Shown here piece after piece: positions 1 through 64,000 of a stretch of 64,000 nt of DNA. The position numbers and the translations under genes were made by a program. The stretch comes from an uncultured Polaribacter sp. (lineage in GTDB: Bacteria > Bacteroidota > Bacteroidia > Flavobacteriales > Flavobacteriaceae), in NCBI RefSeq assembly GCF_947501385.1, contig NZ_CANMVP010000008.1, positions 92,561 through 156,560 of the forward strand. The letters are read 5' to 3'. The notes beneath the pieces were generated by a model, which was given only the letters and a program-made list of their open reading frames with translations, did not search any database and was not told the origin of the DNA. The stretch's first letter is position 1, and the number at the start of each line of letters is the position of its first letter.

Positions 1-1
1 C

Positions 2-775
2 TTCTTTTTGCCAACCATTACTATGGCGAATGAAGATAAATTAGAGATGTATGGTAGTCAAGGTCTAAATGATCCTATTTGGATAGTTTTATTGTTTTCT
101 ATATATGTAGCATTTTATATCTTAAAAATCTTCGGATTAAATAGAAAGCTAAGGAAAAAACTGTTGAACGAATATGCCAATAATGAGATTGAATTAAAAT
201 TATTCTCAAATCAACTTGTTTTTTTAGCAAGTATTTTAACAATCACTATTCCACTTTCATTATGCCTACAATATTTAAGTTTTGACACCCAAGTTATAGA
301 TAAGTTGCCCTTCCTCTTATTCTCATTGATTCCTCATGTGTTTCTTTTCTATATACTTAGATTTAGGGAAACCAGAATAGTGACTATAGAAAAAGAAGAA
401 ACCGTAAACGGCTCTTTGAATATAGATATTGATAGTTACAAAAGTAATTTATTAGATTTTATGAATAAATATGAGCCTTATTTAAATAAAGAATTAAAAC
501 TCCAGGATTTAGCATCTTTTATAGGCTGGAGTAGGTCTACATTATCTTACGTAATTAATAAGGGATTTGATAAAAATTTTTATGATTTTGTAAATGAATA
601 TAGACTGAATTTCGCAACCCAAGAAATAAATAATGCTGCTTACAAAAAGTATTCTCTAGATTATATTGCCGCAGAATCAGGTTTCAAGAATTATGTTTCA
701 TTTTATCGCATTTTTAGAAGATACAAGGGAACATCGCCAAAAACATTTATTAAAGAAATAGAAAATAAAAATTAA
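2..775 (+). CDS. AraC-family regulator with membrane N-terminus (5' partial)
   Basis: The reading frame is open to the left edge of the window, so the 5' end is missing; the TTG start in the ORF track is not credible. Two or three hydrophobic segments (about residues 22-42, 68-85 and 100-117 of the visible part) precede a C-terminal AraC-type helix-turn-helix. This has the pattern of two HTH motifs: LQDLASFIGWSRSTLSYVIN, then LDYIAAESGFKNYVSFYRIF, followed by KGTSPKTF. Membrane-embedded N-terminus plus AraC domain is a common flavobacterial regulator design in which the full protein usually has several more transmembrane helices. The signal and targets are unknown. It lies on the same strand as, and 82 bp before, the next gene, but nothing shows that they are linked. 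Family call is confident; function is not. Confidence 0.8.
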   Translation, partial: FFLPTITMANEDKLEMYGSQGLNDPIWIVLLFSIYVAFYILKIFGLNRKLRKKLLNEYANNEIELKLFSNQLVFLASILTITIPLSLCLQYLSFDTQVIDKLPFLLFSLIPHVFLFYILRFRETRIVTIEKEETVNGSLNIDIDSYKSNLLDFMNKYEPYLNKELKLQDLASFIGWSRSTLSYVINKGFDKNFYDFVNEYRLNFATQEINNAAYKKYSLDYIAAESGFKNYVSFYRIFRRYKGTSPKTFIKEIENKN

Positions 776-857
776 AATACATTACAGTATATCTTGTGTA
801 ATAGAAGAAGTTTGATTTCGAACACATTACAAAGTAGATTTGTAAAAAAATCTGTTT

Positions 858-2030
858 ATGAAATTACTGCTCTTTCTAAGTTTTCAATTTTTTGTATTTA
901 CAATTACCGCTCAAAATGTTGTGGTTCTTGGTGTAGAACATTCTGCACAACTTGTAAATACGAACCATCAACCTGCAATATTAAGAGCCTTTATGGATAA
1001 GGTTAATCCAGAAGGAATATGTATAGAGCGTTCACCAAGAGAATATCTAAAAAATGATTTTTATGAATTTACGTTTGAGCAGCAATACTGTATAATTCCA
1101 TATGCAAAAGATAATAGCATTCCGTTATACCCTATTGATTGGATTCCTGAAGATGAGGATTTAGAATTAGCTTTTGGCGTTGCTGATTTAGCAGTGCCAA
1201 GATTTACACGCAACCCGAGTGGCTTTTGGGGCTTTACCGTGTTTTCTGATAGTACTTCATTTAATAAAGATTTTTATTTTGCTGATGAAGAGAACTATTA
1301 TGAAAATAATAAGGAATGGTATGCGAATCACTCAAAAAAAGTAAGCAATGATTTCGCAAGAAGATTGTTTCTGTATCGCACTTTTTTGCAGGCTAAAAGA
1401 ATTGAATCCGTATGCCGAAAATATAGTAAGAATGATACAATATTAGTAGTTATAGGAGCTTTGCATAAAAACGATATTGAAGTTAATTTGGCTTCAAAAG
1501 GTTACACGATTATCCAGCCAAGCTCTTATGGAAAAATTGCTCTTAAGGAAAAAGAAGAAAGCTTCAAAATTAATGATGCTTATGCAATTACTACATTTAA
1601 TCTTCTCGGGATGCAATCTAAAATTGATGTTATAAATAAAGAATTGGTTGATTATGCAATTAATAAACTAGACAAAGATAGGCCTGGACTGGAATTAGAA
1701 TTTTTTAAAGTTAAATATGATGTATTGAGAAACAAAATAGATTCAAAAATCGCAATTAAGTCCTATTTGAAGCTATTGACCAATATCTCTAAAGATTCAA
1801 AATTTACTTGGACAGGGGTGAAACATAATTACAGAATTGATTCTTATTTTGATCCATTCGGAAATTTAACGTTATGGCAAAGAATACATTTAGAGCTCGC
1901 TAGAGAATATCTTAAAATTAATAATACAGCTGCATATCAAAAACAGAAAGAATTATTGTTTAAAGAATTCAAAGGGTTTAAGTTGGGTATGCTAAGCGCA
2001 TATTGGGGAGAACATATTCACACTATGTAA
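858..2030 (+). CDS. Secreted TraB/TIKI-like (ChaN/TraB superfamily) protein
   Basis: A 390-aa protein with an N-terminal signal peptide (hydrophobic core FLSFQFFVFTITAQ). It shows the TraB/TIKI-type pattern: an N-terminal G-x-x-H (VVLGVEHSA), an acidic-Arg segment after the next helix (GICIERSP) and a second G-x-x-H near the middle (VVIGALHKND). In characterised members these residues form a metal-dependent hydrolase-like site; whether this one is active is inference. The C-terminal 170 residues after the second motif are helical and unassigned. The ATG at 858 places the signal peptide correctly. A second TraB/GumN-like protein is encoded at 5109. Substrate and role are unknown. The ORF 794-1000 overlapping it is a shadow. 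Confidence 0.6.
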   Translation: MKLLLFLSFQFFVFTITAQNVVVLGVEHSAQLVNTNHQPAILRAFMDKVNPEGICIERSPREYLKNDFYEFTFEQQYCIIPYAKDNSIPLYPIDWIPEDEDLELAFGVADLAVPRFTRNPSGFWGFTVFSDSTSFNKDFYFADEENYYENNKEWYANHSKKVSNDFARRLFLYRTFLQAKRIESVCRKYSKNDTILVVIGALHKNDIEVNLASKGYTIIQPSSYGKIALKEKEESFKINDAYAITTFNLLGMQSKIDVINKELVDYAINKLDKDRPGLELEFFKVKYDVLRNKIDSKIAIKSYLKLLTNISKDSKFTWTGVKHNYRIDSYFDPFGNLTLWQRIHLELAREYLKINNTAAYQKQKELLFKEFKGFKLGMLSAYWGEHIHTM

Positions 2031-2071
2031 TAAAGTATGTAATAAAATAGTTTCAAAACGGAATATGGCAT

Positions 2072-2884
2072 TTATAATTCAATGCCTGGTGCCATTACTA
2101 ACTTAAATAATAGTATCAATAATATTAGTGCACCTAAACCCATATAAGATAACTTTCCGATTTCTTTATTTGATGAGGGTATTATTTCCTTAATACTATC
2201 CGCGTTTTTCCAAGGAAATATAAATATCATGCCACTCATTATAGGGTAAATTATACTTATTAAGGCAATAACAGGAAGGTATAAGACTGTAATAATTAGC
2301 GATCCTATTAACCATGGGAGAAATAGGACGTGAAATGAGAAATTCATCTTGGCTTTACCGTCTTTCAACCATGCATGTTTATAGCTCAAACGTAGATATG
2401 GGGCAGTCATTTTAAAGGCTACATAAACCAATAATAGAGCAGCTATGATAGCTAAAAATATCTGAATCCAAAGTGGAATATTTAATAGATTATATACTTT
2501 ACCTATATCACCTTTATGAAATAAAAATCCAGTCGTTAGATATCCTAGAAAATTAAAAAAACCTAACACAGAAAACCACAAAAGAAAAAGATGAATTAAT
2601 TTATGGGATTTTCCCCTAATTCTAAGATATGCTAGGCTTGATAAAATTCCCTGTATTAAACTGATTACTGGTCCCGCCAATGCTATTAGTGCTTTTTGAT
2701 TCGTAGCTAGGTGTTCAATTGAAAAATGTTCAACATAGTTATGATGCAGAACAGGGTTACTATCAAAAGACCAACCAGTAAAGGCATGCATAAATTCATG
2801 AATAATGGTTGTCAACAAAAAAGCTATAATATATAGCAAAGTTGAATTCATTGTTATTTTATTTATTTCATTCATAGCCAACAT
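2072..2884 (-). CDS. M50-like integral membrane zinc metalloprotease
   Basis: A 270-aa protein with about five to six hydrophobic segments. The first carries the zinc-protease motif HEFMH at residues 29-33, followed by a long conserved-looking loop (TGWSFDSNPVLHHNYVEHF) and LAGPVISLIQG. The HExxH-in-membrane plus A/N-GP-x-x-S arrangement fits site-2-protease-like or DUF3267-type membrane peptidases. It lacks the NxxPxxxLDG second motif of canonical S2P, so the subfamily is uncertain. It is the only minus-strand gene in the first 15 kb and appears monocistronic. The substrate is unknown. The start could also be the Met at residue 4. Confidence 0.6.
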   Translation of the reverse strand: MLAMNEINKITMNSTLLYIIAFLLTTIIHEFMHAFTGWSFDSNPVLHHNYVEHFSIEHLATNQKALIALAGPVISLIQGILSSLAYLRIRGKSHKLIHLFLLWFSVLGFFNFLGYLTTGFLFHKGDIGKVYNLLNIPLWIQIFLAIIAALLLVYVAFKMTAPYLRLSYKHAWLKDGKAKMNFSFHVLFLPWLIGSLIITVLYLPVIALISIIYPIMSGMIFIFPWKNADSIKEIIPSSNKEIGKLSYMGLGALILLILLFKLVMAPGIEL

Positions 2885-3500
2885 GGTTTATTCAAGATTT
2901 TTATGCGAAAGGTTTAAAACAAAAACAGATTAGCTAGGTTTTGACTTGTATTGCTAGGGCACATAGTTAAAAGCACTTTGATTTATTTCAACTGTTCAAT
3001 ATTAAAAATATTGAGCCAATAATATTGTTAAAATTTTCTATTGATGAGAGTTTATTTTAAATTAATGAGTCCCATATTTTATTTTGATACATCTTAAGGA
3101 GCCTTTACATAAGTAAAAAACCACAGAGTGATAAAACAATTTCTATTTTAGCTTCAAGCAGAAATATGTTTTGAAATTTACAAACGCTAATTTCCTTTTT
3201 AAAATTATTGATAATGGTCAAAATTCTAATTTTAATCCTCAATAGCAGTTCTTTTAGCGAAGAGGTTGCAATTGCTGAGTTAGGTGAAAAAGTGCAAGAT
3301 TAAATTTTTAATAATTTAATATTTTTAATAATTTAATATTTATTGTGTAAGAAGAAATTTCATTATGTGATTTAAGAGGTAAAGGAGAAAAAGAATATAA
3401 ACGAGCGAAGATAATATCCTTGTATAATAAATTAGAGTAGCCTTTTTGATTCCTAGGGTAGTGTCTACAATTCTTGATAATTATTAATGATGAGAGCAAT
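2885..3500 (+). other. Intergenic, no gene recognised
   Basis: About 615 bp of very AT-rich sequence between divergent genes. It contains a perfect tandem duplication of a 17-bp unit (TTTTTAATAATTTAATA, 3305-3338). A 29-codon ORF (3214-3303) has no recognisable similarity. Promoters for both flanking genes must lie here, but I could not identify a clean TAnnTTTG box. Confidence 0.5.
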
Positions 3501-4331
3501 ATGAATTTAAAAAAGTATAGCATTCTAAGTATTATTTGTCTTCTAAACTTTTCATTTGGAGTTTATAGAGAAGATGTTTCGATTGAAAAGCATATAGAAC
3601 TAGCTTCAGATAAAGAGTTTGATTGTGTAGGGAAGATATTAAATGAGGGTGGAATACTAATAGGAAGTGGCGTTCTTATAAATGAAAATTGGGTTATTAC
3701 AGCTGGGCATGTTGTAGAAGATGTTTTAAACAGCAAGCTCAGGTTTAAATCCAATAACATTATTTATGATTCAGAAAAGGTCATTTTATATCCTGATTAT
3801 AAAAGTAATGTTTTAGGTCACAATGGTGATGTCGCATTGATTAAAATAAAAGCCAGCAAGAAACAAATTGAACCAGCAACCTCTTTTAATGGTAATGAGA
3901 TAGTAGGTAAGCAAATCATCTATGTTGGTTATGGGACTAGCGGTAAAGGAAAACAGGCAATTAAAAAGCCAACACCTGCTGGAAGAAAACTAGCGGGTAC
4001 TAATATTATAGATGCTACGGGACAAGAATCAATCGATGATAGAGAGCTTCCAGATCAATTTTTAATAGCTGATTTTGACCATCCTACTCACAAAGAATTG
4101 AATAGAATAGGAAGTGCAACACCAACAGATTTGGAATATTTTCCAATGGGTGGAGACAGTGGTGGCGGTGCATTTGTTAAAGTTGGCAATAAGTTTTACC
4201 TAGTTGGTATACATAGTGGCGCAACTGCTAAAATTAATGATGATATCAATTTAGGTCTACATGGGTCTCTAATTTATACAACCAATCTTAGCTTTTACAA
4301 AGACTGGATATCAGAAACAATTAAAATATAA
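3501..4331 (+). CDS. Secreted trypsin-like serine protease (S1)
   Basis: A 276-aa protein with an N-terminal signal peptide (YSILSIICLLNFSFG). The S1 catalytic triad is visible: His70 in VITAGHVV, Asp110 in HNGDVALIKI and Ser220 in MGGDSGGGAF. It therefore looks like an active chymotrypsin-fold endopeptidase of the periplasm or exterior. I chose ATG 3501 rather than the track's TTG at 3474, because the signal peptide starts there. The next gene, a CPBP membrane protease, begins 3 bp after its stop, so the two are probably co-transcribed; two proteases in one unit suggests a processing or defence role, but that is inference. No PDZ domain is present, so it is not a DegP type. Confidence 0.88.
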   Translation: MNLKKYSILSIICLLNFSFGVYREDVSIEKHIELASDKEFDCVGKILNEGGILIGSGVLINENWVITAGHVVEDVLNSKLRFKSNNIIYDSEKVILYPDYKSNVLGHNGDVALIKIKASKKQIEPATSFNGNEIVGKQIIYVGYGTSGKGKQAIKKPTPAGRKLAGTNIIDATGQESIDDRELPDQFLIADFDHPTHKELNRIGSATPTDLEYFPMGGDSGGGAFVKVGNKFYLVGIHSGATAKINDDINLGLHGSLIYTTNLSFYKDWISETIKI

Positions 4332-4334
4332 GAT

Positions 4335-5057
4335 ATGAAAGAACAATTAATCCTAACATTAATAATATTAATTAGCACATTGCCGATTATACTCATATTT
4401 AGAGAGAATAAGGCAAACTTCACGAAGAATATTGGATTATTGACACTATATCACATTGTTTACGTGATTTTGATATTTTTGCCATTAACGTTCACATACC
4501 TTTCTATTTCAGATAGTAAAATGAATTGGACAGGGAAATTGTTGGCTATAATTTTTTCAATTACTATTTATTTCATAACGAGAAAGTATTTTAAGAAGCA
4601 CGATTTTATTTTATCTCTTCCCAGAAAGGGTTCCCGAAAGAGGATATTAATTGTAGGACTCATAACTGTTTTGACTATGTCATTATTGACCATAGCATTC
4701 TCAGGACGTAAAGACTTAAATTTAGACGTTTTATTTTACCAAATAATCATGCCTGGTTTAGATGAAGAATTATGGAGAGGAATTCTACTTGGTTTCTTAA
4801 TACTTATTCTAAAGGATAAGAAATATAAACTTGGACACCCTGCTGTCTGGGTGATTACTTTAATCTTTGCTCTAGGGCATTCACTTTACTTACAGAATGG
4901 GGACTTTAGCTTTGCTTTAGATGCATTCATAATTACAGGAATACTAGGTTATATTTTAGGTTGGATGATCTATTATAGTAGAAGTATTCTACCAGCAATT
5001 ATTTTTCACAATCTCATTAATTTTTCAACAAATGCTCTTGAAATGTTTGTTTTATAA
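4335..5057 (+). CDS. CPBP-family intramembrane metalloprotease (CAAX/Abi type)
   Basis: A 240-aa protein with about seven hydrophobic helices. The CPBP motifs are all present: EExxR (DEELWRG, Glu144-Glu145 to Arg148), then FxxxH in LIFALGHSLY and H-x-x-x-N/B in IIFHNLIN. Family members cleave prenylated proteins or bacteriocin-like peptides within the membrane; in bacteria many are linked to bacteriocin immunity. It starts 3 bp after the trypsin-like protease and is probably translated from the same transcript. Nothing nearby looks like a bacteriocin, so the specific role is open. Confidence 0.85.
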   Translation: MKEQLILTLIILISTLPIILIFRENKANFTKNIGLLTLYHIVYVILIFLPLTFTYLSISDSKMNWTGKLLAIIFSITIYFITRKYFKKHDFILSLPRKGSRKRILIVGLITVLTMSLLTIAFSGRKDLNLDVLFYQIIMPGLDEELWRGILLGFLILILKDKKYKLGHPAVWVITLIFALGHSLYLQNGDFSFALDAFIITGILGYILGWMIYYSRSILPAIIFHNLINFSTNALEMFVL

Positions 5058-5108
5058 AGCAAATTAAAATACGTGTAAGATTGCTAAAACAATAATCTAT
5101 CAACTAAT

Positions 5109-5987
5109 ATGAAAAATTTAAAAAGAATTTCAATCGCGTTAGGTGTTTTTATCATAGTGGCAGTATCCTTAGTGTCTTGTAATGTAATTTGGACATCCCC
5201 TAGTTATTATGATGTTAAGGACCCTATAACAATAGAAAATCCAATTATGGATATGGAAACTTATGAAAAGATAATAAATACCCACAGGAGGCCTTATATA
5301 TATTCTATCAAGTCTTCATCGGGTGGCGAAGCTCATATTTTGGGAGTTGCCCATACTACTGATGGAAATCACCCACAATTTGAAACAATTAAAAAGTTGT
5401 GGAATGAGGCCAATCCTTCGGTTGCGCTTGTTGAAGGAAGACTTGGCTTTTTGTTCACATGGTTTCAAGATCCTATTAAAAAGTATGGTGAAGGGGGACT
5501 AGTATCCCAGTTGACAAAAAAAAATGGGGTTGATTTATTCACTTGGGAGCCAGCTAGGGAAGACGAAATTGAACTATTAATGAAGGAATTTCCAGTTGAA
5601 CAAATTGCCATGTTTTATTCCTTTCGGCCTTATTTCAGTAATATGAGACATGATAAGCCAGAAAATCCTGAGAAAAAACTACAAGAATATTTAGATAGTA
5701 GAACAGATTATAAACATATCAGAGGCATTTATAAATCTTGGGAGGAATTGGACCGTTTATGGAAGGAAGATTTTCCCAGTATTGATTGGAGAGATTATAG
5801 TGATATGTACGGGTGGCCAGAGGGTTATCTTAGTGATATAGCTAATTCATCCAATTTGGCGAGAGACTATCATATGGTACAAACAATCATTGAATTAGTA
5901 AATGATGGGCAAACAGTATTTGTTACCATGGGAGCTAGCCATGCGCCTAGAATTGAAAAATCTTTGAGGGTTGCAATAACAAACTAA
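5109..5987 (+). CDS. TraB/GumN-family lipoprotein
   Basis: A 292-aa predicted lipoprotein: the hydrophobic signal ends at VSLVSCN, with Cys the likely acylated residue. The TraB/GumN pattern is clear. The N-terminal G-x-x-H is in AHILGVAHTT, the Glu-Gly-Arg is in VALVEGR and the C-terminal G-x-x-H is in VTMGASHAPRI. Such proteins resemble TIKI metalloproteases and ChaN; their bacterial function is largely undefined. It is shorter than, and only distantly similar to, the protein at 858. It is followed 29 bp later by the beta-lactamase-fold hydrolase on the same strand, so these genes may be co-expressed. Confidence 0.7.
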   Translation: MKNLKRISIALGVFIIVAVSLVSCNVIWTSPSYYDVKDPITIENPIMDMETYEKIINTHRRPYIYSIKSSSGGEAHILGVAHTTDGNHPQFETIKKLWNEANPSVALVEGRLGFLFTWFQDPIKKYGEGGLVSQLTKKNGVDLFTWEPAREDEIELLMKEFPVEQIAMFYSFRPYFSNMRHDKPENPEKKLQEYLDSRTDYKHIRGIYKSWEELDRLWKEDFPSIDWRDYSDMYGWPEGYLSDIANSSNLARDYHMVQTIIELVNDGQTVFVTMGASHAPRIEKSLRVAITN

Positions 5988-6016
5988 ACTCATTTTAAAC
6001 AATTTTAAACATATAG

Positions 6017-7216
6017 ATGAAAAAAACAATACTGCTATTAATAACATCAATGTTGTTTGGATGTTATGCCAAAAGAGAGCACATTAATAAATTAGATGGG
6101 TCGCAAATTTCAAAATCTGAGTTGACTATAAAAATCCAATCATTAATTGAAGTGGCTAACGTTGCAGGAATTTCTACCACTATATTCAACAATAATAAAA
6201 CAGTTTACCAAAAATCCTTTGGTTATGCCAATCTTGAAACAAAAGACACACTTACTGCAAAAAACGTTTTTTATAGTGCTTCTCTTAGTAAGGCCGTTTT
6301 TGGATATTTGGTGGCTCAACTGGTAGTTGACGGAGTCATAGACCTTGACAAACCTCTTTACGAATATTTAGATAAACCGCTTCCTGAATATGAATTCGGA
6401 AATGAACGAAAGAGTTATAAAGATTTAGCTAATGATAAGCGGTATGAAAAAATTACTGCGAGAATGTGTTTATCTCACACTACTGGGTTTCCCAACTGGA
6501 GGTGGATGACAAGAGAAAGTGATTTCTTTAGAGAGGGTAAAATTAGGTTTCTTATAGACCCAGATACAAGGTATTACTATTCGGGAGAAGGAATTCAGTT
6601 ATTGCAATTCGTAATAGAGAAAATCACCAATAAAAATTTGGAAGAATTAGCTCAAGAAAAAGTATTTCAACCATTACATATGGATATGACCAGCTATGTC
6701 TGGAAAGAAAAATTCAATAATAAATATTGCAATGGGCATACATCTAATGGGGTGGTAATAGCTAAAGATAGAAGAGATAGAGCAAATGCAGCAGGGTCAA
6801 TGGAAACAACAACCGAAGATTATTCTAAATTTATCCAACACCTCTTAGAGCAAACTGAAATCAAATCCGAGGTAACTAATTTGTTATACGAATCAAATAT
6901 TAGAATAACATCAAAAACGCAGTTTGGGTATCAGGCTTGGCAAGATATCGATGAAAATGATTCCATAGAATTAAGTTATGGTTTGGGCTGGGGCTTGTTA
7001 AAGTCACCTTTCGGAAAGGGAATGTTTAAAGAAGGACATGGCGAAGGATTTCAACATTACTCTATCATTTTTCCAGATAAAGATATTGGTATAATAATCT
7101 TATCTAACAGTGATAATGCAGAGAGTATTTTTAAAGAACTTTTAGAAATAACAATTGGAGATACTTATACCCCTTGGCAATGGGAAAGATATATTCCATA
7201 TAATCATAGGAAATAG
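6017..7216 (+). CDS. Class C beta-lactamase-fold serine hydrolase (S12) lipoprotein
   Basis: A 399-aa protein with a lipoprotein signal (ITSMLFGCYA). The serine beta-lactamase/DD-peptidase motifs are visible: SxxK at Ser89-Lys92 (SASLSKAVF), a Tyr-Ser-Gly second motif (YYSGEGIQ) and H-x-G near the C-terminus (GHGEGFQH). The family includes AmpC, DD-carboxypeptidases, esterases and aminopeptidases; the absence of KTG in favour of HGE fits esterase or peptidase-like members rather than a clinical beta-lactamase. It follows the TraB/GumN lipoprotein by 29 bp. The true substrate cannot be read from the sequence. Confidence 0.85.
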   Translation: MKKTILLLITSMLFGCYAKREHINKLDGSQISKSELTIKIQSLIEVANVAGISTTIFNNNKTVYQKSFGYANLETKDTLTAKNVFYSASLSKAVFGYLVAQLVVDGVIDLDKPLYEYLDKPLPEYEFGNERKSYKDLANDKRYEKITARMCLSHTTGFPNWRWMTRESDFFREGKIRFLIDPDTRYYYSGEGIQLLQFVIEKITNKNLEELAQEKVFQPLHMDMTSYVWKEKFNNKYCNGHTSNGVVIAKDRRDRANAAGSMETTTEDYSKFIQHLLEQTEIKSEVTNLLYESNIRITSKTQFGYQAWQDIDENDSIELSYGLGWGLLKSPFGKGMFKEGHGEGFQHYSIIFPDKDIGIIILSNSDNAESIFKELLEITIGDTYTPWQWERYIPYNHRK

Positions 7217-7286
7217 CTGTTTATAACAACACATCTAAAATATTACTTTTATGTAACCTAAAATATTTTTGCAATTTACTTCAATT

Positions 7287-7796
7287 ATGAAAAAAGAACT
7301 ATTAATTTTCTTGACAATTTTAATTTCAAATCTATCTTTTTCACAACACTCTGAAACGGATACCATTTCAAAAGCTAAAATAAAAGAGTTGAATTTTATA
7401 GTTGGAGATTGGATAGGAAAAGGTTGGATGATGGGTGAAAATGGAAAATCTAAATTCGATCAAACTGAAAAAATTCAATTCAAATTAGATTCAACGGCAA
7501 TTTTAATCGAAGGGAAAGGCAAATCAAACGGTGAAGTTATACATAACGCCCTTGCTATTCTTACTTATAATAAAAAAGACGATAATTACGTATTCAGATC
7601 ATTTCTGCCAAGTGGTCAAAATGCAAAATTTAAAGCAGAACTAATTGATAACAAATTATATTGGTATCCGAATGAAAACGTAAGATACATTATTTGGCAA
7701 AATGAAAATGAGCAATGGTTGGAAAAAGGTGAATTTAAAAGAGAAGGAAAATGGTCTCAGTTCTTTGAAATGACCTTGAACAGAAATGATAAATAA
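7287..7796 (+). CDS. Secreted DUF1579-like small beta-barrel protein
   Basis: A 169-aa protein with a signal peptide (LLIFLTILISNLSFSQ) and a domain opening with LNFIVGDWIGKG, the typical start of DUF1579 and related lipocalin-like beta-barrels. The rest is an alternation of short beta-strand-like stretches with conserved Trp residues. No catalytic motif is visible. I chose ATG 7287 over the TTG at 7269 because it begins the signal peptide. The following 295 bp hold no gene. Function is unknown. Confidence 0.6.
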   Translation: MKKELLIFLTILISNLSFSQHSETDTISKAKIKELNFIVGDWIGKGWMMGENGKSKFDQTEKIQFKLDSTAILIEGKGKSNGEVIHNALAILTYNKKDDNYVFRSFLPSGQNAKFKAELIDNKLYWYPNENVRYIIWQNENEQWLEKGEFKREGKWSQFFEMTLNRNDK

Positions 7797-8091
7797 TTTT
7801 TCTCAAGTTAATCTTAATGATTTCAAGTGTTTCAAAATCTGCATAAGGCTAGAGCTATATTATCAGGATTTTGTTCATGGAATAATGTTAGAAATTTTAA
7901 GAGTATTAAAATTAAATCATTTATAATAATCAAAGCTTTAAAAATCAAGCAGATATTTTTTATGCTTAAAAGTAATTGCATTTTCTACAGTTTCAGATAC
8001 CGTTAGTATACTTATACAAACCGTTCAGATATAATATTTCAAATACTAGCCAATAATGTGTTATTTGAAAGTACTTTTAAACTATCATAAT

Positions 8092-8820
8092 ATGAAAAAA
8101 TCTATTTTATTCATCACTATACTTTTCACCATAAGTTTGTGCCATTCACAAAATAAACTTGAAAATGAAATTCTAGAAGCTTATGACAAATCCGTTTCAT
8201 CACAGACTGATCAGTTTCAGCCAATAATAGATAGTCTAAAAGCTTCTTTTATTAAAACAAAAGACCCTATTTACAACTATTGGATTGCCTTTGCCATGTA
8301 TCGACAAGCTATTTTATCAATGATCAATAAAAATGATAATAAAGCATTAAAAATTTTGCAGAAAGGAATTGAACGATTGGAAAAGTCATCTAATAAAAGT
8401 TCTGAGAATTTAGCTCTTCAAGGTTCTATGCTTAGTTTCTCAATTAATTTTCAATCAGATCTCGCTGCTATAATTAGTGCAAAAGCCAATATTTTGTATA
8501 ATAAAGCGATTCAAGAAAATGATCATAATTTAAGGGCCTATTTAGGTGTAGGAAGAAGTGATTATTATAAACCTACAGAATATGGAGGGGGTTTAAAAGT
8601 TGAATCATTCCTAAAACAAGCATTGAATAAACCAGATAAAAGTGGTAATCATGCTTTGGCCCCAACCTGGGGAAGAAATCAAGTTTACTATTATTTGGCA
8701 AGCTATTATAAAAGGGAAAACAGAATTGGTGAAGCCAAGCTTTTTTGTTCTAATGGGCTTAAACTATTTCCTGATGATAGACAGCTAAAAGAATTAAAAA
8801 AAGGTTTAGGTCTAAATTAA
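8092..8820 (+). CDS. Secreted TPR-like protein, partner of the downstream TonB receptor
   Basis: A 242-aa protein with a signal peptide (LFITILFTISLCHSQ) followed by an all-helical region that reads like degenerate tetratricopeptide repeats (for example ALKILQKGIERLEK and ANILYNKAIQENDHNLRAYL). The ATG at 8092 is preferred to 8056 because it starts the signal peptide. It lies 6 bp before the TonB-dependent receptor gene, so the pair is almost certainly an operon. A periplasmic TPR protein next to a receptor is a recurring Bacteroidota arrangement; the ligand is unknown. Confidence 0.65.
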   Translation: MKKSILFITILFTISLCHSQNKLENEILEAYDKSVSSQTDQFQPIIDSLKASFIKTKDPIYNYWIAFAMYRQAILSMINKNDNKALKILQKGIERLEKSSNKSSENLALQGSMLSFSINFQSDLAAIISAKANILYNKAIQENDHNLRAYLGVGRSDYYKPTEYGGGLKVESFLKQALNKPDKSGNHALAPTWGRNQVYYYLASYYKRENRIGEAKLFCSNGLKLFPDDRQLKELKKGLGLN

Positions 8821-8826
8821 ATTTTA

Positions 8827-10914
8827 ATGAAGATAATATACATTATTTTGCTATTTTCAGTCTTAAATACTTATTCTCAAACAATTATAAGTGGTACTGT
8901 TAATGATAAAAAAGGAAAACCGATACCTTTTGCTAATGTATACCTAAAAATTTCCTTTGAAGGAAACACTACTAATGAGTCTGGAGAGTTTTCTTTTGTT
9001 ACAAGTTCCAAAGGAGCATCTACACTTGTAATAAGTAATGTAGGATACGAAACTTTAGAAAAAAAAATTATTATATCTGGAGAAAGTATGCGTTTAAATC
9101 TAATATTAAAAGAAGGTAATACTTTATCAGAAGTGATAATTGCTGTAGGAACTTTTGAAGCGAGTGACAAAAAAAGAGCTACAACTTTAAAGCCTCTACA
9201 AATTGTAACAAATTCTGCTGCTAGTGGCGATGTATATGGAGCTTTACAAACTTTACCTGGCACAACTCCTATATTGAATGAAACAGGACTATTTGTGCGT
9301 GGAGGTGAAGCATCAGAAACAAAAACAATCATCGATGGGGCAGTTGTTACAAGACCATTTTTTAGTGATGTGCCAGATATACCATCAAGAGGTCGTTTTG
9401 ACCCTTTTTTATTCACAGGAATATTATTTAGTACTGGTGGATATTCTGCGGAATATGGCCAGGCATTATCATCCGTTCTTATTTTGGACACAAATGATTT
9501 TCCTGAAAATGACAACTACAGTTTTGGAATTGATATGGCGGGGATAAGCGGGAGCTATGTTAAAACTTGGCAAGATAAAACCGCCTTTTTGGCTAGTGTT
9601 AGTTATTCTGATTTATCAACTTTATTTTCAATTGTTCCTCAAAATAGGAAATGGATAACCGCACCAAAAGGTATTGCAGGGTCATTTGGGTTTAGGCATG
9701 TAGATAATAATTTGGGAATTTTTAAGTCGTATTTGCAATATCAAAAGGGTAACATTGCATTAAAACCTGATTTTTTTGAAAATTTATCATCAGAAAATAT
9801 ATTTGAAAACAGAAATAGTAACCTTTTCTGGAACAATTCATTTTATGGATATATAAGTGGAGATTGGAATTTACGTGCTTTAACTGCTGTGAGTTATGAT
9901 GATAATGAAGATGTGTTTAATGAAAACTCAGAAACTGAACATGATTTATTAGTTCAAGGGCGAATTACCGTTAGTAAAAAGTTAAATCAAACAAAAATAA
10001 GAATTGGCACCGAATGGCAATATCACAAAAATGATTATTTAGAATCTAAAACCTATAATTCTTTACGAGATAATTTTATAGCCACTTATGCTGAATCTGA
10101 TATTAGACTAAATAAAAAAGTTGGTATGCGAATTGGTGTTAGGTATGAATATTCTAGCATCTTAAAAAAGTATAATCTTGCACCAAGAATTTCTTTAGGT
10201 TATAAAGCAGGAAGTTACTCAAATATTTCAGTAGCATATGGTAAATTTTATCAAACACCAAACAGCGAATTTTTACGGTTAAACAAACAATTAGATTTTG
10301 AGAACGCAACTCATCTCATTGCAAATTATCAATGGAAAAAGAAACAACAGCTGTTTAGAATAGAAGCATACTATAAAAAATATGACAAATTAATCAAAGA
10401 AGACGAATTATCGATATTAGATAATAGCGGTAAAGGATATTCAAAAGGCATAGATGTATTTTGGAAAGATGAAAAAAACATTAAAAATTTAAGCTATTGG
10501 TTATCTTATTCTTTGTTAGACTCAAAACGTATTTATCGTGACTACCCTATTGAAACTACCCCAATTTTTGTAGCCACACATACTTTAAATCTTGTTGCTA
10601 ATTACAAAATAACCCCTCTTTTGAGGCTAGGTATGACTTATACCTATTCTAGTGGAAGACCTTATTATAACCCTAGTAATCCTATTTTTTTAAGTGATAA
10701 AACTATGGACTATAATAATTTGAATTTTAGCACTAGCTATTTAACTTCAATATTTAAAAATTTTACCGTAATTTATTTTTCATTAAGAAACCCATTGCAG
10801 TTCAGTCAAGTTTTAGGTTACCAGTATTCTGAAAATGGAACTCAAAGAAGTGAAATAATTCCTTCAACAAACTGGAGCTTCTTTGCTGGAGTTTCTATCT
10901 CAATAAAAAAATAA
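8827..10914 (+). CDS. TonB-dependent outer-membrane receptor (non-SusC)
   Basis: A 695-aa protein. A signal peptide ending near YSQT is followed by a carboxypeptidase-regulatory-like beta-sandwich (about residues 20-98, ISGTVNDKKGKPIPFANVYL), then a plug domain (about 115-225, including GLFVRGGEASETKTIIDGA) and a 22-strand-type barrel to the C-terminus. At 695 aa it is far shorter than SusC transporters (about 1000 aa), and it has no SusD beside it. It is therefore a FecA/CirA-like receptor rather than a glycan importer. The small TPR protein upstream is its likely partner. Substrate (siderophore, metal or peptide) is not predictable. The ORF 8877-9515 on the minus strand is a shadow. Confidence 0.85.
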   Translation: MKIIYIILLFSVLNTYSQTIISGTVNDKKGKPIPFANVYLKISFEGNTTNESGEFSFVTSSKGASTLVISNVGYETLEKKIIISGESMRLNLILKEGNTLSEVIIAVGTFEASDKKRATTLKPLQIVTNSAASGDVYGALQTLPGTTPILNETGLFVRGGEASETKTIIDGAVVTRPFFSDVPDIPSRGRFDPFLFTGILFSTGGYSAEYGQALSSVLILDTNDFPENDNYSFGIDMAGISGSYVKTWQDKTAFLASVSYSDLSTLFSIVPQNRKWITAPKGIAGSFGFRHVDNNLGIFKSYLQYQKGNIALKPDFFENLSSENIFENRNSNLFWNNSFYGYISGDWNLRALTAVSYDDNEDVFNENSETEHDLLVQGRITVSKKLNQTKIRIGTEWQYHKNDYLESKTYNSLRDNFIATYAESDIRLNKKVGMRIGVRYEYSSILKKYNLAPRISLGYKAGSYSNISVAYGKFYQTPNSEFLRLNKQLDFENATHLIANYQWKKKQQLFRIEAYYKKYDKLIKEDELSILDNSGKGYSKGIDVFWKDEKNIKNLSYWLSYSLLDSKRIYRDYPIETTPIFVATHTLNLVANYKITPLLRLGMTYTYSSGRPYYNPSNPIFLSDKTMDYNNLNFSTSYLTSIFKNFTVIYFSLRNPLQFSQVLGYQYSENGTQRSEIIPSTNWSFFAGVSISIKK

Positions 10915-10915
10915 C

Positions 10916-11130
10916 ATGAACTATAAAAAAACAGTACTTCATTTGATATTTTGGGGAGATTTTTTAATATTGTGGAGTACTCATGATTTAGTTTATAATT
11001 AAAATTTTTCATCTAACTTAATTTCTAATGTATATACTTTTATACCATATGCATTTCTTGTCTATTTTAACTTATATATTTTGGTGCTAAAATATCTTCA
11101 AAAAAAAAGATGAGAATTTACCTATTGGTC
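10916..11130 (+). pseudogene. Remnant of a sensor histidine kinase N-terminus
   Basis: Two bases after the receptor stop codon an ATG opens a frame reading MNYKKTVLHLIFW, then a TAA at 11000-11002, and then in the same frame PYAFLVYFNLYILVLKYLQK until a TGA at 11111. The transmembrane pattern and the VYFNLY...KYLQKK stretch resemble the membrane N-terminus of LytS/YpdA-type Bacteroidota histidine kinases. The kinase domain is absent; hydrolase-like sequence takes over at about 11130-11140. The right boundary is therefore approximate. Call rests on memory of the family pattern. Confidence 0.45.
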
Positions 11131-11598
11131 TTTTTTGGCGCGAATCAAGCAGGATGGATAATTCCAATTGTTGCAAATAAAAACCCATTAGTAGAATTTA
11201 TGGTATTATTTAGTTGCCCTACGATAACCACTCTTGAACAATTAAGATTTCAGTTTTATACAAGTGGAAGAACAGATTTTTAGGAAAATAATACAGAAGA
11301 AAATGCACTTGAACATATTAAGAACGACCCTGATAGATATCAATTTAAAGCTACTGACCCAAAAGACGTTCTAAAAACTCTTTCTATTCCTGGTCTCTGG
11401 CTTTTCGGTGAAAAAGACATCTAGATCCCTGTAAAAATGTTTATTGAGCATATTAACATTCTAAAATTAAAAAACAAACCTTTCGAATGTGTTTTATTTC
11501 CATCATTAGGACACAACATTAATAAAACAAAACCAATAGAAATTTCGATTAATTGGATACAACAAAAATCTTTGAAAATCAAGAATAGTAAAAGCTAA
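11110..11598 (+). pseudogene. Decayed alpha/beta-hydrolase (3' part)
   Basis: One frame runs from 11110 to the TAA at 11596-11598, interrupted only by two TAG codons (11281-11283 and 11422-11424). The translation carries alpha/beta-hydrolase landmarks. The nucleophile elbow reads GANQAGWI where the family has G-x-S-x-A/G-G, so the Ser has become Asn (AAT for AGT). The acid strand is LWLFGEKDI and the His motif is FPSLGHN. Both stops fall at places where a Gln or Glu codon would fit (single base change to TAG). The 5' half is missing and replaced by the kinase remnant. This gene is dead. Confidence 0.75.
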
Positions 11599-11841
11599 TA
11601 AGAATCGAATTAGAATAATAAAGCACTGCCTACAACGTATATAATTAATTGCTGTGGCAAGTGCTTATTTGAAAATTCCTTCGGAATTTTATTGGTTTCG
11701 TATTTGTTTACTAAATTAGTTACGTAACAATCGCAACTAAGCCATAGACAAGTGCGTTTACGCAATTTGAAAACCGAAATCTGTCATTTAAAAACAGGCT
11801 GAAATAGTGCGATTTTTCTACACTACACTTTATTAATGCCG
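11599..11841 (+). repeat. Intergenic repeat-like segment with hairpin
   Basis: Non-coding stretch after the dead hydrolase. It contains a perfect 8-bp hairpin AAAATTCC-TTC-GGAATTTT (about 11673-11691) inside a segment starting GCACTGCCTACAACG and continuing TTGCTGTGGCAAGTGC. I recall similar blocks dispersed between genes in other flavobacterial genomes, so it may be a dispersed intergenic repeat; only one copy is in this window, so that cannot be tested here. Confidence 0.35.
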
Positions 11842-11887
11842 ATATTAACTACAATATAGGTTATTAAAATTATATTAACTACATTTG
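11842..11887 (+). promoter_or_regulatory. Promoter of the PadR gene with 12-bp direct repeat
   Basis: ATATTAACTACA occurs twice, at 11842-11853 and 11872-11883, 30 bp apart. The second copy overlaps TACATTTG (11880-11887), an exact match to the Bacteroidota -7 consensus TAnnTTTG. The box ends 17 bp before the PadR start codon, a suitable distance for a short leader. The repeats are good candidates for PadR autoregulation. Confidence 0.5.
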
Positions 11888-11904
11888 TTGTAAATACCTA
11901 AAAA

Positions 11905-12237
11905 ATGAATCAAAAAACACTTGGAGAATTTGAAGAAGTTGTTTTACTAATTGTGGCAATTCTCAATGGGGAAGCGTATAGTGTAAGTATTATAACAGAA
12001 ATTGATGAACGACTACATCGAAATGTCAGCTTGGGAGCAATTCAAACCGTTTTGAAGAGATTAGAGAGTAAAGGTTTATTGAAGTCAGAATTTGGAGATG
12101 CCACAAACGAAAGAGGTGGAAAACGAAAACGCCTCTATGAAATTACCGCAGTGGGCCAGAAACTGCTTAACCACACAAAAGCACAAAGAAACTCACTTTG
12201 GGATGCTATGCCAAGACTTTCATTCAAATTACATTAG
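11905..12237 (+). CDS. PadR-family transcriptional regulator
   Basis: A 110-aa winged-helix protein of normal PadR length. It has the PadR hallmarks: LGEFEEVVLLIVAIL at the N-terminus, a recognition region SLGAIQTVLKRLESKGLL and the wing RGGKRKRLYEITAVGQKLL. PadR proteins are dimeric repressors released by small molecules or by unknown cues. In Bacteroidota this subtype is usually followed by a transporter with a 'permease prefix' domain, and here the next gene starts directly after the stop codon (TAGATG) with just such a domain. It probably controls its own operon through the repeats at 11842-11887. Confidence 0.9.
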   Translation: MNQKTLGEFEEVVLLIVAILNGEAYSVSIITEIDERLHRNVSLGAIQTVLKRLESKGLLKSEFGDATNERGGKRKRLYEITAVGQKLLNHTKAQRNSLWDAMPRLSFKLH

Positions 12238-12762
12238 ATGAAACAGCAACAACATAAACCGTCTCGATTGGTAGTAGCATTCTTTCATTGGTTTTGTCAT
12301 CCTGATTATAGAGAAGAAATAGAAGGCGATTTAATGGAGCGTTTTAGCGTTTATTTTGAAAAATATGGATACAACAAAGCAAATAGACTCTTTGTGAAAG
12401 AGGTTATTTTTCTGTTTCGTCCGTCTATTATTGGAAATATTTATCATTTAACTCATACAGACACTATGGAAATTACGAATCAAAACAAAAGACTTGTCGC
12501 TATTTTGGCTACTGCGATAGCAGTACTATTAGTCCCTTTTATAGCAATGAACTTTACTAATGATGTAAATTGGAAAATTTTTGATTTTCTCGTTGCAGGT
12601 GTTTTATTAATTGGAACAGGACTAACACTTGAATTTATTTTAAGGAAAATAAAGACCTTACGATTTAGAATTCTATTTGGCATAGCATTGTTCTTGGTTC
12701 TAATGCTAATTTGGGTCGAACTTGCCGTTGGAATTTTTGGGACTGTAATTGCAGGGAGCTAA
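12238..12762 (+). CDS. Permease prefix domain fused to a small three-helix membrane protein
   Basis: A 174-aa protein in two parts. Residues 1-75 match the prefix domain found at the start of PadR-linked ABC permeases (FFHWFCHPDYREEIEGDLME, then VKEVIFLFRPSII). From Met77 (METITNQ-like start, MEITNQNKRLVAI) the sequence resembles a stand-alone family of small membrane proteins with three helices ending in LMLIWVELAVGIFG. The normal MacB-like permease body between the two is missing. The simplest reading is a deletion that joined the first part of a permease gene to a small downstream gene. The fused protein may still be made. It is translationally coupled to padR. Confidence 0.55.
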   Translation: MKQQQHKPSRLVVAFFHWFCHPDYREEIEGDLMERFSVYFEKYGYNKANRLFVKEVIFLFRPSIIGNIYHLTHTDTMEITNQNKRLVAILATAIAVLLVPFIAMNFTNDVNWKIFDFLVAGVLLIGTGLTLEFILRKIKTLRFRILFGIALFLVLMLIWVELAVGIFGTVIAGS

Positions 12763-12781
12763 AAAACGAATCAGTTTAGGT

Positions 12782-13477
12782 ATGAGGGTAGATAAAATAC
12801 ATTACCAAGCAAGGAAAAATAAGTGGCTTGGCTACTTTGCAATATTCTGCAGAATAACACTTGCTTTAGGTTTTATCCCGTCAGGTATGCAAAAAATTCT
12901 TGGAGAAAGATTTACTGTTTTAGCTGTTAATCACCCAATGGGTAATTTTTTGGACGCTTTTTTTCACACGGGATATTATTATACATTTGTTGGAATCATG
13001 CAAGTATTGGCTGCTATTCTATTACTGATTCCCAGAACAGTTTCCATTGGAGCTTTTATTTACTTTCCAATAATTTTAAACATCTGCATTTTATCACTAT
13101 CAGTTAGATTTGACGGCTCTCAAATTACATCACCTTTAATGGTTTGTGCTGTGTTGTTCCTTCTTTGTTGGGATTACCATAAATTCAAAAAGATATTTCC
13201 TTTCAATCATAACATTTCTAAACAGGATTTACCCACTAAAGACGAATTGACTAAAAAGTTTCCTTTTAAATTCTTTGCAGGAGTCTTAGCAGTAATACTT
13301 TTAGTCGTATTTCATACTAGGATATTTTATACAATTTTACCTAGAAACACTCTTTCAGATTGCACTACCCAATGCCATGATAAAAATGATAAATCGTGTA
13401 TTGATTTTTGTGAATGTATCCACAAAGAAGGTAAATCACTTGAAAAATGCTTGGAAGAATTCGATAAAAGGAATTGA
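12782..13477 (+). CDS. DoxX-like membrane protein with Cys-rich tail
   Basis: A 231-aa protein with four hydrophobic helices in DoxX-like arrangement (CRITLALGFIPSGMQKILG, then VGIMQVLAAILLLIPRTVSI) and a fifth near residue 180. The last 45 residues form an exported or cytoplasmic tail with seven cysteines within about 30 residues (SDCTTQCHDKNDKSC...DFCEC...LEKC). Such a tail could bind metal or form disulfides; this is not a standard DoxX feature. ATG 12782 gives a natural N-terminus; the track's TTG at 12749 overlaps the previous gene. It is 19 bp downstream of the prefix-domain gene and probably belongs to the same padR operon. Confidence 0.6.
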   Translation: MRVDKIHYQARKNKWLGYFAIFCRITLALGFIPSGMQKILGERFTVLAVNHPMGNFLDAFFHTGYYYTFVGIMQVLAAILLLIPRTVSIGAFIYFPIILNICILSLSVRFDGSQITSPLMVCAVLFLLCWDYHKFKKIFPFNHNISKQDLPTKDELTKKFPFKFFAGVLAVILLVVFHTRIFYTILPRNTLSDCTTQCHDKNDKSCIDFCECIHKEGKSLEKCLEEFDKRN

Positions 13478-13664
13478 GTATTTATCAAAAACATTAAAAG
13501 ACAAACTGACTCTTCCTAAATAAAGGCTACATCATTTTTAAAGTTAGATACTTTATAAAACCGTCTTTTTAAATACTCCAATTCAACGCCAAACTGTGAA
13601 GCATGTTTATAATGCTGTAGGGTATGTCAATTGTTTTTCTTTTTATACTCTTTACCACTATAGT

Positions 13665-13763
13665 TATATTCAAATACATATAAAATACAATTATTTATAT
13701 TTATTATATCTAAATACATATAATTTAGTATTTTTACGTATATTTATATTTAAAAGCATATAA
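13665..13763 (+). promoter_or_regulatory. Three phased HipB operators upstream of hipBST
   Basis: The palindrome TATAT-N8-ATATA occurs three times, starting at 13665, 13705 and 13745, exactly 40 bp apart. The extended copies read TATATTCAAATACATATAA, TATATCTAAATACATATAA and TATATTTAAAAGCATATAA. The last copy runs into the hipB start codon at 13763. The dyad with an 8-bp spacer has the same architecture as the known E. coli HipB operator (TATCC-N8-GGATA). The 40-bp spacing, close to four helical turns, would place bound dimers on one face of the DNA. Confidence 0.8.
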
Positions 13764-13981
13764 TGAAATTATTATCAGCATTTGTAAAAGACCGTAGAAA
13801 AGAAGTACGCCTTACGCAAGAAGAGTTTGCAGAACGTGCAGGTGTCGCTTTAACAGTAGTACGTAAAATAGAACAGGGTAAAACCAATTTAAATCTAGAA
13901 AAAGTGAATTTAGTTTTAGCTATGTTTGGGCATGAACTAGCACCTGTAGCTATAAAAAAAGTAGACGATGAGACGAGGTAA
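13763..13981 (+). CDS. hipB: HipB-like antitoxin/autorepressor (XRE family)
   Basis: A 72-aa protein made almost entirely of an XRE/Cro helix-turn-helix (RLTQEEFAERAGVALTVVRKIEQGKTNL), typical of HipB DNA-binding subunits. HipB dimers repress their own operon, and the three palindromes just upstream are the likely targets. Its 3' end overlaps hipS by 14 bp, so translation is coupled. In the related E. coli HipBST system the neutralising activity lies in HipS with HipB acting as repressor and co-factor; that division of labour is expected here but unproven. Confidence 0.9.
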   Translation: MKLLSAFVKDRRKEVRLTQEEFAERAGVALTVVRKIEQGKTNLNLEKVNLVLAMFGHELAPVAIKKVDDETR

Positions 13982-14303
13982 TGTATATTATAAAGATGTT
14001 ATTGCAGGACAAATTATAGAAACATCAGAAGGGGATTATGTTTTTCAATATGATGAAAACTATATTGCAGTACATCCTACACAATTTATCACCTTTAGTA
14101 TGCCTGTTCAAAAAGCACCCTATAAAGATCATCGATTGTTTCCTTTTTTTGAAGGTTTGATCCCAGAAGGTTGGTTGTTAGCTATTGCTACTAAAAATTG
14201 GAAAATTAACGCTAACGATCGTATGGGGTTGTTATTGGCCTGTTGTCAAAACTGTATAGGCGCTGTTAGTGTTATACCTATAATTGAAGAAGATGAAAAA
14301 TAA
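13968..14303 (+). CDS. hipS: HipS: separate HipA N-terminal subdomain (antitoxin)
   Basis: A 111-aa protein equal to the N-terminal subdomain of HipA (FFEGLIPEGWLL, then DRMGLLLACCQNCIGAVSV, matching the HipA 'couple' domain). It is encoded as its own gene between hipB and the kinase, which is the defining layout of tripartite HipBST systems. In the E. coli O127 system the equivalent protein inhibits the HipT kinase. It overlaps hipB by 14 bp and hipT by 11 bp. Start ATG is inside the hipB 3' end. Confidence 0.85.
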   Translation: MRRGNVYYKDVIAGQIIETSEGDYVFQYDENYIAVHPTQFITFSMPVQKAPYKDHRLFPFFEGLIPEGWLLAIATKNWKINANDRMGLLLACCQNCIGAVSVIPIIEEDEK

Positions 14304-15237
14304 AAAGAACTGTTTGTATTGTTATACCGCCTTAGAAAATGGAACTGATTTTCATGAGCAATGTGCGTTCGAATTCTTTGGAACCAATACCCCGCCAAGT
14401 ATGCCTTATAGCCTTGAAGAAATGGACGCTTTGGCAAAAGATGTTGTCGCCAGAAGTATTGCAGTACCAGGAGTGCAACCCAAACTATCGATGTCTTTAA
14501 TTACAGATGCTATCGCAAAAGAGCCACCAAGGCTAACGGTTGTTGGTGCATTAGGAGGGCAATATATTTTTAAACCCCCTACAGCACAATTTAGAGAAAT
14601 GCCAGAAAATGAGCACTTGACCATGCGTATTGCTGAAGCTTTTGGAATCCGTGTTGTACCTTCTAGTTTGGTGCGACTTACTTCTGGAGAACTCTCTTAT
14701 ATTACCAAGAGAATTGATAGAACAGCTAAAGGAGAAAAAATACATATGCTAGACCTTTTTCAGGTTACAGAAGCATTTGATAAATACAAAAGTTCCATGG
14801 AAAAAGTTGGAAAAGCCATCGGGCGCTATTCCAATAATACCTTATTAGACAAAATCTTCTTTTTTGAATTGGCCATATTTGGTTTTTTAACAGGCAATAA
14901 TGATCTACATCTTAAAAATTTTTCTATGATAGCAAATCCCTCGGGTTGGATACTTGCCCCTGCATATGATTTGTTAAACGTTAGCCTTGTTTTATCTGAA
15001 GATCAAGAAGAACTTGCGCTGACTCTGGCAGGAAAGAAAAGCAAGCTAAAAAAGGAACATTTTGAACAATTAGCCATTGGACTTGGAATGACGGATAAAC
15101 AAATTAAAGGTGTTTTTAAACGAATGCTAAAAAACAAAACCAAAGCCTTCAAATTGATTGACGCTTCTTTTTTGTCTGATGCAATGAAAGTCTCTTATAA
15201 AGCCATTTTAGAAACTAGATATGCGAGGTTTAATTAA
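14293..15237 (+). CDS. hipT: HipT: HipA-like serine/threonine kinase toxin
   Basis: A 314-aa HipA-fold kinase lacking the N-terminal subdomain that HipS supplies. It shows the Gly-rich loop GVQPKLSMSL (Ser66-Met67-Ser68). The Ser-x-Ser pair sits where E. coli HipT carries its two regulatory autophosphorylated serines. The catalytic loop is GNNDLHLKNFS and the metal-binding segment is APAYDLLNV. The known HipT phosphorylates tryptophanyl-tRNA synthetase; the target here is presumed, not shown. The first 24 residues contain C7-x2-C10...H21-x2-C24, a possible zinc site. I chose ATG 14293 rather than the TTG at 14284. Confidence 0.88.
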   Translation: MKNKKNCLYCYTALENGTDFHEQCAFEFFGTNTPPSMPYSLEEMDALAKDVVARSIAVPGVQPKLSMSLITDAIAKEPPRLTVVGALGGQYIFKPPTAQFREMPENEHLTMRIAEAFGIRVVPSSLVRLTSGELSYITKRIDRTAKGEKIHMLDLFQVTEAFDKYKSSMEKVGKAIGRYSNNTLLDKIFFFELAIFGFLTGNNDLHLKNFSMIANPSGWILAPAYDLLNVSLVLSEDQEELALTLAGKKSKLKKEHFEQLAIGLGMTDKQIKGVFKRMLKNKTKAFKLIDASFLSDAMKVSYKAILETRYARFN

Positions 15238-15253
15238 CATTTAGCTATATTTC

Positions 15254-15361
15254 TCACAGGGCAACATGTGTAGGGGAAAGTGATTTTTTTTGTTTCTTAG
15301 TGAAATGAGACCAGCAAATGGCTACTAAAGCTGTGAACCCTAAAAATGTTAGTATTTGCAT
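15254..15361 (-). pseudogene. 5' remnant of a sodium:solute symporter (SSS family)
   Basis: A 35-codon ORF not in the track. It begins MQILTFLGFTALVAICW, which resembles the first helix of Bacteroidota solute:sodium symporters (SLC5-like), which often sit in sulfatase-rich loci. After about 20 residues the similarity stops and a TGA follows at 15254-15256; the expected several hundred residues of transporter are absent and the hipBST locus lies beyond. It is 90 bp downstream of the sulfatase on the same strand, so it would have been the last gene of that operon. Short, so the call is tentative. Confidence 0.4.
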
Positions 15362-15451
15362 AATTATAATGTTTGATTAATTTGATTTTTGGATGTAAAT
15401 TATAATAAAAAATAATAAACTATTAGGGAGATATTTTAACTATGGGTAATT

Positions 15452-17005
15452 TTATTGAAAAACAACCTCTTTAACTCCTTTTTGATAATCTTTTCCTCTT
15501 AAATTTATAAAAAGTTGTTTCATTTCAGAAAGTTTTTCTAGTTCTGATATTGCTAAATTACTTTGTTGAGCTCTGTCTTTTTTAAGATTATACAATTGTT
15601 CATAAGGAAAATTACCAACTTCAATACCTACTGCTTCTCTAAAATTTTCACCATCATAAGCAGGAATATATAACCAATCTCCACTTCTTAAGGCTGTTTT
15701 TCCTGTGGCTTCAATAATTAAATTTTCTCGTCCTTTTTTGGTTTTTCCTAAAAAAGCTTGTAATATCTCTTTACTATCAGTAGAAGTTTCTTTTGTATTT
15801 ACTAAATCTGCAATTGAAGCTAATAAATCCATTTGACAAACAATAGCATCTGACACTTGTGGTGCTATAGTTCCTTTCCAATAAGTAATAAAAGGCACTC
15901 TTGTTCCTGCCTCAAAAATGCTGTATTTACCTCCTCTTAATCCTCCTTTTGGATCATGCTTTCCTATTTTTTCATCAGCATCATCAAAATAGCCATCATT
16001 TAAAACTGGCCCATTATCACTTGAAAAAACAATTAATGTATTTTCTAAAATTCCTTCGTCTTTTAAGGTTTTCATAAATTCTCCAATTGCCCAATCTGCT
16101 TCTAAAATTACATCACCTCTTGGTCCCAATCCAGATTTACCCACAAATCTAGGATGTGGTGTTCTTGGCACATGTGGCTGCTGCATAGCATAATATAAAA
16201 AAAACGGATTTTCTTTATGCGTTTTTACATAATGCTGCGCTTTTGCTAAAAAATGATCAGCCATTTCTGTGTCTACCCATTTTGCAGATTCTCCACCTTT
16301 CATATAACCAATTCTAGGAATTCCGTTTACAATACTGCTATTATGACCATGATGCCATTTCATTGTCAACATTTCTGGATTAGAAATCGCAGTGGGTTCT
16401 CCTTCAAAATTTTCTTTATAATTTACTTCTATTGGGTCGTTTTTATCTAAACCAACCACATTACCATTTTTAATGTACACTGTTGGAACTCTGTCTTGGG
16501 TGGCGGCTAAAATATAAGATTCATCAAAACCAACTTCATTTGGACCAGGTGTTACTTTTTCATTCCAATTTACAATTCCTGTTCCTAAACCTAAATGCCA
16601 TTTACCAACTATTGCTGTTTGGTATCCTTGGTTTTTTAACAATTTTGGTAACGTTTGTTGTTTTGTATCAATTAATAAAGGTGCTGTTCCTGGTAAAATT
16701 TTTGCATTTTTATTTCGCCAAGGATACATACCTGTTAATAATGCATATCTACTTGGTGTACAGGTTGCAGAAGATGCATACCCATTTGTGAATTTTATTC
16801 CACCATTGGCTAAAGCATCCATATTTGGCGTTTGTAGTTCAGTTGCTCCATAAGAAGATAAATCTCCATAACCTAAATCATCTAAATAAATAATAACAAT
16901 GTTTGGTTTTGTTGAGGTTATTTCTTTTTTTATATCTGAACTTTTTTTAGATTGATTACATGAAACTATGATTAATAGCATTACAATGGAAAAATATTTT
17001 TTCAT
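15452..17005 (-). CDS. S1 formylglycine sulfatase (lipoprotein)
   Basis: A 517-aa type I sulfatase. The formylglycine signature is C82-T-P-S-R in SSATCTPSRYALLTG. Metal ligands are visible in YLDDLGYGD at the N-terminus and FSSDNGP later, with GKWHLG between. A lipoprotein signal (MLLIIVSCNQ) places it in the periplasm or on a membrane. It removes sulfate esters from saccharides; the position attacked cannot be read. It is clearly a close paralogue of the sulfatase at 51235-52785, sharing long identical stretches, which implies a duplication within the locus. It follows the HTCS gene by 18 bp on the same strand and is presumably co-transcribed. Maturation needs an anaerobic-type or FGE-type enzyme encoded elsewhere. 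Confidence 0.95.
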   Translation of the reverse strand: MKKYFSIVMLLIIVSCNQSKKSSDIKKEITSTKPNIVIIYLDDLGYGDLSSYGATELQTPNMDALANGGIKFTNGYASSATCTPSRYALLTGMYPWRNKNAKILPGTAPLLIDTKQQTLPKLLKNQGYQTAIVGKWHLGLGTGIVNWNEKVTPGPNEVGFDESYILAATQDRVPTVYIKNGNVVGLDKNDPIEVNYKENFEGEPTAISNPEMLTMKWHHGHNSSIVNGIPRIGYMKGGESAKWVDTEMADHFLAKAQHYVKTHKENPFFLYYAMQQPHVPRTPHPRFVGKSGLGPRGDVILEADWAIGEFMKTLKDEGILENTLIVFSSDNGPVLNDGYFDDADEKIGKHDPKGGLRGGKYSIFEAGTRVPFITYWKGTIAPQVSDAIVCQMDLLASIADLVNTKETSTDSKEILQAFLGKTKKGRENLIIEATGKTALRSGDWLYIPAYDGENFREAVGIEVGNFPYEQLYNLKKDRAQQSNLAISELEKLSEMKQLFINLRGKDYQKGVKEVVFQ

Positions 17006-17023
17006 AAATATTATTTTTAATTT

Positions 17024-20000
17024 TTAATCAATTATTTTGTTTGCTTCTTTTAATTGCTCAATATATTTTTTAGGTGTTACGCTTTTTTCTTTTTTAAATA
17101 AGCTAATAAAATGTGCATAACTATTAATCCCAACTGCATCCATAGCTTCTTGAACTCTATCGCAACCATCATCAAACATTTGAACTGCTTTTTCTATTTT
17201 TATAGAATTGATAAAAGCAGTAGTATTAAGCCCAATTAAAGATTTTAGTTTTCTATGTAATTGCATTCGGCTAAGCCCAAGTTCTTCAGATAAATCTTGT
17301 ACAGAAAAATTGGGTTCAGACATTTTAGTTTTAATAATATTTACCAAATTTGCCACAAACTTTTGATCATAAGAAACATAATGGCTATCTGTTTTATCTG
17401 AAGAACCTTCTGCAATATATTGCCTAAAATTATTTCTGGTTTTTATAATGTTTTTAACCTTTTGTAATAATTGAGCACTATTAAATGGTTTGGAAATATA
17501 ATCCCAAGCACCTACTTTTAATCCTTTACTAGAGAAATCTTCTCCTGATTTTGCTGTTAACATTAACACTGGAATATGAGAGGTTAAAATATTTTTTTTA
17601 ATTTTTTTACACATTTCAATGCCATCTAATTCTGGCATCATAACATCAGAAATTATAATATCTGGTATTTCTTTTAAAGTTACTTCTAAGCCTTCTTTTC
17701 CGTTATTTGCTTCAAAAACATTGTAATCATTTTTTAAAATATTTTTTAGATATTTTCTTAAATCATAATCATCTTCTACTACTAAAATTTTTTCTTTACC
17801 TTCATCATCTTCCTCTTCGTCTTCATCAATTTGTTCAACAATATCTCCTGGCACATAATCTTTAGGTAAATTACAAGGAATGTCTTCTTTTGTTATATAC
17901 TCTTCTTCAGAAAAAGATTTTGATGAAACAGGTAATGTTATCATAAATTCTGTGCCTCCCAAAGCGCTATTTAATACGTTTATTTCTCCTCTATGTGCTT
18001 CAATAAGTGAAGAAGCTAAATGAAGACCAATACCAGAAGACGATCTATCTTTTCCATGAAAATGTCTTTGAAAAATTTTCTTTTTGTCTTGTTGAGATAT
18101 TCCTTTTCCACTGTCTTTAATTAAGATTACAAAATACTCTAACTCTTGTTTCCAGGTTGGTTTTATTTCTATTTCAATAGTACCATTATTTGGTGTGTAT
18201 TTAAAAGCGTTAGATAAAAGATTATAAATTACTTTTTCTACAATGTCTTTATCAAAATGGCAGAAATAACTTTCTGGGGAAATAAAGTTTAAATTTATAT
18301 TTCTAGTTTTAGCCTGCCAATCAAAAGATTTGGAAATTTCTTCCACAAACAGGCACATATCATTCCTAGAAACTTTTAAGATATTTACTCCTGAATTTAT
18401 TTTTCGAAAATCTAACAATTGATTGACCAAGTTCATCAATCTATTTGTATTTCTTGATACAATATTGTAACAGAAATCCTTATGTTCTTTAGATATATTT
18501 CCTTTAATTAAATCATTAAGAGGCCCAATAATTAAAGATAAAGGTGTTTTGAATTCGTGTGCAACATCTGTAAAGAAAATTAATTTCATTTCATTAATTT
18601 CTTTTTCTTGCTCACTTTTAAAAGTAGAAAGTTTTATTTGATTTCTTAATTTTTGTTTGTTAGACCAAAAATGAATAAGGGTAAATAAAATGGTAAGTGT
18701 TATTAAAAAATAGAATAAATAAGCCCACCAAGTATTCCAAGGTGCAGGTTGAACAGAAATTGAAATTTCTCGAACTTCATTAGACCACTGACCATTTGGA
18801 TTTGTTGCTTCTACAAAAAGAGTGTAATTACCTGAAGGTATATTTGAGTAACTGGCATATCTTTTTGTATTGTTAACTTCTTGCCAGTCTTCATCATAAT
18901 TTACAAGTTTATATCTGTATTTATTTACTTTTACATTGGAGTAGTTTGTACTTGAAAATTCAATTGAAAAATCGTTTTGCTTATAGTTAAAATCTAAATA
19001 ATCAGTATTATTCAATCTTTTTTCTAACAATACAGAACCTAATAATTCTTGCTTTACCTCAACTTTTTTATTGTTTACAAAAAGTTCTGTAAATGAAATT
19101 TTTGAAGAAAATGAATTGCTTTTTAATTCGCTGGATTTAAAATAATTAATGCCAGATATACTTCCAAAAAAAAGTTCACCATTATTGTTTCTAGAGATAG
19201 CTTCTGTAAATGTGTTGGTAAGCAATCCATCGTAATAATTAAACTTGTTGGTTGCTCCTGTTTTTGTTGAATATTTTATAATTCCTTGTGAATTGTTTAG
19301 CCATAGATTTGAAAATTCGTCAGCAACAATAGCCATAATTTTTTTATTCTGAATATCATCTATCAATATCGATTCAAATTCATTTTTATTAGGTTTTTTT
19401 ACTAATAAACCTGTATCTGTACCAACATATAGTGTGTTTTTATCTAAATAAAAACTCCAAACTGAATTATTGGGAATGTGATAAGAACCTGTCATTTGTT
19501 CATTATAACTTTCTACAGAAATAATTTCACCTAGTTTATCCAAGTTTATTTTAAACAAACCATTAGATATGGTTCCAACCCAAATACATTGATGCAGAGC
19601 ATCAAATTTTAATGAAAAAACACGAATGTTGCGTAAATATTCTAAATTTTCAAATTTTTCATGAATCCAACCTGACTCCTTTTTATTTTTTAATAATAAT
19701 CCTTTGAAAGTACCATAATATTCGTTGCCAAAATTATCTTTAAAAAAACTAGTTACAAATAAAGAAGAATCTTTTTCTTTATTGTTGAAAATAGGCACAA
19801 ATTCAAATTCATTTTTATTAGATTTTTTTTCTCTGTACAAGCCTTCTGTTGTTGCTAAATGAATTTTTCCATTTAAAGTATCTACTCTAAATGCTTTCGC
19901 TTTTTCTGGAATTTTAATTAATTCTGTGTTATTTGTATTAAAAGAATAAACATAAAACTTACCTGCTTGTATACCATAATAAACTTTGGAATTGTTAGCA

Positions 20001-21013
20001 AACAGCGTTCTTACATGACCTATTTTATCTATTGGTAAACTTTTAAACTTTTCACTATCTAAATTGGTATATAAAAGCCCTCTTTTGTTTGCAATCCACA
20101 ACGTATTCGATTTATCTTTAAAAATAGTGTGTAATGGATTGTTTGCTAATGAATATTTATTTTGCTCATTAACAGCTTCAACTTTAGATGCTTCCATCGA
20201 GTCTAAAGAAATATGAATGATTCCTTCTTGAAATGTAGTAAGCCATAAATCGTTTTTAATACCTTCTTCTATAGATAGAATATTGCTACTAACTTTAGCT
20301 GTTTTAAGTGCTAAATTTTGATTATTAATTTGATACAAGCCATTTCTTCCTCCAATCCAAATCTCGCCTTTTAGTGTTTCTACGATGGTATTAAAAGACG
20401 TATGATTTGAACCCTTAATTAATGAGTATTTGTTATTTTTATATAACCAAACACCAACATCTGTTGTATAGATAATATCTCCATTCTTTAAAATTTTAAT
20501 TTTTTTTACATTTAAACCTGTTAATGGGGTTTGTATAACTTCAACAGAAAATGAATTTTTATTTTCTATAACTTTGAATAAACCTTGGTTTGATGCGACT
20601 AATATTTCCCCTTTAGAATTCTGTTGAATATCATTAATAATTTCATAATTATTAGGTGCTTTTATTCTTGCTATTTTTCCATCTTCTAAAGAATAGTAAT
20701 TTAAACCATAGCCATCTGTGCCAATCCAAACACGCTTTTTCGGGTCTTCAAATAAGGTTCTAATTCTATTACTAGACAAACTAGCAACATTATTATTATC
20801 ATGAAAAAAGTTTTCTATTCTGTAACCATCATATCTATTTAAACCATCATAGGTAGCAATCCAAATAAATCCCTCTGAGTCTTGTATGATTTTACTTACA
20901 TCATGTTGAGACAAACCGTCTTTTACAGATAATGAATTGAATTGTAATCGTTGCCCAAAAGCAGACGAAAAAATAGTTAAAATAAAAATTAAAAATATGA
21001 AATGCTTGTTCAT
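17024..21013 (-). CDS. Hybrid two-component system regulator (HTCS) of the PUL
   Basis: A 1329-aa protein with the full HTCS layout. There is a signal peptide, then a periplasmic sensor of two seven-bladed-propeller halves built from repeats of the LSSNRIRTLFEDPKKRVWIG type (about residues 25-720), and a Y_Y_Y domain (about 720-780). A transmembrane helix lies near 790 and HisKA with His819 in DVAHEFKTPLSL. A HATPase follows (VIYNLLSNAFKYTPNNG, DSGKGI, SSGIGLHLA), then a receiver with Asp1123 in IISDVMMPELDG and a C-terminal AraC HTH (DLSEELGLSRMQLHRKLKSL). HTCS proteins bind an oligosaccharide in the periplasm and activate their PUL directly. Divergent to the T9SS gene at 21266, whose promoter carries paired repeats that are candidate binding sites. 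Confidence 0.96.
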   Translation of the reverse strand: MNKHFIFLIFILTIFSSAFGQRLQFNSLSVKDGLSQHDVSKIIQDSEGFIWIATYDGLNRYDGYRIENFFHDNNNVASLSSNRIRTLFEDPKKRVWIGTDGYGLNYYSLEDGKIARIKAPNNYEIINDIQQNSKGEILVASNQGLFKVIENKNSFSVEVIQTPLTGLNVKKIKILKNGDIIYTTDVGVWLYKNNKYSLIKGSNHTSFNTIVETLKGEIWIGGRNGLYQINNQNLALKTAKVSSNILSIEEGIKNDLWLTTFQEGIIHISLDSMEASKVEAVNEQNKYSLANNPLHTIFKDKSNTLWIANKRGLLYTNLDSEKFKSLPIDKIGHVRTLFANNSKVYYGIQAGKFYVYSFNTNNTELIKIPEKAKAFRVDTLNGKIHLATTEGLYREKKSNKNEFEFVPIFNNKEKDSSLFVTSFFKDNFGNEYYGTFKGLLLKNKKESGWIHEKFENLEYLRNIRVFSLKFDALHQCIWVGTISNGLFKINLDKLGEIISVESYNEQMTGSYHIPNNSVWSFYLDKNTLYVGTDTGLLVKKPNKNEFESILIDDIQNKKIMAIVADEFSNLWLNNSQGIIKYSTKTGATNKFNYYDGLLTNTFTEAISRNNNGELFFGSISGINYFKSSELKSNSFSSKISFTELFVNNKKVEVKQELLGSVLLEKRLNNTDYLDFNYKQNDFSIEFSSTNYSNVKVNKYRYKLVNYDEDWQEVNNTKRYASYSNIPSGNYTLFVEATNPNGQWSNEVREISISVQPAPWNTWWAYLFYFLITLTILFTLIHFWSNKQKLRNQIKLSTFKSEQEKEINEMKLIFFTDVAHEFKTPLSLIIGPLNDLIKGNISKEHKDFCYNIVSRNTNRLMNLVNQLLDFRKINSGVNILKVSRNDMCLFVEEISKSFDWQAKTRNINLNFISPESYFCHFDKDIVEKVIYNLLSNAFKYTPNNGTIEIEIKPTWKQELEYFVILIKDSGKGISQQDKKKIFQRHFHGKDRSSSGIGLHLASSLIEAHRGEINVLNSALGGTEFMITLPVSSKSFSEEEYITKEDIPCNLPKDYVPGDIVEQIDEDEEEDDEGKEKILVVEDDYDLRKYLKNILKNDYNVFEANNGKEGLEVTLKEIPDIIISDVMMPELDGIEMCKKIKKNILTSHIPVLMLTAKSGEDFSSKGLKVGAWDYISKPFNSAQLLQKVKNIIKTRNNFRQYIAEGSSDKTDSHYVSYDQKFVANLVNIIKTKMSEPNFSVQDLSEELGLSRMQLHRKLKSLIGLNTTAFINSIKIEKAVQMFDDGCDRVQEAMDAVGINSYAHFISLFKKEKSVTPKKYIEQLKEANKIID

Positions 21014-21100
21014 TTAATTAGTGATGCTATTTTAATTCTTTTACCAAATTACGTAAATAAAAATGAAAGAAACTTGCAGGAGCCCTAATAAATATCGGAC

Positions 21101-21167
21101 TTGTTACATTTCAGAAAAACATTGTTACATAACAAAACAGCATTAAAATGTACTTTCTATAATTTTG
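21101..21167 (+). promoter_or_regulatory. HTCS-type promoter A (paired GTTACAT repeats and -7 box)
   Basis: TTGTTACAT occurs at 21101-21109 and 21122-21130, a 21-bp direct repeat. TAATTTTG at 21160-21167 matches the Bacteroidota -7 box TAnnTTTG. The second repeat begins 38 bp before the -7 box. The promoter before the paralogous gene at 33039 has the same repeat, the same 21-bp period and the same 38-bp distance. No -33 TTTG is visible, as expected for an activator-dependent promoter. Confidence 0.72.
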
Positions 21168-21265
21168 GAGAGGTGAAGTTTTAATAAATAAAATAGTCTT
21201 TTTGCCAACATTTATTACGAGCTCAAAAATTGAGTTTTTATATGATTTTAACTAAATTAAAAATT

Positions 21266-23830
21266 ATGAAACAAATTTACTTTTTTCTTTTAATTATTTT
21301 GTGCTCCACATTAACAGTTGCACAAAACAACGACTTTAATAACGGAGGTGGAGACTTTCTGTGGTCTAATAATGCTAACTGGTCATTAGGGACAACTCCA
21401 AACACATCTCAAACAATTCGATCTTCCATTTCAGGTTCTATCGTAAATGCAGATTATACTCTTTTTAAAATCCAAAATATTTTTGGAACTACCAATGATG
21501 TTTCATTTGGTGGTGGAGGTACTGGTACGTTAACTATTAATCCAGAAGGTAATAATCTATTTGGTATTGAAAATGTATCTAATAGTGATGTTTCTTTATC
21601 TTTTGCAGGTAAGGTTAACATCGATAATCCCTCAGGAATTACTTTAATAAGAAATTCTAATGGAAATACAAATGATGTTAATAATATTGAGTTTGAAAGT
21701 ACTTCAACATTAACACTTACTACCAATCTAGAAGCTAGAGCTGGTTCAGGTGGAGACATTTTTAATTTTAATGGAGCTCTTGAAGGAAATGCAGCTCTTC
21801 GAATTGCATCTGGCACAACAATTAACTTTGGAAGTACATCAAATAACTCATCATTTGCTGGAGATTTTGTATGGATTAGTGATGGTATTGTGAATGTAAA
21901 TAGTGCTGATAATAATGTTTTCTTGCCAAATGGTAGAAAACTTCAAATTAACTCAAGTGGAGGTTCTGTTCAAGTTAGTGGAGCTAATGTTTTTGATGGT
22001 AACATTACTATTGGGGGATCGAACACTTTTACTGTAGATATGAACAAAAACCAAGATAATATTGGAACTATCGTTTTCTCAGTAGATGGAACTTTAAATT
22101 TACCAGTAGATAACGCTGTTACAAATTTAACATTTGCAGATAATTCTGCTTCAAGTTGGGGTACTGGAACTTTAAATATCACAGGTTTTAAAGACGGAGT
22201 AATTCGTTTCGGAACTGATAATAATGGCTTAACATCAGTTCAATTATCTCAAATTACTGTTGATGATAGTAGCAACGGTTTGGCTTTAGATAGTAATGGA
22301 TATTTATATTCTTATGATACAAGTTGGACAGGTGCAAGTAGTTCAGAATGGACAACTGCAGGCAACTGGAGTAATGGCACACCAACTTCTGGACAAGATG
22401 TTTTTATTGCAGATGTTGCTACTGCTCCAATAATTGGTAGTAGTACAAATGTAACTCTAGGTGATTTAATTATAGTAGAAGCAGATGGTTTAACAATCAG
22501 CTCTGGAGGTTCTTTAATTGTTAATAGTGCCTCAACAGGAAACGTAACTTATAATAGAACTTTAACAGCAGTTGCAGGTAATGCAAATGGATGGCATTTG
22601 GTGGCTTCACCAGTAACAGGTCAAGTTTATAACAATGCTTATGCTACAGCAAATAATTTAGAAACTAGTGGTTCAAAAAGAGGTTTAGCCACTTATAATG
22701 ATGCTAATGGAACAGGTTTAAAATATACCTATTTAGAAAATGACGATAGTAATGCTGGCACTTTTGCTTCTGGTATTGGTTATTCAGCAAAAATTGCAAG
22801 TACTGGTTCAGTTGCATTTACTGGAACTATAAATACAACTGATGTAAATGATGTTGCTGTTTCTACTGCAGGAAATGGTTTTAATTTATTAGGAGTGCCT
22901 TATACATCTTATGTTAGTAGTCAAACTTTTTTAAATAATAATTCAAATTTAGACCAAACTCAAATTTGGGTATGGAAACAAGACAATACAACTGGAGGTA
23001 ATTTTATTGCAATGACCGCTAAAGCAGATAATTTTATTTTAGCTCCTGGTCAAGGATTTTTTGTAAAAGCAACTTCTGGGACTACTGTTAATTTTGCAAA
23101 ATCTAATCAAACTGCAAATGCAGATACTTTTCAAAAATCATCAAGAACAGAAGTTCAACTTTTAGTGAATGATGGTGAAGTTAATCGTTTTGCAAAGTTG
23201 TACTACCTAAATAATGTAACCAAAGGTTTTGATGCTGGATACGAAGGAGAAATTTTTGGCGGAATAAAAAATAGTTTTGAATTGTTTTCTCAATTAGTAG
23301 AAGGCAATCAAGGTAAGAGCTATCAAGTACAATCTTTGCCTTTATCAGAAATGGAAACAATAGTTATTCCTGTGGGAATTAAAGCAGGCGTTGATAAAGA
23401 AATTACGTTTACTGCTGATGCTCAAAACTTACCAAACGGAATTAATGTGTATTTAGAAGATAGGCAGTTAAATACCTTTACTCGTTTAGACGAAGCCAAC
23501 ACAAACTACAAAGTTACTTTGGATCAAGCATCAAATGGTACTGGTAGATTCTATATGCATACTGCTTCTAAATCATTAAGCACGGATACAGAGATTTTAA
23601 ACAGCGTAAGTATTTACAAAACCAATAATACTAACTTAAGAATTGCTGGTTTACAAAATGGAGACGCATCTATTAAAATTTTCAATCTTCTTGGAAAACA
23701 AGTCTTACAAAAATCTTTCACTGCAAATGGTGCAAAAGATATTCCATTACCAAATTTAGCAAGCGGTATTTACATTGTAAAATTACAGAATGAAGAAGGT
23801 AGCATTAGTAAGAAAATAATTTTAGAATAA
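21266..23830 (+). CDS. Large T9SS-secreted surface protein with repeated W..NW modules
   Basis: An 854-aa protein with a signal peptide (FFLLIILCSTLTVAQ). The mature start NNDFNNGGGDFLWSNNANWS is followed by about 330 residues of beta-rich, Gly/Asn/Ser/Thr-rich sequence. A second W..NW segment (SWTGASSSEWTTAGNWSNGT, about residue 365) comes next, then a beta-sandwich-rich region and a T9SS type A sorting domain at the C-terminus (IKIFNLLGKQV, LASGIYIVKL). The first module is paralogous to the 438-aa protein at 33039. No known catalytic motif is visible. Position as first gene after the HTCS-type promoter suggests a surface glycan-binding or adhesion role, which is inference. ATG 21266 begins the signal peptide; the track's 21230 is a non-ATG start. 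Confidence 0.7.
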   Translation: MKQIYFFLLIILCSTLTVAQNNDFNNGGGDFLWSNNANWSLGTTPNTSQTIRSSISGSIVNADYTLFKIQNIFGTTNDVSFGGGGTGTLTINPEGNNLFGIENVSNSDVSLSFAGKVNIDNPSGITLIRNSNGNTNDVNNIEFESTSTLTLTTNLEARAGSGGDIFNFNGALEGNAALRIASGTTINFGSTSNNSSFAGDFVWISDGIVNVNSADNNVFLPNGRKLQINSSGGSVQVSGANVFDGNITIGGSNTFTVDMNKNQDNIGTIVFSVDGTLNLPVDNAVTNLTFADNSASSWGTGTLNITGFKDGVIRFGTDNNGLTSVQLSQITVDDSSNGLALDSNGYLYSYDTSWTGASSSEWTTAGNWSNGTPTSGQDVFIADVATAPIIGSSTNVTLGDLIIVEADGLTISSGGSLIVNSASTGNVTYNRTLTAVAGNANGWHLVASPVTGQVYNNAYATANNLETSGSKRGLATYNDANGTGLKYTYLENDDSNAGTFASGIGYSAKIASTGSVAFTGTINTTDVNDVAVSTAGNGFNLLGVPYTSYVSSQTFLNNNSNLDQTQIWVWKQDNTTGGNFIAMTAKADNFILAPGQGFFVKATSGTTVNFAKSNQTANADTFQKSSRTEVQLLVNDGEVNRFAKLYYLNNVTKGFDAGYEGEIFGGIKNSFELFSQLVEGNQGKSYQVQSLPLSEMETIVIPVGIKAGVDKEITFTADAQNLPNGINVYLEDRQLNTFTRLDEANTNYKVTLDQASNGTGRFYMHTASKSLSTDTEILNSVSIYKTNNTNLRIAGLQNGDASIKIFNLLGKQVLQKSFTANGAKDIPLPNLASGIYIVKLQNEEGSISKKIILE

Positions 23831-23858
23831 TTAAAGAATCTCAAAAACGACAATAATT

Positions 23859-24038
23859 ATGAAAAAAAATATAAAAAATACTCAAGATAAGACTGAAGAA
23901 ATTTCAAGAAAAGATGCGTTAAAGAAGATTGGTAATTATAGTAAATATGCCGCTCTAACAGCATTAGGAACGTATATGATTCTAAGTCCACAAAAAGCAC
24001 AAGCACAAAGCCCTGAAGCTCCTGGAACAGGATTTTAA
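23859..24038 (+). CDS. 59-aa exported small peptide with Tat-like or Sec-like leader
   Basis: Too short for the ORF track. It reads MKKNIKNTQDKTEEISRKDA, then LKKIGNYSKYAALTALGTYM, ILSPQKAQAQ and ends SPEAPGTGF. It has a polar N-region with SRKDALKK, a hydrophobic stretch and a possible AQA signal-peptidase site, leaving a mature peptide of about 10 residues. The SRKDALKKIG block resembles a degenerate twin-arginine leader with RK in place of RR. It lies 28 bp after the T9SS gene and is followed 15 bp later by a strong hairpin, so it appears to be the last gene of that unit. Function unknown. Confidence 0.55.
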   Translation: MKKNIKNTQDKTEEISRKDALKKIGNYSKYAALTALGTYMILSPQKAQAQSPEAPGTGF

Positions 24039-24052
24039 AACAATAATATTTT

Positions 24053-24084
24053 ATTTCATCTTAGATTTTTTTCTAAGATGAAAT
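24053..24084 (+). terminator. Hairpin terminator or processing site after the 59-aa gene
   Basis: A perfect 12-bp inverted repeat ATTTCATCTTAG / CTAAGATGAAAT with an 8-base loop (ATTTTTTT). There is no long T-run after it, so it may be a transcript-stabilising or attenuating stem between the abundant surface protein and the GH110-susCD genes rather than a full terminator. Confidence 0.6.
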
Positions 24085-24150
24085 TTAATTAAATAAGAGA
24101 ATTAAGAAATAAAAAATGTAGATGGGAATACGAAGTAAAATATCTGTAAT

Positions 24151-26049
24151 ATGCTTTTAAAAAAAATAAGACAATACATCCCAATGGTAGCTTTATTTGT
24201 AGTAGCTATTGGCTTTGGTCAGAAAGTTTTAGACTTAAATGACTTTGGTATTAAAATCACTAAAGATGCAACACCAATTGTGGCAGAAGCATTGAAGAAA
24301 GTCAAGGAAGAAGGAATAAGCAAGTTAGTTTTCCCAAAAGGTACTTATCATTTCTACCCAACTTTTGCTCCAGAAAGATATTGCGAAATTACAAATAATG
24401 ATAACGGATTAAAAAGAACCTCTTTTCCTTTAATTGATTTTCATAATTTTGAAATAGATGCAAACGGATCTGATTTTATTTTTCATGGAAAAATGATTCC
24501 TTTTATCATTGAAGAAAGTACAAATATAAAAATCACAAACTTAAGCATAGATTGGGAAATACCATTTTCTTTAGAGGGTTTAGTAGTCGCAAACAACAAA
24601 AAAGATCAAACATTTGATATTAAGGTTAAATCACCTTATATAGTTCAATTTGGGCATTTATATCTTTCTTTAGAACGACCAGATTCACCATATGAAAGAA
24701 AATATGGAAAACGTTTTGCAACTTGGGAACATTATAACATAGAAGTTGGACAAAATATATTCTGGGATCCAAAAACTATGGCGCCTTTATACAATACCAG
24801 ACAGTATAATATGCCTGAAAAAGGTATTTATGCAGTTGAACTAGAAAAAGGACTCATAAGAATATCAACAGAAATGAAACAGCTTCCACCAAAAGGTTCT
24901 GTTATGGTTTCTAAAGGAGAGTATTTACAAAACAGAACTAGTCCTGCTTTTCGTGTTTTTAAATCTAAAGATTTGGAATTTAAAAATGTTAACGTGCATC
25001 ATGCAGGTGCAATGGGATTAATTGCAGAAAGGTCTGAAAATATAACTTTAGATTCTTTTAATGTAGTTTTAAAAGAAGGTTCTGGCAGAATGGTTACCAC
25101 TACTGCAGATGCAACCCATTTTTGTAATGTAAAAGGTTTAGTTACTATTAAGAATTGCACGTTCGAAAATATGTTAGATGATGCAACAAATATTCATGGA
25201 ACATATGTTAGAGTAAATAAAATAATTGACGACTATACGTTAGCAGTAGAAACTTATCATCCACATCAAAACGGATATTTGTTTGGAGAAGAAGGAGATA
25301 TGGTACAGGTTATAGATCAAGAAAATTTACAATCTAGAACAGAGCCTCTAATCTTAAAAAAAGTAGAAAGAGTTAATGAAAAAATTTCTTATATCACTTT
25401 TAATGAATCTATTAAAAACAAAGTAAGTACATATGATGGTGTAGAAAATATTTCTTGGCATGCTTCTGCGATTATAGAAAATAATGTTGTTCGTAACAAC
25501 AGAGCTCGTAGTTTTTTAATTTCTACACCGAGAAAAGTAGTAGTAAGAAATAATCATTTATCTTCCCAAATGGCAAATTTTAGACTAACAGGAGATTTAG
25601 GACTTTGGAATGAATCTGGACCAAATACAGATTTGCTTATTGAAAACAATACAATAGAAAATTCTGTTTACGGTGGAAATGGGCCACAAGCAATTTTTTT
25701 AATTGATCCACAATACGCAGATAAAAAGGATATTGAAGGAGTTTACAGCAAAAATATTGTGATTAGAAATAATACTATAAAGACCTTTGATAGCTCTATT
25801 ATGATAGCGATGTCTGTTGACGGATTAGTATTTGAAAATAATACAATTATACAAACTAATACTTACAAACCAATTTTTCCAAATGAAGATAACATACAAA
25901 TCATAAATTGTAATAATGTTACCATCAAAGGAAATGAATTTGAAGGGTTAAAAAGAAAAAAAGAAATAATTACTGTTGACGATAAATCTACAAATGTTAG
26001 CATTTCAAGAAAAGATGATTACAAACCAAAAACCAAAAAAAATGAATAA
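24151..26049 (+). CDS. GH110-family alpha-1,3-galactosidase-like beta-helix enzyme (copy 1)
   Basis: A 632-aa protein with a signal peptide (YIPMVALFVVAIGFGQ) and a right-handed parallel beta-helix built from N-rich turns. The GH110 signature block is TADATHFCNVKGLVTIKNCTF followed by ENMLDDATNIHGTY, with Asp320 and the pair Asp343-Asp344. As I recall, the characterised PdGH110B uses D321, D344 and D345 for inverting catalysis, an almost exact match in position. GH110 enzymes release alpha-1,3-linked galactose, including from carrageenan-type chains. It overlaps the susC start by 8 bp, so the two are translationally coupled. The exact substrate (galactose, sulfated or 3,6-anhydro form) is inference. 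Confidence 0.85.
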   Translation: MLLKKIRQYIPMVALFVVAIGFGQKVLDLNDFGIKITKDATPIVAEALKKVKEEGISKLVFPKGTYHFYPTFAPERYCEITNNDNGLKRTSFPLIDFHNFEIDANGSDFIFHGKMIPFIIEESTNIKITNLSIDWEIPFSLEGLVVANNKKDQTFDIKVKSPYIVQFGHLYLSLERPDSPYERKYGKRFATWEHYNIEVGQNIFWDPKTMAPLYNTRQYNMPEKGIYAVELEKGLIRISTEMKQLPPKGSVMVSKGEYLQNRTSPAFRVFKSKDLEFKNVNVHHAGAMGLIAERSENITLDSFNVVLKEGSGRMVTTTADATHFCNVKGLVTIKNCTFENMLDDATNIHGTYVRVNKIIDDYTLAVETYHPHQNGYLFGEEGDMVQVIDQENLQSRTEPLILKKVERVNEKISYITFNESIKNKVSTYDGVENISWHASAIIENNVVRNNRARSFLISTPRKVVVRNNHLSSQMANFRLTGDLGLWNESGPNTDLLIENNTIENSVYGGNGPQAIFLIDPQYADKKDIEGVYSKNIVIRNNTIKTFDSSIMIAMSVDGLVFENNTIIQTNTYKPIFPNEDNIQIINCNNVTIKGNEFEGLKRKKEIITVDDKSTNVSISRKDDYKPKTKKNE

Positions 26050-29000
26050 TAAAAAGATAATTTTTCTGCTGTTTTCAATAGTAATCTTTCAATTTGGTTT
26101 TTCTCAAACCACAGTAACTGGTAAAGTTAAAGACGTTAATGGAGACCTATTACCAGGCGTAACCGTTTTAATTAAGGGAACAGAAATTGGAGCAGTTTCT
26201 AATTTTGATGGAGAATATAACATAAATACAAACCAAACCAAGTTCACTTTAGTTTTTAGCTATTTAGGAATGAAAACCGAAGAAGTAGAATACAATGGAC
26301 AAAAAGTTATTGATGTCGTTTTAGAAGAAGAAGCGAATAGTCTAAATGAAATTGTAGTAATTGGTTATGGAGTCCAGAAAAAAGGTGACTTAACTGGTTC
26401 TATAGCGGGTATAAAATCAGAAACACTTGTAGAATCTCAAACTACAGATGTGTTCTCTGCAATGCAAGGAAGAGTAGCTGGTGTTAATATATCATCCGAT
26501 TCAGGTCAGCCTGGAGGAGGAAGCAACATTACAATTAGAGGTCAAACGTCAATAAACGGTACATCATCTCCGCTTTTTGTAATAGATGGTGTTCAGATTG
26601 ATATAAATTATGATGAGGTGGCATCTACTGGTTCTTCACAAGCAAGAATCAATCCGTTAACAGGTATAAATCCTGCCGATATTGAATCTGTTGATATCTT
26701 AAAAGATGCTTCTGCAACTGCTATTTATGGTTCAAGAGGAGCAAATGGAGTTGTAATTATTACCACAAAATCAGGATCATCAGATGGACGTTTAACCGCT
26801 GAGTATACGTATAATTTGGGAATTTCAGAAGTGATAAAAAAATTGTCTGTCTTATCTGCTGATGACTATTTAATATATCAACAAGAACGAGGAAATACAC
26901 AATTTTTAAATCAAGATACTGACAATGATGGTGTTTTTGAAACACCTAGAAATTTTGACGAATTACCTTCTTTTGATTGGCAGAAAGAAGCCTTGAGAAC
27001 AGCATTAAGCGGACAACATCAGTTATCTTTTAGAGGAGGTAATAAAACAACCAATTATTCTGCTGGTTTAGGTATTCTTGACCAAGAGGGACTTGTAATT
27101 AATAACAATTACGATCAATATAATTTAAGATTACGACTAAAAACAGAAGTTAACGATAGACTTGGTATTACATTTAACACCAATAGTTCGTATTCTATAT
27201 TGAGTGGTATCGCAAACAACGGTGGGCCAGATAGCTTTACAGGAGTTACTCAAATGTTAGTTATAGGTAATCCATGGAATATAAGAACAGATGATATCGA
27301 TTTTGCTGATGATGCTTTTGTGAGCCCGTTGGATTTGATTAGAGAATCCGATAAACAAACGAGTATTTTTAGATTTATCGGAAACATGAGTATTGACTAT
27401 AAGCTCACTGATAATTTAACCTATACAGGTTTTACAGGAGGAAATATTAGCCATTCTAAAGTAAAGGAATTTTACAATTCTAATACTGGCTGGGGAAGAT
27501 TACAGAATGGTCGTGCTCGAGTGAAAGAAGTAAACACCTATTCTATTAATCATTCCTCACAATTAAATTTTAAAAAGAATTTTAATCCAAATCATAGAAT
27601 TGATGTGTTAGCAGGCGTTGAGGTATTTCATTATAATTTTGAAGACTTCTCGAATGAGATTATTGGGTTCGAAAACCAAACAACTGGTGTTAATAATATT
27701 AGCGTAGGAACTTCAGTTAGTGAGTACAGTACCCGAAGATTTTCAAATAATAGGCTTTCTTTTTTAAGTAGAATTAATTACACTTTATATAAAAGATTTA
27801 TTATAACCGGAACAATGAGAGCTGATGGATCTGATAAGTTTGGAGCAGGTAACAGATGGGGATATTTCCCTTCTGCAGCATTAGCTTGGAAAATGACTAA
27901 TGAATCATTCATAAAAACTATCAAAGCTATTTCTAACTTAAAATTAAGGTTAAGCTATGGAGCTAGTGGTAACGAACGCATTCCTGCTTATAGTTCTTTA
28001 GCTCAACTAGACCCAGCTTTCTATGCTAGTAATGACAATCTTATTTTCGGTCTTGCACCTTCTAATTTAGCTAACCCTGATTTAAAGTGGGAAACAACCA
28101 AACAATACAATGCAGGTATAGATTTAGATCTCTTCAAAAATAAGATAAGCCTAAGTGCCGATGTTTATAAAAAAATCACCACAGATTTATTGTTAAACGC
28201 TCCTATTCCTTCACAAAGTGGATTCAATTCTCAATTTCAGAATATAGGTAGAATTGATAATTCGGGACTTGAATTACAAATAAGCACTGTAAACATAAAT
28301 AAAAAAGGATTTAAGTGGGAAACAGACTTTAACATCTCTTTCAATGAAAATGAAGTAAAAGATTTAGGAGGAGCAGAGTTTATACCAATAAGTACTTTTG
28401 GAGGATGGCAGGCCAACGTTGGTAGAGTTATAGTTGGAGAACCAATTGGAACTATGTACGGCTACAACTTTGAAGGAATCTATCAAATTGAAGATTTCAC
28501 ATGGGAAAACAATAGTGACCCTAGCATACCCTTTGAAGATAGAACTCTTGTTTTAAGAGACAATCTCCCAGTGTATTCTGGAACTGCTCTTCCAGGTAGA
28601 ATGAAATACAGAGATATTAACGGAGATGGTTTTGTGAATGATGAAGACAGAACAGTAATTGGTGATAGTAACCCTGTTCATTTTGGTGGAATAAATAATA
28701 CATTTAGATATAAGAACTTCGATTTATCTGTGTTTTTTCAATGGTCTTATGGTAATGATCTTTACAATGCTGCCAAAGTAAGACTAAATGGGGTAGCACC
28801 GTGGATGAATATTTCACAAGATTATTTTGAAAATCACTGGACTCCAGAAAACCCAAGTAATACAGACCCTGCATATAGAGAAATTGATCAACAAATTGCA
28901 TCATCATATTATGTAGAAGATGGATCTTACCTTAGGTTAAGAACTGTTTCTTTAGGTTACAGACTTCCAAAAGATATCACAAAAAAATTAGGATTTAGTT

Positions 29001-29161
29001 CCTTGCGACTAAACATCATAGGAAATAATTTGGCCACTTGGACTAATTATTCAGGTTGGGATCCTGAAGTTAATTTTAATAATCCTCTATTATCTGGATT
29101 AGACAGAATAGCTTATCCAAGAGCAAGAAATTTCACGTTAAGTTTTAATGCAACTTTTTAA
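26042..29161 (+). CDS. susC: SusC-like TonB-dependent oligosaccharide transporter
   Basis: A 1039-aa outer-membrane transporter. A signal peptide (FLLFSIVIFQFGFSQ) is followed by a carboxypeptidase-regulatory-like domain (about 24-100, VTGKVKDVNGDLLPGVTVLI), the SusC box NEIVVIGYGVQKKGDLTGSI, then plug and barrel. Length and the following susD mark it as a glycan importer. ATG 26042 lies inside the end of the GH110 gene; the track's start at 25976 is too early. It imports GH82-generated sulfated oligosaccharides in the proposed model. It is only moderately similar to the SusC at 56281, so the two pairs may take different products. Confidence 0.96.
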   Translation: MNNKKIIFLLFSIVIFQFGFSQTTVTGKVKDVNGDLLPGVTVLIKGTEIGAVSNFDGEYNINTNQTKFTLVFSYLGMKTEEVEYNGQKVIDVVLEEEANSLNEIVVIGYGVQKKGDLTGSIAGIKSETLVESQTTDVFSAMQGRVAGVNISSDSGQPGGGSNITIRGQTSINGTSSPLFVIDGVQIDINYDEVASTGSSQARINPLTGINPADIESVDILKDASATAIYGSRGANGVVIITTKSGSSDGRLTAEYTYNLGISEVIKKLSVLSADDYLIYQQERGNTQFLNQDTDNDGVFETPRNFDELPSFDWQKEALRTALSGQHQLSFRGGNKTTNYSAGLGILDQEGLVINNNYDQYNLRLRLKTEVNDRLGITFNTNSSYSILSGIANNGGPDSFTGVTQMLVIGNPWNIRTDDIDFADDAFVSPLDLIRESDKQTSIFRFIGNMSIDYKLTDNLTYTGFTGGNISHSKVKEFYNSNTGWGRLQNGRARVKEVNTYSINHSSQLNFKKNFNPNHRIDVLAGVEVFHYNFEDFSNEIIGFENQTTGVNNISVGTSVSEYSTRRFSNNRLSFLSRINYTLYKRFIITGTMRADGSDKFGAGNRWGYFPSAALAWKMTNESFIKTIKAISNLKLRLSYGASGNERIPAYSSLAQLDPAFYASNDNLIFGLAPSNLANPDLKWETTKQYNAGIDLDLFKNKISLSADVYKKITTDLLLNAPIPSQSGFNSQFQNIGRIDNSGLELQISTVNINKKGFKWETDFNISFNENEVKDLGGAEFIPISTFGGWQANVGRVIVGEPIGTMYGYNFEGIYQIEDFTWENNSDPSIPFEDRTLVLRDNLPVYSGTALPGRMKYRDINGDGFVNDEDRTVIGDSNPVHFGGINNTFRYKNFDLSVFFQWSYGNDLYNAAKVRLNGVAPWMNISQDYFENHWTPENPSNTDPAYREIDQQIASSYYVEDGSYLRLRTVSLGYRLPKDITKKLGFSSLRLNIIGNNLATWTNYSGWDPEVNFNNPLLSGLDRIAYPRARNFTLSFNATF

Positions 29162-29171
29162 AAAATACATT

Positions 29172-30815
29172 ATGAAAACTAGTATAAAATTTATATCATT
29201 TTTAGTTCTTTTTTTAACAATGTCGTCTTGTGATGATATTTTAGAACCAACACCATATTCTTTTACATCACCCGAAAATTTTTATAAAACGGCACAAGAT
29301 GCTGAAATAGCATTGGTAGGTGTGTATAATACGCTTACTGCAGGAGATATTCAAGGACAAGGAAATGCAGATTCTTTTAGAAGAGATCTTTATGAAATGT
29401 TAGTAGGGGGTACAGGTGAAGGTGTTGTTCCAGTAAGATTTGCAAACAATAGAGGATCGCAGTTTGGGACAGCAGCTTTTACAAGTCAAGATAATGAAAT
29501 TAATTTCACTTGGTTTTTCCTTTACGCAGGTATTAGTAGAGCAAATAGTCTTCTTGAAAATTTACCAGACATTCCTAATGATGATTTTAACGGTACAAGA
29601 AAAGTAGAAATTGAAGCAGAAGCTAGACTTTTAAGAGGTTTTTATCATACAATATTGACTATGATGCATGGAGCCATACCTGTTTATACAAGAACAGATG
29701 AAAACCCAACAAAAGCAAGACAGTCTGTTGAAGAAGTTTATGCACAAATTCTTTCAGATTATGAATTTGGCTACCAAAATCTCCAAAATAGAGGTCCTTT
29801 AGCTTCTAGTGTTAATAAATGGACTGCTGCAGGTTTGCTGTTAAAAGTACATACTTATCTAGCAAGTATGAAAATTAATGGGCTTAGTGATTTTGGATAT
29901 GCACTAAATAGTTTCAATTGGGTAGACGCAGATGCTAGTTATGGAAGTGCAGTTACCATATCTCAAGACATCGTTAATAATAGTGGTTATGGGTTAACAC
30001 AAAACTATGATCGCCTCTTTAGAGAATCAACCAAATCTGCACAGGCAGCAGAAGTCATGTTTGCTGCTGAAGGTTCGTCAGATGCCTCTCAACAAGTAAT
30101 TACTATTGTTGTAAATAATTTTATACCTCAAGGAAATCCTATTAGAACTGGTGCTGGTTCTGGTTGGACACGTCCAACAGGAGAACTTTTTGACCTCTAT
30201 AATTCAGATGATTTCCGTTTTAGTCACAATATTTCTGGAAATTTAGGTGGTAATCCTAGTGTGCTTGACGTACTCGAAATAGATGGAGTTAGGTATTACC
30301 AGCCAAGAAATTTACCTGGTAAAAACGCTGGAATTATGAGCGTTGGTAAGTACAGAATGAAAGATCCTGCTCAAAAAAACTATGCACCTTGGGCTTCTGG
30401 TATATCATTTCCTTTGTTAAGATATGGAGACATTCTTCTATTGAGAGCTGAAGCGCTTTTTTATACTGGAAACGAACCTGGGGCTAGAGCAATATTAACG
30501 GAATTACGTCGACGATCTGTTGTTGCACCTGCTTTGGTTGAAGACCTTAACGCCGCTTATTTTAATCCAGATTTTGTTAAAGAACTACAAGAGGAGCGAT
30601 CTAGAGAGCTTTGTTTTGAAATCTGGAGAAGGTTTGATTTGGCAAGATTCAATATCTATGACACAACCATTAATTCGCTCGATGTAAATAATGGATTCTA
30701 TAATGATGATGTAGTCTTATTACAACAGAATTGGATACCAGAGAAAGTATGGTTTCCCATACCAACACAGCAGATAGATTTAAATCCAAATCTAGAACAA
30801 AATAAAGGCTATTAG
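29172..30815 (+). CDS. susD: SusD-like glycan-binding lipoprotein
   Basis: A 547-aa lipoprotein (signal LVLFLTMSSCDD) with SusD/RagB features: SPENFYKTAQDAEIALVGVYNTL near the start, a TPR-like helical core (EAEARLLRGFYHTIL) and the C-terminal LQEERSRELCFEIWRRFDLARF. It caps the SusC barrel at the cell surface and binds the oligosaccharide. It begins 10 bp after the susC stop; I chose ATG 29172, which begins the lipoprotein signal, rather than 29148. Confidence 0.95.
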   Translation: MKTSIKFISFLVLFLTMSSCDDILEPTPYSFTSPENFYKTAQDAEIALVGVYNTLTAGDIQGQGNADSFRRDLYEMLVGGTGEGVVPVRFANNRGSQFGTAAFTSQDNEINFTWFFLYAGISRANSLLENLPDIPNDDFNGTRKVEIEAEARLLRGFYHTILTMMHGAIPVYTRTDENPTKARQSVEEVYAQILSDYEFGYQNLQNRGPLASSVNKWTAAGLLLKVHTYLASMKINGLSDFGYALNSFNWVDADASYGSAVTISQDIVNNSGYGLTQNYDRLFRESTKSAQAAEVMFAAEGSSDASQQVITIVVNNFIPQGNPIRTGAGSGWTRPTGELFDLYNSDDFRFSHNISGNLGGNPSVLDVLEIDGVRYYQPRNLPGKNAGIMSVGKYRMKDPAQKNYAPWASGISFPLLRYGDILLLRAEALFYTGNEPGARAILTELRRRSVVAPALVEDLNAAYFNPDFVKELQEERSRELCFEIWRRFDLARFNIYDTTINSLDVNNGFYNDDVVLLQQNWIPEKVWFPIPTQQIDLNPNLEQNKGY

Positions 30816-30856
30816 AATTCATAAAAAAATAGTCCTCTTTAATTAATAAAACAAAT

Positions 30857-32692
30857 ATGAAAAGGATAATTATAATTGCTTTAATAATGGTTGCATGTTC
30901 TAATTTGGGTCAGGCTCAAAAACAGAATCCAGTAATTGTAAAATCGAATAATGGAGATATGACACCCATTATAAGGGACATTATAGAAAATACCCAAACA
31001 AAAGATCTGCATTTAGTTTTTGAGAAAGGAACCTATACATTTATGCCCAATTATGCATTCGGGAAATACCTAAATATTACAAATCATGGCAATGGTTACA
31101 AGAGAATTGTTTTTGATTTAAGCAAATTTCGTAATGTAACTATAGAAGGCAATGGTGCTGAATTTATATTTCATGGACAAGTGATGCCATTTCTTTTTGA
31201 CAGTTCTGAGGCTGTTAACATAAGTAATATTACCATCGATTGGGATATTCCTTTTACATTTTTAGGTGAAGTAATTGCTGTAAACAAAGAGGAAGGCTGG
31301 CGAGATATTAAACCATTTAAAAAAGGTTTTTCTTGGAAAGTTAAAAAAGGGCATTTAGAATTTCCTAATATAGATGGTTTTAGCTATAATTACCCAGGAA
31401 GCACATTGGCATTTGATGCTGTTGAAAAACGACCTATTCACGGAACATGGGATATTCACAGCAAACCAGAACGGGTAGAAGAATTACCTGGAGGTGTTTT
31501 AAGATTTCATGAAAAACTTAAGTATTATCCGCCAATAGGATCTTTGTTAAGTTCTAAAGGAGATCGTGAGCATGATCGTTATGCTCCCGCTTTTGACTTT
31601 AAAAAATCTTCAAACATCGAGTTAAATGAAATTGTTATTCATCATGCTTTAGGAATGGGTTTTCTTTTTGAGCGCTCTGAGAATATTCGAATACTAAATT
31701 CTGGTATTTATTTGAGAGAAGGAACAAATCGTGTGATATCTTCTACAGCAGATGCTACGCACTTTGCTAACTGTAAAGGAGATATTCTAATAGAGAATTG
31801 TAGGTTTGAAAATATGTTAGACGATGGCACCAATATTCATGGTACATATGTAGAACTAGATAAAGTTATTGACGACAATACATTAATGGTAAAATTAATG
31901 CATTTTGAACAGCAAGGTTTTGAGTTTGTGCTACCTGGTGATGAAGTGTGGTTCATCAAACAACCGTCTCCAAAACGCAAGGAAACTGCTGTAGTTAAGA
32001 ATGTGAAATTCATAAACGATCAGGTTATGAAAATATCTTTTACCTCAAAACTTCCAAAAGATCTTAAATCTGGTGATATTTTAGAAAATAAAACATGGAA
32101 CCCTCAATTTACCATGCGAGGTTGTACCATCAAAAATCATAGAGCAAGAAATGTGGTTCTTAAAACACCTTTAAAAACGGTTATAGAAAATAATTATTTT
32201 TCTTCTATGATGTCATCAATTTTTTTTAGAGGTGAAACATTTTTTTGGTATGAATCTGGAGCAGTTAACGATGTTCTTATCCAGAATAATAATTTTGAAT
32301 ATTGCGCTTATAGTGGAATGGAACATTCTGTGCTTAACATTACACCTAGACTTTCTAAAACGTTTGACACATCAATTACTTATGATTGTAACATTCGTTT
32401 TATAAATAATACGATACACACATTTGGAAATAGAATTGTAAGTGCAGATAGAGTTGATGGCTTAATCATTAAAAATAATACTATTATAAAAACTAAAGAT
32501 TTTCCAGAAATTTATCCCAACACACCGTTGATAGAATTGAAAAACTGTGAAAATACTATCATAGAAAAAAACAGCTATAAAAGTGATGCTAAAATAAGTG
32601 TTGATATTGACGAACAGAGTGCCAAAACTCTTTTTGAAAAAGACAATAAAGGTTTCAAAATAGGGAAAATATTCAGCGATCAAAAACAATAG
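30857..32692 (+). CDS. GH110-family alpha-1,3-galactosidase-like enzyme (copy 2)
   Basis: A 611-aa secreted beta-helix protein, possibly a lipoprotein (IALIMVACSNLG). The GH110 block is STADATHFANCKGDILIENC then FENMLDDGTNIHGTY; the three acidic residues are Asp299, Asp322 and Asp323. The LDDG variant replaces the usual LDDA. It is the last gene of the first plus-strand PUL unit, 41 bp after susD, before a new promoter. Sequence identity to copies 1 and 3 appears moderate, which suggests different linkage or sulfation preferences rather than redundancy. Confidence 0.83.
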   Translation: MKRIIIIALIMVACSNLGQAQKQNPVIVKSNNGDMTPIIRDIIENTQTKDLHLVFEKGTYTFMPNYAFGKYLNITNHGNGYKRIVFDLSKFRNVTIEGNGAEFIFHGQVMPFLFDSSEAVNISNITIDWDIPFTFLGEVIAVNKEEGWRDIKPFKKGFSWKVKKGHLEFPNIDGFSYNYPGSTLAFDAVEKRPIHGTWDIHSKPERVEELPGGVLRFHEKLKYYPPIGSLLSSKGDREHDRYAPAFDFKKSSNIELNEIVIHHALGMGFLFERSENIRILNSGIYLREGTNRVISSTADATHFANCKGDILIENCRFENMLDDGTNIHGTYVELDKVIDDNTLMVKLMHFEQQGFEFVLPGDEVWFIKQPSPKRKETAVVKNVKFINDQVMKISFTSKLPKDLKSGDILENKTWNPQFTMRGCTIKNHRARNVVLKTPLKTVIENNYFSSMMSSIFFRGETFFWYESGAVNDVLIQNNNFEYCAYSGMEHSVLNITPRLSKTFDTSITYDCNIRFINNTIHTFGNRIVSADRVDGLIIKNNTIIKTKDFPEIYPNTPLIELKNCENTIIEKNSYKSDAKISVDIDEQSAKTLFEKDNKGFKIGKIFSDQKQ

Positions 32693-32826
32693 GACAATTT
32701 ACTTTATAGCATACAAAAGCAATTTTTAACTTTTAAAGTTACAATTATCTAAAGATAAAAATTTTTAATAGATATTGTTTGGTATGTTAGTTACAGATAG
32801 TACTAATTATCAAAAAAAATACACAG

Positions 32827-32893
32827 AAGTTACATTATTTTAGTTTTTTGTTACATTACAAAGTGTGATTTAGCAACATATCATATAGCTTTG
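32827..32893 (+). promoter_or_regulatory. HTCS-type promoter B (paired GTTACAT repeats and -7 box)
   Basis: GTTACAT occurs in AAGTTACAT (32827-32835) and TTGTTACAT (32848-32856), 21 bp apart. TAGCTTTG at 32886-32893 is an exact TAnnTTTG -7 box, 38 bp after the start of the second repeat. The layout is identical to promoter A at 21101. It sits in the 346-bp gap before the 33039 gene; the rest of that gap holds no gene. Confidence 0.72.
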
Positions 32894-33038
32894 GAAGTGT
32901 ATTTAGCATATTGCAAATAAGATATTTCTATAAGGATATTAAGAAATTATTTAGCTAGAAATAACCTTTAGAAACAAATAGTAAAAAAAAGCTTTAACTT
33001 AAAATAAAGGATATTAATAATTACTAAAACAACAAATC

Positions 33039-34355
33039 ATGAAAAAAAATTACTTATCACTTATCTTATTATTATTTGTATCAATAATAACAGCTCAAAA
33101 TAACGATTTTAATAACGGAGGAGGAGATTTTCTTTGGTCTAATTCAGCAAACTGGAGTCTTGGAACTGTCCCTGTAGCTTCAAATAATGTTAGATTACCA
33201 TTAGTAGTAGAATCTTTAGTAGATACAGATATTACGATAGCTAAAATACAAACTGCTTTTGCTACTTCAGGAGATGCTGCAGTTGCTGGAGATAGCAACT
33301 TAACAATTGATGTAGCTGCTAATGCTGTTTTTGGGATTGAAAATGTTTCAAATAATAGTGTAAGCTTAATTTTTAAAGGAAACTTAACCATTAATAATTC
33401 AACTACAGCTGGAATAGCGAACACATTAATGCGAAATCAAAACGGCAGTAATAACTCAATTATTTTTTCTGACGGTTCAGTATTAAATTTAACTACACCG
33501 CTAGAAGCAAGAACTGGATCAAATAATAATTTTAGCTTCAATGGCAGTCTTGCTGGTACTGCTCCACTAAGAGTCAATGCGAATACCATTAGTACTTTTG
33601 GTGCTACATCTAATAATACTGGTTATGAAGGAGATTTTGTTTGGGTTGGTGCAAATGCATCAGTTATTGTAAATTCTGCTAATAATAACACTTTTTTACC
33701 AACTGATAGAAAAATACAAATAAATGCTATAAATGGAGCTATTGAAGTAAATGGTGAAAATGTTTTTAAAGGAAATATCTCTATAAATGGAGATCGTTCT
33801 TTTGCTTTTGATGTGAATAAAAATCAAAATAGTATGGGAACAATTACATTTGCTGGTGGTACAGCAGATGGAACACTAAATTTAGATATCGACTCTAGCA
33901 TTACAGAACTTTCTTTTGCAGATAGCTCTGAAGTAGAATGGAACATGGGTACTTTAAACATTATAGGTTACAAAGAAGGCGTTTTAAGATTTGGTACAGA
34001 CAATACTGGATTAACAGCAGCACAAATCTCTCAAATTACAGCAGATGGAGTTGCTGGTGGACAAACTTTGGCACTAGAGACAGATGGTTCCTTAGTTTTA
34101 GCTTCATCTTTAAGTATTGAAGATTATGACTACCAAAATAAAGGAAGGTTATCTTTTCCTACCATAGTTTCAAATAAAAATCTTCAAATTAAAGTACCAA
34201 TTACTTCGTATAAAATATTCAATCTTATGGGGCAAAAAGTACAAAGCGTTTCTAGTAAAAGTGAATTTCAAGAAATAAATGTAGATAATTTAAAAGCTGG
34301 AATCTATATCTTATCTATAGAAGGTAAAGTTTCAGAAAGATTTATAAAGCAATAA
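33039..34355 (+). CDS. T9SS-secreted surface protein, paralogue of the 21266 protein
   Basis: A 438-aa protein with a signal peptide (LILLLFVSIITAQ). Its mature N-terminus NNDFNNGGGDFLWSNSANWS is almost identical to that of the 854-aa protein, and the similarity continues across about 330 residues (for example GIENVSNNSVSLIFKGNLTI). It then goes straight to a T9SS sorting domain (YKIFNLMGQKVQ, LKAGIYILSI), lacking the second half of the larger paralogue. No catalytic motif is visible. It is the first gene behind promoter B, mirroring the larger paralogue behind promoter A. A shared glycan-binding module at the cell surface is the best inference. Confidence 0.72.
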   Translation: MKKNYLSLILLLFVSIITAQNNDFNNGGGDFLWSNSANWSLGTVPVASNNVRLPLVVESLVDTDITIAKIQTAFATSGDAAVAGDSNLTIDVAANAVFGIENVSNNSVSLIFKGNLTINNSTTAGIANTLMRNQNGSNNSIIFSDGSVLNLTTPLEARTGSNNNFSFNGSLAGTAPLRVNANTISTFGATSNNTGYEGDFVWVGANASVIVNSANNNTFLPTDRKIQINAINGAIEVNGENVFKGNISINGDRSFAFDVNKNQNSMGTITFAGGTADGTLNLDIDSSITELSFADSSEVEWNMGTLNIIGYKEGVLRFGTDNTGLTAAQISQITADGVAGGQTLALETDGSLVLASSLSIEDYDYQNKGRLSFPTIVSNKNLQIKVPITSYKIFNLMGQKVQSVSSKSEFQEINVDNLKAGIYILSIEGKVSERFIKQ

Positions 34356-34361
34356 AATAAA

Positions 34362-36467
34362 ATGAGCAGTAGAAAGTTTATCATAAAAGGAAAGCAAATT
34401 TTAGCTATTTGTATGCTAATCTGTACTTTTAGTTATAGCACATTTGCACAGCAAATTACGTTTGAACCCATTCCAGATTTTTTTAGGATAAAAAGAGAGT
34501 TACCATTAATTGAACTTTCTACTGCTACTACCATTAATGTATCTGACTACGGAGCTATTATTAATGATGGTAATGACGATACACAAGCCATTACAGACGC
34601 ATTAAAATTTGCAGAAGATAATGCGAGTGCAAGCAATCCTATAGAAGTAAAATTTAAAACAGGAGTTTATGATATTGGTAAAGCATACATAAATAATGAT
34701 GATTTTGAAGTAAATGATGAAACTCATACATTTTTTATAGATAGAGCAAACAATATTGTGGTTAATGGAAATAATGCAGAAATACTTTTACATGATCCTT
34801 CAGTTGGGTTCATGAGAACTTCCAATTCCGAAAATATCATCATAAAAGATTTTATTGTTGATTATAGTGAGCTTCCATTTACACAAGGAACTGTCGTTCA
34901 AAAAAATTCTGGTGAAGGTAATTTCTATCTAGAAATAGATGAAGGTTTTCCAATGATGAACAGAGGACATATTAGAAATGCTCCTCAACGCTGGGGAATG
35001 TTAAAAAATACCGATGGAAGTCTTAAAGAAGGTGCTCCAAATTTAATTAGTACCTATGATGATGCGTTCCAATTTATAAGAGCAGGAACTTTTAGATACA
35101 GAGTATCCAATTCAGACCATTTAAATTATATGGAAATTGGTGATAAATTCGTCTTTATAGCAAGGTATAATGGTAAAACAACATTTACAACAAATAATTG
35201 CAAACAAGTAACCTATTTAAGAAACACTTCTTACACAAGTGTTGCAGGTTCTTACAATGGATCTAACAATAGAGAGTGGAATGTAATCAACTGTAAATTA
35301 ACATTTAAACCAGACTCTAGCAGATTACACACAGCAAACGCAGATTGTTTTCATATTAATAGTGGTTTTATAGGACCATGGATACAAGGTTCTCTTTTTG
35401 AGGGTTATAGTGATGATGCTATGAATTTAAAACATACTAGAAGAGAAATACTTTCTGTACAAGCAAATAACCAACTTACATTACAGTTTGATGTTGTTGT
35501 AGGCGATACGTTACGATTTTACAACCCAAGAGATGGCATAGATTTAGGTACAGCAAATGTTACAGCTGTACAAAATTTAGGGAATAATGAGTTTAGAACT
35601 ACTTTATCAAAAGCAATAAACATAACCACTATAAGTGGTAATGATCATCAAACAGATGATCGATGTTATATAGAAAATAGATCTAGCGAATCTTTTGTGT
35701 TAAGAGATAATGTTTTTAGAAATGCAAGACGCTATGGTTTATTAATTCAAGGAACCTACGGAATTGTAGAAAACAACACCTTTGAAAATTTGAGTACTGG
35801 AGGAATTAAAATACGAAATGCTGCTGGTTGGGGAGAAGGTTTTGCCGCCAAACATATTACCATAAACAACAATGTTTTTAGAAACTGTGGCTATGACACC
35901 ACTTATTTAGAGGATGTTAAATCTGCTGCAATTACGGTCTACCTGTCAAAACTAGTCGAAAGTTGTTCCCCAAGTACAACAAGTAGATGTGACGTAGTAC
36001 CTACTAACTGGCAAGGTATTGAAAACATTACTATAACCAATAATGATATAAGTTACAATAAAAAGGGTATTGACATGCGAAATGTGAATACTGCTTTAAT
36101 TCAATGTAATACGATAAACCCAAATAGTTCTTTTATAGGTAGCGATTTAGGCAAAATAACAAGAGTTAATAATTCAAACGTTACACAAGCCAATGATAAC
36201 TGTAATTTATCTATCAATGAATTTAAAAAACAATGTTGGGATTTTAGAATAAAAACGAATCAAATTGATTTTAATAATAATTGTAATGCTTCTGAAGGAA
36301 ACTGGTTTTTATACGATTTGGCTGGTAGATTAATTTCATCAGATAAATTTGAATCAACTCAAAACGATTTCAATGAAATTAATATCAACCATCTTAAAAC
36401 TGGAATTTATTTATTAACAATAACTTCTAACGAAGGTACAATCACAAAAAAAATATTTAAAAGATAA
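34362..36467 (+). CDS. GH110-like beta-helix enzyme with T9SS sorting domain
   Basis: A 701-aa protein with a signal peptide (ILAICMLICTFSYSTFAQ), a right-handed beta-helix body (about 45-610) and a C-terminal T9SS type A domain (WFLYDLAGRLI, LKTGIYLLTI). It is not a standard GH110, but it keeps the same motif geometry. Asp328 lies in NADCFHINSGFIGPW, and Asp351-Asp352 in GSLFEGYSDDAMNLK, with the same 23-residue step between the first Asp and the pair as in all three GH110 proteins here. It therefore probably has glycosidase activity at the cell surface. It forms a tandem pair with the next gene (4 bp gap). Confidence 0.65.
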   Translation: MSSRKFIIKGKQILAICMLICTFSYSTFAQQITFEPIPDFFRIKRELPLIELSTATTINVSDYGAIINDGNDDTQAITDALKFAEDNASASNPIEVKFKTGVYDIGKAYINNDDFEVNDETHTFFIDRANNIVVNGNNAEILLHDPSVGFMRTSNSENIIIKDFIVDYSELPFTQGTVVQKNSGEGNFYLEIDEGFPMMNRGHIRNAPQRWGMLKNTDGSLKEGAPNLISTYDDAFQFIRAGTFRYRVSNSDHLNYMEIGDKFVFIARYNGKTTFTTNNCKQVTYLRNTSYTSVAGSYNGSNNREWNVINCKLTFKPDSSRLHTANADCFHINSGFIGPWIQGSLFEGYSDDAMNLKHTRREILSVQANNQLTLQFDVVVGDTLRFYNPRDGIDLGTANVTAVQNLGNNEFRTTLSKAINITTISGNDHQTDDRCYIENRSSESFVLRDNVFRNARRYGLLIQGTYGIVENNTFENLSTGGIKIRNAAGWGEGFAAKHITINNNVFRNCGYDTTYLEDVKSAAITVYLSKLVESCSPSTTSRCDVVPTNWQGIENITITNNDISYNKKGIDMRNVNTALIQCNTINPNSSFIGSDLGKITRVNNSNVTQANDNCNLSINEFKKQCWDFRIKTNQIDFNNNCNASEGNWFLYDLAGRLISSDKFESTQNDFNEININHLKTGIYLLTITSNEGTITKKIFKR

Positions 36468-36471
36468 ATAT

Positions 36472-38235
36472 ATGAAAAAATCGCTTTTAATAGTTTCGCT
36501 ATGTTTTGTTGGGTTTTCATTTTATGGACAATATAAATTTACACAACCAGATTTTTTCAGAAAGCAAAGAGAATTGCCTTTGATTGATATGGTTACAAGT
36601 GTGAATGTAAATGTATCAGATTTTGGAGGAATTCCTGACGATGGTAAAAATGACAGACAAGCAATTATGAAGGCTTTGAATTTTTGTAAAAAAGTAGCAT
36701 TAACAGGCGCAAATATTAAATTAATTTTTAAAAAAGGAACCTATGATTTATTTAGTGCAGAAACAGACAAAAAGTCGCACATGATCATGCTTAACGGTGC
36801 CAATAATATTTTAATTGAGGGAAACGGAGCAGAAATAATCATCCATAATCCATCAAAAGGTTTTTTTTCAATATTTAAAAGTAAAAATATTATAGTTAAA
36901 GATTTATTTATCGATTATGACCCTTTGCCTTTTACACAAGGGAAAATAGTAAATGTAGATCTTAAAGAACGATTTTTCGATTTAAAAATAGATGCAGGTT
37001 TCCCGCAATTAAGTCATGAAATGTTTCAAAAAGCAAATAGAGTTTGGGGAATGGTAATGGATGCTAATATTCCAGGAAAATTAAAAGATGGTGCTCCAAA
37101 TTTATATGGTATTAAAAAATTTGAAGAAATATCATCAGGTGTTTTTCGCTTAAGAACAAAACGAATATTATTACTAAATCATTTAGCAGTTGGTGACCCT
37201 TATGTTCACATTGCAAGAACAAATGGAAGAACTATTTTCAATACAGCTGGTAGTAAAAATATTACCTACTTAAATATTACAAGTTACTCAAGTCCTGCAG
37301 GTAGTTATGCTGCTAACAGTATGGAAGAATGGAACGTAATTGGTTGTCAAGTAAAGCTAAAAACAGGAAGAATTCATAGCGCAAATGCAGACTGTTTTCA
37401 CATTAATGGAGGCACTTTTGGACCTTGGATAGAAAATAGTCTTTTTGAAGGTTATAGTGATGATGCTATAAATATGAAAGCAACTAGAGCGCCTATTTTA
37501 GAACAAAAATCATCCACAGAATTAGTGGTAAAACAAGGCGTGAGAAAAGGTGATATTATCAAAATTTTTAACCCAAGAGAAGGTATTTTAATTGGCGAAT
37601 TTGAAGTTATCGAAAATAAATTTTTAGGAGATAGGAAAATGCATATCACTTTAAAAACTCCAATAGAACAAACTTTAGATGTGGGAGGTACTAAACTTAA
37701 TGATATTGCTTACGTAGATACTCAGTCTAACGAATCTTTTGTAATTAGAAATAATACCTTTAGAAATGCGAGAAGATATGGAATATTATTGCAAAATTCT
37801 TACGGAATTATTGAACGTAATGTATTTGAAAATTTAAGCCAATCTGCAATTAGTGCATATAATGGCGCAGATTGGGGTGAAGGTTTTGTGGCTCATCATA
37901 TAAAAATTAACCAAAATATATTTAATAATTGTGGTTATGATGCCACTTATTTAAAAGAATATAATGCAGCAACTATTCGTTTAAATGTAAATAAATTGAA
38001 AAATTTAGAAGCAAAAGGTAAATGGAATGGTGTAGAAGCGACAGAGTGGCAAGGATTAGAAGATTTTACAATTACTAATAATACTTTTTTATATAACAAA
38101 CACGCTTTATCTATTGAATGTTCTGTAAATACTATAATAAAATCGAATAAATTTATTAGAAACTCTAAAGATCTTTCAAAGAAAGGAGAAATTATTTTTA
38201 AAAACAATAATTCCAATTTAGTTTTCGAGGAATAA
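36472..38235 (+). CDS. GH110-like beta-helix enzyme, periplasmic paralogue
   Basis: A 587-aa protein with a signal peptide (LLIVSLCFVGFSFYGQ) and the same beta-helix as the 34362 protein: both open with PDFFRK/IKRELPLI and V-N-V-S-D-F/Y-G, and share SDDAxNxK. Asp307 and Asp330-Asp331 keep the Asp-x22-Asp-Asp geometry (NADCFHINGGTFGPW, SLFEGYSDDAINMK). It has no T9SS domain, so it should stay in the periplasm while its neighbour is surface-exposed. That split suggests the same linkage is cut on long chains outside and on imported oligosaccharides inside. Confidence 0.65.
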   Translation: MKKSLLIVSLCFVGFSFYGQYKFTQPDFFRKQRELPLIDMVTSVNVNVSDFGGIPDDGKNDRQAIMKALNFCKKVALTGANIKLIFKKGTYDLFSAETDKKSHMIMLNGANNILIEGNGAEIIIHNPSKGFFSIFKSKNIIVKDLFIDYDPLPFTQGKIVNVDLKERFFDLKIDAGFPQLSHEMFQKANRVWGMVMDANIPGKLKDGAPNLYGIKKFEEISSGVFRLRTKRILLLNHLAVGDPYVHIARTNGRTIFNTAGSKNITYLNITSYSSPAGSYAANSMEEWNVIGCQVKLKTGRIHSANADCFHINGGTFGPWIENSLFEGYSDDAINMKATRAPILEQKSSTELVVKQGVRKGDIIKIFNPREGILIGEFEVIENKFLGDRKMHITLKTPIEQTLDVGGTKLNDIAYVDTQSNESFVIRNNTFRNARRYGILLQNSYGIIERNVFENLSQSAISAYNGADWGEGFVAHHIKINQNIFNNCGYDATYLKEYNAATIRLNVNKLKNLEAKGKWNGVEATEWQGLEDFTITNNTFLYNKHALSIECSVNTIIKSNKFIRNSKDLSKKGEIIFKNNNSNLVFEE

Positions 38236-38288
38236 ATATTGCTAAAAAACCTTTGCATATTAATAATTAATTTTGACTACTGTTTCTG

Positions 38289-39686
38289 ATGAAAACTAAA
38301 AAACTTAATTACCTGATATTTTTACTTACAACTACACTTTTGTTTAGTTGTACTAGTAAAGCTCAATCAGAAAAAATCACTAAAAAATCACCTAAACCAA
38401 ACATTATACTTTTTTTTGTAGATGATTTAGGTTGGTCTGATTTAGGGTTTAGAAACCCTGTTTTCGGAACTCCAAATATAGATGCACTTGCCAAATCTGG
38501 TGTAAGTTTTGAGCAAGCCTATATTGCAAGTCCAACTTGTAGCCCAAGTAGAGCAACATTATTAACAGGTCAGCACCCTGCAAGATTAAAAATGGTGCGT
38601 CATATTCCTGGAGGAAAAAAGAATGGGTTTGATAGATTCGATCGCACAGAAGTTGAGTTCAATTATTTAGAAAGAGATCCTGCTAAATTTCCTTCAAGAA
38701 ATTGGTTGCCTTTAGAACATACAACTTATGCAGAAGCACTTTCTAAATTAGGATACTATAATTTGTTTGTTGGAAAATGGCATTTAGGTCATGAAAAATA
38801 TCACCCAACAGCGCAAGGGTTTCATAGACAAATAGGTACTTCTAATGATGGGCATCCTAAATCATATTATCCACCTTATTTTAAACAAAAAGATATTTTT
38901 AAAGATGATAAAGGAACCTATTTGACAGACAAATTAACTAATAACGCTGTTGATTTTATAGCTAATTACAATAAAGAAAATCCTTTTATGCTAACCTTTT
39001 CTTATTACTCTGTGCATACACCTCATCAAGGAAGAGAAGATTTGGTGCAATATTTTAAAAATAAAGGTTTAGAAGATAGATATGCTAATTATGCCGCAAT
39101 GGTAAAAGCAACAGATGAATCCATCGGAAAAGTATTAAAAGCAGTTAAAGAAAAAGGAATAGAGAAAGAAACCATCATTATATTCTTATCAGATCAAGGT
39201 GGCTTTTTTGAGAATGCACCATTTAGAGGAGGAAAAATGTCTGAAACCTTATTTGAAGGCGGATCTAGAGTGCCTTTTTTTGTGTATAGTCCTAATGTTA
39301 CACAACCAAACAGCATTAATAATTCAGTAGTACAATCAACAGATTTATTTCCTACTTTAGTAGAAATAGCTCGTGGAGATGTTTCAAAACATAAAAATTT
39401 AGACGGAGTTTCCTTGCTTTCTACTATCAAAAATAACGATTATTTAAGACGAGAACCCATATATGGCTACAGAGCTTATGAAGATTTATATGTTTCGGTT
39501 AGACAAGATGATTGGAAATTATTAGCTTACAGAAGTGGTAAAATAGAACTATTTAATATTACTGAAGACATTAAAGAAACTACAGATGTATCAAAAAGTA
39601 ATCCTGAAAAAGTAAAAGAATTAGTAAATGAACTAATGGAATGGGAAAAAGAAATGGAAGTGGAGAAATATTCTGGCATAAAATAA
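38289..39686 (+). CDS. S1 formylglycine sulfatase (lipoprotein)
   Basis: A 465-aa sulfatase with a lipoprotein signal (TTTLLFSCTS). The active-site signature is C84-S-P-S-R in ASPTCSPSRATLLTG. Metal-site segments FVDDLGWSD and FLSDQGG are present, with GKWHLGHEKYHPTAQGF between. FLSDQGG has Gln where the other sulfatases here have Asn (SDNG); Asp-Gln occurs in some iduronate-sulfatase-like S1 members, so it is not necessarily inactivating. It follows the beta-helix pair by 53 bp and is probably in the same operon. The sulfate position is unknown. Confidence 0.93.
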   Translation: MKTKKLNYLIFLLTTTLLFSCTSKAQSEKITKKSPKPNIILFFVDDLGWSDLGFRNPVFGTPNIDALAKSGVSFEQAYIASPTCSPSRATLLTGQHPARLKMVRHIPGGKKNGFDRFDRTEVEFNYLERDPAKFPSRNWLPLEHTTYAEALSKLGYYNLFVGKWHLGHEKYHPTAQGFHRQIGTSNDGHPKSYYPPYFKQKDIFKDDKGTYLTDKLTNNAVDFIANYNKENPFMLTFSYYSVHTPHQGREDLVQYFKNKGLEDRYANYAAMVKATDESIGKVLKAVKEKGIEKETIIIFLSDQGGFFENAPFRGGKMSETLFEGGSRVPFFVYSPNVTQPNSINNSVVQSTDLFPTLVEIARGDVSKHKNLDGVSLLSTIKNNDYLRREPIYGYRAYEDLYVSVRQDDWKLLAYRSGKIELFNITEDIKETTDVSKSNPEKVKELVNELMEWEKEMEVEKYSGIK

Positions 39687-39694
39687 AATCAATT

Positions 39695-41281
39695 ATGAAA
39701 ACACTGCAATATTTTAATATAATCGTAATTTTTTTTAGCGTATTTATTATTTCAAAAAGTTGTACATCCCAAGAAAATAAACAGTCAAAAAAACCAAATA
39801 TTCTTTTCTGTATTGCAGATGATGCCACTTGGAGACACATGAGTGCTTACGGTTCTAAATGGGTAAATACACCTGCTTTTGATGAAGTTGCAAAACAAGG
39901 AATACTTTTCAACAATGCGTACACACCAAACGCAAAATGTGGCCCATCAAGATCTATTATTTTAACAGGCAGAAATTCTTGGCAATTAGAAGAAGCAGCA
40001 AATCATTTGGCATATTTTCCAACTAAGTTTAAAACCTATCCAGAAGCACTTGCTGAAAAAGGGTATACAGTAGGTTATACAGGAAAAGGATGGGCGCCAG
40101 GAACTGCATTAAATGAAGATGGTTCAAAAAGAAATTTGTTAGTTAAAGCATACAATAAAATAAAGAAGGAAACACCTACAAAAGGAATTAATGCTGTTGA
40201 TTACGTTTCCAATTTTAAAAATTTTTTAAAAGAAAAAAAAGACGATACTCCTTTTTGTTTTTGGTATGGAGGACATGAACCACATCGCTTTTATGAATAT
40301 GGAACAGGTGTAAGTGTTGGTAAAAAAAAGCTATCACAAATAAATTCCGTTTTTTCTTATTGGCCTCAATCTGATGTTGTAAAAAATGATATGTTAGATT
40401 ATGCTTTTGAGCTAGAATATTTTGATAAACAATTGGGAGGAATTCTCAAAGCTTTGGAAGAAAAGGGAGAATTAGAAAATACAATAATTGTGGTTACTGC
40501 AGATAATGGAATGCCTTTTCCAAGAGTAAAAGGATTAAGTTATGAGCATTCTAACCACATGCCATTGGCAATTATGTGGAAAAATGGAATTAATAATCCA
40601 GGAAGAGTTATCCAAGATTATGTCAGTTTTATTGATTTTGCTGCAACATTTATCGATTTTGCTGGATTTACTAATAAAGAATTAGGAATGCAACCTATTC
40701 AAGGAAAAAGTCTAAAACCTTTTTTTACATCAAAAAAAGAAAACCTTATAAAATCTAAAGATGATTATGTTTTGCTTGGGCAAGAAAGACACGATGTTGG
40801 TAGACCCAATGATGTTGGATATCCTGTAAGAGGCATTGTAAAAGATGGCTTTATGTATTTGATAAATTACAAAAATGATAGATGGCCTGCTGGAAATCCA
40901 GAAACAGGCTATACAAATACAGATGGAAGCCCAACAAAAACTGAAATTTTAGAGTTAAAACGAAGTGGAGAAAATAACGAATATTGGGATTTGAATTTTG
41001 GAAAACATCCAAAAGAAGAATTGTATCAGGTTCGTATTGATGAAAATTGTATGAATAATTTAGCTTCTAATAATCAATTCCAAAAAATAAAAACAGAATT
41101 AAAAAACATATTAGAATCGGAATTACAGAAACAAAACGATCCAAGAATGTTTGGCAGAGGTGATATTTTTGATAACTATGTTCCAGATAGAAATGTCAAT
41201 TTTTATGAAAGATATATGAGAGGAGAAAAAATGAAATCAGGCTGGATAAATGATACAGATTTTGAAAAGAAAAAGAACTAA
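39695..41281 (+). CDS. S1 sulfatase, SGSH/heparan-N-sulfatase-like branch
   Basis: A 528-aa sulfatase. The signature is C82-G-P-S-R in NAKCGPSRSIILTGRNSWQL, and the N-terminal metal site reads IADDATWRHMSAYGS, both typical of the sulfamidase-like branch (S1_8 as I recall) rather than the arylsulfatase A-like branch. VVTADNGMP is the second metal segment. A lipoprotein signal (IISKSCTS) is visible. I chose ATG 39695 over the track's 39641, which lies inside the previous gene; the gap is then 8 bp. Members of this branch in marine PULs act on ordinary O-sulfates of galactans, so the N-sulfatase name should not be taken literally. Confidence 0.9.
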   Translation: MKTLQYFNIIVIFFSVFIISKSCTSQENKQSKKPNILFCIADDATWRHMSAYGSKWVNTPAFDEVAKQGILFNNAYTPNAKCGPSRSIILTGRNSWQLEEAANHLAYFPTKFKTYPEALAEKGYTVGYTGKGWAPGTALNEDGSKRNLLVKAYNKIKKETPTKGINAVDYVSNFKNFLKEKKDDTPFCFWYGGHEPHRFYEYGTGVSVGKKKLSQINSVFSYWPQSDVVKNDMLDYAFELEYFDKQLGGILKALEEKGELENTIIVVTADNGMPFPRVKGLSYEHSNHMPLAIMWKNGINNPGRVIQDYVSFIDFAATFIDFAGFTNKELGMQPIQGKSLKPFFTSKKENLIKSKDDYVLLGQERHDVGRPNDVGYPVRGIVKDGFMYLINYKNDRWPAGNPETGYTNTDGSPTKTEILELKRSGENNEYWDLNFGKHPKEELYQVRIDENCMNNLASNNQFQKIKTELKNILESELQKQNDPRMFGRGDIFDNYVPDRNVNFYERYMRGEKMKSGWINDTDFEKKKN

Positions 41282-41323
41282 TTTACTTTTAAATTTATAA
41301 ATAATAACTCAATTTTTTTTTAT

Positions 41324-42046
41324 ATGAATGTATTAAAAAAACGAATTTTAATTGTGATTCTTGCAACGTTTTCAATATCGTGTTCAGCAGAAAAACAGAA
41401 GGGAAAACATCTTTTTATTTTGTCTGGCCAATCAAATATGGAACTTTTAAGACCTAAAGAATCTTTTACACCAGAACTCATTAAAAAATTCGGAAAAAAA
41501 AATGTGATCGTGGTTCAATTTGCCAAGGGTTCACAATCTATAAGAAAATGGTACAGAGACTGGGAGCCAGCAAAAGAAAACGAGTCTAAAGCAGAACCTT
41601 ATTTGTATGATTCGCTAATGATAAAAATAAAAAAGGCGATTCGTAAAAAAAAGATATTAACTGTAACTTTTATCTGGATGCAAGGAGAACGTGATGCTAG
41701 AAAATCGCGTGGAGCCGTTTATGAAAAAAGTCTTTTAGGTTTGTACAAACAACTTTCTGCTGATTTGGGTAGAAAAGATATCAATTTTGTAATTGGCAGA
41801 TTAAGCGATTGTGGTATCACTAAAAAAGGCTGGCCAGATTGGATGCAAATTAGAAATATTCAGGTAAAAGTTGCTGAATCAAACTCAAGATTTGGTTGGA
41901 TTGATACAGATGATTTGAATACTGGTATCAATAGAAAAGGGAAAAAGATAAAAGATGGCATCCATATGACAGCAGATGGTTATGTAGTTATGGGAGAGCG
42001 TTTTGCTCATAAGGCTATAGAACTTATAAAGAACAATAAACAATAA
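41324..42046 (+). CDS. SASA/SGNH-type carbohydrate esterase-like protein
   Basis: A 240-aa protein with a lipoprotein signal (LATFSISCSA). The nucleophile block is LFILSGQSNMELL (Ser in GQSNM) and the C-terminal acid-His block is DGIHMTADGYVVMGERFA, both characteristic of the sialate-O-acetylesterase-like SASA family and SGNH hydrolases. It may remove an acyl substituent from the galactan. Iota-carrageenan is not usually described as acetylated, so either the natural glycan is decorated or this fold does another job. Last gene of the plus-strand operon, 42 bp after the sulfatase. Confidence 0.7.
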   Translation: MNVLKKRILIVILATFSISCSAEKQKGKHLFILSGQSNMELLRPKESFTPELIKKFGKKNVIVVQFAKGSQSIRKWYRDWEPAKENESKAEPYLYDSLMIKIKKAIRKKKILTVTFIWMQGERDARKSRGAVYEKSLLGLYKQLSADLGRKDINFVIGRLSDCGITKKGWPDWMQIRNIQVKVAESNSRFGWIDTDDLNTGINRKGKKIKDGIHMTADGYVVMGERFAHKAIELIKNNKQ

Positions 42047-42060
42047 CGTTTATTGGGGCT

Positions 42061-42153
42061 CCATCTCATAAATGAAATAAAAATGCTTTGAGAAAATAAC
42101 ATTAACAAACTAACGCTAAAACCCTTTCAACAAAAGGATTAAAGAATACAAAC
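42061..42153 (+). repeat. 93-bp direct repeat, left copy
   Basis: Starts CCATCTCATAAATGAAATAA. It aligns without gaps to 45309-45401 with 15 mismatches by hand count (84% identity). The two copies bracket the segment 42.15-45.31 kb that interrupts the PUL. Confidence 0.8.
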
Positions 42154-42221
42154 GGAAAAGGATATAGAACTTTTAAAAATTTTAGAAGTGTAATTCTCTT
42201 TTTTAATAGAGGTTTAAATCT

Positions 42222-43359
42222 TTACCCACTAAAATGAGGGTAGAACCCGATATTAAAATGATCTAAAGCTCCGATCAATTCAGGAAGGTATTCTTCAAAA
42301 GTATTATACTTTGAATCCGATTCATATGTCTTAACTTGTCCTTCTAGGATTGGTAGAAAAATAAATCCCAATTCTTCTGTATGGTACGTCCTTAATTCTT
42401 CTGCCCATTTTATGTTTCCACTTCTTTCCGCAAGCCTAATTTCACCTAGTCTCACCAAATGTTCAGCTATGCAATCAAACTAATTATCATAATTTTGTTT
42501 TAGCATTACTTTCTGTAGAGATGGTGTAAACAGATATTCGTATTTTTCAACGATTCTACTATTTTTCTCCTTCGCCAAAATAGGATTGATAAAGGCGTGA
42601 CCGAATTCGTGATAGGAATTCCTTAAAATGAATTCTTTGTTATTGAATCCAAATTCTAAGTAATCGTTTGCTAAAGAATCTTGACTAACGGGAAGTGTTG
42701 CGCTAATAACTTGATATATTAAAAGACCATCATCTGAATACACATAAGGTCCAATGCCTCTATATCCATATGCTCCTCCAGTTGGCATTTCTGGTGCTGG
42801 AATTATAGTGTACTTCACTTTGCTATCCCGATAGTAACTTTCTATTTGTTGTACAAAATCTTTTGGTGGTAAGTTTTTTTCTACTTCTGCACGAACACCT
42901 TTATAAAAATTTTGATGCTTATTTAAAAATTTCTCAACATTGGCGTCTTCGTAAAAGTCAGCTAGTTTCTCTATTCATTAATAACAACAGTTTTTTCTGA
43001 ATATGGAGAATTTTCTAGAGAATATTTAAATTTTGTACTTGGAAACTCTTCAAGATATAATAGTATTTCTGTAAGTTCGTCAAAGTAGAAAATTTCATTT
43101 AAAAGTAGACTATCCGAAAATTTTACTGCTGGATGGTTTTTATAGGGTTCAAAATATGATTGAGCATCTACGACTACTGGTCTAGTAGGATAATTTCCAG
43201 GCCATACAAACAATTCTATAATATGTGAGGTTGATATATTTCGATTGAATTCTACGTCAATTTTTTTTGTTCTATGATTTGTTTATTTTCTGTACTTTGC
43301 TTTTCTTTTCGGCAAGAAAGGAATAACATTAAAACCCCAAGTAGTATCAGCTTTCTCAT
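42222..43359 (-). pseudogene. Broken DUF4932-like zinc-peptidase lipoprotein
   Basis: Three track ORFs on the minus strand are pieces of one dead gene. It begins at ATG 43359 with a lipoprotein signal (LMLFLSCRKE). It shifts frame in an A-run near 43265, shifts again near 42976 (after VVINE), and meets an in-frame TAG at 42480-42482 (between QNYDN and FDCIAEHLV). Joined, the product is about 380 residues with a gluzincin-like HEFGHAFINP and a conserved GYRGIGPYVYSDDG block, fitting DUF4932. Three separate lesions make sequencing error unlikely. It lies inside the repeat-bracketed insert and has no link to the PUL. Confidence 0.75.
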
Positions 43360-43447
43360 ATAATTTAATTTTATAATTATTTAGTATAAGTTTTGTTTCA
43401 TTTAAAGTTCTTTCTATGATTTTTCTTGGTTGAATATAGAATTGCTA

Positions 43448-44287
43448 TCAATTTAAGTCACTATTTATAAATTTATTGACTTCACTTATTGGTTGCTCAC
43501 TTTCAAGACCAACCCAAAGTAGATGTCCCCATTTATTAGCATAGACTTTTAAGTTAGAATTTCTTATGTTCTTATTTGCATAAGTAGCCATTTCAATACT
43601 AACAGATTTATCATTTTTACTATGTAAAATTAAAGTAGGACATTTAATCTTAGCTATAACACTAGCATCGATATTCTGTTCTAAATCTGTAATGAATCCT
43701 TCTTTAGATCTTTGATTAAAGGTCATTTGCCTTATTTCATCTATTTCTTGCTTCGTTATTTTTGGATTTTGTTTGGTTGAAAGTTCACCTATCAAAACTT
43801 TAGCCATTCTATTAGGAAAAAATCTAAAACAAATTCTATACAATTGCCAGATGAATTTCTCTCTTTTTGGCGAAAACAACCTTATACCTTGCTGATACAT
43901 TTTATCTTTTGGATGTAACCATTTTTTTGTTACTGCTGAAATTAATATCAACTTTTCTACTCTTTCTGGAAAATTTGAAGTCAACTCAATTGCTGTTAGT
44001 CCCCCAGCAGAAATCCCTACTATAATTACTTTTTCAATATCTAATTTATTAAGCATAGATATAATTAGTTTTGCAGCAGCAATTGGTTGTTTGTTTTCGC
44101 CTAAAGGAGTTTCACCATATCCAGGTCTAGAAGGTATAATTAATTTAAAGGAATCAGTAGAATATCCTTTTAAAAACAAAGTTTCATGGCAGTTAGAGTG
44201 ACCACCATGTAAAAACAGGATAGGTTTGCCTTTCCCTATAATGGAATACTCTATTTTGCCAAAATCAGTTTTAATTATAGTGTTCAT
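43448..44287 (-). CDS. Alpha/beta-hydrolase
   Basis: A 279-aa cytoplasmic alpha/beta-hydrolase, with no signal peptide. The oxyanion segment is ILFLHGGHSN, the nucleophile elbow VGISAGG, the acid strand LILHSKNDKSV and the His ANKWGHLLWVG. The fold covers esterases, lactonases and epoxide hydrolases and the substrate cannot be told. I chose ATG 44287 rather than the TTG at 44302. It lies within the repeat-bracketed insert together with the dead DUF4932 gene, and looks intact. Confidence 0.8.
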   Translation of the reverse strand: MNTIIKTDFGKIEYSIIGKGKPILFLHGGHSNCHETLFLKGYSTDSFKLIIPSRPGYGETPLGENKQPIAAAKLIISMLNKLDIEKVIIVGISAGGLTAIELTSNFPERVEKLILISAVTKKWLHPKDKMYQQGIRLFSPKREKFIWQLYRICFRFFPNRMAKVLIGELSTKQNPKITKQEIDEIRQMTFNQRSKEGFITDLEQNIDASVIAKIKCPTLILHSKNDKSVSIEMATYANKNIRNSNLKVYANKWGHLLWVGLESEQPISEVNKFINSDLN

Positions 44288-44317
44288 TTCGTAAAAAATC
44301 AAAATTCATTATCTTTA

Positions 44318-45037
44318 TTAATCACTTATTACCAGTTGTTTTTTGTTTCCTTGGTCATCAAAAGTATCAATATGAGGCTGTCCATCTTTGTCTACACATA
44401 TCTGCAATTTTAATTTATTATTTTTGTCCATTAAAAAAAGCCCTGTTTGTTCGGCATACGTTCTACCAATAAAAAGGCGCTGTGGAGCACGATTTTCCAC
44501 ATCCTCATAAAACTGATTAAATTTCTTTTCACGAGCTACAGAATCGGTTATCTGCATAATATTATTATACTCTTTGTTGATGATATCAGATCTTTTAGGG
44601 GAGCGTTCTTGAATCAAAAGCCCATATTGTCTTTTCCATTCTCCATCTTCTAGGTATTCATCTTTGCGCAAAGCCATAATTTGATCCCCTTTATATTGAT
44701 CAAAAGTTAAAAGTTGATACGTTCCTTCATCATCTATTCCGTAAACCAATCCACCAACTTCATCTCCTTCTTCGTTAAAAAACAATAGTCCAGCTGTTCC
44801 TCGTTCTGTTTTAGCTTCGTTTGAAACTTTTCCGTCTAGGGTTGCCAAGGCTTGTTTTTTAGGATTGCTCAATACCATAAACTTATTACCATCTTCGCCA
44901 ACTATGTTTAGTCTTTCCGTAGTGATTTCTGGAATAATTTTTGGGTTTTCTGAAAGGTTTTCTTTCGATTTTGAAAGAAACAAATAAACAATGATTGAGA
45001 GCAATAGTATTAAATTGACAATGGATAGTTTTTTCAT
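44318..45037 (-). CDS. Membrane-anchored hypothetical protein with beta-strand repeats
   Basis: A 239-aa protein with one N-terminal membrane anchor (NLILLLSIIVYLFL) and a beta-rich exterior. Two similar blocks bracket the core (TERLNIVGEDGNKFMVLSN and RLFIGRTYAEQTGLFLMDKN), plus GTAGLLFFNEEGDEVGGLVY. I recall uncharacterised bacterial proteins with the same 'I-N-V-V-x-x-D-G ... F-F-N-x-x-G-x-E-x-G-G' pattern but no function. It is 30 bp upstream of the alpha/beta-hydrolase on the same strand, so the pair may be an operon. Confidence 0.5.
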   Translation of the reverse strand: MKKLSIVNLILLLSIIVYLFLSKSKENLSENPKIIPEITTERLNIVGEDGNKFMVLSNPKKQALATLDGKVSNEAKTERGTAGLLFFNEEGDEVGGLVYGIDDEGTYQLLTFDQYKGDQIMALRKDEYLEDGEWKRQYGLLIQERSPKRSDIINKEYNNIMQITDSVAREKKFNQFYEDVENRAPQRLFIGRTYAEQTGLFLMDKNNKLKLQICVDKDGQPHIDTFDDQGNKKQLVISD

Positions 45038-45070
45038 AATTGTATAATTTTTAAACGTTTTTTTCTATAA

Positions 45071-45196
45071 TTATATTATATGCTCGAAATTTGTAAGAAT
45101 GTCATCAATCACATCGCCATCAATATCACTTCCTTTTTGTTGTTGACCAATACTACGTAGTAGAGATAATAAACGTATGCATATTTGATTATTCAT
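45071..45196 (-). CDS. Possible 41-aa small protein
   Basis: An ORF too short for the track, reading MNNQICIRLLSLLRSIGQQQ then KGSDIDGDVIDDILTNFEHII. It has balanced composition and ends 33 bp before the 44318-45037 gene on the same strand. It may be a small gene in that operon or a fragment of a larger lost one. No family recognised. Confidence 0.25.
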   Translation of the reverse strand: MNNQICIRLLSLLRSIGQQQKGSDIDGDVIDDILTNFEHII

Positions 45197-45308
45197 TATA
45201 CAAATATTAGAGTTTTCAGAAAATCGGAAGACAAAATTACTAGTGTTTTTTTAAAGGGATTAGTCAGAAAGTCTTTTTTTTTTAATTTATTCATTGTTGT
45301 AAGTAACC

Positions 45309-45401
45309 CCATCTCATAAGTGAAATAAAAATTATTTGAGAAAATATAATTAACAAACTAACACTAAGCCTCTATCAATAAAGGGCTTAAAGAATATAAA
45401 T
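45309..45401 (+). repeat. 93-bp direct repeat, right copy
   Basis: Starts CCATCTCATAAGTGAAATAA. Ungapped partner of 42061-42153. A weaker, partial third copy appears near 45800-45860 (GGGCTTAAAATACAATAACT compared with GGGCTTAAAGAATATAAATA). Confidence 0.8.
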
Positions 45402-45955
45402 ACTTATTAATCAGTTCTTTCGAATTTTCGAATTACTAACTTAAGAAAAGCAACTTTTTCTTTTTTTTTGAATTCTTTTTCTACAATAAAATTTAGAATT
45501 GTTAAGTAGACTTTACAGAAAGTAACAAACATTTTTTAAGTTGTACTATTTTTTCATCATAGATGATTTGCAAGTCATCTATATTATGATTGATACTTGA
45601 TGAGAATTCACTTCCTAAATATTTATGTGAATGGTCATTCTTCCAATAATAAGCTATAAAAGGTTTTATAGTTGATGTAAAATTAATTGTACTTTTTTAT
45701 CTTACAAATAAAAGTGATTTCTTACTAAAAATAAAATCATTTTCGTTTTTTAAACCTTTTCGAATTTTCGAAAAAGTAATGCTAAAATATAATGTTTCGA
45801 TATCTAAAAGGGGCTTAAAATACAATAACTCATTGATAATCAGGTATTAATTGATTCCATAGTAACACATAAAGGTGAGCTCATTTAAACCCATTCAAAA
45901 GTGTCAGTTTAAGACACTATCTTCTGATTTAATAGCATTCCCTAACATTATTCAA
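45402..45955 (+). other. Intergenic, degenerate repeats, no gene
   Basis: Non-coding, AT-rich. TTTCGAATTTTCGAA occurs twice (about 45419 and 45757), and part of the 93-bp repeat recurs near 45800-45860, so this looks like layered remains of a repeated or mobile element. The minus-strand PUL operon ends at the right edge. Confidence 0.5.
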
Positions 45956-48310
45956 TCATTTTACCTTAAATTCAAAATCTTCTTTTAAACCTCTAGATTT
46001 TGCTGTGATATTGATAGCTGATTCTGTATTACCAATCCTAATTAGTGCAGTTGCAATACCTGCTTCTGCCTTTATAGGATCTACATTTAAAATTTCTATG
46101 GCCTCACTTATACTTAATTCAATTGTTTCTGAAAAATTTGGATTTATAGTACCGTTATCATCAACCGCAGCGATATAACAAAACACGACATCATTAACAC
46201 CTGTTTGCGGTTTTTTACCACTTTCGTCTATCCAAATTTTAAGCTTTGTTGGTTTTTGAGGTGTTTTTACCACATCTTCACCAACTTCTTTTCCGTTCAT
46301 AAAACCAACTGCTTTTATAGTTCCTTTCTCAAATTTATTAATTTTAAAAGTAAATGGTGGATGATTTAGCTTATTGGTATTTTTCCCAGTGTCTGGTTTT
46401 TGTTTAGCTATTAATTCATCATTTAAATATAAACTAACTTCATCTGCATTAGAGAAAACTTTGATATCTAAAGGAGATTTCTCATTCCAAAAAGACGCAA
46501 TTTTTAAAACAGCACCTTCATCAAAATCTCTTTGACTTTGATAAAAATAGTAACCAAATTTTGGTATTCTAAAAGTATCCATAATTCCAGAGCGTTCTAT
46601 ATCTTCATGATACCCCCTATTATAATCGTACATTACCCAATAACTGTCTGAATAAGCAACTGTATTTAAATTATCATTATGAGCCTCTTGTATATTGTGC
46701 GCTTGTTGTAGCATTCTCGTTTCTCCAAAACCTCTTGCTTGTCTACTACTCATTTCGTCTCGTAAATCTGGAGGTAAATTGTCTTGATTTAATCCTGCAC
46801 TTTTAGAATAATATTCCCAATCTCCATATTCTGAAACTGAATAGGGTTTCTCAAAAGATGTTGGTGGGTGTAAAATTCGATGTTGACGCGCTTGCAGATA
46901 AATATCATAAACATCATCTTTCCAACCACAAGAAAATACGTTTTCTCCTGGATACTCTTCATGCACTATTTTATTCAATTTTTCCATAAAAAATAGAGGC
47001 ATAGCTGTTTCGTTTAATGAGACTTCCCAAGCCAAAACTGAAGGTCTATTTCTATCTCTTTTAATTAATTCTTTGGCAGATTTATAACAGTAATTTCGAA
47101 ATGCATCTGTATCATTATAATATTGCCAACCCATGATGGCATCAATAACTACCAAACCTAACTCATCACAAGCATCCATAAATGCAGGTGATTGTGGATA
47201 GTGTGATAATCTTATATAATTAAAACCAGCATCTTTTATTTTTTTTGCATCTCTATATTGTGCATTGTCAGATAATGCGTAACCAACAAATGGATATTCT
47301 TGATGACGATTTACGCCTCTTAAGAAAGTTTTTTCTCCGTTGATGTAAAGCTGATTTTCTTCATCAAAAGTAAATTCTCTAATCCCGAATTTGGTGATTT
47401 CTGAATCTATTTCTTTTTCATCAATAAAAATTCTTGTTTCTAATTGATATAAATTAGGATTTTTAGGTGACCATAATTTCGCTTCATTTATTTGAAACAA
47501 ATTATTGAATTCAGTATCTTTTTTTGCTTCAATTTTTTGAGTTGATACTTTTTCTTTGACTAAAGCATCATCGTAAAAAATGCGATTTATTAGTTTAACT
47601 TCTTTGGCTTTATTTTCTTCGTTAATAATATGCGTTTTAACTGCAACTTCAGATTTAGCTTTGGTAACTTTTGGATAAGTAATAAAAACACCACCACTTG
47701 CTATTTTATCTGCTAAAACTGGATCAGAAATATATGTTTTTTCTGAAATATGCAACCAAGCATTTCTATATAAACCACCAAACATATTAAAATCTAATCG
47801 CTCTAGAGGTTTTGGTCCTGTAATTTTATTATCTGTATTGTCTAATTTTACTGCAATTATATTATCGTTTCCCTTTTTTACAAATTTGGTGATATCTACT
47901 TTTACAGGTAAATAACCTCCATGATGTTCTGAAACTAAAGAGCCATTAACCCAAACTTTAGAAAAGTTCATTGCTGCTTCTAATTCTAAAAAAACTTTTT
48001 TAGTATTTGGATTTACAGGAATATCAAATGTTTTTCTGTACCAACAAATGCCTTGCCATTGATCGTTTACAATTAAAGGTTCTATCTTTGCTGTATGTGG
48101 TAAACTTACTGATTCCCAAGAGGAAATATCAATGTTTTTTTCGCTAAAGTCTTTATTAAGGTTATTTTTATCCTCAATTCTTTTAAATTCCCAATTTTGA
48201 TTAAAATTTACCTTTCTTTCATAGTTTGATGTAGAATTACATGCAACCAAACTGATAATAATGACTGCTAAAAAACTATACTTCAACCCTTTTTTGAAAC
48301 TATTTTTCAT
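45956..48310 (-). CDS. GH2-family beta-galactosidase-like lipoprotein
   Basis: A 784-aa GH2 enzyme with a lipoprotein signal (VIIISLVACNST). In order: jelly-roll sugar-binding domain (about 35-190, WQGICWYRKTFDIP), Ig-like domain (about 195-305), TIM barrel (about 310-600) and C-terminal beta domains. The acid/base is Glu434 in AWEVSLNETAMP and the nucleophile Glu494 in SVSEYGDWEYYS. GH2 covers beta-galactosidases, glucuronidases and mannosidases. In a carrageenan setting a beta-galactosidase acting on desulfated beta-1,4-linked galactose is the natural reading, but specificity is not provable here. Last gene of the minus-strand operon, 18 bp after a sulfatase. Confidence 0.9.
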   Translation of the reverse strand: MKNSFKKGLKYSFLAVIIISLVACNSTSNYERKVNFNQNWEFKRIEDKNNLNKDFSEKNIDISSWESVSLPHTAKIEPLIVNDQWQGICWYRKTFDIPVNPNTKKVFLELEAAMNFSKVWVNGSLVSEHHGGYLPVKVDITKFVKKGNDNIIAVKLDNTDNKITGPKPLERLDFNMFGGLYRNAWLHISEKTYISDPVLADKIASGGVFITYPKVTKAKSEVAVKTHIINEENKAKEVKLINRIFYDDALVKEKVSTQKIEAKKDTEFNNLFQINEAKLWSPKNPNLYQLETRIFIDEKEIDSEITKFGIREFTFDEENQLYINGEKTFLRGVNRHQEYPFVGYALSDNAQYRDAKKIKDAGFNYIRLSHYPQSPAFMDACDELGLVVIDAIMGWQYYNDTDAFRNYCYKSAKELIKRDRNRPSVLAWEVSLNETAMPLFFMEKLNKIVHEEYPGENVFSCGWKDDVYDIYLQARQHRILHPPTSFEKPYSVSEYGDWEYYSKSAGLNQDNLPPDLRDEMSSRQARGFGETRMLQQAHNIQEAHNDNLNTVAYSDSYWVMYDYNRGYHEDIERSGIMDTFRIPKFGYYFYQSQRDFDEGAVLKIASFWNEKSPLDIKVFSNADEVSLYLNDELIAKQKPDTGKNTNKLNHPPFTFKINKFEKGTIKAVGFMNGKEVGEDVVKTPQKPTKLKIWIDESGKKPQTGVNDVVFCYIAAVDDNGTINPNFSETIELSISEAIEILNVDPIKAEAGIATALIRIGNTESAINITAKSRGLKEDFEFKVK

Positions 48311-48328
48311 ATGATTAATTGTACTTTT

Positions 48329-49762
48329 TTATTTTTTGAAAATTCCACCAGAAAAAGGATAATGTTGATTTTTAACACTCTCTCTTTTTAAGATTCGATT
48401 GGCTTTTTCTACCAACTCTGGATATTGTTTAGAAACATCATGTTCTTCACTTATATCTATTGATAAATCATATAATTCTGTATGATAATTATCGTACATT
48501 CTTACAGCTTTCCATTTTCCAAAACGAGTGGCTTGTTTAAACCCTTTTTCACCTCTACCTTCTTGAATTTCAAAATAGAGAAAGTCATGTTTTTGTTGAT
48601 TTTCTTTTCCTAATAATTCTGGCAACATAGAAATTCCATCAGTTGCATTTGGTGATGTTGTCTCTGCAACTTCTGCAAGAGTTGGCATCATATCATAAAA
48701 TGTAGCTTGATGGTTTGTTGTTTTTCCTTCAGGTATTTTATTTTGCCAATATGCAAACATGGGTACACGAACTCCTCCTTCATACAAATCTCTTTTAAAA
48801 CCCTTTAATCCACCAGAACTATCAAAAAACTGATAACTATGATGATTTTCGTTTGTTGGGCCATTATCGCTTGCAAACACAATTAATGTGTTTTCTAATT
48901 CACCAATTGCTTTTAATTTATAGAAAAGTCTTTTTATTTGACTATCTAACATCGTAATTCTTGCAGCATGACGTCTTTCAATTTCTGGCCATTTTTTAAT
49001 TTTATCAATATATAAATCTGTTTTACTTAAAAAGAATTCATGAGCATGTGGTGTTCTATAAGACATATATAAAAAGAATGGTTTGTCATTTTCTTTGTCT
49101 TCTAAATATTCTAAAGCAAAATTTGTTCTAAATTCGTCTAAACAAGAATAATTATTATAATTATAAAAAACAGAATCTTGTCTGTTATTTACCCAGTGAA
49201 CACGTTCATCTAATTCGTTTCCTTGTTCGTCTTCTCCCCATTGTTCTTGCACTGCATAATCAAAACCTCTACCTTTTGCCCAAGTAGACATGTCTTCTGG
49301 AGTGCCCATATGCCATTTACCAATCATTGCTGTTTGGTAACCAGCATTTTGTAACATTTCTCCTAGGGTTTTTTCTGATTTTTCTAACGGAACTCTATCC
49401 CATTTACCATTTACAATTCCTTTGTTTCCTCTGATACTTAAATGTCCTGTATGTAAGCCTGTCATTAAACTGGCTCTTGAAGGCGAACAAACAGAAGTAC
49501 CTGCATAAAAATCTGTAAACCGAACACCTTTAGAAGCTAACGAGTCTAAAAATGGAGTTTTTATTATTTTTTGACCATAAGAACCTAGTTCTCCATAACC
49601 CATATCATCCGCTAATAAAAAAATGATATTCGGTTTTTTATTGGTTTTATTTTCTTTTTTAATTTGTGATGTTTCAGTTTTATCAGAACTAGTACAACCA
49701 AAGAATATAGTTGTAATTAGTAAAAAACAAAAAAAAATTAATGAGGATAATTTCATAAACAT
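48329..49762 (-). CDS. S1 formylglycine sulfatase (lipoprotein)
   Basis: A 477-aa sulfatase with a lipoprotein signal (TTIFFGCTSS). The signature is C92-S-P-S-R in GTSVCSPSRASLMTG. Metal-site segments are LADDMGYGELG and FASDNGP, and GKWHMG lies between. It differs from its operon neighbours in the substrate-loop region (AVQEQWGEDEQGNELDERVH), so it probably removes a sulfate at a different position or from a different residue. Spacing of 15-18 bp to both neighbours marks one operon. Confidence 0.94.
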   Translation of the reverse strand: MFMKLSSLIFFCFLLITTIFFGCTSSDKTETSQIKKENKTNKKPNIIFLLADDMGYGELGSYGQKIIKTPFLDSLASKGVRFTDFYAGTSVCSPSRASLMTGLHTGHLSIRGNKGIVNGKWDRVPLEKSEKTLGEMLQNAGYQTAMIGKWHMGTPEDMSTWAKGRGFDYAVQEQWGEDEQGNELDERVHWVNNRQDSVFYNYNNYSCLDEFRTNFALEYLEDKENDKPFFLYMSYRTPHAHEFFLSKTDLYIDKIKKWPEIERRHAARITMLDSQIKRLFYKLKAIGELENTLIVFASDNGPTNENHHSYQFFDSSGGLKGFKRDLYEGGVRVPMFAYWQNKIPEGKTTNHQATFYDMMPTLAEVAETTSPNATDGISMLPELLGKENQQKHDFLYFEIQEGRGEKGFKQATRFGKWKAVRMYDNYHTELYDLSIDISEEHDVSKQYPELVEKANRILKRESVKNQHYPFSGGIFKK

Positions 49763-49777
49763 AGAGTTATTTTTATT

Positions 49778-51214
49778 CTATTTAAAAGGAAATAATTTGG
49801 AAGTAGAGTGCTCTTTTTTCAATATGTTTTTTATTTCTAGAACTATTTTTGGATGTAAATCTGCTACATTATTTGTCTCTTTTTCATCTTTTGATAAGTT
49901 ATATAATTCTAATCTTCCTTTATTTTTCTCTTTAGAATTTATATTGTACCAAACTGCTTTCCACTTGCCTTTTCTCAATGCTTTTCTACCTCCTCGAATG
50001 TTAAACTCCCAATACAAAAACTCGTGTTCTCTTTGATTTTTTCTATCATTTAATAAAGTTGGGAGCAAAGAAATTCCGTCTGAATTGTAATTACCTTGTG
50101 CACCAGATATTTCTACAATTGTTGGTAAAATATCCCAAAAAGCAGAGACGTGATTTGAGATAGAGTTCTTTTTTATTTTTGATGGCCATGAAACAATAAA
50201 AGGTGCTCTAATTCCACCTTCATATAAATCTCTTTTTACACCTCTTAATCCGCCAGAACTATTAAAATATTTAGGGTTTGCACCACCTTCTGTATGAGGA
50301 CCATTATCACTAGAAAACATGATAATTGTGTTATCTGCAATACCTAACTCTTCTACTTTTTTAACAATTTGTCCAACATATTCATCCATTCTATTTACCA
50401 TTGATGCAAATGTTGCATACGGTTTTTCTTGTGACGAATATTCTTTTGGGACGATATCTTTACCATAATCTGAAGTATATCTACTATCTTTTGTATGCGG
50501 AACTTCTTCAAATTTATTCTCATACTTTTTAAACAACGAATCTTTTGGTGAAATGATTTCTGCATGAGGCAATACCAAAGGAACGTAAGCAAAAAAAGAT
50601 TTTTCTTTATTTTTTTGTATAAATTCTAATGTTTTTTTCTGAATTACATCTGGAGCATAAGTTACTTTTTTTGTCCAGTCATTCCCTGATAAAGAATCTA
50701 TTTTTTGATTATGATTCAGGTAAGGTGGATAATAACGATGTGCTAATTTTTGGTCATTATAACCATAAAACTCATCAAACCCTTGATTATTTGGGTCTCC
50801 TTCTCCAAAACCTAATCCCCATTTCCCAAACATACCAGTTACATAACCTTCTTTTTTTAATATTTCTGCAATTGTAATAGCATTTGCTGGTAAAGGTGTC
50901 TGTCCGTCACCAAATTCCTTATTTCCTCTAATTGGAGTATGACCAGTGTGTTGACCAGTCATTAAAGAAGATCGAGAAGGGGCACAGACAGAAGCTCCAG
51001 AATAATGTTGCGTAAAACGAATTCCTTGAGAAGCTAAATCGTCTAAATTGGGCGTTTCTATCCTTTTTTGTCCATAAACACCTAAATCTCCATAACCCAA
51101 ATCATCAGCTAAAATATATATGATGTTTGGTTTTTTTTCTTGATGTTTCTCTTTTTTTGCGCAAAAAGAAATTAGTAACAAAAATGGTAATAAATGTAGT
51201 GCTTTAAACTTCAT
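49778..51214 (-). CDS. S1 formylglycine sulfatase (lipoprotein)
   Basis: A 478-aa sulfatase with a lipoprotein signal (FLLLISFCAKK). The signature is C77-A-P-S-R in GASVCAPSRSSLMTG. Metal sites are LADDLGYGDLG and FSSDNGP. GYNDQKLAHRYYPPYL is typical of arylsulfatase A-like enzymes in marine PULs. It lies in the middle of the sulfatase triplet. Position specificity unknown. Confidence 0.94.
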   Translation of the reverse strand: MKFKALHLLPFLLLISFCAKKEKHQEKKPNIIYILADDLGYGDLGVYGQKRIETPNLDDLASQGIRFTQHYSGASVCAPSRSSLMTGQHTGHTPIRGNKEFGDGQTPLPANAITIAEILKKEGYVTGMFGKWGLGFGEGDPNNQGFDEFYGYNDQKLAHRYYPPYLNHNQKIDSLSGNDWTKKVTYAPDVIQKKTLEFIQKNKEKSFFAYVPLVLPHAEIISPKDSLFKKYENKFEEVPHTKDSRYTSDYGKDIVPKEYSSQEKPYATFASMVNRMDEYVGQIVKKVEELGIADNTIIMFSSDNGPHTEGGANPKYFNSSGGLRGVKRDLYEGGIRAPFIVSWPSKIKKNSISNHVSAFWDILPTIVEISGAQGNYNSDGISLLPTLLNDRKNQREHEFLYWEFNIRGGRKALRKGKWKAVWYNINSKEKNKGRLELYNLSKDEKETNNVADLHPKIVLEIKNILKKEHSTSKLFPFK

Positions 51215-51234
51215 TTTAAAATTTATAAATATTA

Positions 51235-52785
51235 CTAATCGAATGTGATATCTTTAGAGTTTTCACCATATTTTTTTCCTCTTATTTCTTCAAAAGTTTT
51301 GATCATTTCTTGAAGTTTTTCTGGTTTTGATTTTGCCAAATTGTTTTGCTGTGATTTATCTTCCTTCAAGTTATACAACTGATAATAAGGAAAACTACCA
51401 ACTTCAATGCCAACAGCTTCTCTGTAATTTTTGCCTTTGTAAGGTGGAATCATTATCCAATTTCCTTCTCTTAAAGCAGTTCTAGAAGTAGCTTCAATGA
51501 TTAAATGTTCTCTACCTTTTTCTGTCTGTCCTAAAAAAGTATTTAATAAATTTTCGCTATCTTTTAAGTCTTCTTCTGCGCCAACTAAATCTGCAATAGA
51601 AGCTAACAAATCTATTTGGCAAACTAAAGCATTTGATACTTGTGGTTTAATTTTTCCTTTCCAATAGATAATAAATGGTACTCTTGTACCAGCTTCAAAA
51701 ATACTGTATTTACCACCTCTTAAACCTCCTTTTGGATCGTGATTTCCAACTTTTTCAACAGCATCATCATAATAACCATCATTTAAAACTGGCCCATTAT
51801 CACTTGAAAAAACAATTAATGTGTTTTCTAAAATTCCTTCTTTTTCTAGAGTTTTTATAAACTCACCAACCATAAAATCTGCTTCTAAAATTACATCACC
51901 TCTTGGTCCCATTCCAGATTTACCTACAAATCTTGGATGTGGAGTTCTTGGTACATGTGGTTGTTGCATGGCATAGTATAAAAAGAAAGGTTCTTTTTTA
52001 TGTGATTTTACATAATCTTGTGCCTTAGCCAAAAAGTGATCTGCCATATCAATATCGCTCCATTTTGCTGCTTCACCACCTTTCATATAGCCAATTCTTG
52101 GTATTCCGTTTACAATACTGCTGTTATGTCCATGATGCCATTTCATAGTTAGCATTTCTGGGTTAGATATTGCTGTAGGTTCTCCTTCGAAATTTTCTTT
52201 ATAGTTAATTTCTATTGAATCATTTTTATCTAAACCAACTACATTTCCGTCCTTTATATAAACTGTTGGCACTCTATCCTGCGTAGCTGCAAGAATGTAT
52301 GAATCATCAAAACCAACTTCATTTGGTCCTGGAGAAATACGTTTATTCCAATTAACAACTCCTGTTCCTAAACCTAAATGCCATTTACCTACAATTGCTG
52401 TTTGGTATCCTTTATTTTTTAATAATTTAGGCAAGGTTTGTTGTTCTGTTCCTATTAACAAAGGTGCTGTTCCTGGTAAAATTTTAGCGTTTTTATTTCG
52501 CCAAGGATAAACACCTGTTAATAAGGCATATCTACTTGGAGTACAAGTTGCAGATGAAGCATAACCATTTGTAAACTTTATACCTCCACTTGCTAAAGCA
52601 TCTATGTTTGGAGTTTGTAATTCAGTTGCTCCATAAGAAGATAAATCTCCATAACCTAAATCGTCTAAATAAATAATGACGATGTTGGGTTTGTTAATTT
52701 GTTTTTCTTCTTCTTTTTTCGTTTTGCAAGCAGAAAAGTAGATAGTTGAAAAAATTATGCTTAAAAAAATGATTTTTTTATCCAT
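51235..52785 (-). CDS. S1 formylglycine sulfatase, paralogue of 15452
   Basis: A 516-aa sulfatase with a lipoprotein signal (IFSTIYFSACKT). The signature is C81-T-P-S-R in SSATCTPSRYALLTG. It shares very long stretches with the sulfatase at 15452-17005 (for example the whole region around SYGATELQTPN, CTPSRYALLTG and FLLYYAMQQPHVPRTPHPRF) and is nearly equal in length. The pair must therefore come from a recent duplication and should attack the same sulfate. One copy is linked to the regulator, the other to the susCD operon. First of three sulfatases in the minus-strand operon. Confidence 0.95.
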   Translation of the reverse strand: MDKKIIFLSIIFSTIYFSACKTKKEEEKQINKPNIVIIYLDDLGYGDLSSYGATELQTPNIDALASGGIKFTNGYASSATCTPSRYALLTGVYPWRNKNAKILPGTAPLLIGTEQQTLPKLLKNKGYQTAIVGKWHLGLGTGVVNWNKRISPGPNEVGFDDSYILAATQDRVPTVYIKDGNVVGLDKNDSIEINYKENFEGEPTAISNPEMLTMKWHHGHNSSIVNGIPRIGYMKGGEAAKWSDIDMADHFLAKAQDYVKSHKKEPFFLYYAMQQPHVPRTPHPRFVGKSGMGPRGDVILEADFMVGEFIKTLEKEGILENTLIVFSSDNGPVLNDGYYDDAVEKVGNHDPKGGLRGGKYSIFEAGTRVPFIIYWKGKIKPQVSNALVCQIDLLASIADLVGAEEDLKDSENLLNTFLGQTEKGREHLIIEATSRTALREGNWIMIPPYKGKNYREAVGIEVGSFPYYQLYNLKEDKSQQNNLAKSKPEKLQEMIKTFEEIRGKKYGENSKDITFD

Positions 52786-52816
52786 TATCGAATAATATTA
52801 AAATTTAAATTGTAGT

Positions 52817-54484
52817 TTATCTGTCTTCAAGAATTAATAAATCGAAATTATCTAACCATAGTTTTTGAACAATTGCATCATTTTGTCCATTTTCGGTAAT
52901 ATTAATATCAAATCGACCTGCAGTTAGATCAGGTAAAGTTACTTCAGGTAAAGTAAGTCTTACCCATTTTCCTTTTTCTGTTATAGAAATATCAAAATTA
53001 AATGTACCTTCTACAGATGCTGTGAAATTATATTGAATGTTAGTCATCGTTGTTGCTGGATCTATAAAAACCCAAACAGATGGAATATAAGAACCTGCAC
53101 TCACAGGACTTAAATTACCATACTGACCACCTTGCAATCTTGCCAACGTTGGAATACCAGCAGCAGGTGTTTCAAATTTCATAGAACTATTGCCTTCGAA
53201 TGCCATAGAATCATCTCTAAAATAGTATAAAGGTCCGTTCTCATTATTTGCATTATGCTGTGCAAAATAACCTTCTGTGTTTGCTTTTTTAAATTGATTT
53301 CCAGAACCACCCCATTCTATCTCGTAGCCAGTATAACCATCAATATTCATAGCTCCTTGGAAATTCATTTCCACTGCTTGATTGCTAAAACTTGCTAAAT
53401 TTCTCTGATCTACAGAGGTAATATTCCCTGCCGTGTAAGAGAGAGTTATAACGTCTGTATTAAAGATTGGTTGGGTTAATACCAAATCTATTTGCGTAGC
53501 ATCATTAGAATTTATCGTTACTGATGATACAGGGATATTTTGGTCGAAACCAGCAGCCATATTTACAACATGAACTGTAAAATTACCTTCTTCTCCAGTA
53601 ACATTTGCAACTTCTCCAGTAACGTTAAATGATAATACTTCTGACTCGTTTTCTACGATCTCTCCATTAATTACAAAAGGTTTTGTAGATGGAATTACTT
53701 CTATATTTACTGGGATTAGTTTGGTGGCTATGCTTACAGCACTCTCAACATCTGTTCTACTTGATGTGATGCTACCACCAGAAAAATTTCCTAAACTGTT
53801 GTATAAAACACCAACTGAGTCTAACACACTTGTTGGTATATTTCCTCCATCAAAAGTCCATGTTCTTAAATTGGGTTGACCAACTACTGTTTTGTCTAAA
53901 AAAACAAGTTCTTCGCCAGCTTCTATCGTTAGTTTTTTCCATGATGCTTGATTTGAAATATCTGGCATATCTGTTTCATCAATATCTAAAACAATTTCTG
54001 TACCTCTTAAAATTTGAAAAGCTGGTTTAACATCGTCATAAACAGTAACAGTAAATGTTTTTTCAACTAACCAGGTGCCATCTTCTTGTTTTGTTGATTC
54101 TGCAACAGAATCTTTAAATACATTGTTTAACACAATTTCTTTAACTCCAGGTTCTGTAAATAAAACATTTAACAAATCTTCTTTAATAGTTAGTGGACCT
54201 GCTTCTTTAATAAAATCGGTATAAATTGAATCTTTTTCACTAAAAGTATTTTCTAATAAGCTTGTGCCAGAAGGAATACTCCAACTATGTGATATAGCAT
54301 TTTTAGAAAGATCTGTAAACCCAACGTAACTGTTTAGATTTGTGTTATAATTACTTGCATCAAATCCTTTGGAAGTAAACCATAGAAAGCTTGAGAAATA
54401 TCCACTAGGTGCTATATAATCTTCATTATTACAATTTGTAAATAGAAGAATTATTAAAACGTATAATATGTGTATTTTTTTCAT
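52817..54484 (-). CDS. Surface glycan-binding lipoprotein (SusE/F-position, PKD-like)
   Basis: A 555-aa lipoprotein (signal IILLFTNCNN) in the position directly after susD where SusE/F-type surface glycan-binding proteins are found. It has several beta-sandwich-like segments. Two are PKD-like near the N-terminus (SYVGFTDLSKNAISHSWSIP and LVFLDKTVVGQPNLRTWTFDGG). A central SusF-like domain follows, and the C-terminal 150 residues resemble a carbohydrate-binding jelly roll. No catalytic motif is present. It probably binds the polymer at the cell surface and helps GH82 and SusCD; ligand specificity is inference. Confidence 0.7.
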   Translation of the reverse strand: MKKIHILYVLIILLFTNCNNEDYIAPSGYFSSFLWFTSKGFDASNYNTNLNSYVGFTDLSKNAISHSWSIPSGTSLLENTFSEKDSIYTDFIKEAGPLTIKEDLLNVLFTEPGVKEIVLNNVFKDSVAESTKQEDGTWLVEKTFTVTVYDDVKPAFQILRGTEIVLDIDETDMPDISNQASWKKLTIEAGEELVFLDKTVVGQPNLRTWTFDGGNIPTSVLDSVGVLYNSLGNFSGGSITSSRTDVESAVSIATKLIPVNIEVIPSTKPFVINGEIVENESEVLSFNVTGEVANVTGEEGNFTVHVVNMAAGFDQNIPVSSVTINSNDATQIDLVLTQPIFNTDVITLSYTAGNITSVDQRNLASFSNQAVEMNFQGAMNIDGYTGYEIEWGGSGNQFKKANTEGYFAQHNANNENGPLYYFRDDSMAFEGNSSMKFETPAAGIPTLARLQGGQYGNLSPVSAGSYIPSVWVFIDPATTMTNIQYNFTASVEGTFNFDISITEKGKWVRLTLPEVTLPDLTAGRFDINITENGQNDAIVQKLWLDNFDLLILEDR

Positions 54485-54498
54485 CCTTTTTATTTTTA

Positions 54499-56268
54499 TT
54501 AGTTAGTAACAGCGTTGTTATTGAGAGTTTCAGACGTTGGTATTGGTAAATAACCATTTGTATAGAGTTGAGCTGTTCTAACATATTCTTTAATGATTTG
54601 AGGATCTACCGTAGGATCTGGACTTACACCAAATCTTACCAAACTATTTTCTCTTGTTTGTATTGTTCCAGTAGCATCATCAAAATAATTATAATCTACT
54701 AAATAATAATCTCTTGTTGCTAACTCATTAAATCTATCACTTGCTATTCCCCATCTTCTTAAATCTATTACTCTGATAGAAACACCTTCTACAGCTAATT
54801 CTAAAGGACGTTCTACATACATTAAATGCTCCATTAAGCTGTTTGGCGTGTATGGTGTTCCGTCAACTAAACTGGCGTTTTCGTCTAATAATTCTAATCC
54901 CCAGCGTTCTCTTACAAAATTAATATTAGTTATTGCAGCAGAAATATTATTGTCTCCTAATAGTAACGCTTCTGCATACATTAAATGAACATCTGCTAAT
55001 CTATTTAAAATAATATTTTTACCAGATTTCCAATTATTATCACCTAAATTATTTTCGTTATCTATGATATCATGATTGGTGTATTTTTTGAAAAAACCAT
55101 ATTTTCTCTCTCCAATGGAGCTAAAGTTAACAGCTATTGCCGCAGATGGTTGACCGTAATATTCTGTATCTTCATCATTTACCATTGCTATCATTGCGGA
55201 AGCTCTTAAAGATACTTTTCTTGGTCTTAAAGCATTTGTACCTCTATCTATTACCAAATTTCTTGGATCTGATAAATCTAATGGTTCTGTAGCAAAAGCA
55301 TGAATTAGCCAAGAAGATGCTGTAAATTGTTCATTTGTATTTCCACCACCAACAGCAAATGGTGCAGAATACCTTGCATTTCTGGTAAAAAAACTTTCTT
55401 CATCAAAATTATTGTCTTCTGGTTGTTGACTATTTGAGTAATTTATTTCTAGAATTGATTCTGAATTAAAATCACCTGCAGCTTTAAACATAATATTAGC
55501 ATCTTGAACTAATGCGTATCCGTAAGGACCATTGATAACATCTTCAAAATATGTTTTTGCTATTTGGTAATCTGCTGGATTATCTGAGGCAGAGTATAGA
55601 TAGCTTGTTCCTAAAATTGTTGCTGCTGCACCAGCAGTTGCTTTTGTTTTCTGTGGAAATTGTGCAGGTAAATTTTCATAAGCATACAACAAATCTGCTC
55701 TAAAAAAATCCATCACTTCTTGAGAAGTACTTAATGGTTTTGAAAACTCTTCTTGTGAACCAGGAATTGCATCTCTTATTACAATTCTACCTTCATTAAA
55801 TAGCGAATGTAAATAAAAGTGAGCTAAACCTCTAAAAAAACGAGCTTGTCCCATTTGATTTCTCCATTCAGTTTGACTTTTTAAGTCTTCTGACATACTG
55901 TTTAAGCCATCAATTACTTGGTTAGATCTCCAAATAACTTGGTATAAGGCGTTCCATCTTAAATTTAAAGAATTATCGTTTTCTAAAATAATATGTTGGT
56001 AATAATTTAGTGCATTTACACTTATTCTACCTTCTCTAATACCTGGGAAAGCCATATCTGATCTCCAAGCTTCTTCTTTTGGACTTGTAATCCAACTATT
56101 TAACATTGCACCATAAACGGATGTTAATACGGTTTGAGATTCTCCTAGATTTTGAAAATAGGCATCTGCAGAAACCTCGTTAGGATTTGTTTCATCTACA
56201 TAATCTGAACAAGATTGAGTAAATGCTATAATAACAATTGTTACAAATATTTTTACATAATTTTTCAT
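54499..56268 (-). CDS. susD: SusD-like glycan-binding lipoprotein
   Basis: A 589-aa SusD/RagB lipoprotein (signal IVIIAFTQSCSD). Typical segments are NPNEVSADAYFQNLGESQTVLTSVYGAM, RFFRGLAHFYLHSLF and the C-terminal YVERPLELAVEGVSIRVIDLRRWG. It starts 12 bp after susC. It is quite different from the SusD at 29172, so the two transport systems probably bind different oligosaccharides, for example differing in length or sulfation. Confidence 0.95.
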   Translation of the reverse strand: MKNYVKIFVTIVIIAFTQSCSDYVDETNPNEVSADAYFQNLGESQTVLTSVYGAMLNSWITSPKEEAWRSDMAFPGIREGRISVNALNYYQHIILENDNSLNLRWNALYQVIWRSNQVIDGLNSMSEDLKSQTEWRNQMGQARFFRGLAHFYLHSLFNEGRIVIRDAIPGSQEEFSKPLSTSQEVMDFFRADLLYAYENLPAQFPQKTKATAGAAATILGTSYLYSASDNPADYQIAKTYFEDVINGPYGYALVQDANIMFKAAGDFNSESILEINYSNSQQPEDNNFDEESFFTRNARYSAPFAVGGGNTNEQFTASSWLIHAFATEPLDLSDPRNLVIDRGTNALRPRKVSLRASAMIAMVNDEDTEYYGQPSAAIAVNFSSIGERKYGFFKKYTNHDIIDNENNLGDNNWKSGKNIILNRLADVHLMYAEALLLGDNNISAAITNINFVRERWGLELLDENASLVDGTPYTPNSLMEHLMYVERPLELAVEGVSIRVIDLRRWGIASDRFNELATRDYYLVDYNYFDDATGTIQTRENSLVRFGVSPDPTVDPQIIKEYVRTAQLYTNGYLPIPTSETLNNNAVTN

Positions 56269-56280
56269 ATTCTTATTTTT

Positions 56281-59200
56281 TTAAAATGATACTTTTAAAC
56301 CAAATGAATAAATAGCTGTGATAGGATATCTTGAGCTGTCAATACCTCTTCTAGCAACGTTAGTTCCACCAATTTCTGGATCATAACCTTGATAACTTGT
56401 AAATGTAATTGGGTTTTGGGCGCTTAAATAGAATCTTAATCTATCTGCTCCTATTGCTTCTGTTGCATTTTTTGGAAACGTAAATCCTAGAGTAATTTGT
56501 TTTAACCTTAAATAATCTCCATCTTCTAGCCAATAGTCTGTAGTTCCTTCGTAATTTGGATGAAATCTAGAAGTAGAAATAAAAGAAGGAATATTTGATG
56601 TTGGATTGTCTGGAGACCATTGATTTACCAAATCTTGATGACGTTGAAAATTATAAGTAGCAGCTTTGTTACCATTCAAAATTTCTGCACCAACTGTTCC
56701 AAACCAATTCATAGATACATCAAAAAGCCCCATGCTCCAATTAACGTTCAAACCATATTCAAAATCTGCTAATCCGCTACCATGATAGGTTCTATCTTCG
56801 CTTGTTATATTTCCATCTCCATTTGTATCTACATAAATTAAGTCACCAAAATTTGCACTACTTCTTGATGGAAATTGTCTGTAAGCATCAAGTTGCTCTT
56901 GCGTTTTAATTATACCATTTGTTTCATGTAAAAAGAAAGCACCAACTTCATAACCTTCTGCAATTACAGATACTACAGATGTTGGATCATTACCTATTAA
57001 TCTTGAGTTGGCATTATAGATGATGCCCTCATTAGCTACTTTAGTGATTTCGTTTTTATTAGTAGTAAATGTTGCTCCAAAATTAAGTTTGCTTTTACCC
57101 AAATTAGCTTTATAATTTGCTGCTATTTCTAAACCTTGATTTGTCATATTACCCACATTAAGCACTAAATTTTGACCGTAATATGCACCGGAAGAACCTG
57201 GTAATGTTACTGGAAATAACATATCATTCTTTCTTGTATTGTAATAATCTACCATTAAACTCAATTTATTTTTAAACATAGAAAGATCTATTCCTATATT
57301 ATCAGAAACAGAGGTTTCCCATTTAATATCTCTATTCGCATAAGATCTTATAGAAGAACCAAAATCTACAGCACCATCATTTTCATCAAAAATATAATCT
57401 GCAAAGGGTGCTATTGTACTTTGAAATTCATAATCGCTAAAACTATCATTACCAACTTCTCCGTGACTTAATCTTATTTTAAAACTATTAATGGTTTTTC
57501 TTAATGGTTTCCAAAAGGATTCTCTATGAACGTTCCAAGCTGCAGCAACAGAAGGAAAAACACCCCATCTGTATGTTTCTCCAAAACGGGAAGAGCCGTC
57601 ATATCTTGCTAAAGCAGATATTATATATTTACCTGAATAGTTGTATTGTACTCTTGCCAACGAACCAACTCTTTTGGTTGTGTAATTAAAACCACTACCA
57701 ACATTCTCATTTATGGTACCACCATTTAATATGCTTACGTTATTATTTGTAATACCTTCTATGGAAGCAAAGAAAGTCTCAGAATTATCTTCTTCTAAAG
57801 TAAAAACTGTTTGTGCAGTAATATTGTGTTTTCCAAATTTCTTTTTATAGGTTAAACCTGCATCCCAACTAAATTTTGTAGTTCTGTTAGAAGTTGCTGT
57901 AACACCACTTCTTGTTGGGTCTGAATCTAACTCACCTGTTTCAACATTAAGCAAATCAAAATTTGGTCTAAAAATATTTCTACCATTATTTATAACTGCA
58001 CTACCAATATTTGTGATAAAATCTAACGATTTAGAAAGTCTTCTTCTTACTCCAAAATTAAGATTTGTTCTGTCTCTGGTACTATCATCTTTTCTTTTTA
58101 ATGCTTCAGACAAACCAATAATTGGTGTTTGTGAACCTGCGGTTTCATTAACCAACGCAACGTTAGAACTTAAATCTATTGCTGGAAAATAAGGTCTAAA
58201 TCTGCTTGCTGTAACAATAAGACCTTCACTAGTTCTTCTTCTATTTTCGTTTGTGCTTGCTATACTTGCATTAATATTCCAATTATCTGTTTTGTAAGTT
58301 GTTGAAATACGAGCATTATAACGTTTAAAATTTGAATTGATGATTGAACCATCTTGGTCAAACAAACTTCCAGAAGCATTATATGAAAATTTATCTGTAC
58401 CTCCAGAAATATTTAAATTGTAAGTTTTTACTTCTGCTGCATCTACTAAAACAAAATTATCAAAAGTGTTATCATTATTTATCCATTCAGGCGTGTTTGC
58501 TGTTAACGGACCGAATCCGCCAAAGTTATTAAACGAAGTAACTTCATAAAAAAGCTGGTCTCTTGTATTCATTAAAGGAGTTCCTTCTCCTAAAAATTGA
58601 AAACCTTGATTAGCTTCAAAATTAATACTCATAATACCTTCTTTACCTTGTTTTGTGGTTATTAAAATAACACCTGCAGCACCTCTAGAGCCATAAACCG
58701 CCGTAGAAGCTGCATCTTTTAGAATATCTATAGTTTCTATTTCATTTGGTGCTAAACCAGGATCTCCAATTTGCGGAATACCATTTACAACAAATAAAGG
58801 TGTATTAGAGCCACTTAAAGAAGTTATTCCCCGTATTTGAATATTTGCTGGTTCGCCTGGTTCTCCTGAAGCAGAAGAAACACTAACTCCAGCTACTTGT
58901 CCTTGTAATCTAGAGGCAACATCTGAAGTTATAAACTGATCTATATTTTCTGATTTTATTCTATTTACAGCACCCGTAATTTCCTTTTTATTAACTTTAC
59001 CATAACCAACTACAACTATTTCGTCTAATGATTCTGTATCTGATTCTAGAGAAACATTTAATTCTGGCTTTGTTATTTTAACTTCTTTATTTTTCATTCC
59101 TAAATAAAGAAAAGTTAACGTTTCTCCAATACTTGCTTCAATTGAATATTTACCATCAAAATCTGTAGTTGTTCCCCTAGTTGTATTTTTAACAAATACA

Positions 59201-59346
59201 GAAACTCCAAACAAGGGCTCTCCATTTACACTATCTGTAACAGTTCCTTTAACCTTGGTTGTTTGTGCTTTTATATTAACGCTACAAAATAGCATAACAA
59301 AAAAGCTTAAAATCCAGTACTGTAAAATCTTATTTTTGTTTTTCAT
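56281..59346 (-). CDS. susC: SusC-like TonB-dependent oligosaccharide transporter
   Basis: A 1021-aa SusC: signal peptide, carboxypeptidase-regulatory-like domain (about 30-105, VKGTVTDSVNGEPLFGVSVF), SusC box DEIVVVGYGKVNKKEITGAV, plug with IQIRGITSLSGSNTPLFVVNG, and a 22-strand-type barrel to the C-terminus. It lies 26 bp after the GH110 gene and 12 bp before susD. The repeat of the gene order GH110-susC-susD in both PUL halves suggests that the module was duplicated or acquired twice and has since diverged. Confidence 0.96.
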   Translation of the reverse strand: MKNKNKILQYWILSFFVMLFCSVNIKAQTTKVKGTVTDSVNGEPLFGVSVFVKNTTRGTTTDFDGKYSIEASIGETLTFLYLGMKNKEVKITKPELNVSLESDTESLDEIVVVGYGKVNKKEITGAVNRIKSENIDQFITSDVASRLQGQVAGVSVSSASGEPGEPANIQIRGITSLSGSNTPLFVVNGIPQIGDPGLAPNEIETIDILKDAASTAVYGSRGAAGVILITTKQGKEGIMSINFEANQGFQFLGEGTPLMNTRDQLFYEVTSFNNFGGFGPLTANTPEWINNDNTFDNFVLVDAAEVKTYNLNISGGTDKFSYNASGSLFDQDGSIINSNFKRYNARISTTYKTDNWNINASIASTNENRRRTSEGLIVTASRFRPYFPAIDLSSNVALVNETAGSQTPIIGLSEALKRKDDSTRDRTNLNFGVRRRLSKSLDFITNIGSAVINNGRNIFRPNFDLLNVETGELDSDPTRSGVTATSNRTTKFSWDAGLTYKKKFGKHNITAQTVFTLEEDNSETFFASIEGITNNNVSILNGGTINENVGSGFNYTTKRVGSLARVQYNYSGKYIISALARYDGSSRFGETYRWGVFPSVAAAWNVHRESFWKPLRKTINSFKIRLSHGEVGNDSFSDYEFQSTIAPFADYIFDENDGAVDFGSSIRSYANRDIKWETSVSDNIGIDLSMFKNKLSLMVDYYNTRKNDMLFPVTLPGSSGAYYGQNLVLNVGNMTNQGLEIAANYKANLGKSKLNFGATFTTNKNEITKVANEGIIYNANSRLIGNDPTSVVSVIAEGYEVGAFFLHETNGIIKTQEQLDAYRQFPSRSSANFGDLIYVDTNGDGNITSEDRTYHGSGLADFEYGLNVNWSMGLFDVSMNWFGTVGAEILNGNKAATYNFQRHQDLVNQWSPDNPTSNIPSFISTSRFHPNYEGTTDYWLEDGDYLRLKQITLGFTFPKNATEAIGADRLRFYLSAQNPITFTSYQGYDPEIGGTNVARRGIDSSRYPITAIYSFGLKVSF

Positions 59347-59372
59347 ATAAGTTTTGGTTTACTATTTATTCT

Positions 59373-61280
59373 TTATTTAAAATTTTTCTGAAAATCTTTA
59401 TCAGCTACTATAATTTTATTTGCTTTGCCTTTGTAAATATTACCTTCAAAAACAATATTTTTTGATGATTTAATTTTTATTGCTGGATTCTCAGGAAATA
59501 ATTGAGGAAAAGTACCAGAATTTGTGATTGTATTTTCTTTGAAAATTAAACCATCTGTATTTGTAATTAGTAATATTAAATTGTCAAACTGATTAAAAGT
59601 ATTTTTCGAAATTTCTATATTCTTAAATGCTATGTTTTCATTATTATCATCTGTAGCGAAACGAATCACTGGCCTATTAAAACCACTATGTTGGCTATCT
59701 TGAAAAATATTATTTCTAATAATAACATTTGTTGCGTTTCCAGACTCAAACCAATGGCCACTTTCTACAGGAATTAAAATAGCTTCCATTTCTGTGCTAA
59801 AGTAATTATCTTCAATAACAGTATTTATTGGGTTAGATATTAATAAACCTCTTGCTCTGTTGTTTTGTATTTTGCAATTTTTAACTAATAAATCTGGGTA
59901 TCCATCCAAATTTTCAATTAAATCACCTGTTTTTAAGTTTGAAGGTAGTTTTTCATTAAATGTTATTATTTGATACCTATTATTTATGTACTCTACTTTT
60001 TTAATAGTTCCTTTTTCGTAAGAATGAAAAGATTTTTCTAATCTTACAAAGCCAAGTGTTTCGTTAGGCTGTCCTATTACAAATCCTTTTTGCTGATAAT
60101 GCATCATTCTTACACCAATCTGTGTATCACTTAAAATATCTACGATTTTTTGATAAGTTCCGTGCACATTTGTTGCATCATCTAACTGATTTTCGAATGT
60201 TGAATTTTTTAAAACTACTTTTCCGCTACAACCTACAAAATGTGTAGCATCTGCAGTTGTAGAAACCATTCTACCTTTAGAAGGTGTTACATTAAAATTA
60301 TCTAGTATTAAATCTGAAGAATTTTCTGCAATTAGACCCATTCCTCCCGCATGATGGATAGTTACATTTGTACCCTTAAAACCTTTTGTGTGCTTAATTC
60401 TAAAAGCTGGTGCAACTCTATTATATGCCTGATCTCCTTTCATAGTTAAAATCATACCAACAGGCGGCATTAATTTTTTGTGTCCATAAATACGCACCAA
60501 ACCTGGTTTTAATTGTACCACTTTTAAGTTAGATTCTTTTTTTAGGTTTTTACTTACTAATGATCTTTCGTCATTAATATATTTGTATTGTAAGTTTTCT
60601 AAACCGTTATGGACATTATTTTTTTTGGTTGTGGTAATGTTAGTGTAAGATTCTGTATTGTATGCAACTGCTTTTCTGCTTGGATCATATAGAATAGATT
60701 GACCTAATGTATGCTCATAGTATTCTTTGATAAAGTAGATTTGATTATTCCTAATTTCATAAGGATATTCGTCAGAAATTTTCATATCAAAAGTTTTATT
60801 TTTCTCATCGCTTGCTACAATTAATCCTTCGCTGTGGAAGGGTTCACTCCAATCTATAGACAAATTTTTAATGTTAATATTTGAGCTATTTTCAATAAAA
60901 AAAGGGATAATAACTCCATGAAAAATAAATGTAGAACCTTGACCATCTATAGTAAGGTTTTTAAAGTTTTCTATTGGAAAAGGTGTATTCACCATCAAAT
61001 CACCATGATTAGAAATGTATGCAAACCTTTCTAACCCTTTATCTGGATAAAAATGATAGATTCCTTTTTCAAACTTTATTTCTGATATAGGATTATTTTT
61101 AGCATCTAGTATCCTTTTTAAAACTGTTGCGGTTGCATCCTCTTTAATGTTACTTTTAAAAGTTACCACTTTTGGTTCATTGTATTGCGCAAAGCAGCTT
61201 GAAAAAAGTAAAATACAAACTAGATAAAAAAATGTCTCTTTTTTTAAATGGTTAATAAATTTCATCTTAAATGTGTTCAT
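59373..61280 (-). CDS. GH110-family alpha-1,3-galactosidase-like enzyme (copy 3)
   Basis: A 635-aa secreted beta-helix protein, signal YLVCILLFSSCFAQ (possible lipoprotein). The GH110 block is STTADATHFVGCSGKVVLKN then FENQLDDATNVHGTY; the acidic residues are Asp344 and Asp367-Asp368. Compared with copies 1 and 2 it has a Lys/Asn-rich insertion around residues 215-260 (TTKKNNVHNGLENLQYKYIN), near the entry side before the catalytic block. First gene of the minus-strand operon and divergent from GH82. The start could also be Met6 (61265). Confidence 0.84.
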   Translation of the reverse strand: MNTFKMKFINHLKKETFFYLVCILLFSSCFAQYNEPKVVTFKSNIKEDATATVLKRILDAKNNPISEIKFEKGIYHFYPDKGLERFAYISNHGDLMVNTPFPIENFKNLTIDGQGSTFIFHGVIIPFFIENSSNINIKNLSIDWSEPFHSEGLIVASDEKNKTFDMKISDEYPYEIRNNQIYFIKEYYEHTLGQSILYDPSRKAVAYNTESYTNITTTKKNNVHNGLENLQYKYINDERSLVSKNLKKESNLKVVQLKPGLVRIYGHKKLMPPVGMILTMKGDQAYNRVAPAFRIKHTKGFKGTNVTIHHAGGMGLIAENSSDLILDNFNVTPSKGRMVSTTADATHFVGCSGKVVLKNSTFENQLDDATNVHGTYQKIVDILSDTQIGVRMMHYQQKGFVIGQPNETLGFVRLEKSFHSYEKGTIKKVEYINNRYQIITFNEKLPSNLKTGDLIENLDGYPDLLVKNCKIQNNRARGLLISNPINTVIEDNYFSTEMEAILIPVESGHWFESGNATNVIIRNNIFQDSQHSGFNRPVIRFATDDNNENIAFKNIEISKNTFNQFDNLILLITNTDGLIFKENTITNSGTFPQLFPENPAIKIKSSKNIVFEGNIYKGKANKIIVADKDFQKNFK

Positions 61281-61689
61281 ATAAAAAAGTATAAGTTTTG
61301 TAAATTTGACGTTTTATGTAAACTTTAATAGTTTTATCAGTAAATTTTATGTGTCTGATAGTAAATTTGAAAAATAAAAATAGATAATTCGCTATATTTC
61401 AGATAATTAAAAAAATATCATTTATTGTGTTTTATCCATGTTTTCAAGTAAGAAATGGTATTTAAAAAGATGAAGTTTAGTTTTTTTTCTTTTAAAATCC
61501 ATGAAATATAAATATCTAATCCCCTAAAAAAATTCTTTCTGTAAATATTTTTATTGGTCTTAAAAAAAGTAGTCCTCTTTTAGGATTTTTTTTTACTTAA
61601 AGATACATCTAGTTTATCTATAAATACATTTTTCGAAACATATTACTCGAAATTTGATTATTTAAAAATAACCACGTAAAAAAGTAATT
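61281..61689 (+). promoter_or_regulatory. Divergent control region between GH110 and GH82 with GTAAATTT repeats
   Basis: A 409-bp intergenic region. GTAAA(T/C)TT(T/G)A occurs four times in the same orientation, starting at 61300, 61318, 61340 and 61361 (steps of 18, 22 and 21 bp), close to the start of the minus-strand operon; it is a candidate activator array. TATATTTC at 61393-61400 is one mismatch from a -7 box for the plus strand. No exact TAnnTTTG was found for either direction. TAGTCCTCTTT at 61570-61580 recurs at 30830-30840 before GH110 copy 2. Confidence 0.45.
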
Positions 61690-63033
61690 ATGTTAAAAAA
61701 AGCAACAAACCTTTTTAGTCTTAAGATAATTTTATTTTCACTTTTAATAATTTTTTTCTCTGCCTGTTCAAAGACAGATCCTGAAGAGTTTATTGAAGAA
61801 GAGGAGGGTGATGATGAAGTTGTAGAAGCAGTAGAACCAGTAAACGAAGCAGATTTTTATATAGAACCATCAAGTTTTGCTGTTGAAAAAAATTTGGTTA
61901 CAGATTATGGTGCAGATATCATTTTTAGCACAGATGACAGTACTATCCTGCAAACTGCAATAGATGATGTAAATTCTCTCGGAGGGGGGAAATTAATAAT
62001 ACCTGAAGGAAATTTTACTTTCGAAGATATTAATCTAAAATCTAACGTACATTTGAGAATAAGTGATCAAGCAGTCATAAAACCAATGGCAACTGGAACT
62101 AGAGGTTATGTAATATTTAGAGTGACCAATGATACATCTTCAACACCTTTAGAAAATGTAAGCATTATTGGTACAGGTGGAGGAAAATTTACTGTTGACT
62201 TAAGAGACGCTCAGAATGATAAAGTACGAGTAATACAATCTTGGAATGTAAAAAATTTTAAATACAGTAATATACTTGTACAAGATAAGAAATCTATTTT
62301 TGCTGCTGTTGAATTTAATGGAGTAGAAATTGGTGATAAAGTCTACGGTCCAAGATTTGGTGTGGTATCAAATATAGATCTTATCGATTCACACTACGGT
62401 TATGGAGTTGTTCAATTACAATTAGGTCGTGAAATTTACTTTAATAACTTATATGGAAAAGGAGGTATTACTTTAAGAATAGAAACTCACAATAAAACAC
62501 TATACGATGCATCTAAATATGTTGCACCTGATAATCTTTTTGGTAGAGATATTAGATCTGAAAATGGAAATTGTGCTGTAATGTTATCTCCACATTTTGT
62601 TAAAATTGGAAAAGCAGATATTGGTATAATAAAATCAGTAGGAAGTGGTTATGCCGTAAGAGTTGAAAAAGGATTTGTTACAGCTAAAGAACAACAAGAT
62701 TCAAATGTTACGTTAACCGATGGTAGCTTTAGTACTGAAACTTTAATTAGAAATGTAGAAGTTACTTACCTAGATAATACTGCTCAAATAAAAAATAAAG
62801 ATTTTAAGTTTATGCCTTGTAATATTAGACCAGAACAATACGAATACACTAATGAGCCAGGTTTTACTTTTGATACTTATATCTATGAACAAGTGGCATC
62901 AATTGGTGGGGGAAAAAATGTTGCTAATTATACCATAGATTTTAATCCAAATCAAATTACAGTAATTAACTCATCCAATAGCGGAGGCAGAAAAGCATTT
63001 ATTGAAGAAGATGATACTATTAATTGTAATTAA
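61690..63033 (+). CDS. cgiA: GH82 iota-carrageenase (lipoprotein)
   Basis: A 447-aa beta-helix endo-hydrolase that cuts beta-1,4 linkages of iota-carrageenan. A lipoprotein signal (LLIIFFSACSK) is followed by a very acidic linker (EEFIEEEEGDDEVVEAVEP), consistent with surface export. The body matches GH82: DFYIEPSSF, LIIPEGNFTF, LKSNVHLRISDQAVIKP and YGVVQLQLG. The catalytic block is GGITLRIETHN with Glu265, but His267 stands where the Alteromonas fortis enzyme has its base Asp247. I recall a Microbulbifer GH82 with the same Glu-x-His, so this is a natural variant. SPHFVKIG supplies the conserved His. Divergent from the GH110 operon. This gene gives the locus its substrate. Confidence 0.9.
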   Translation: MLKKATNLFSLKIILFSLLIIFFSACSKTDPEEFIEEEEGDDEVVEAVEPVNEADFYIEPSSFAVEKNLVTDYGADIIFSTDDSTILQTAIDDVNSLGGGKLIIPEGNFTFEDINLKSNVHLRISDQAVIKPMATGTRGYVIFRVTNDTSSTPLENVSIIGTGGGKFTVDLRDAQNDKVRVIQSWNVKNFKYSNILVQDKKSIFAAVEFNGVEIGDKVYGPRFGVVSNIDLIDSHYGYGVVQLQLGREIYFNNLYGKGGITLRIETHNKTLYDASKYVAPDNLFGRDIRSENGNCAVMLSPHFVKIGKADIGIIKSVGSGYAVRVEKGFVTAKEQQDSNVTLTDGSFSTETLIRNVEVTYLDNTAQIKNKDFKFMPCNIRPEQYEYTNEPGFTFDTYIYEQVASIGGGKNVANYTIDFNPNQITVINSSNSGGRKAFIEEDDTINCN

Positions 63034-63197
63034 GAATTAATCTTTTCTTTTTCTATTTATCTGCATCTAAAGCTGATTTAAATTTTTATGAAATAAATAT
63101 TTTTAGATTCATTCTATAGCAGATGATTCCCTGAAAATAATGATAGTAGCAAAGCAGCCATATTATTCCAGGTTGTAGCAGTTTAAAACCGTAAAAA

Positions 63198-63965
63198 TTG
63201 AAAAACAATAAACCTCTATCAAAATTCATATTATTTCTAACAGTATTATCTGTTTTAAATTCTTGTGTTTCTAATAAAAAAGAAGGGAATAGTTCTTTAA
63301 ATGAAAGAGCTATTCCCTTTAAAATTAAAGAATCAGACTTTTATGAAGTTCCTAAAGCATTTAAAATAACAAAGATTTTTAAAGCACTCGATAATGATTT
63401 TAATACTAATGATAGCCAAGAACTGCAAAAAGCAATTAATGATTTACACAAATTAGGTGGAGGTAAATTAATTATACCTAAAGGAAACTACACGTTTTCG
63501 GAAATTAGTTTAAAATCTAACATACACTTAAGTATAAATTCAGAAACGGTAATTAGACCTTATGAAAATAGTGAAAATGACAATTATGCTGTTTTTAAAA
63601 TTACTAATAATTTCTCTTTTGAACCTATTGAAAATACAAGTATAGTAGGAAATGATGGTCAATTTACAATCGATTTAAGGCATTTAAAAAATAAAAATTT
63701 AAGAGTAATACAAACTTGGAACGCAAAAAATTTTGTGTATAGTAATATTCTTATTGAAGATAATTATTCAAGATTTTCTGCATTAGAATTTAATGCAGTG
63801 GAAATAAATGATAAAATTTACGGATCTAAAAATGGAGTAGTAAAAAATATTAAAGTAAAAAATGCACATTATGGTTTTGGAGTTGTGCAACTACAGTATG
63901 GTAATAAAATATTATTTAAAAATTTATTGAGTTATACGTTTAGCTTCTGTTTTATTAATTTTTGA
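63198..63965 (+). pseudogene. Second GH82 iota-carrageenase, truncated
   Basis: Starts with a TTG (MKNNKPLSKFILFLTVLSVLNSC, lipoprotein) and is a clear paralogue of the preceding GH82 up to about 63930 (YGFGVVQLQYGNKILFKNLL). Exactly where GGITLRIET and the catalytic residues should follow, the sequence turns into SYTFSFCFINF and stops at 63963-63965. About 180 C-terminal residues, including the whole active site, are missing. The sequence beyond 63930 is unrelated, so an insertion or rearrangement junction rather than point mutation ended the gene. Without the right flank it cannot be told whether the 3' half lies further on. Confidence 0.8.
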
Positions 63966-64000
63966 TATACTGGCTTTTCTTCAACCATCCTACAAATCGT
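63931..64000 (-). other. Foreign sequence abutting broken GH82, possible end of a minus-strand gene
   Basis: Read on the minus strand, one frame gives RFVGWLKKSQYIKN and then TAA, which looks like the natural C-terminus of a gene entering from the right. A transposase of an insertion element would explain the broken GH82, but 70 bp is too little to identify one. Confidence 0.3.

Follow-up and report, generated by a model that had tools for sequence, protein, structure and literature searches.

Two tandem genes of the window, i.e. the whole 64,000-nucleotide stretch of DNA analysed here, code for proteins that we call A and B (Table 1). Both share descent with the GH110 enzymes over their full length and have the GH110 fold. 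They are probably duplicated secreted glycosidases of a family that is a deep sister to GH110; their proposed roles are given below. No description of this family was found in the literature searched, and it is apparently uncharacterised.

Table 1. Features of the A/B locus, with positions in the window
Feature	Position	Strand	Remarks
Second S1_15-like sulfatase	15452..17005	-	69% identical to the same Flammeovirga sulfatase as the other S1_15-like sulfatase
GH110 G2	24151..26049	+	GLAA-B domains; PDB GH110A E 3.9e-107
SusC-like TonB-dependent transporter	25976..29161	+	
SusD-like protein	29148..30815	+	
GH110 G1	30857..32692	+	60% ortholog of the 6-sulfo-alpha-galactosidase GH110A
T9SS-secreted protein, function not assigned	33039..34355	+	Adjoins A in related loci too
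Protein A, 701 aa	34362..36467	+	Signal peptide, GH110-like beta-helix catalytic domain, C-terminal T9SS sorting domain
A: Asp328	35343..35345	+	Counterpart of PdGH110B D321 (base); alignment
A: Asp351-Asp352	35412..35417	+	Counterparts of PdGH110B D344 (acid) and D345 (base); alignment
A: T9SS type A sorting domain, residues 639-700	36276..36464	+	TIGR04183 E 1.1e-10; PF18962 E 8.8e-10
Protein B, 587 aa	36472..38235	+	Signal peptide, GH110-like beta-helix, T9SS tail absent; predicted periplasmic
B: Asp307	37390..37392	+	Counterpart of D321, 50/50 family members; alignment
B: Asp330-Asp331	37459..37464	+	Counterparts of D344/D345, 50/50 invariant; alignment
B: Lys336	37477..37479	+	Replaces GH110-invariant His350; Lys in 20/20 close relatives
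B: Arg434-Arg435-Tyr436	37771..37779	+	Replace GH110 R451-A452-R453
B: Trp468-x-Glu470	37873..37881	+	Counterparts of subsite -1 W486 and E488; alignment
Sulfatase	38289..39686	+	Closest solved relatives are S1_16/S1_19 carrageenan sulfatases
Sulfatase	39641..41281	+	Solved relatives distant: S1_8A 1.9e-25 full length, S1_11 type 4.5e-34 partial
GH2	45956..48310	-	55% identical to the GH2 of a GH150-bearing Flammeovirga cluster
S1_15-like sulfatase (6-sulfatase group)	51235..52785	-	
GH110 G3	59373..61280	-	

Homology of A and B to GH110

A and B are 43.5% identical to each other, and their positions, reading frames and motifs agree with the original prediction. LamG domains are added in orthologs of A, and in Flammeovirga the A domain is found inside giant proteins; the one scanned harbours six LamG stretches. 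B-type proteins are devoid of a T9SS tail. Based on the presence of the T9SS tail and LamG domains on the A side and their absence from the B-type proteins, A is likely to attack the polymer extracellularly, and B to be a periplasmic enzyme. A match to a BT3328-type hyaluronan lyase was discarded, as it covers 76 residues only with an E-value of 1.6e-4, far under the cut-off of that model.

Searches of the PDB sequences with B using phmmer yielded strong matches to GH110 enzymes alone, the best being 8pvs (E 3.6e-21). The kinship of A and B with GH110 is already visible by plain BLAST or phmmer; their identity to GH110 is ~17-25%. A profile of 50 relatives matched all the GH110 structures with E-values of 3e-80 to 8e-59, followed by a partial match to a surface protein (E 4e-17). 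Profile-profile comparison of the family with 12 GH110 sequences using hhalign gave a probability of 100 and an E-value of 1.9e-70 over 519 columns, showing that they are homologous.

AlphaFold models were obtained for A and B with pLDDT values of 87.9 and 94.9, respectively, and GH110 crystal structures are their nearest folds. In Foldseek searches, places 1 to 15 are all occupied by GH110 structures, with E-values of 9e-29 to 3e-24 for A and of 1e-29 to 1e-24 for B (TM 0.66-0.76), and the first non-GH110 match is near 1e-9 for both. In the model of B, the strands that follow D307 and D330/331 start one coil apart. The original prediction that all five proteins, i.e. A, B and the GH110s G1 to G3, are beta-helices agrees with these models and with Pfam Beta_helix matches in B and G1 to G3. 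Alginate C5-epimerases and lyases are among the weaker fold matches, as might suit non-hydrolytic beta-helix proteins, i.e. an epimerase, a lyase or a binding protein. Nevertheless, GH110 is ahead of those matches by ~15 orders of magnitude and none of 50 sequences has any change in the catalytic Asp residues, which makes a non-hydrolytic role extremely unlikely.

A spacing of 23 residues between an Asp and an Asp-Asp pair had been proposed to be common to A, B and all three GH110 proteins of the locus, and we indeed found it in the five proteins. It separates D328 from D351-D352 in A (NADCFH at 326), D307 from D330-D331 in B (NADCFH at 305), and D299 from D322-323, D320 from D343-344 and D344 from D367-368 in the GH110 proteins. 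We dropped the spacing as stand-alone evidence of kinship, since 6-15% of shuffled copies of these proteins contain the bare pattern; it is also found in unrelated proteins of the window, such as SusD1 and the sulfatase at 38289. A fuller pattern, D..[HN]x19DDxxN, was detected in 81 of the 107 ORFs of the family or of GH110 versus 0 of the 564 other ORFs in the retrieved loci, with one chance match, at 44318, in the window. Of 64 aligned sequences, 63 have the spacing of 23 and one has 24.

Family boundaries and putative active site

In a tree of 64 rows built with a quick method, the GH110 rows are all on one side of a branch with a support of 100, with A and B outside, and the family of 50 is on the opposite side, also with a support of 100. 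A and B form a clade with 18 proteins of marine Bacteroidota (support 99). Remoter members belong to Planctomycetota, Verrucomicrobiota, Kiritimatiellota, Lentisphaerota, Hydrogenedentota, Armatimonadota, Spirochaetota and Myxococcota. The Pfam models of the GLAA-B beta-barrel domains I and II match G1 to G3, but neither A nor B nor any of the 50 family members, consistent with the earlier view that the tandem proteins are not standard GH110.

Homology over the full length, common catalytic residues and the match of B to a local GH110 HMM (E 1.1e-21, in a very small database) might be taken to mean that A and B are ordinary divergent GH110 enzymes already listed by CAZy or dbCAN, with alpha-1,3-galactosidase activity. 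This is unlikely, given their separate clade with long branches, the absence of GLAA-B matches, the low identity and the replacement of GH110-invariant residues. As the membership tests gave mixed results, we filed the A/B family beside GH110. Judging from the tree, Pfam and residues, it is a deep sister family, beside GH110 rather than inside it. The sister family of the original prediction thus stands on a shared fold, shared catalytic residues and a separate clade; the 3,6-anhydro-galactose substrate assigned to it is not supported (see below).

In PdGH110B, D344 is the acid and D321 and D345 are the base, and subsite -1 comprises N85, R265, N348, R453, E480, W486 and E488, with R453 contacting both the C6-OH and the ring oxygen (McGuire et al., PMC7939477). 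The catalytic counterparts D307, D330 and D331 of B, together with R300, show no variation in the 50 family members. In the 64-sequence alignment, counterparts of R265, R314, D321, H324, D344, D345, N348, R451, W486 and E488 are present in 20/20 close relatives. Of subsite -1, R265, N348, W486 and E488 are therefore kept in these relatives, and N85 and R453 are lost. The N85-bearing loop has 24 residues in the family versus 38 in GH110, and segment 2, which matches the finger and first barrel of GH110, has 72 residues versus 81-114. Three swaps are fixed in the 20 close relatives, R453Y/F, A452R and H350K, with T319N, M291G and G490F as further differences from GH110. We did not retain E480 as a marker, as its column varies even among GH110s and the alignment is uncertain there. 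Based on the residues kept and replaced, the galactose platform is retained, with an altered C6 side and pocket rim and a gain of positive charge.

The alignment and the predicted fold point to a parallel beta-helix with a three-Asp inverting site of the clan GH-N type in A and B. An inverting mechanism is the natural inference. Both proteins would cleave alpha-galactosidic bonds in a single inverting displacement. The acid would be D351 in A and D330 in B, and the water would be activated by D328/D352 and D307/D331, respectively. The shorter loops around the pocket, together with K336 and R435, which are fixed, would be in keeping with a site that is more open and more basic, to accommodate sulfated chains.

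Gene neighbourhood and candidate substrate

Leeuwenhoekiella, Kordia, Tenacibaculum, Labilibacter, Saprospiraceae and others share, with gains and losses, the order GH110 - SusC - SusD - (GH110) - T9SS protein - A - B - two sulfatases; the Tenacibaculum loci have an extra sulfatase-maturation gene. Orthologs of the sulfatase at 39641..41281 are encoded next to B in nine loci. In an Alistipes ORF of 1196 residues, an A/B domain is naturally fused to a GH110 domain. GH110 genes were found in all eight A/B genomes checked, in or adjoining the A/B cluster in seven of them (by coordinates, assuming contig correspondence). Among 301 genomes of the host's family, 34 harbour GH110 and five harbour A/B, all five being among those 34 (chance ~1e-5).

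In the lambda-carrageenan pathway, GH150 cuts first. Trimming is done by sulfatases of S1_8 and S1_15, and the pathway ends with GH110A/B and GH2, GH110 requiring 2-O-desulfation beforehand (PMC12549532). The GH110A to which G1 is orthologous is that of Pseudoalteromonas carrageenovora. GH2, G3 and the S1_15-like sulfatases are 55-72% identical to proteins of a Flammeovirga kamogawensis plasmid cluster (55-56% for GH2 and GH110), which contains a GH150 relative. By these similarities, the A/B cluster resembles lambda-carrageenan clusters. None of its sulfatases is clearly S1_8. The S1_16/S1_19-like sulfatase also indicates 4-sulfate, which leaves room for a mu/nu-like or hybrid carrageenan.

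We found no match to GH150, based on CglA similarity, in the window or cluster, and the genome has no GH150 either, its best match having an E-value of 5e-4 over 75 residues. The original statement that GH127, GH129 and GH16 were not recognised in the window holds for the window proteins scanned; the genome nevertheless has four GH16 genes on other contigs. GH127 was not found over the cut-off in the genome, GH82, GH16 and GH167 were not recognised in the cluster, and no endo-enzyme of any known family was found there. GH150 is absent from seven of the eight A/B genomes, with both present in one Flammeovirga genome. In the genome samples, GH150 and A/B do not overlap (P 0.06), so that mutual exclusion between them is suggestive only. 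Given the absence of GH150, what the cluster lacks is more likely an enzyme for the first endo cut than an anhydro-galactosidase.

The original prediction had proposed that A and B cut the alpha-1,3-linked, possibly 2-sulfated 3,6-anhydro-galactose of kappa/iota-carrageenan. The similarity of the neighbouring sulfatase at 38289 to kappa/iota 4-sulfatases, the lack of GH127 and the replacement of R453 by Tyr/Phe would fit this proposal. However, R265, N348, W486 and E488, the main contacts of 4C1 galactose in GH110, are kept, and the lambda-like cluster encodes three GH110s, i.e. non-anhydro alpha-galactosidases, and S1_15-like sulfatases, with no recognised GH82, GH16 or GH167. Furthermore, a 1C4 anhydro sugar was argued not to fit a GH110-type site (McGuire et al., PMC7939477). 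An anhydro-galactose substrate is therefore not favoured, and we regard it as highly doubtful.

In our preferred explanation, the substrate of the duplicated glycosidases would be a sulfated carrageenan-type galactan without anhydro-galactose, either lambda-like, or mu/nu-like or hybrid with 4- and 6-sulfate. A would leave the cell via the type IX system and attack the polymer outside, possibly as the initial endo-enzyme replacing GH150. The products would be taken up by SusC/D, and B would then act in the periplasm alongside the GH110s, GH2 and sulfatases. Some observations count against this explanation. Three related clusters have B without A, hence A is not always needed; the GH16 genes elsewhere in the genome might supply endo cuts; and the sulfatase at 38289 resembles kappa/iota 4-sulfatases, with no clear S1_8 among the sulfatases.

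A bolder version, which we put forward only tentatively, is that A, with B, represents the founding pair of a new GH family, in which an exo-galactosidase scaffold was turned endo and cuts the alpha-1,3 bonds of lambda-type carrageenan. To our knowledge, the known endo-carrageenases cut beta-1,4 bonds. The shortened rim, the secretion and the missing endo-enzyme point towards endo action of A, and the kept E488, N348 and R265, which line the exo pocket in GH110, towards exo action. It is quite conceivable that both A and B are exo-acting alpha-galactosidases whose pockets, widened or altered, accept a terminal galactose that GH110 cannot take, e.g. 2-sulfated, 2,6-disulfated or 4-capped. They would then act at the oligosaccharide stage, after a first cut by another enzyme. 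The conserved pocket-lining residues, including W486, the altered C6 side, with the N85 loop and R453 lost, the clusters with B alone and the dependence of GH110 on prior 2-O-desulfation (PMC12549532) are consistent with exo action. Nevertheless, the T9SS tail on A and the LamG domains on its orthologs would be unusual for an exo-enzyme acting on oligosaccharides, and the cluster has no recognised endo-enzyme of known family for the first cut.

Comparison with known systems

The GH110 structures compared are PdGH110B (7jw4, 7jwf, 9beu), GH110A (9beh, 9bev), AgaBb (8yk1-3), the Akkermansia enzyme (8pvs) and PpaGal (9i4f). A and B resemble them in their fold, their full-length alignment, the three catalytic Asp residues at a spacing of 23, and the counterparts of R265, R314, H324, N348, R451, W486 and E488. 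In contrast with GH110, they form a separate clade, have a shortened N85 loop and finger segment and no GLAA-B match, and A is T9SS-secreted. A right-handed beta-helix with a three-Asp inverting site is also found in GH28, GH49 and GH87, of the clan GH-N type (PMC7939477), but the Foldseek matches of GH28 and GH87 to A and B are far weaker, at best ~5e-8. A GH28 or pectate-lyase assignment was rejected, as the matches are weak and partial. Like A and B, the GH82 iota-carrageenases are beta-helix proteins from degraders of red-algal polysaccharides, yet their profile match to the A/B family is N-terminal and partial only (E 1.2e-5). A and B might share a functional slot in a lambda-type cluster with the GH150 lambda-carrageenases, to which they have no sequence relation and which cut the beta-1,4 bond.

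Zobellia galactanivorans uses lambda-carrageenan without GH150, and a 'novel, unidentified' enzyme family was predicted to be involved (Gobet et al., PMC6262041). With a lambda-type cluster, no GH150 and a secreted enzyme candidate, the A/B family is a candidate of that kind. As no Zobellia sequence is among the close relatives kept from the search, A/B may not be the Zobellia enzyme. If A does cut alpha-1,3 bonds in an endo manner, it would fill the lambda-carrageenase gap of bacteria devoid of GH150. Confirmation of activity would provide a first function for a large family that extends to Planctomycetota, Verrucomicrobiota, Lentisphaerota, Hydrogenedentota, Armatimonadota and others, and the path from an exo pocket to other specificities could then be traced against the well-solved GH110 structures.

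Neighbours of the tandem beta-helix genes

Two T9SS-secreted proteins of the window share a domain with 52% identity, and the Pfam scan matched their sorting tail and nothing else. One form of this pair is kept in related loci next to A, which together with B forms the tandem of secreted beta-helix proteins. The Tenacibaculum cluster is flanked by an extra T9SS beta-helix paralog (L021:16155-18287, L028:16166-18295), whose GH28 match is weak. The A/B family profile revealed no relation to the two tandem lipoproteins.

Features discussed (window positions, or positions in the named fetched locus)
Feature	Position	Remark
HipA_C domain protein	14284-15237	Upstream of A/B gene cluster
T9SS-secreted protein	21230-23830	Domain in common with 33039-34355
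G1 (GH110)	30857-32692	60% ortholog of GH110A
T9SS-secreted protein	33039-34355	Domain in common with 21230-23830
Tandem pectate-lyase-like beta-helix lipoproteins	61690-63033; 63198-end
Flammeovirga giant secreted proteins, A-type domain	L024:1905-9992; L025:2797-9987; L027:964-9936	2400-3000 aa

Related domains and clusters elsewhere

A domain scan of one of the three Flammeovirga giants, L025, detected six LamG stretches. A single 1196-aa ORF of an Alistipes MAG (L032:9857-13444) combines an A/B-type domain with a GH110 domain, and a second GH110 gene adjoins it. Plasmid p1 of Flammeovirga kamogawensis (102281-127921) harbours a cluster of GH110, GH2 and sulfatase genes with a relative of the lambda-carrageenase family GH150, solely annotated as 'PQQ-binding-like beta-propeller repeat protein'.

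G1 and the 6-sulfate

Because of its orthology to GH110A, the 6-sulfo-alpha-galactosidase of Pseudoalteromonas carrageenovora, and of the Arg residue that the sequence alignment places at the 6-sulfate-deciding position, G1 is probably an exo-6-sulfo-alpha-galactosidase. The residue governing 6-sulfate acceptance is E480 in GH110B (PdGH110B) and R460 in GH110A.
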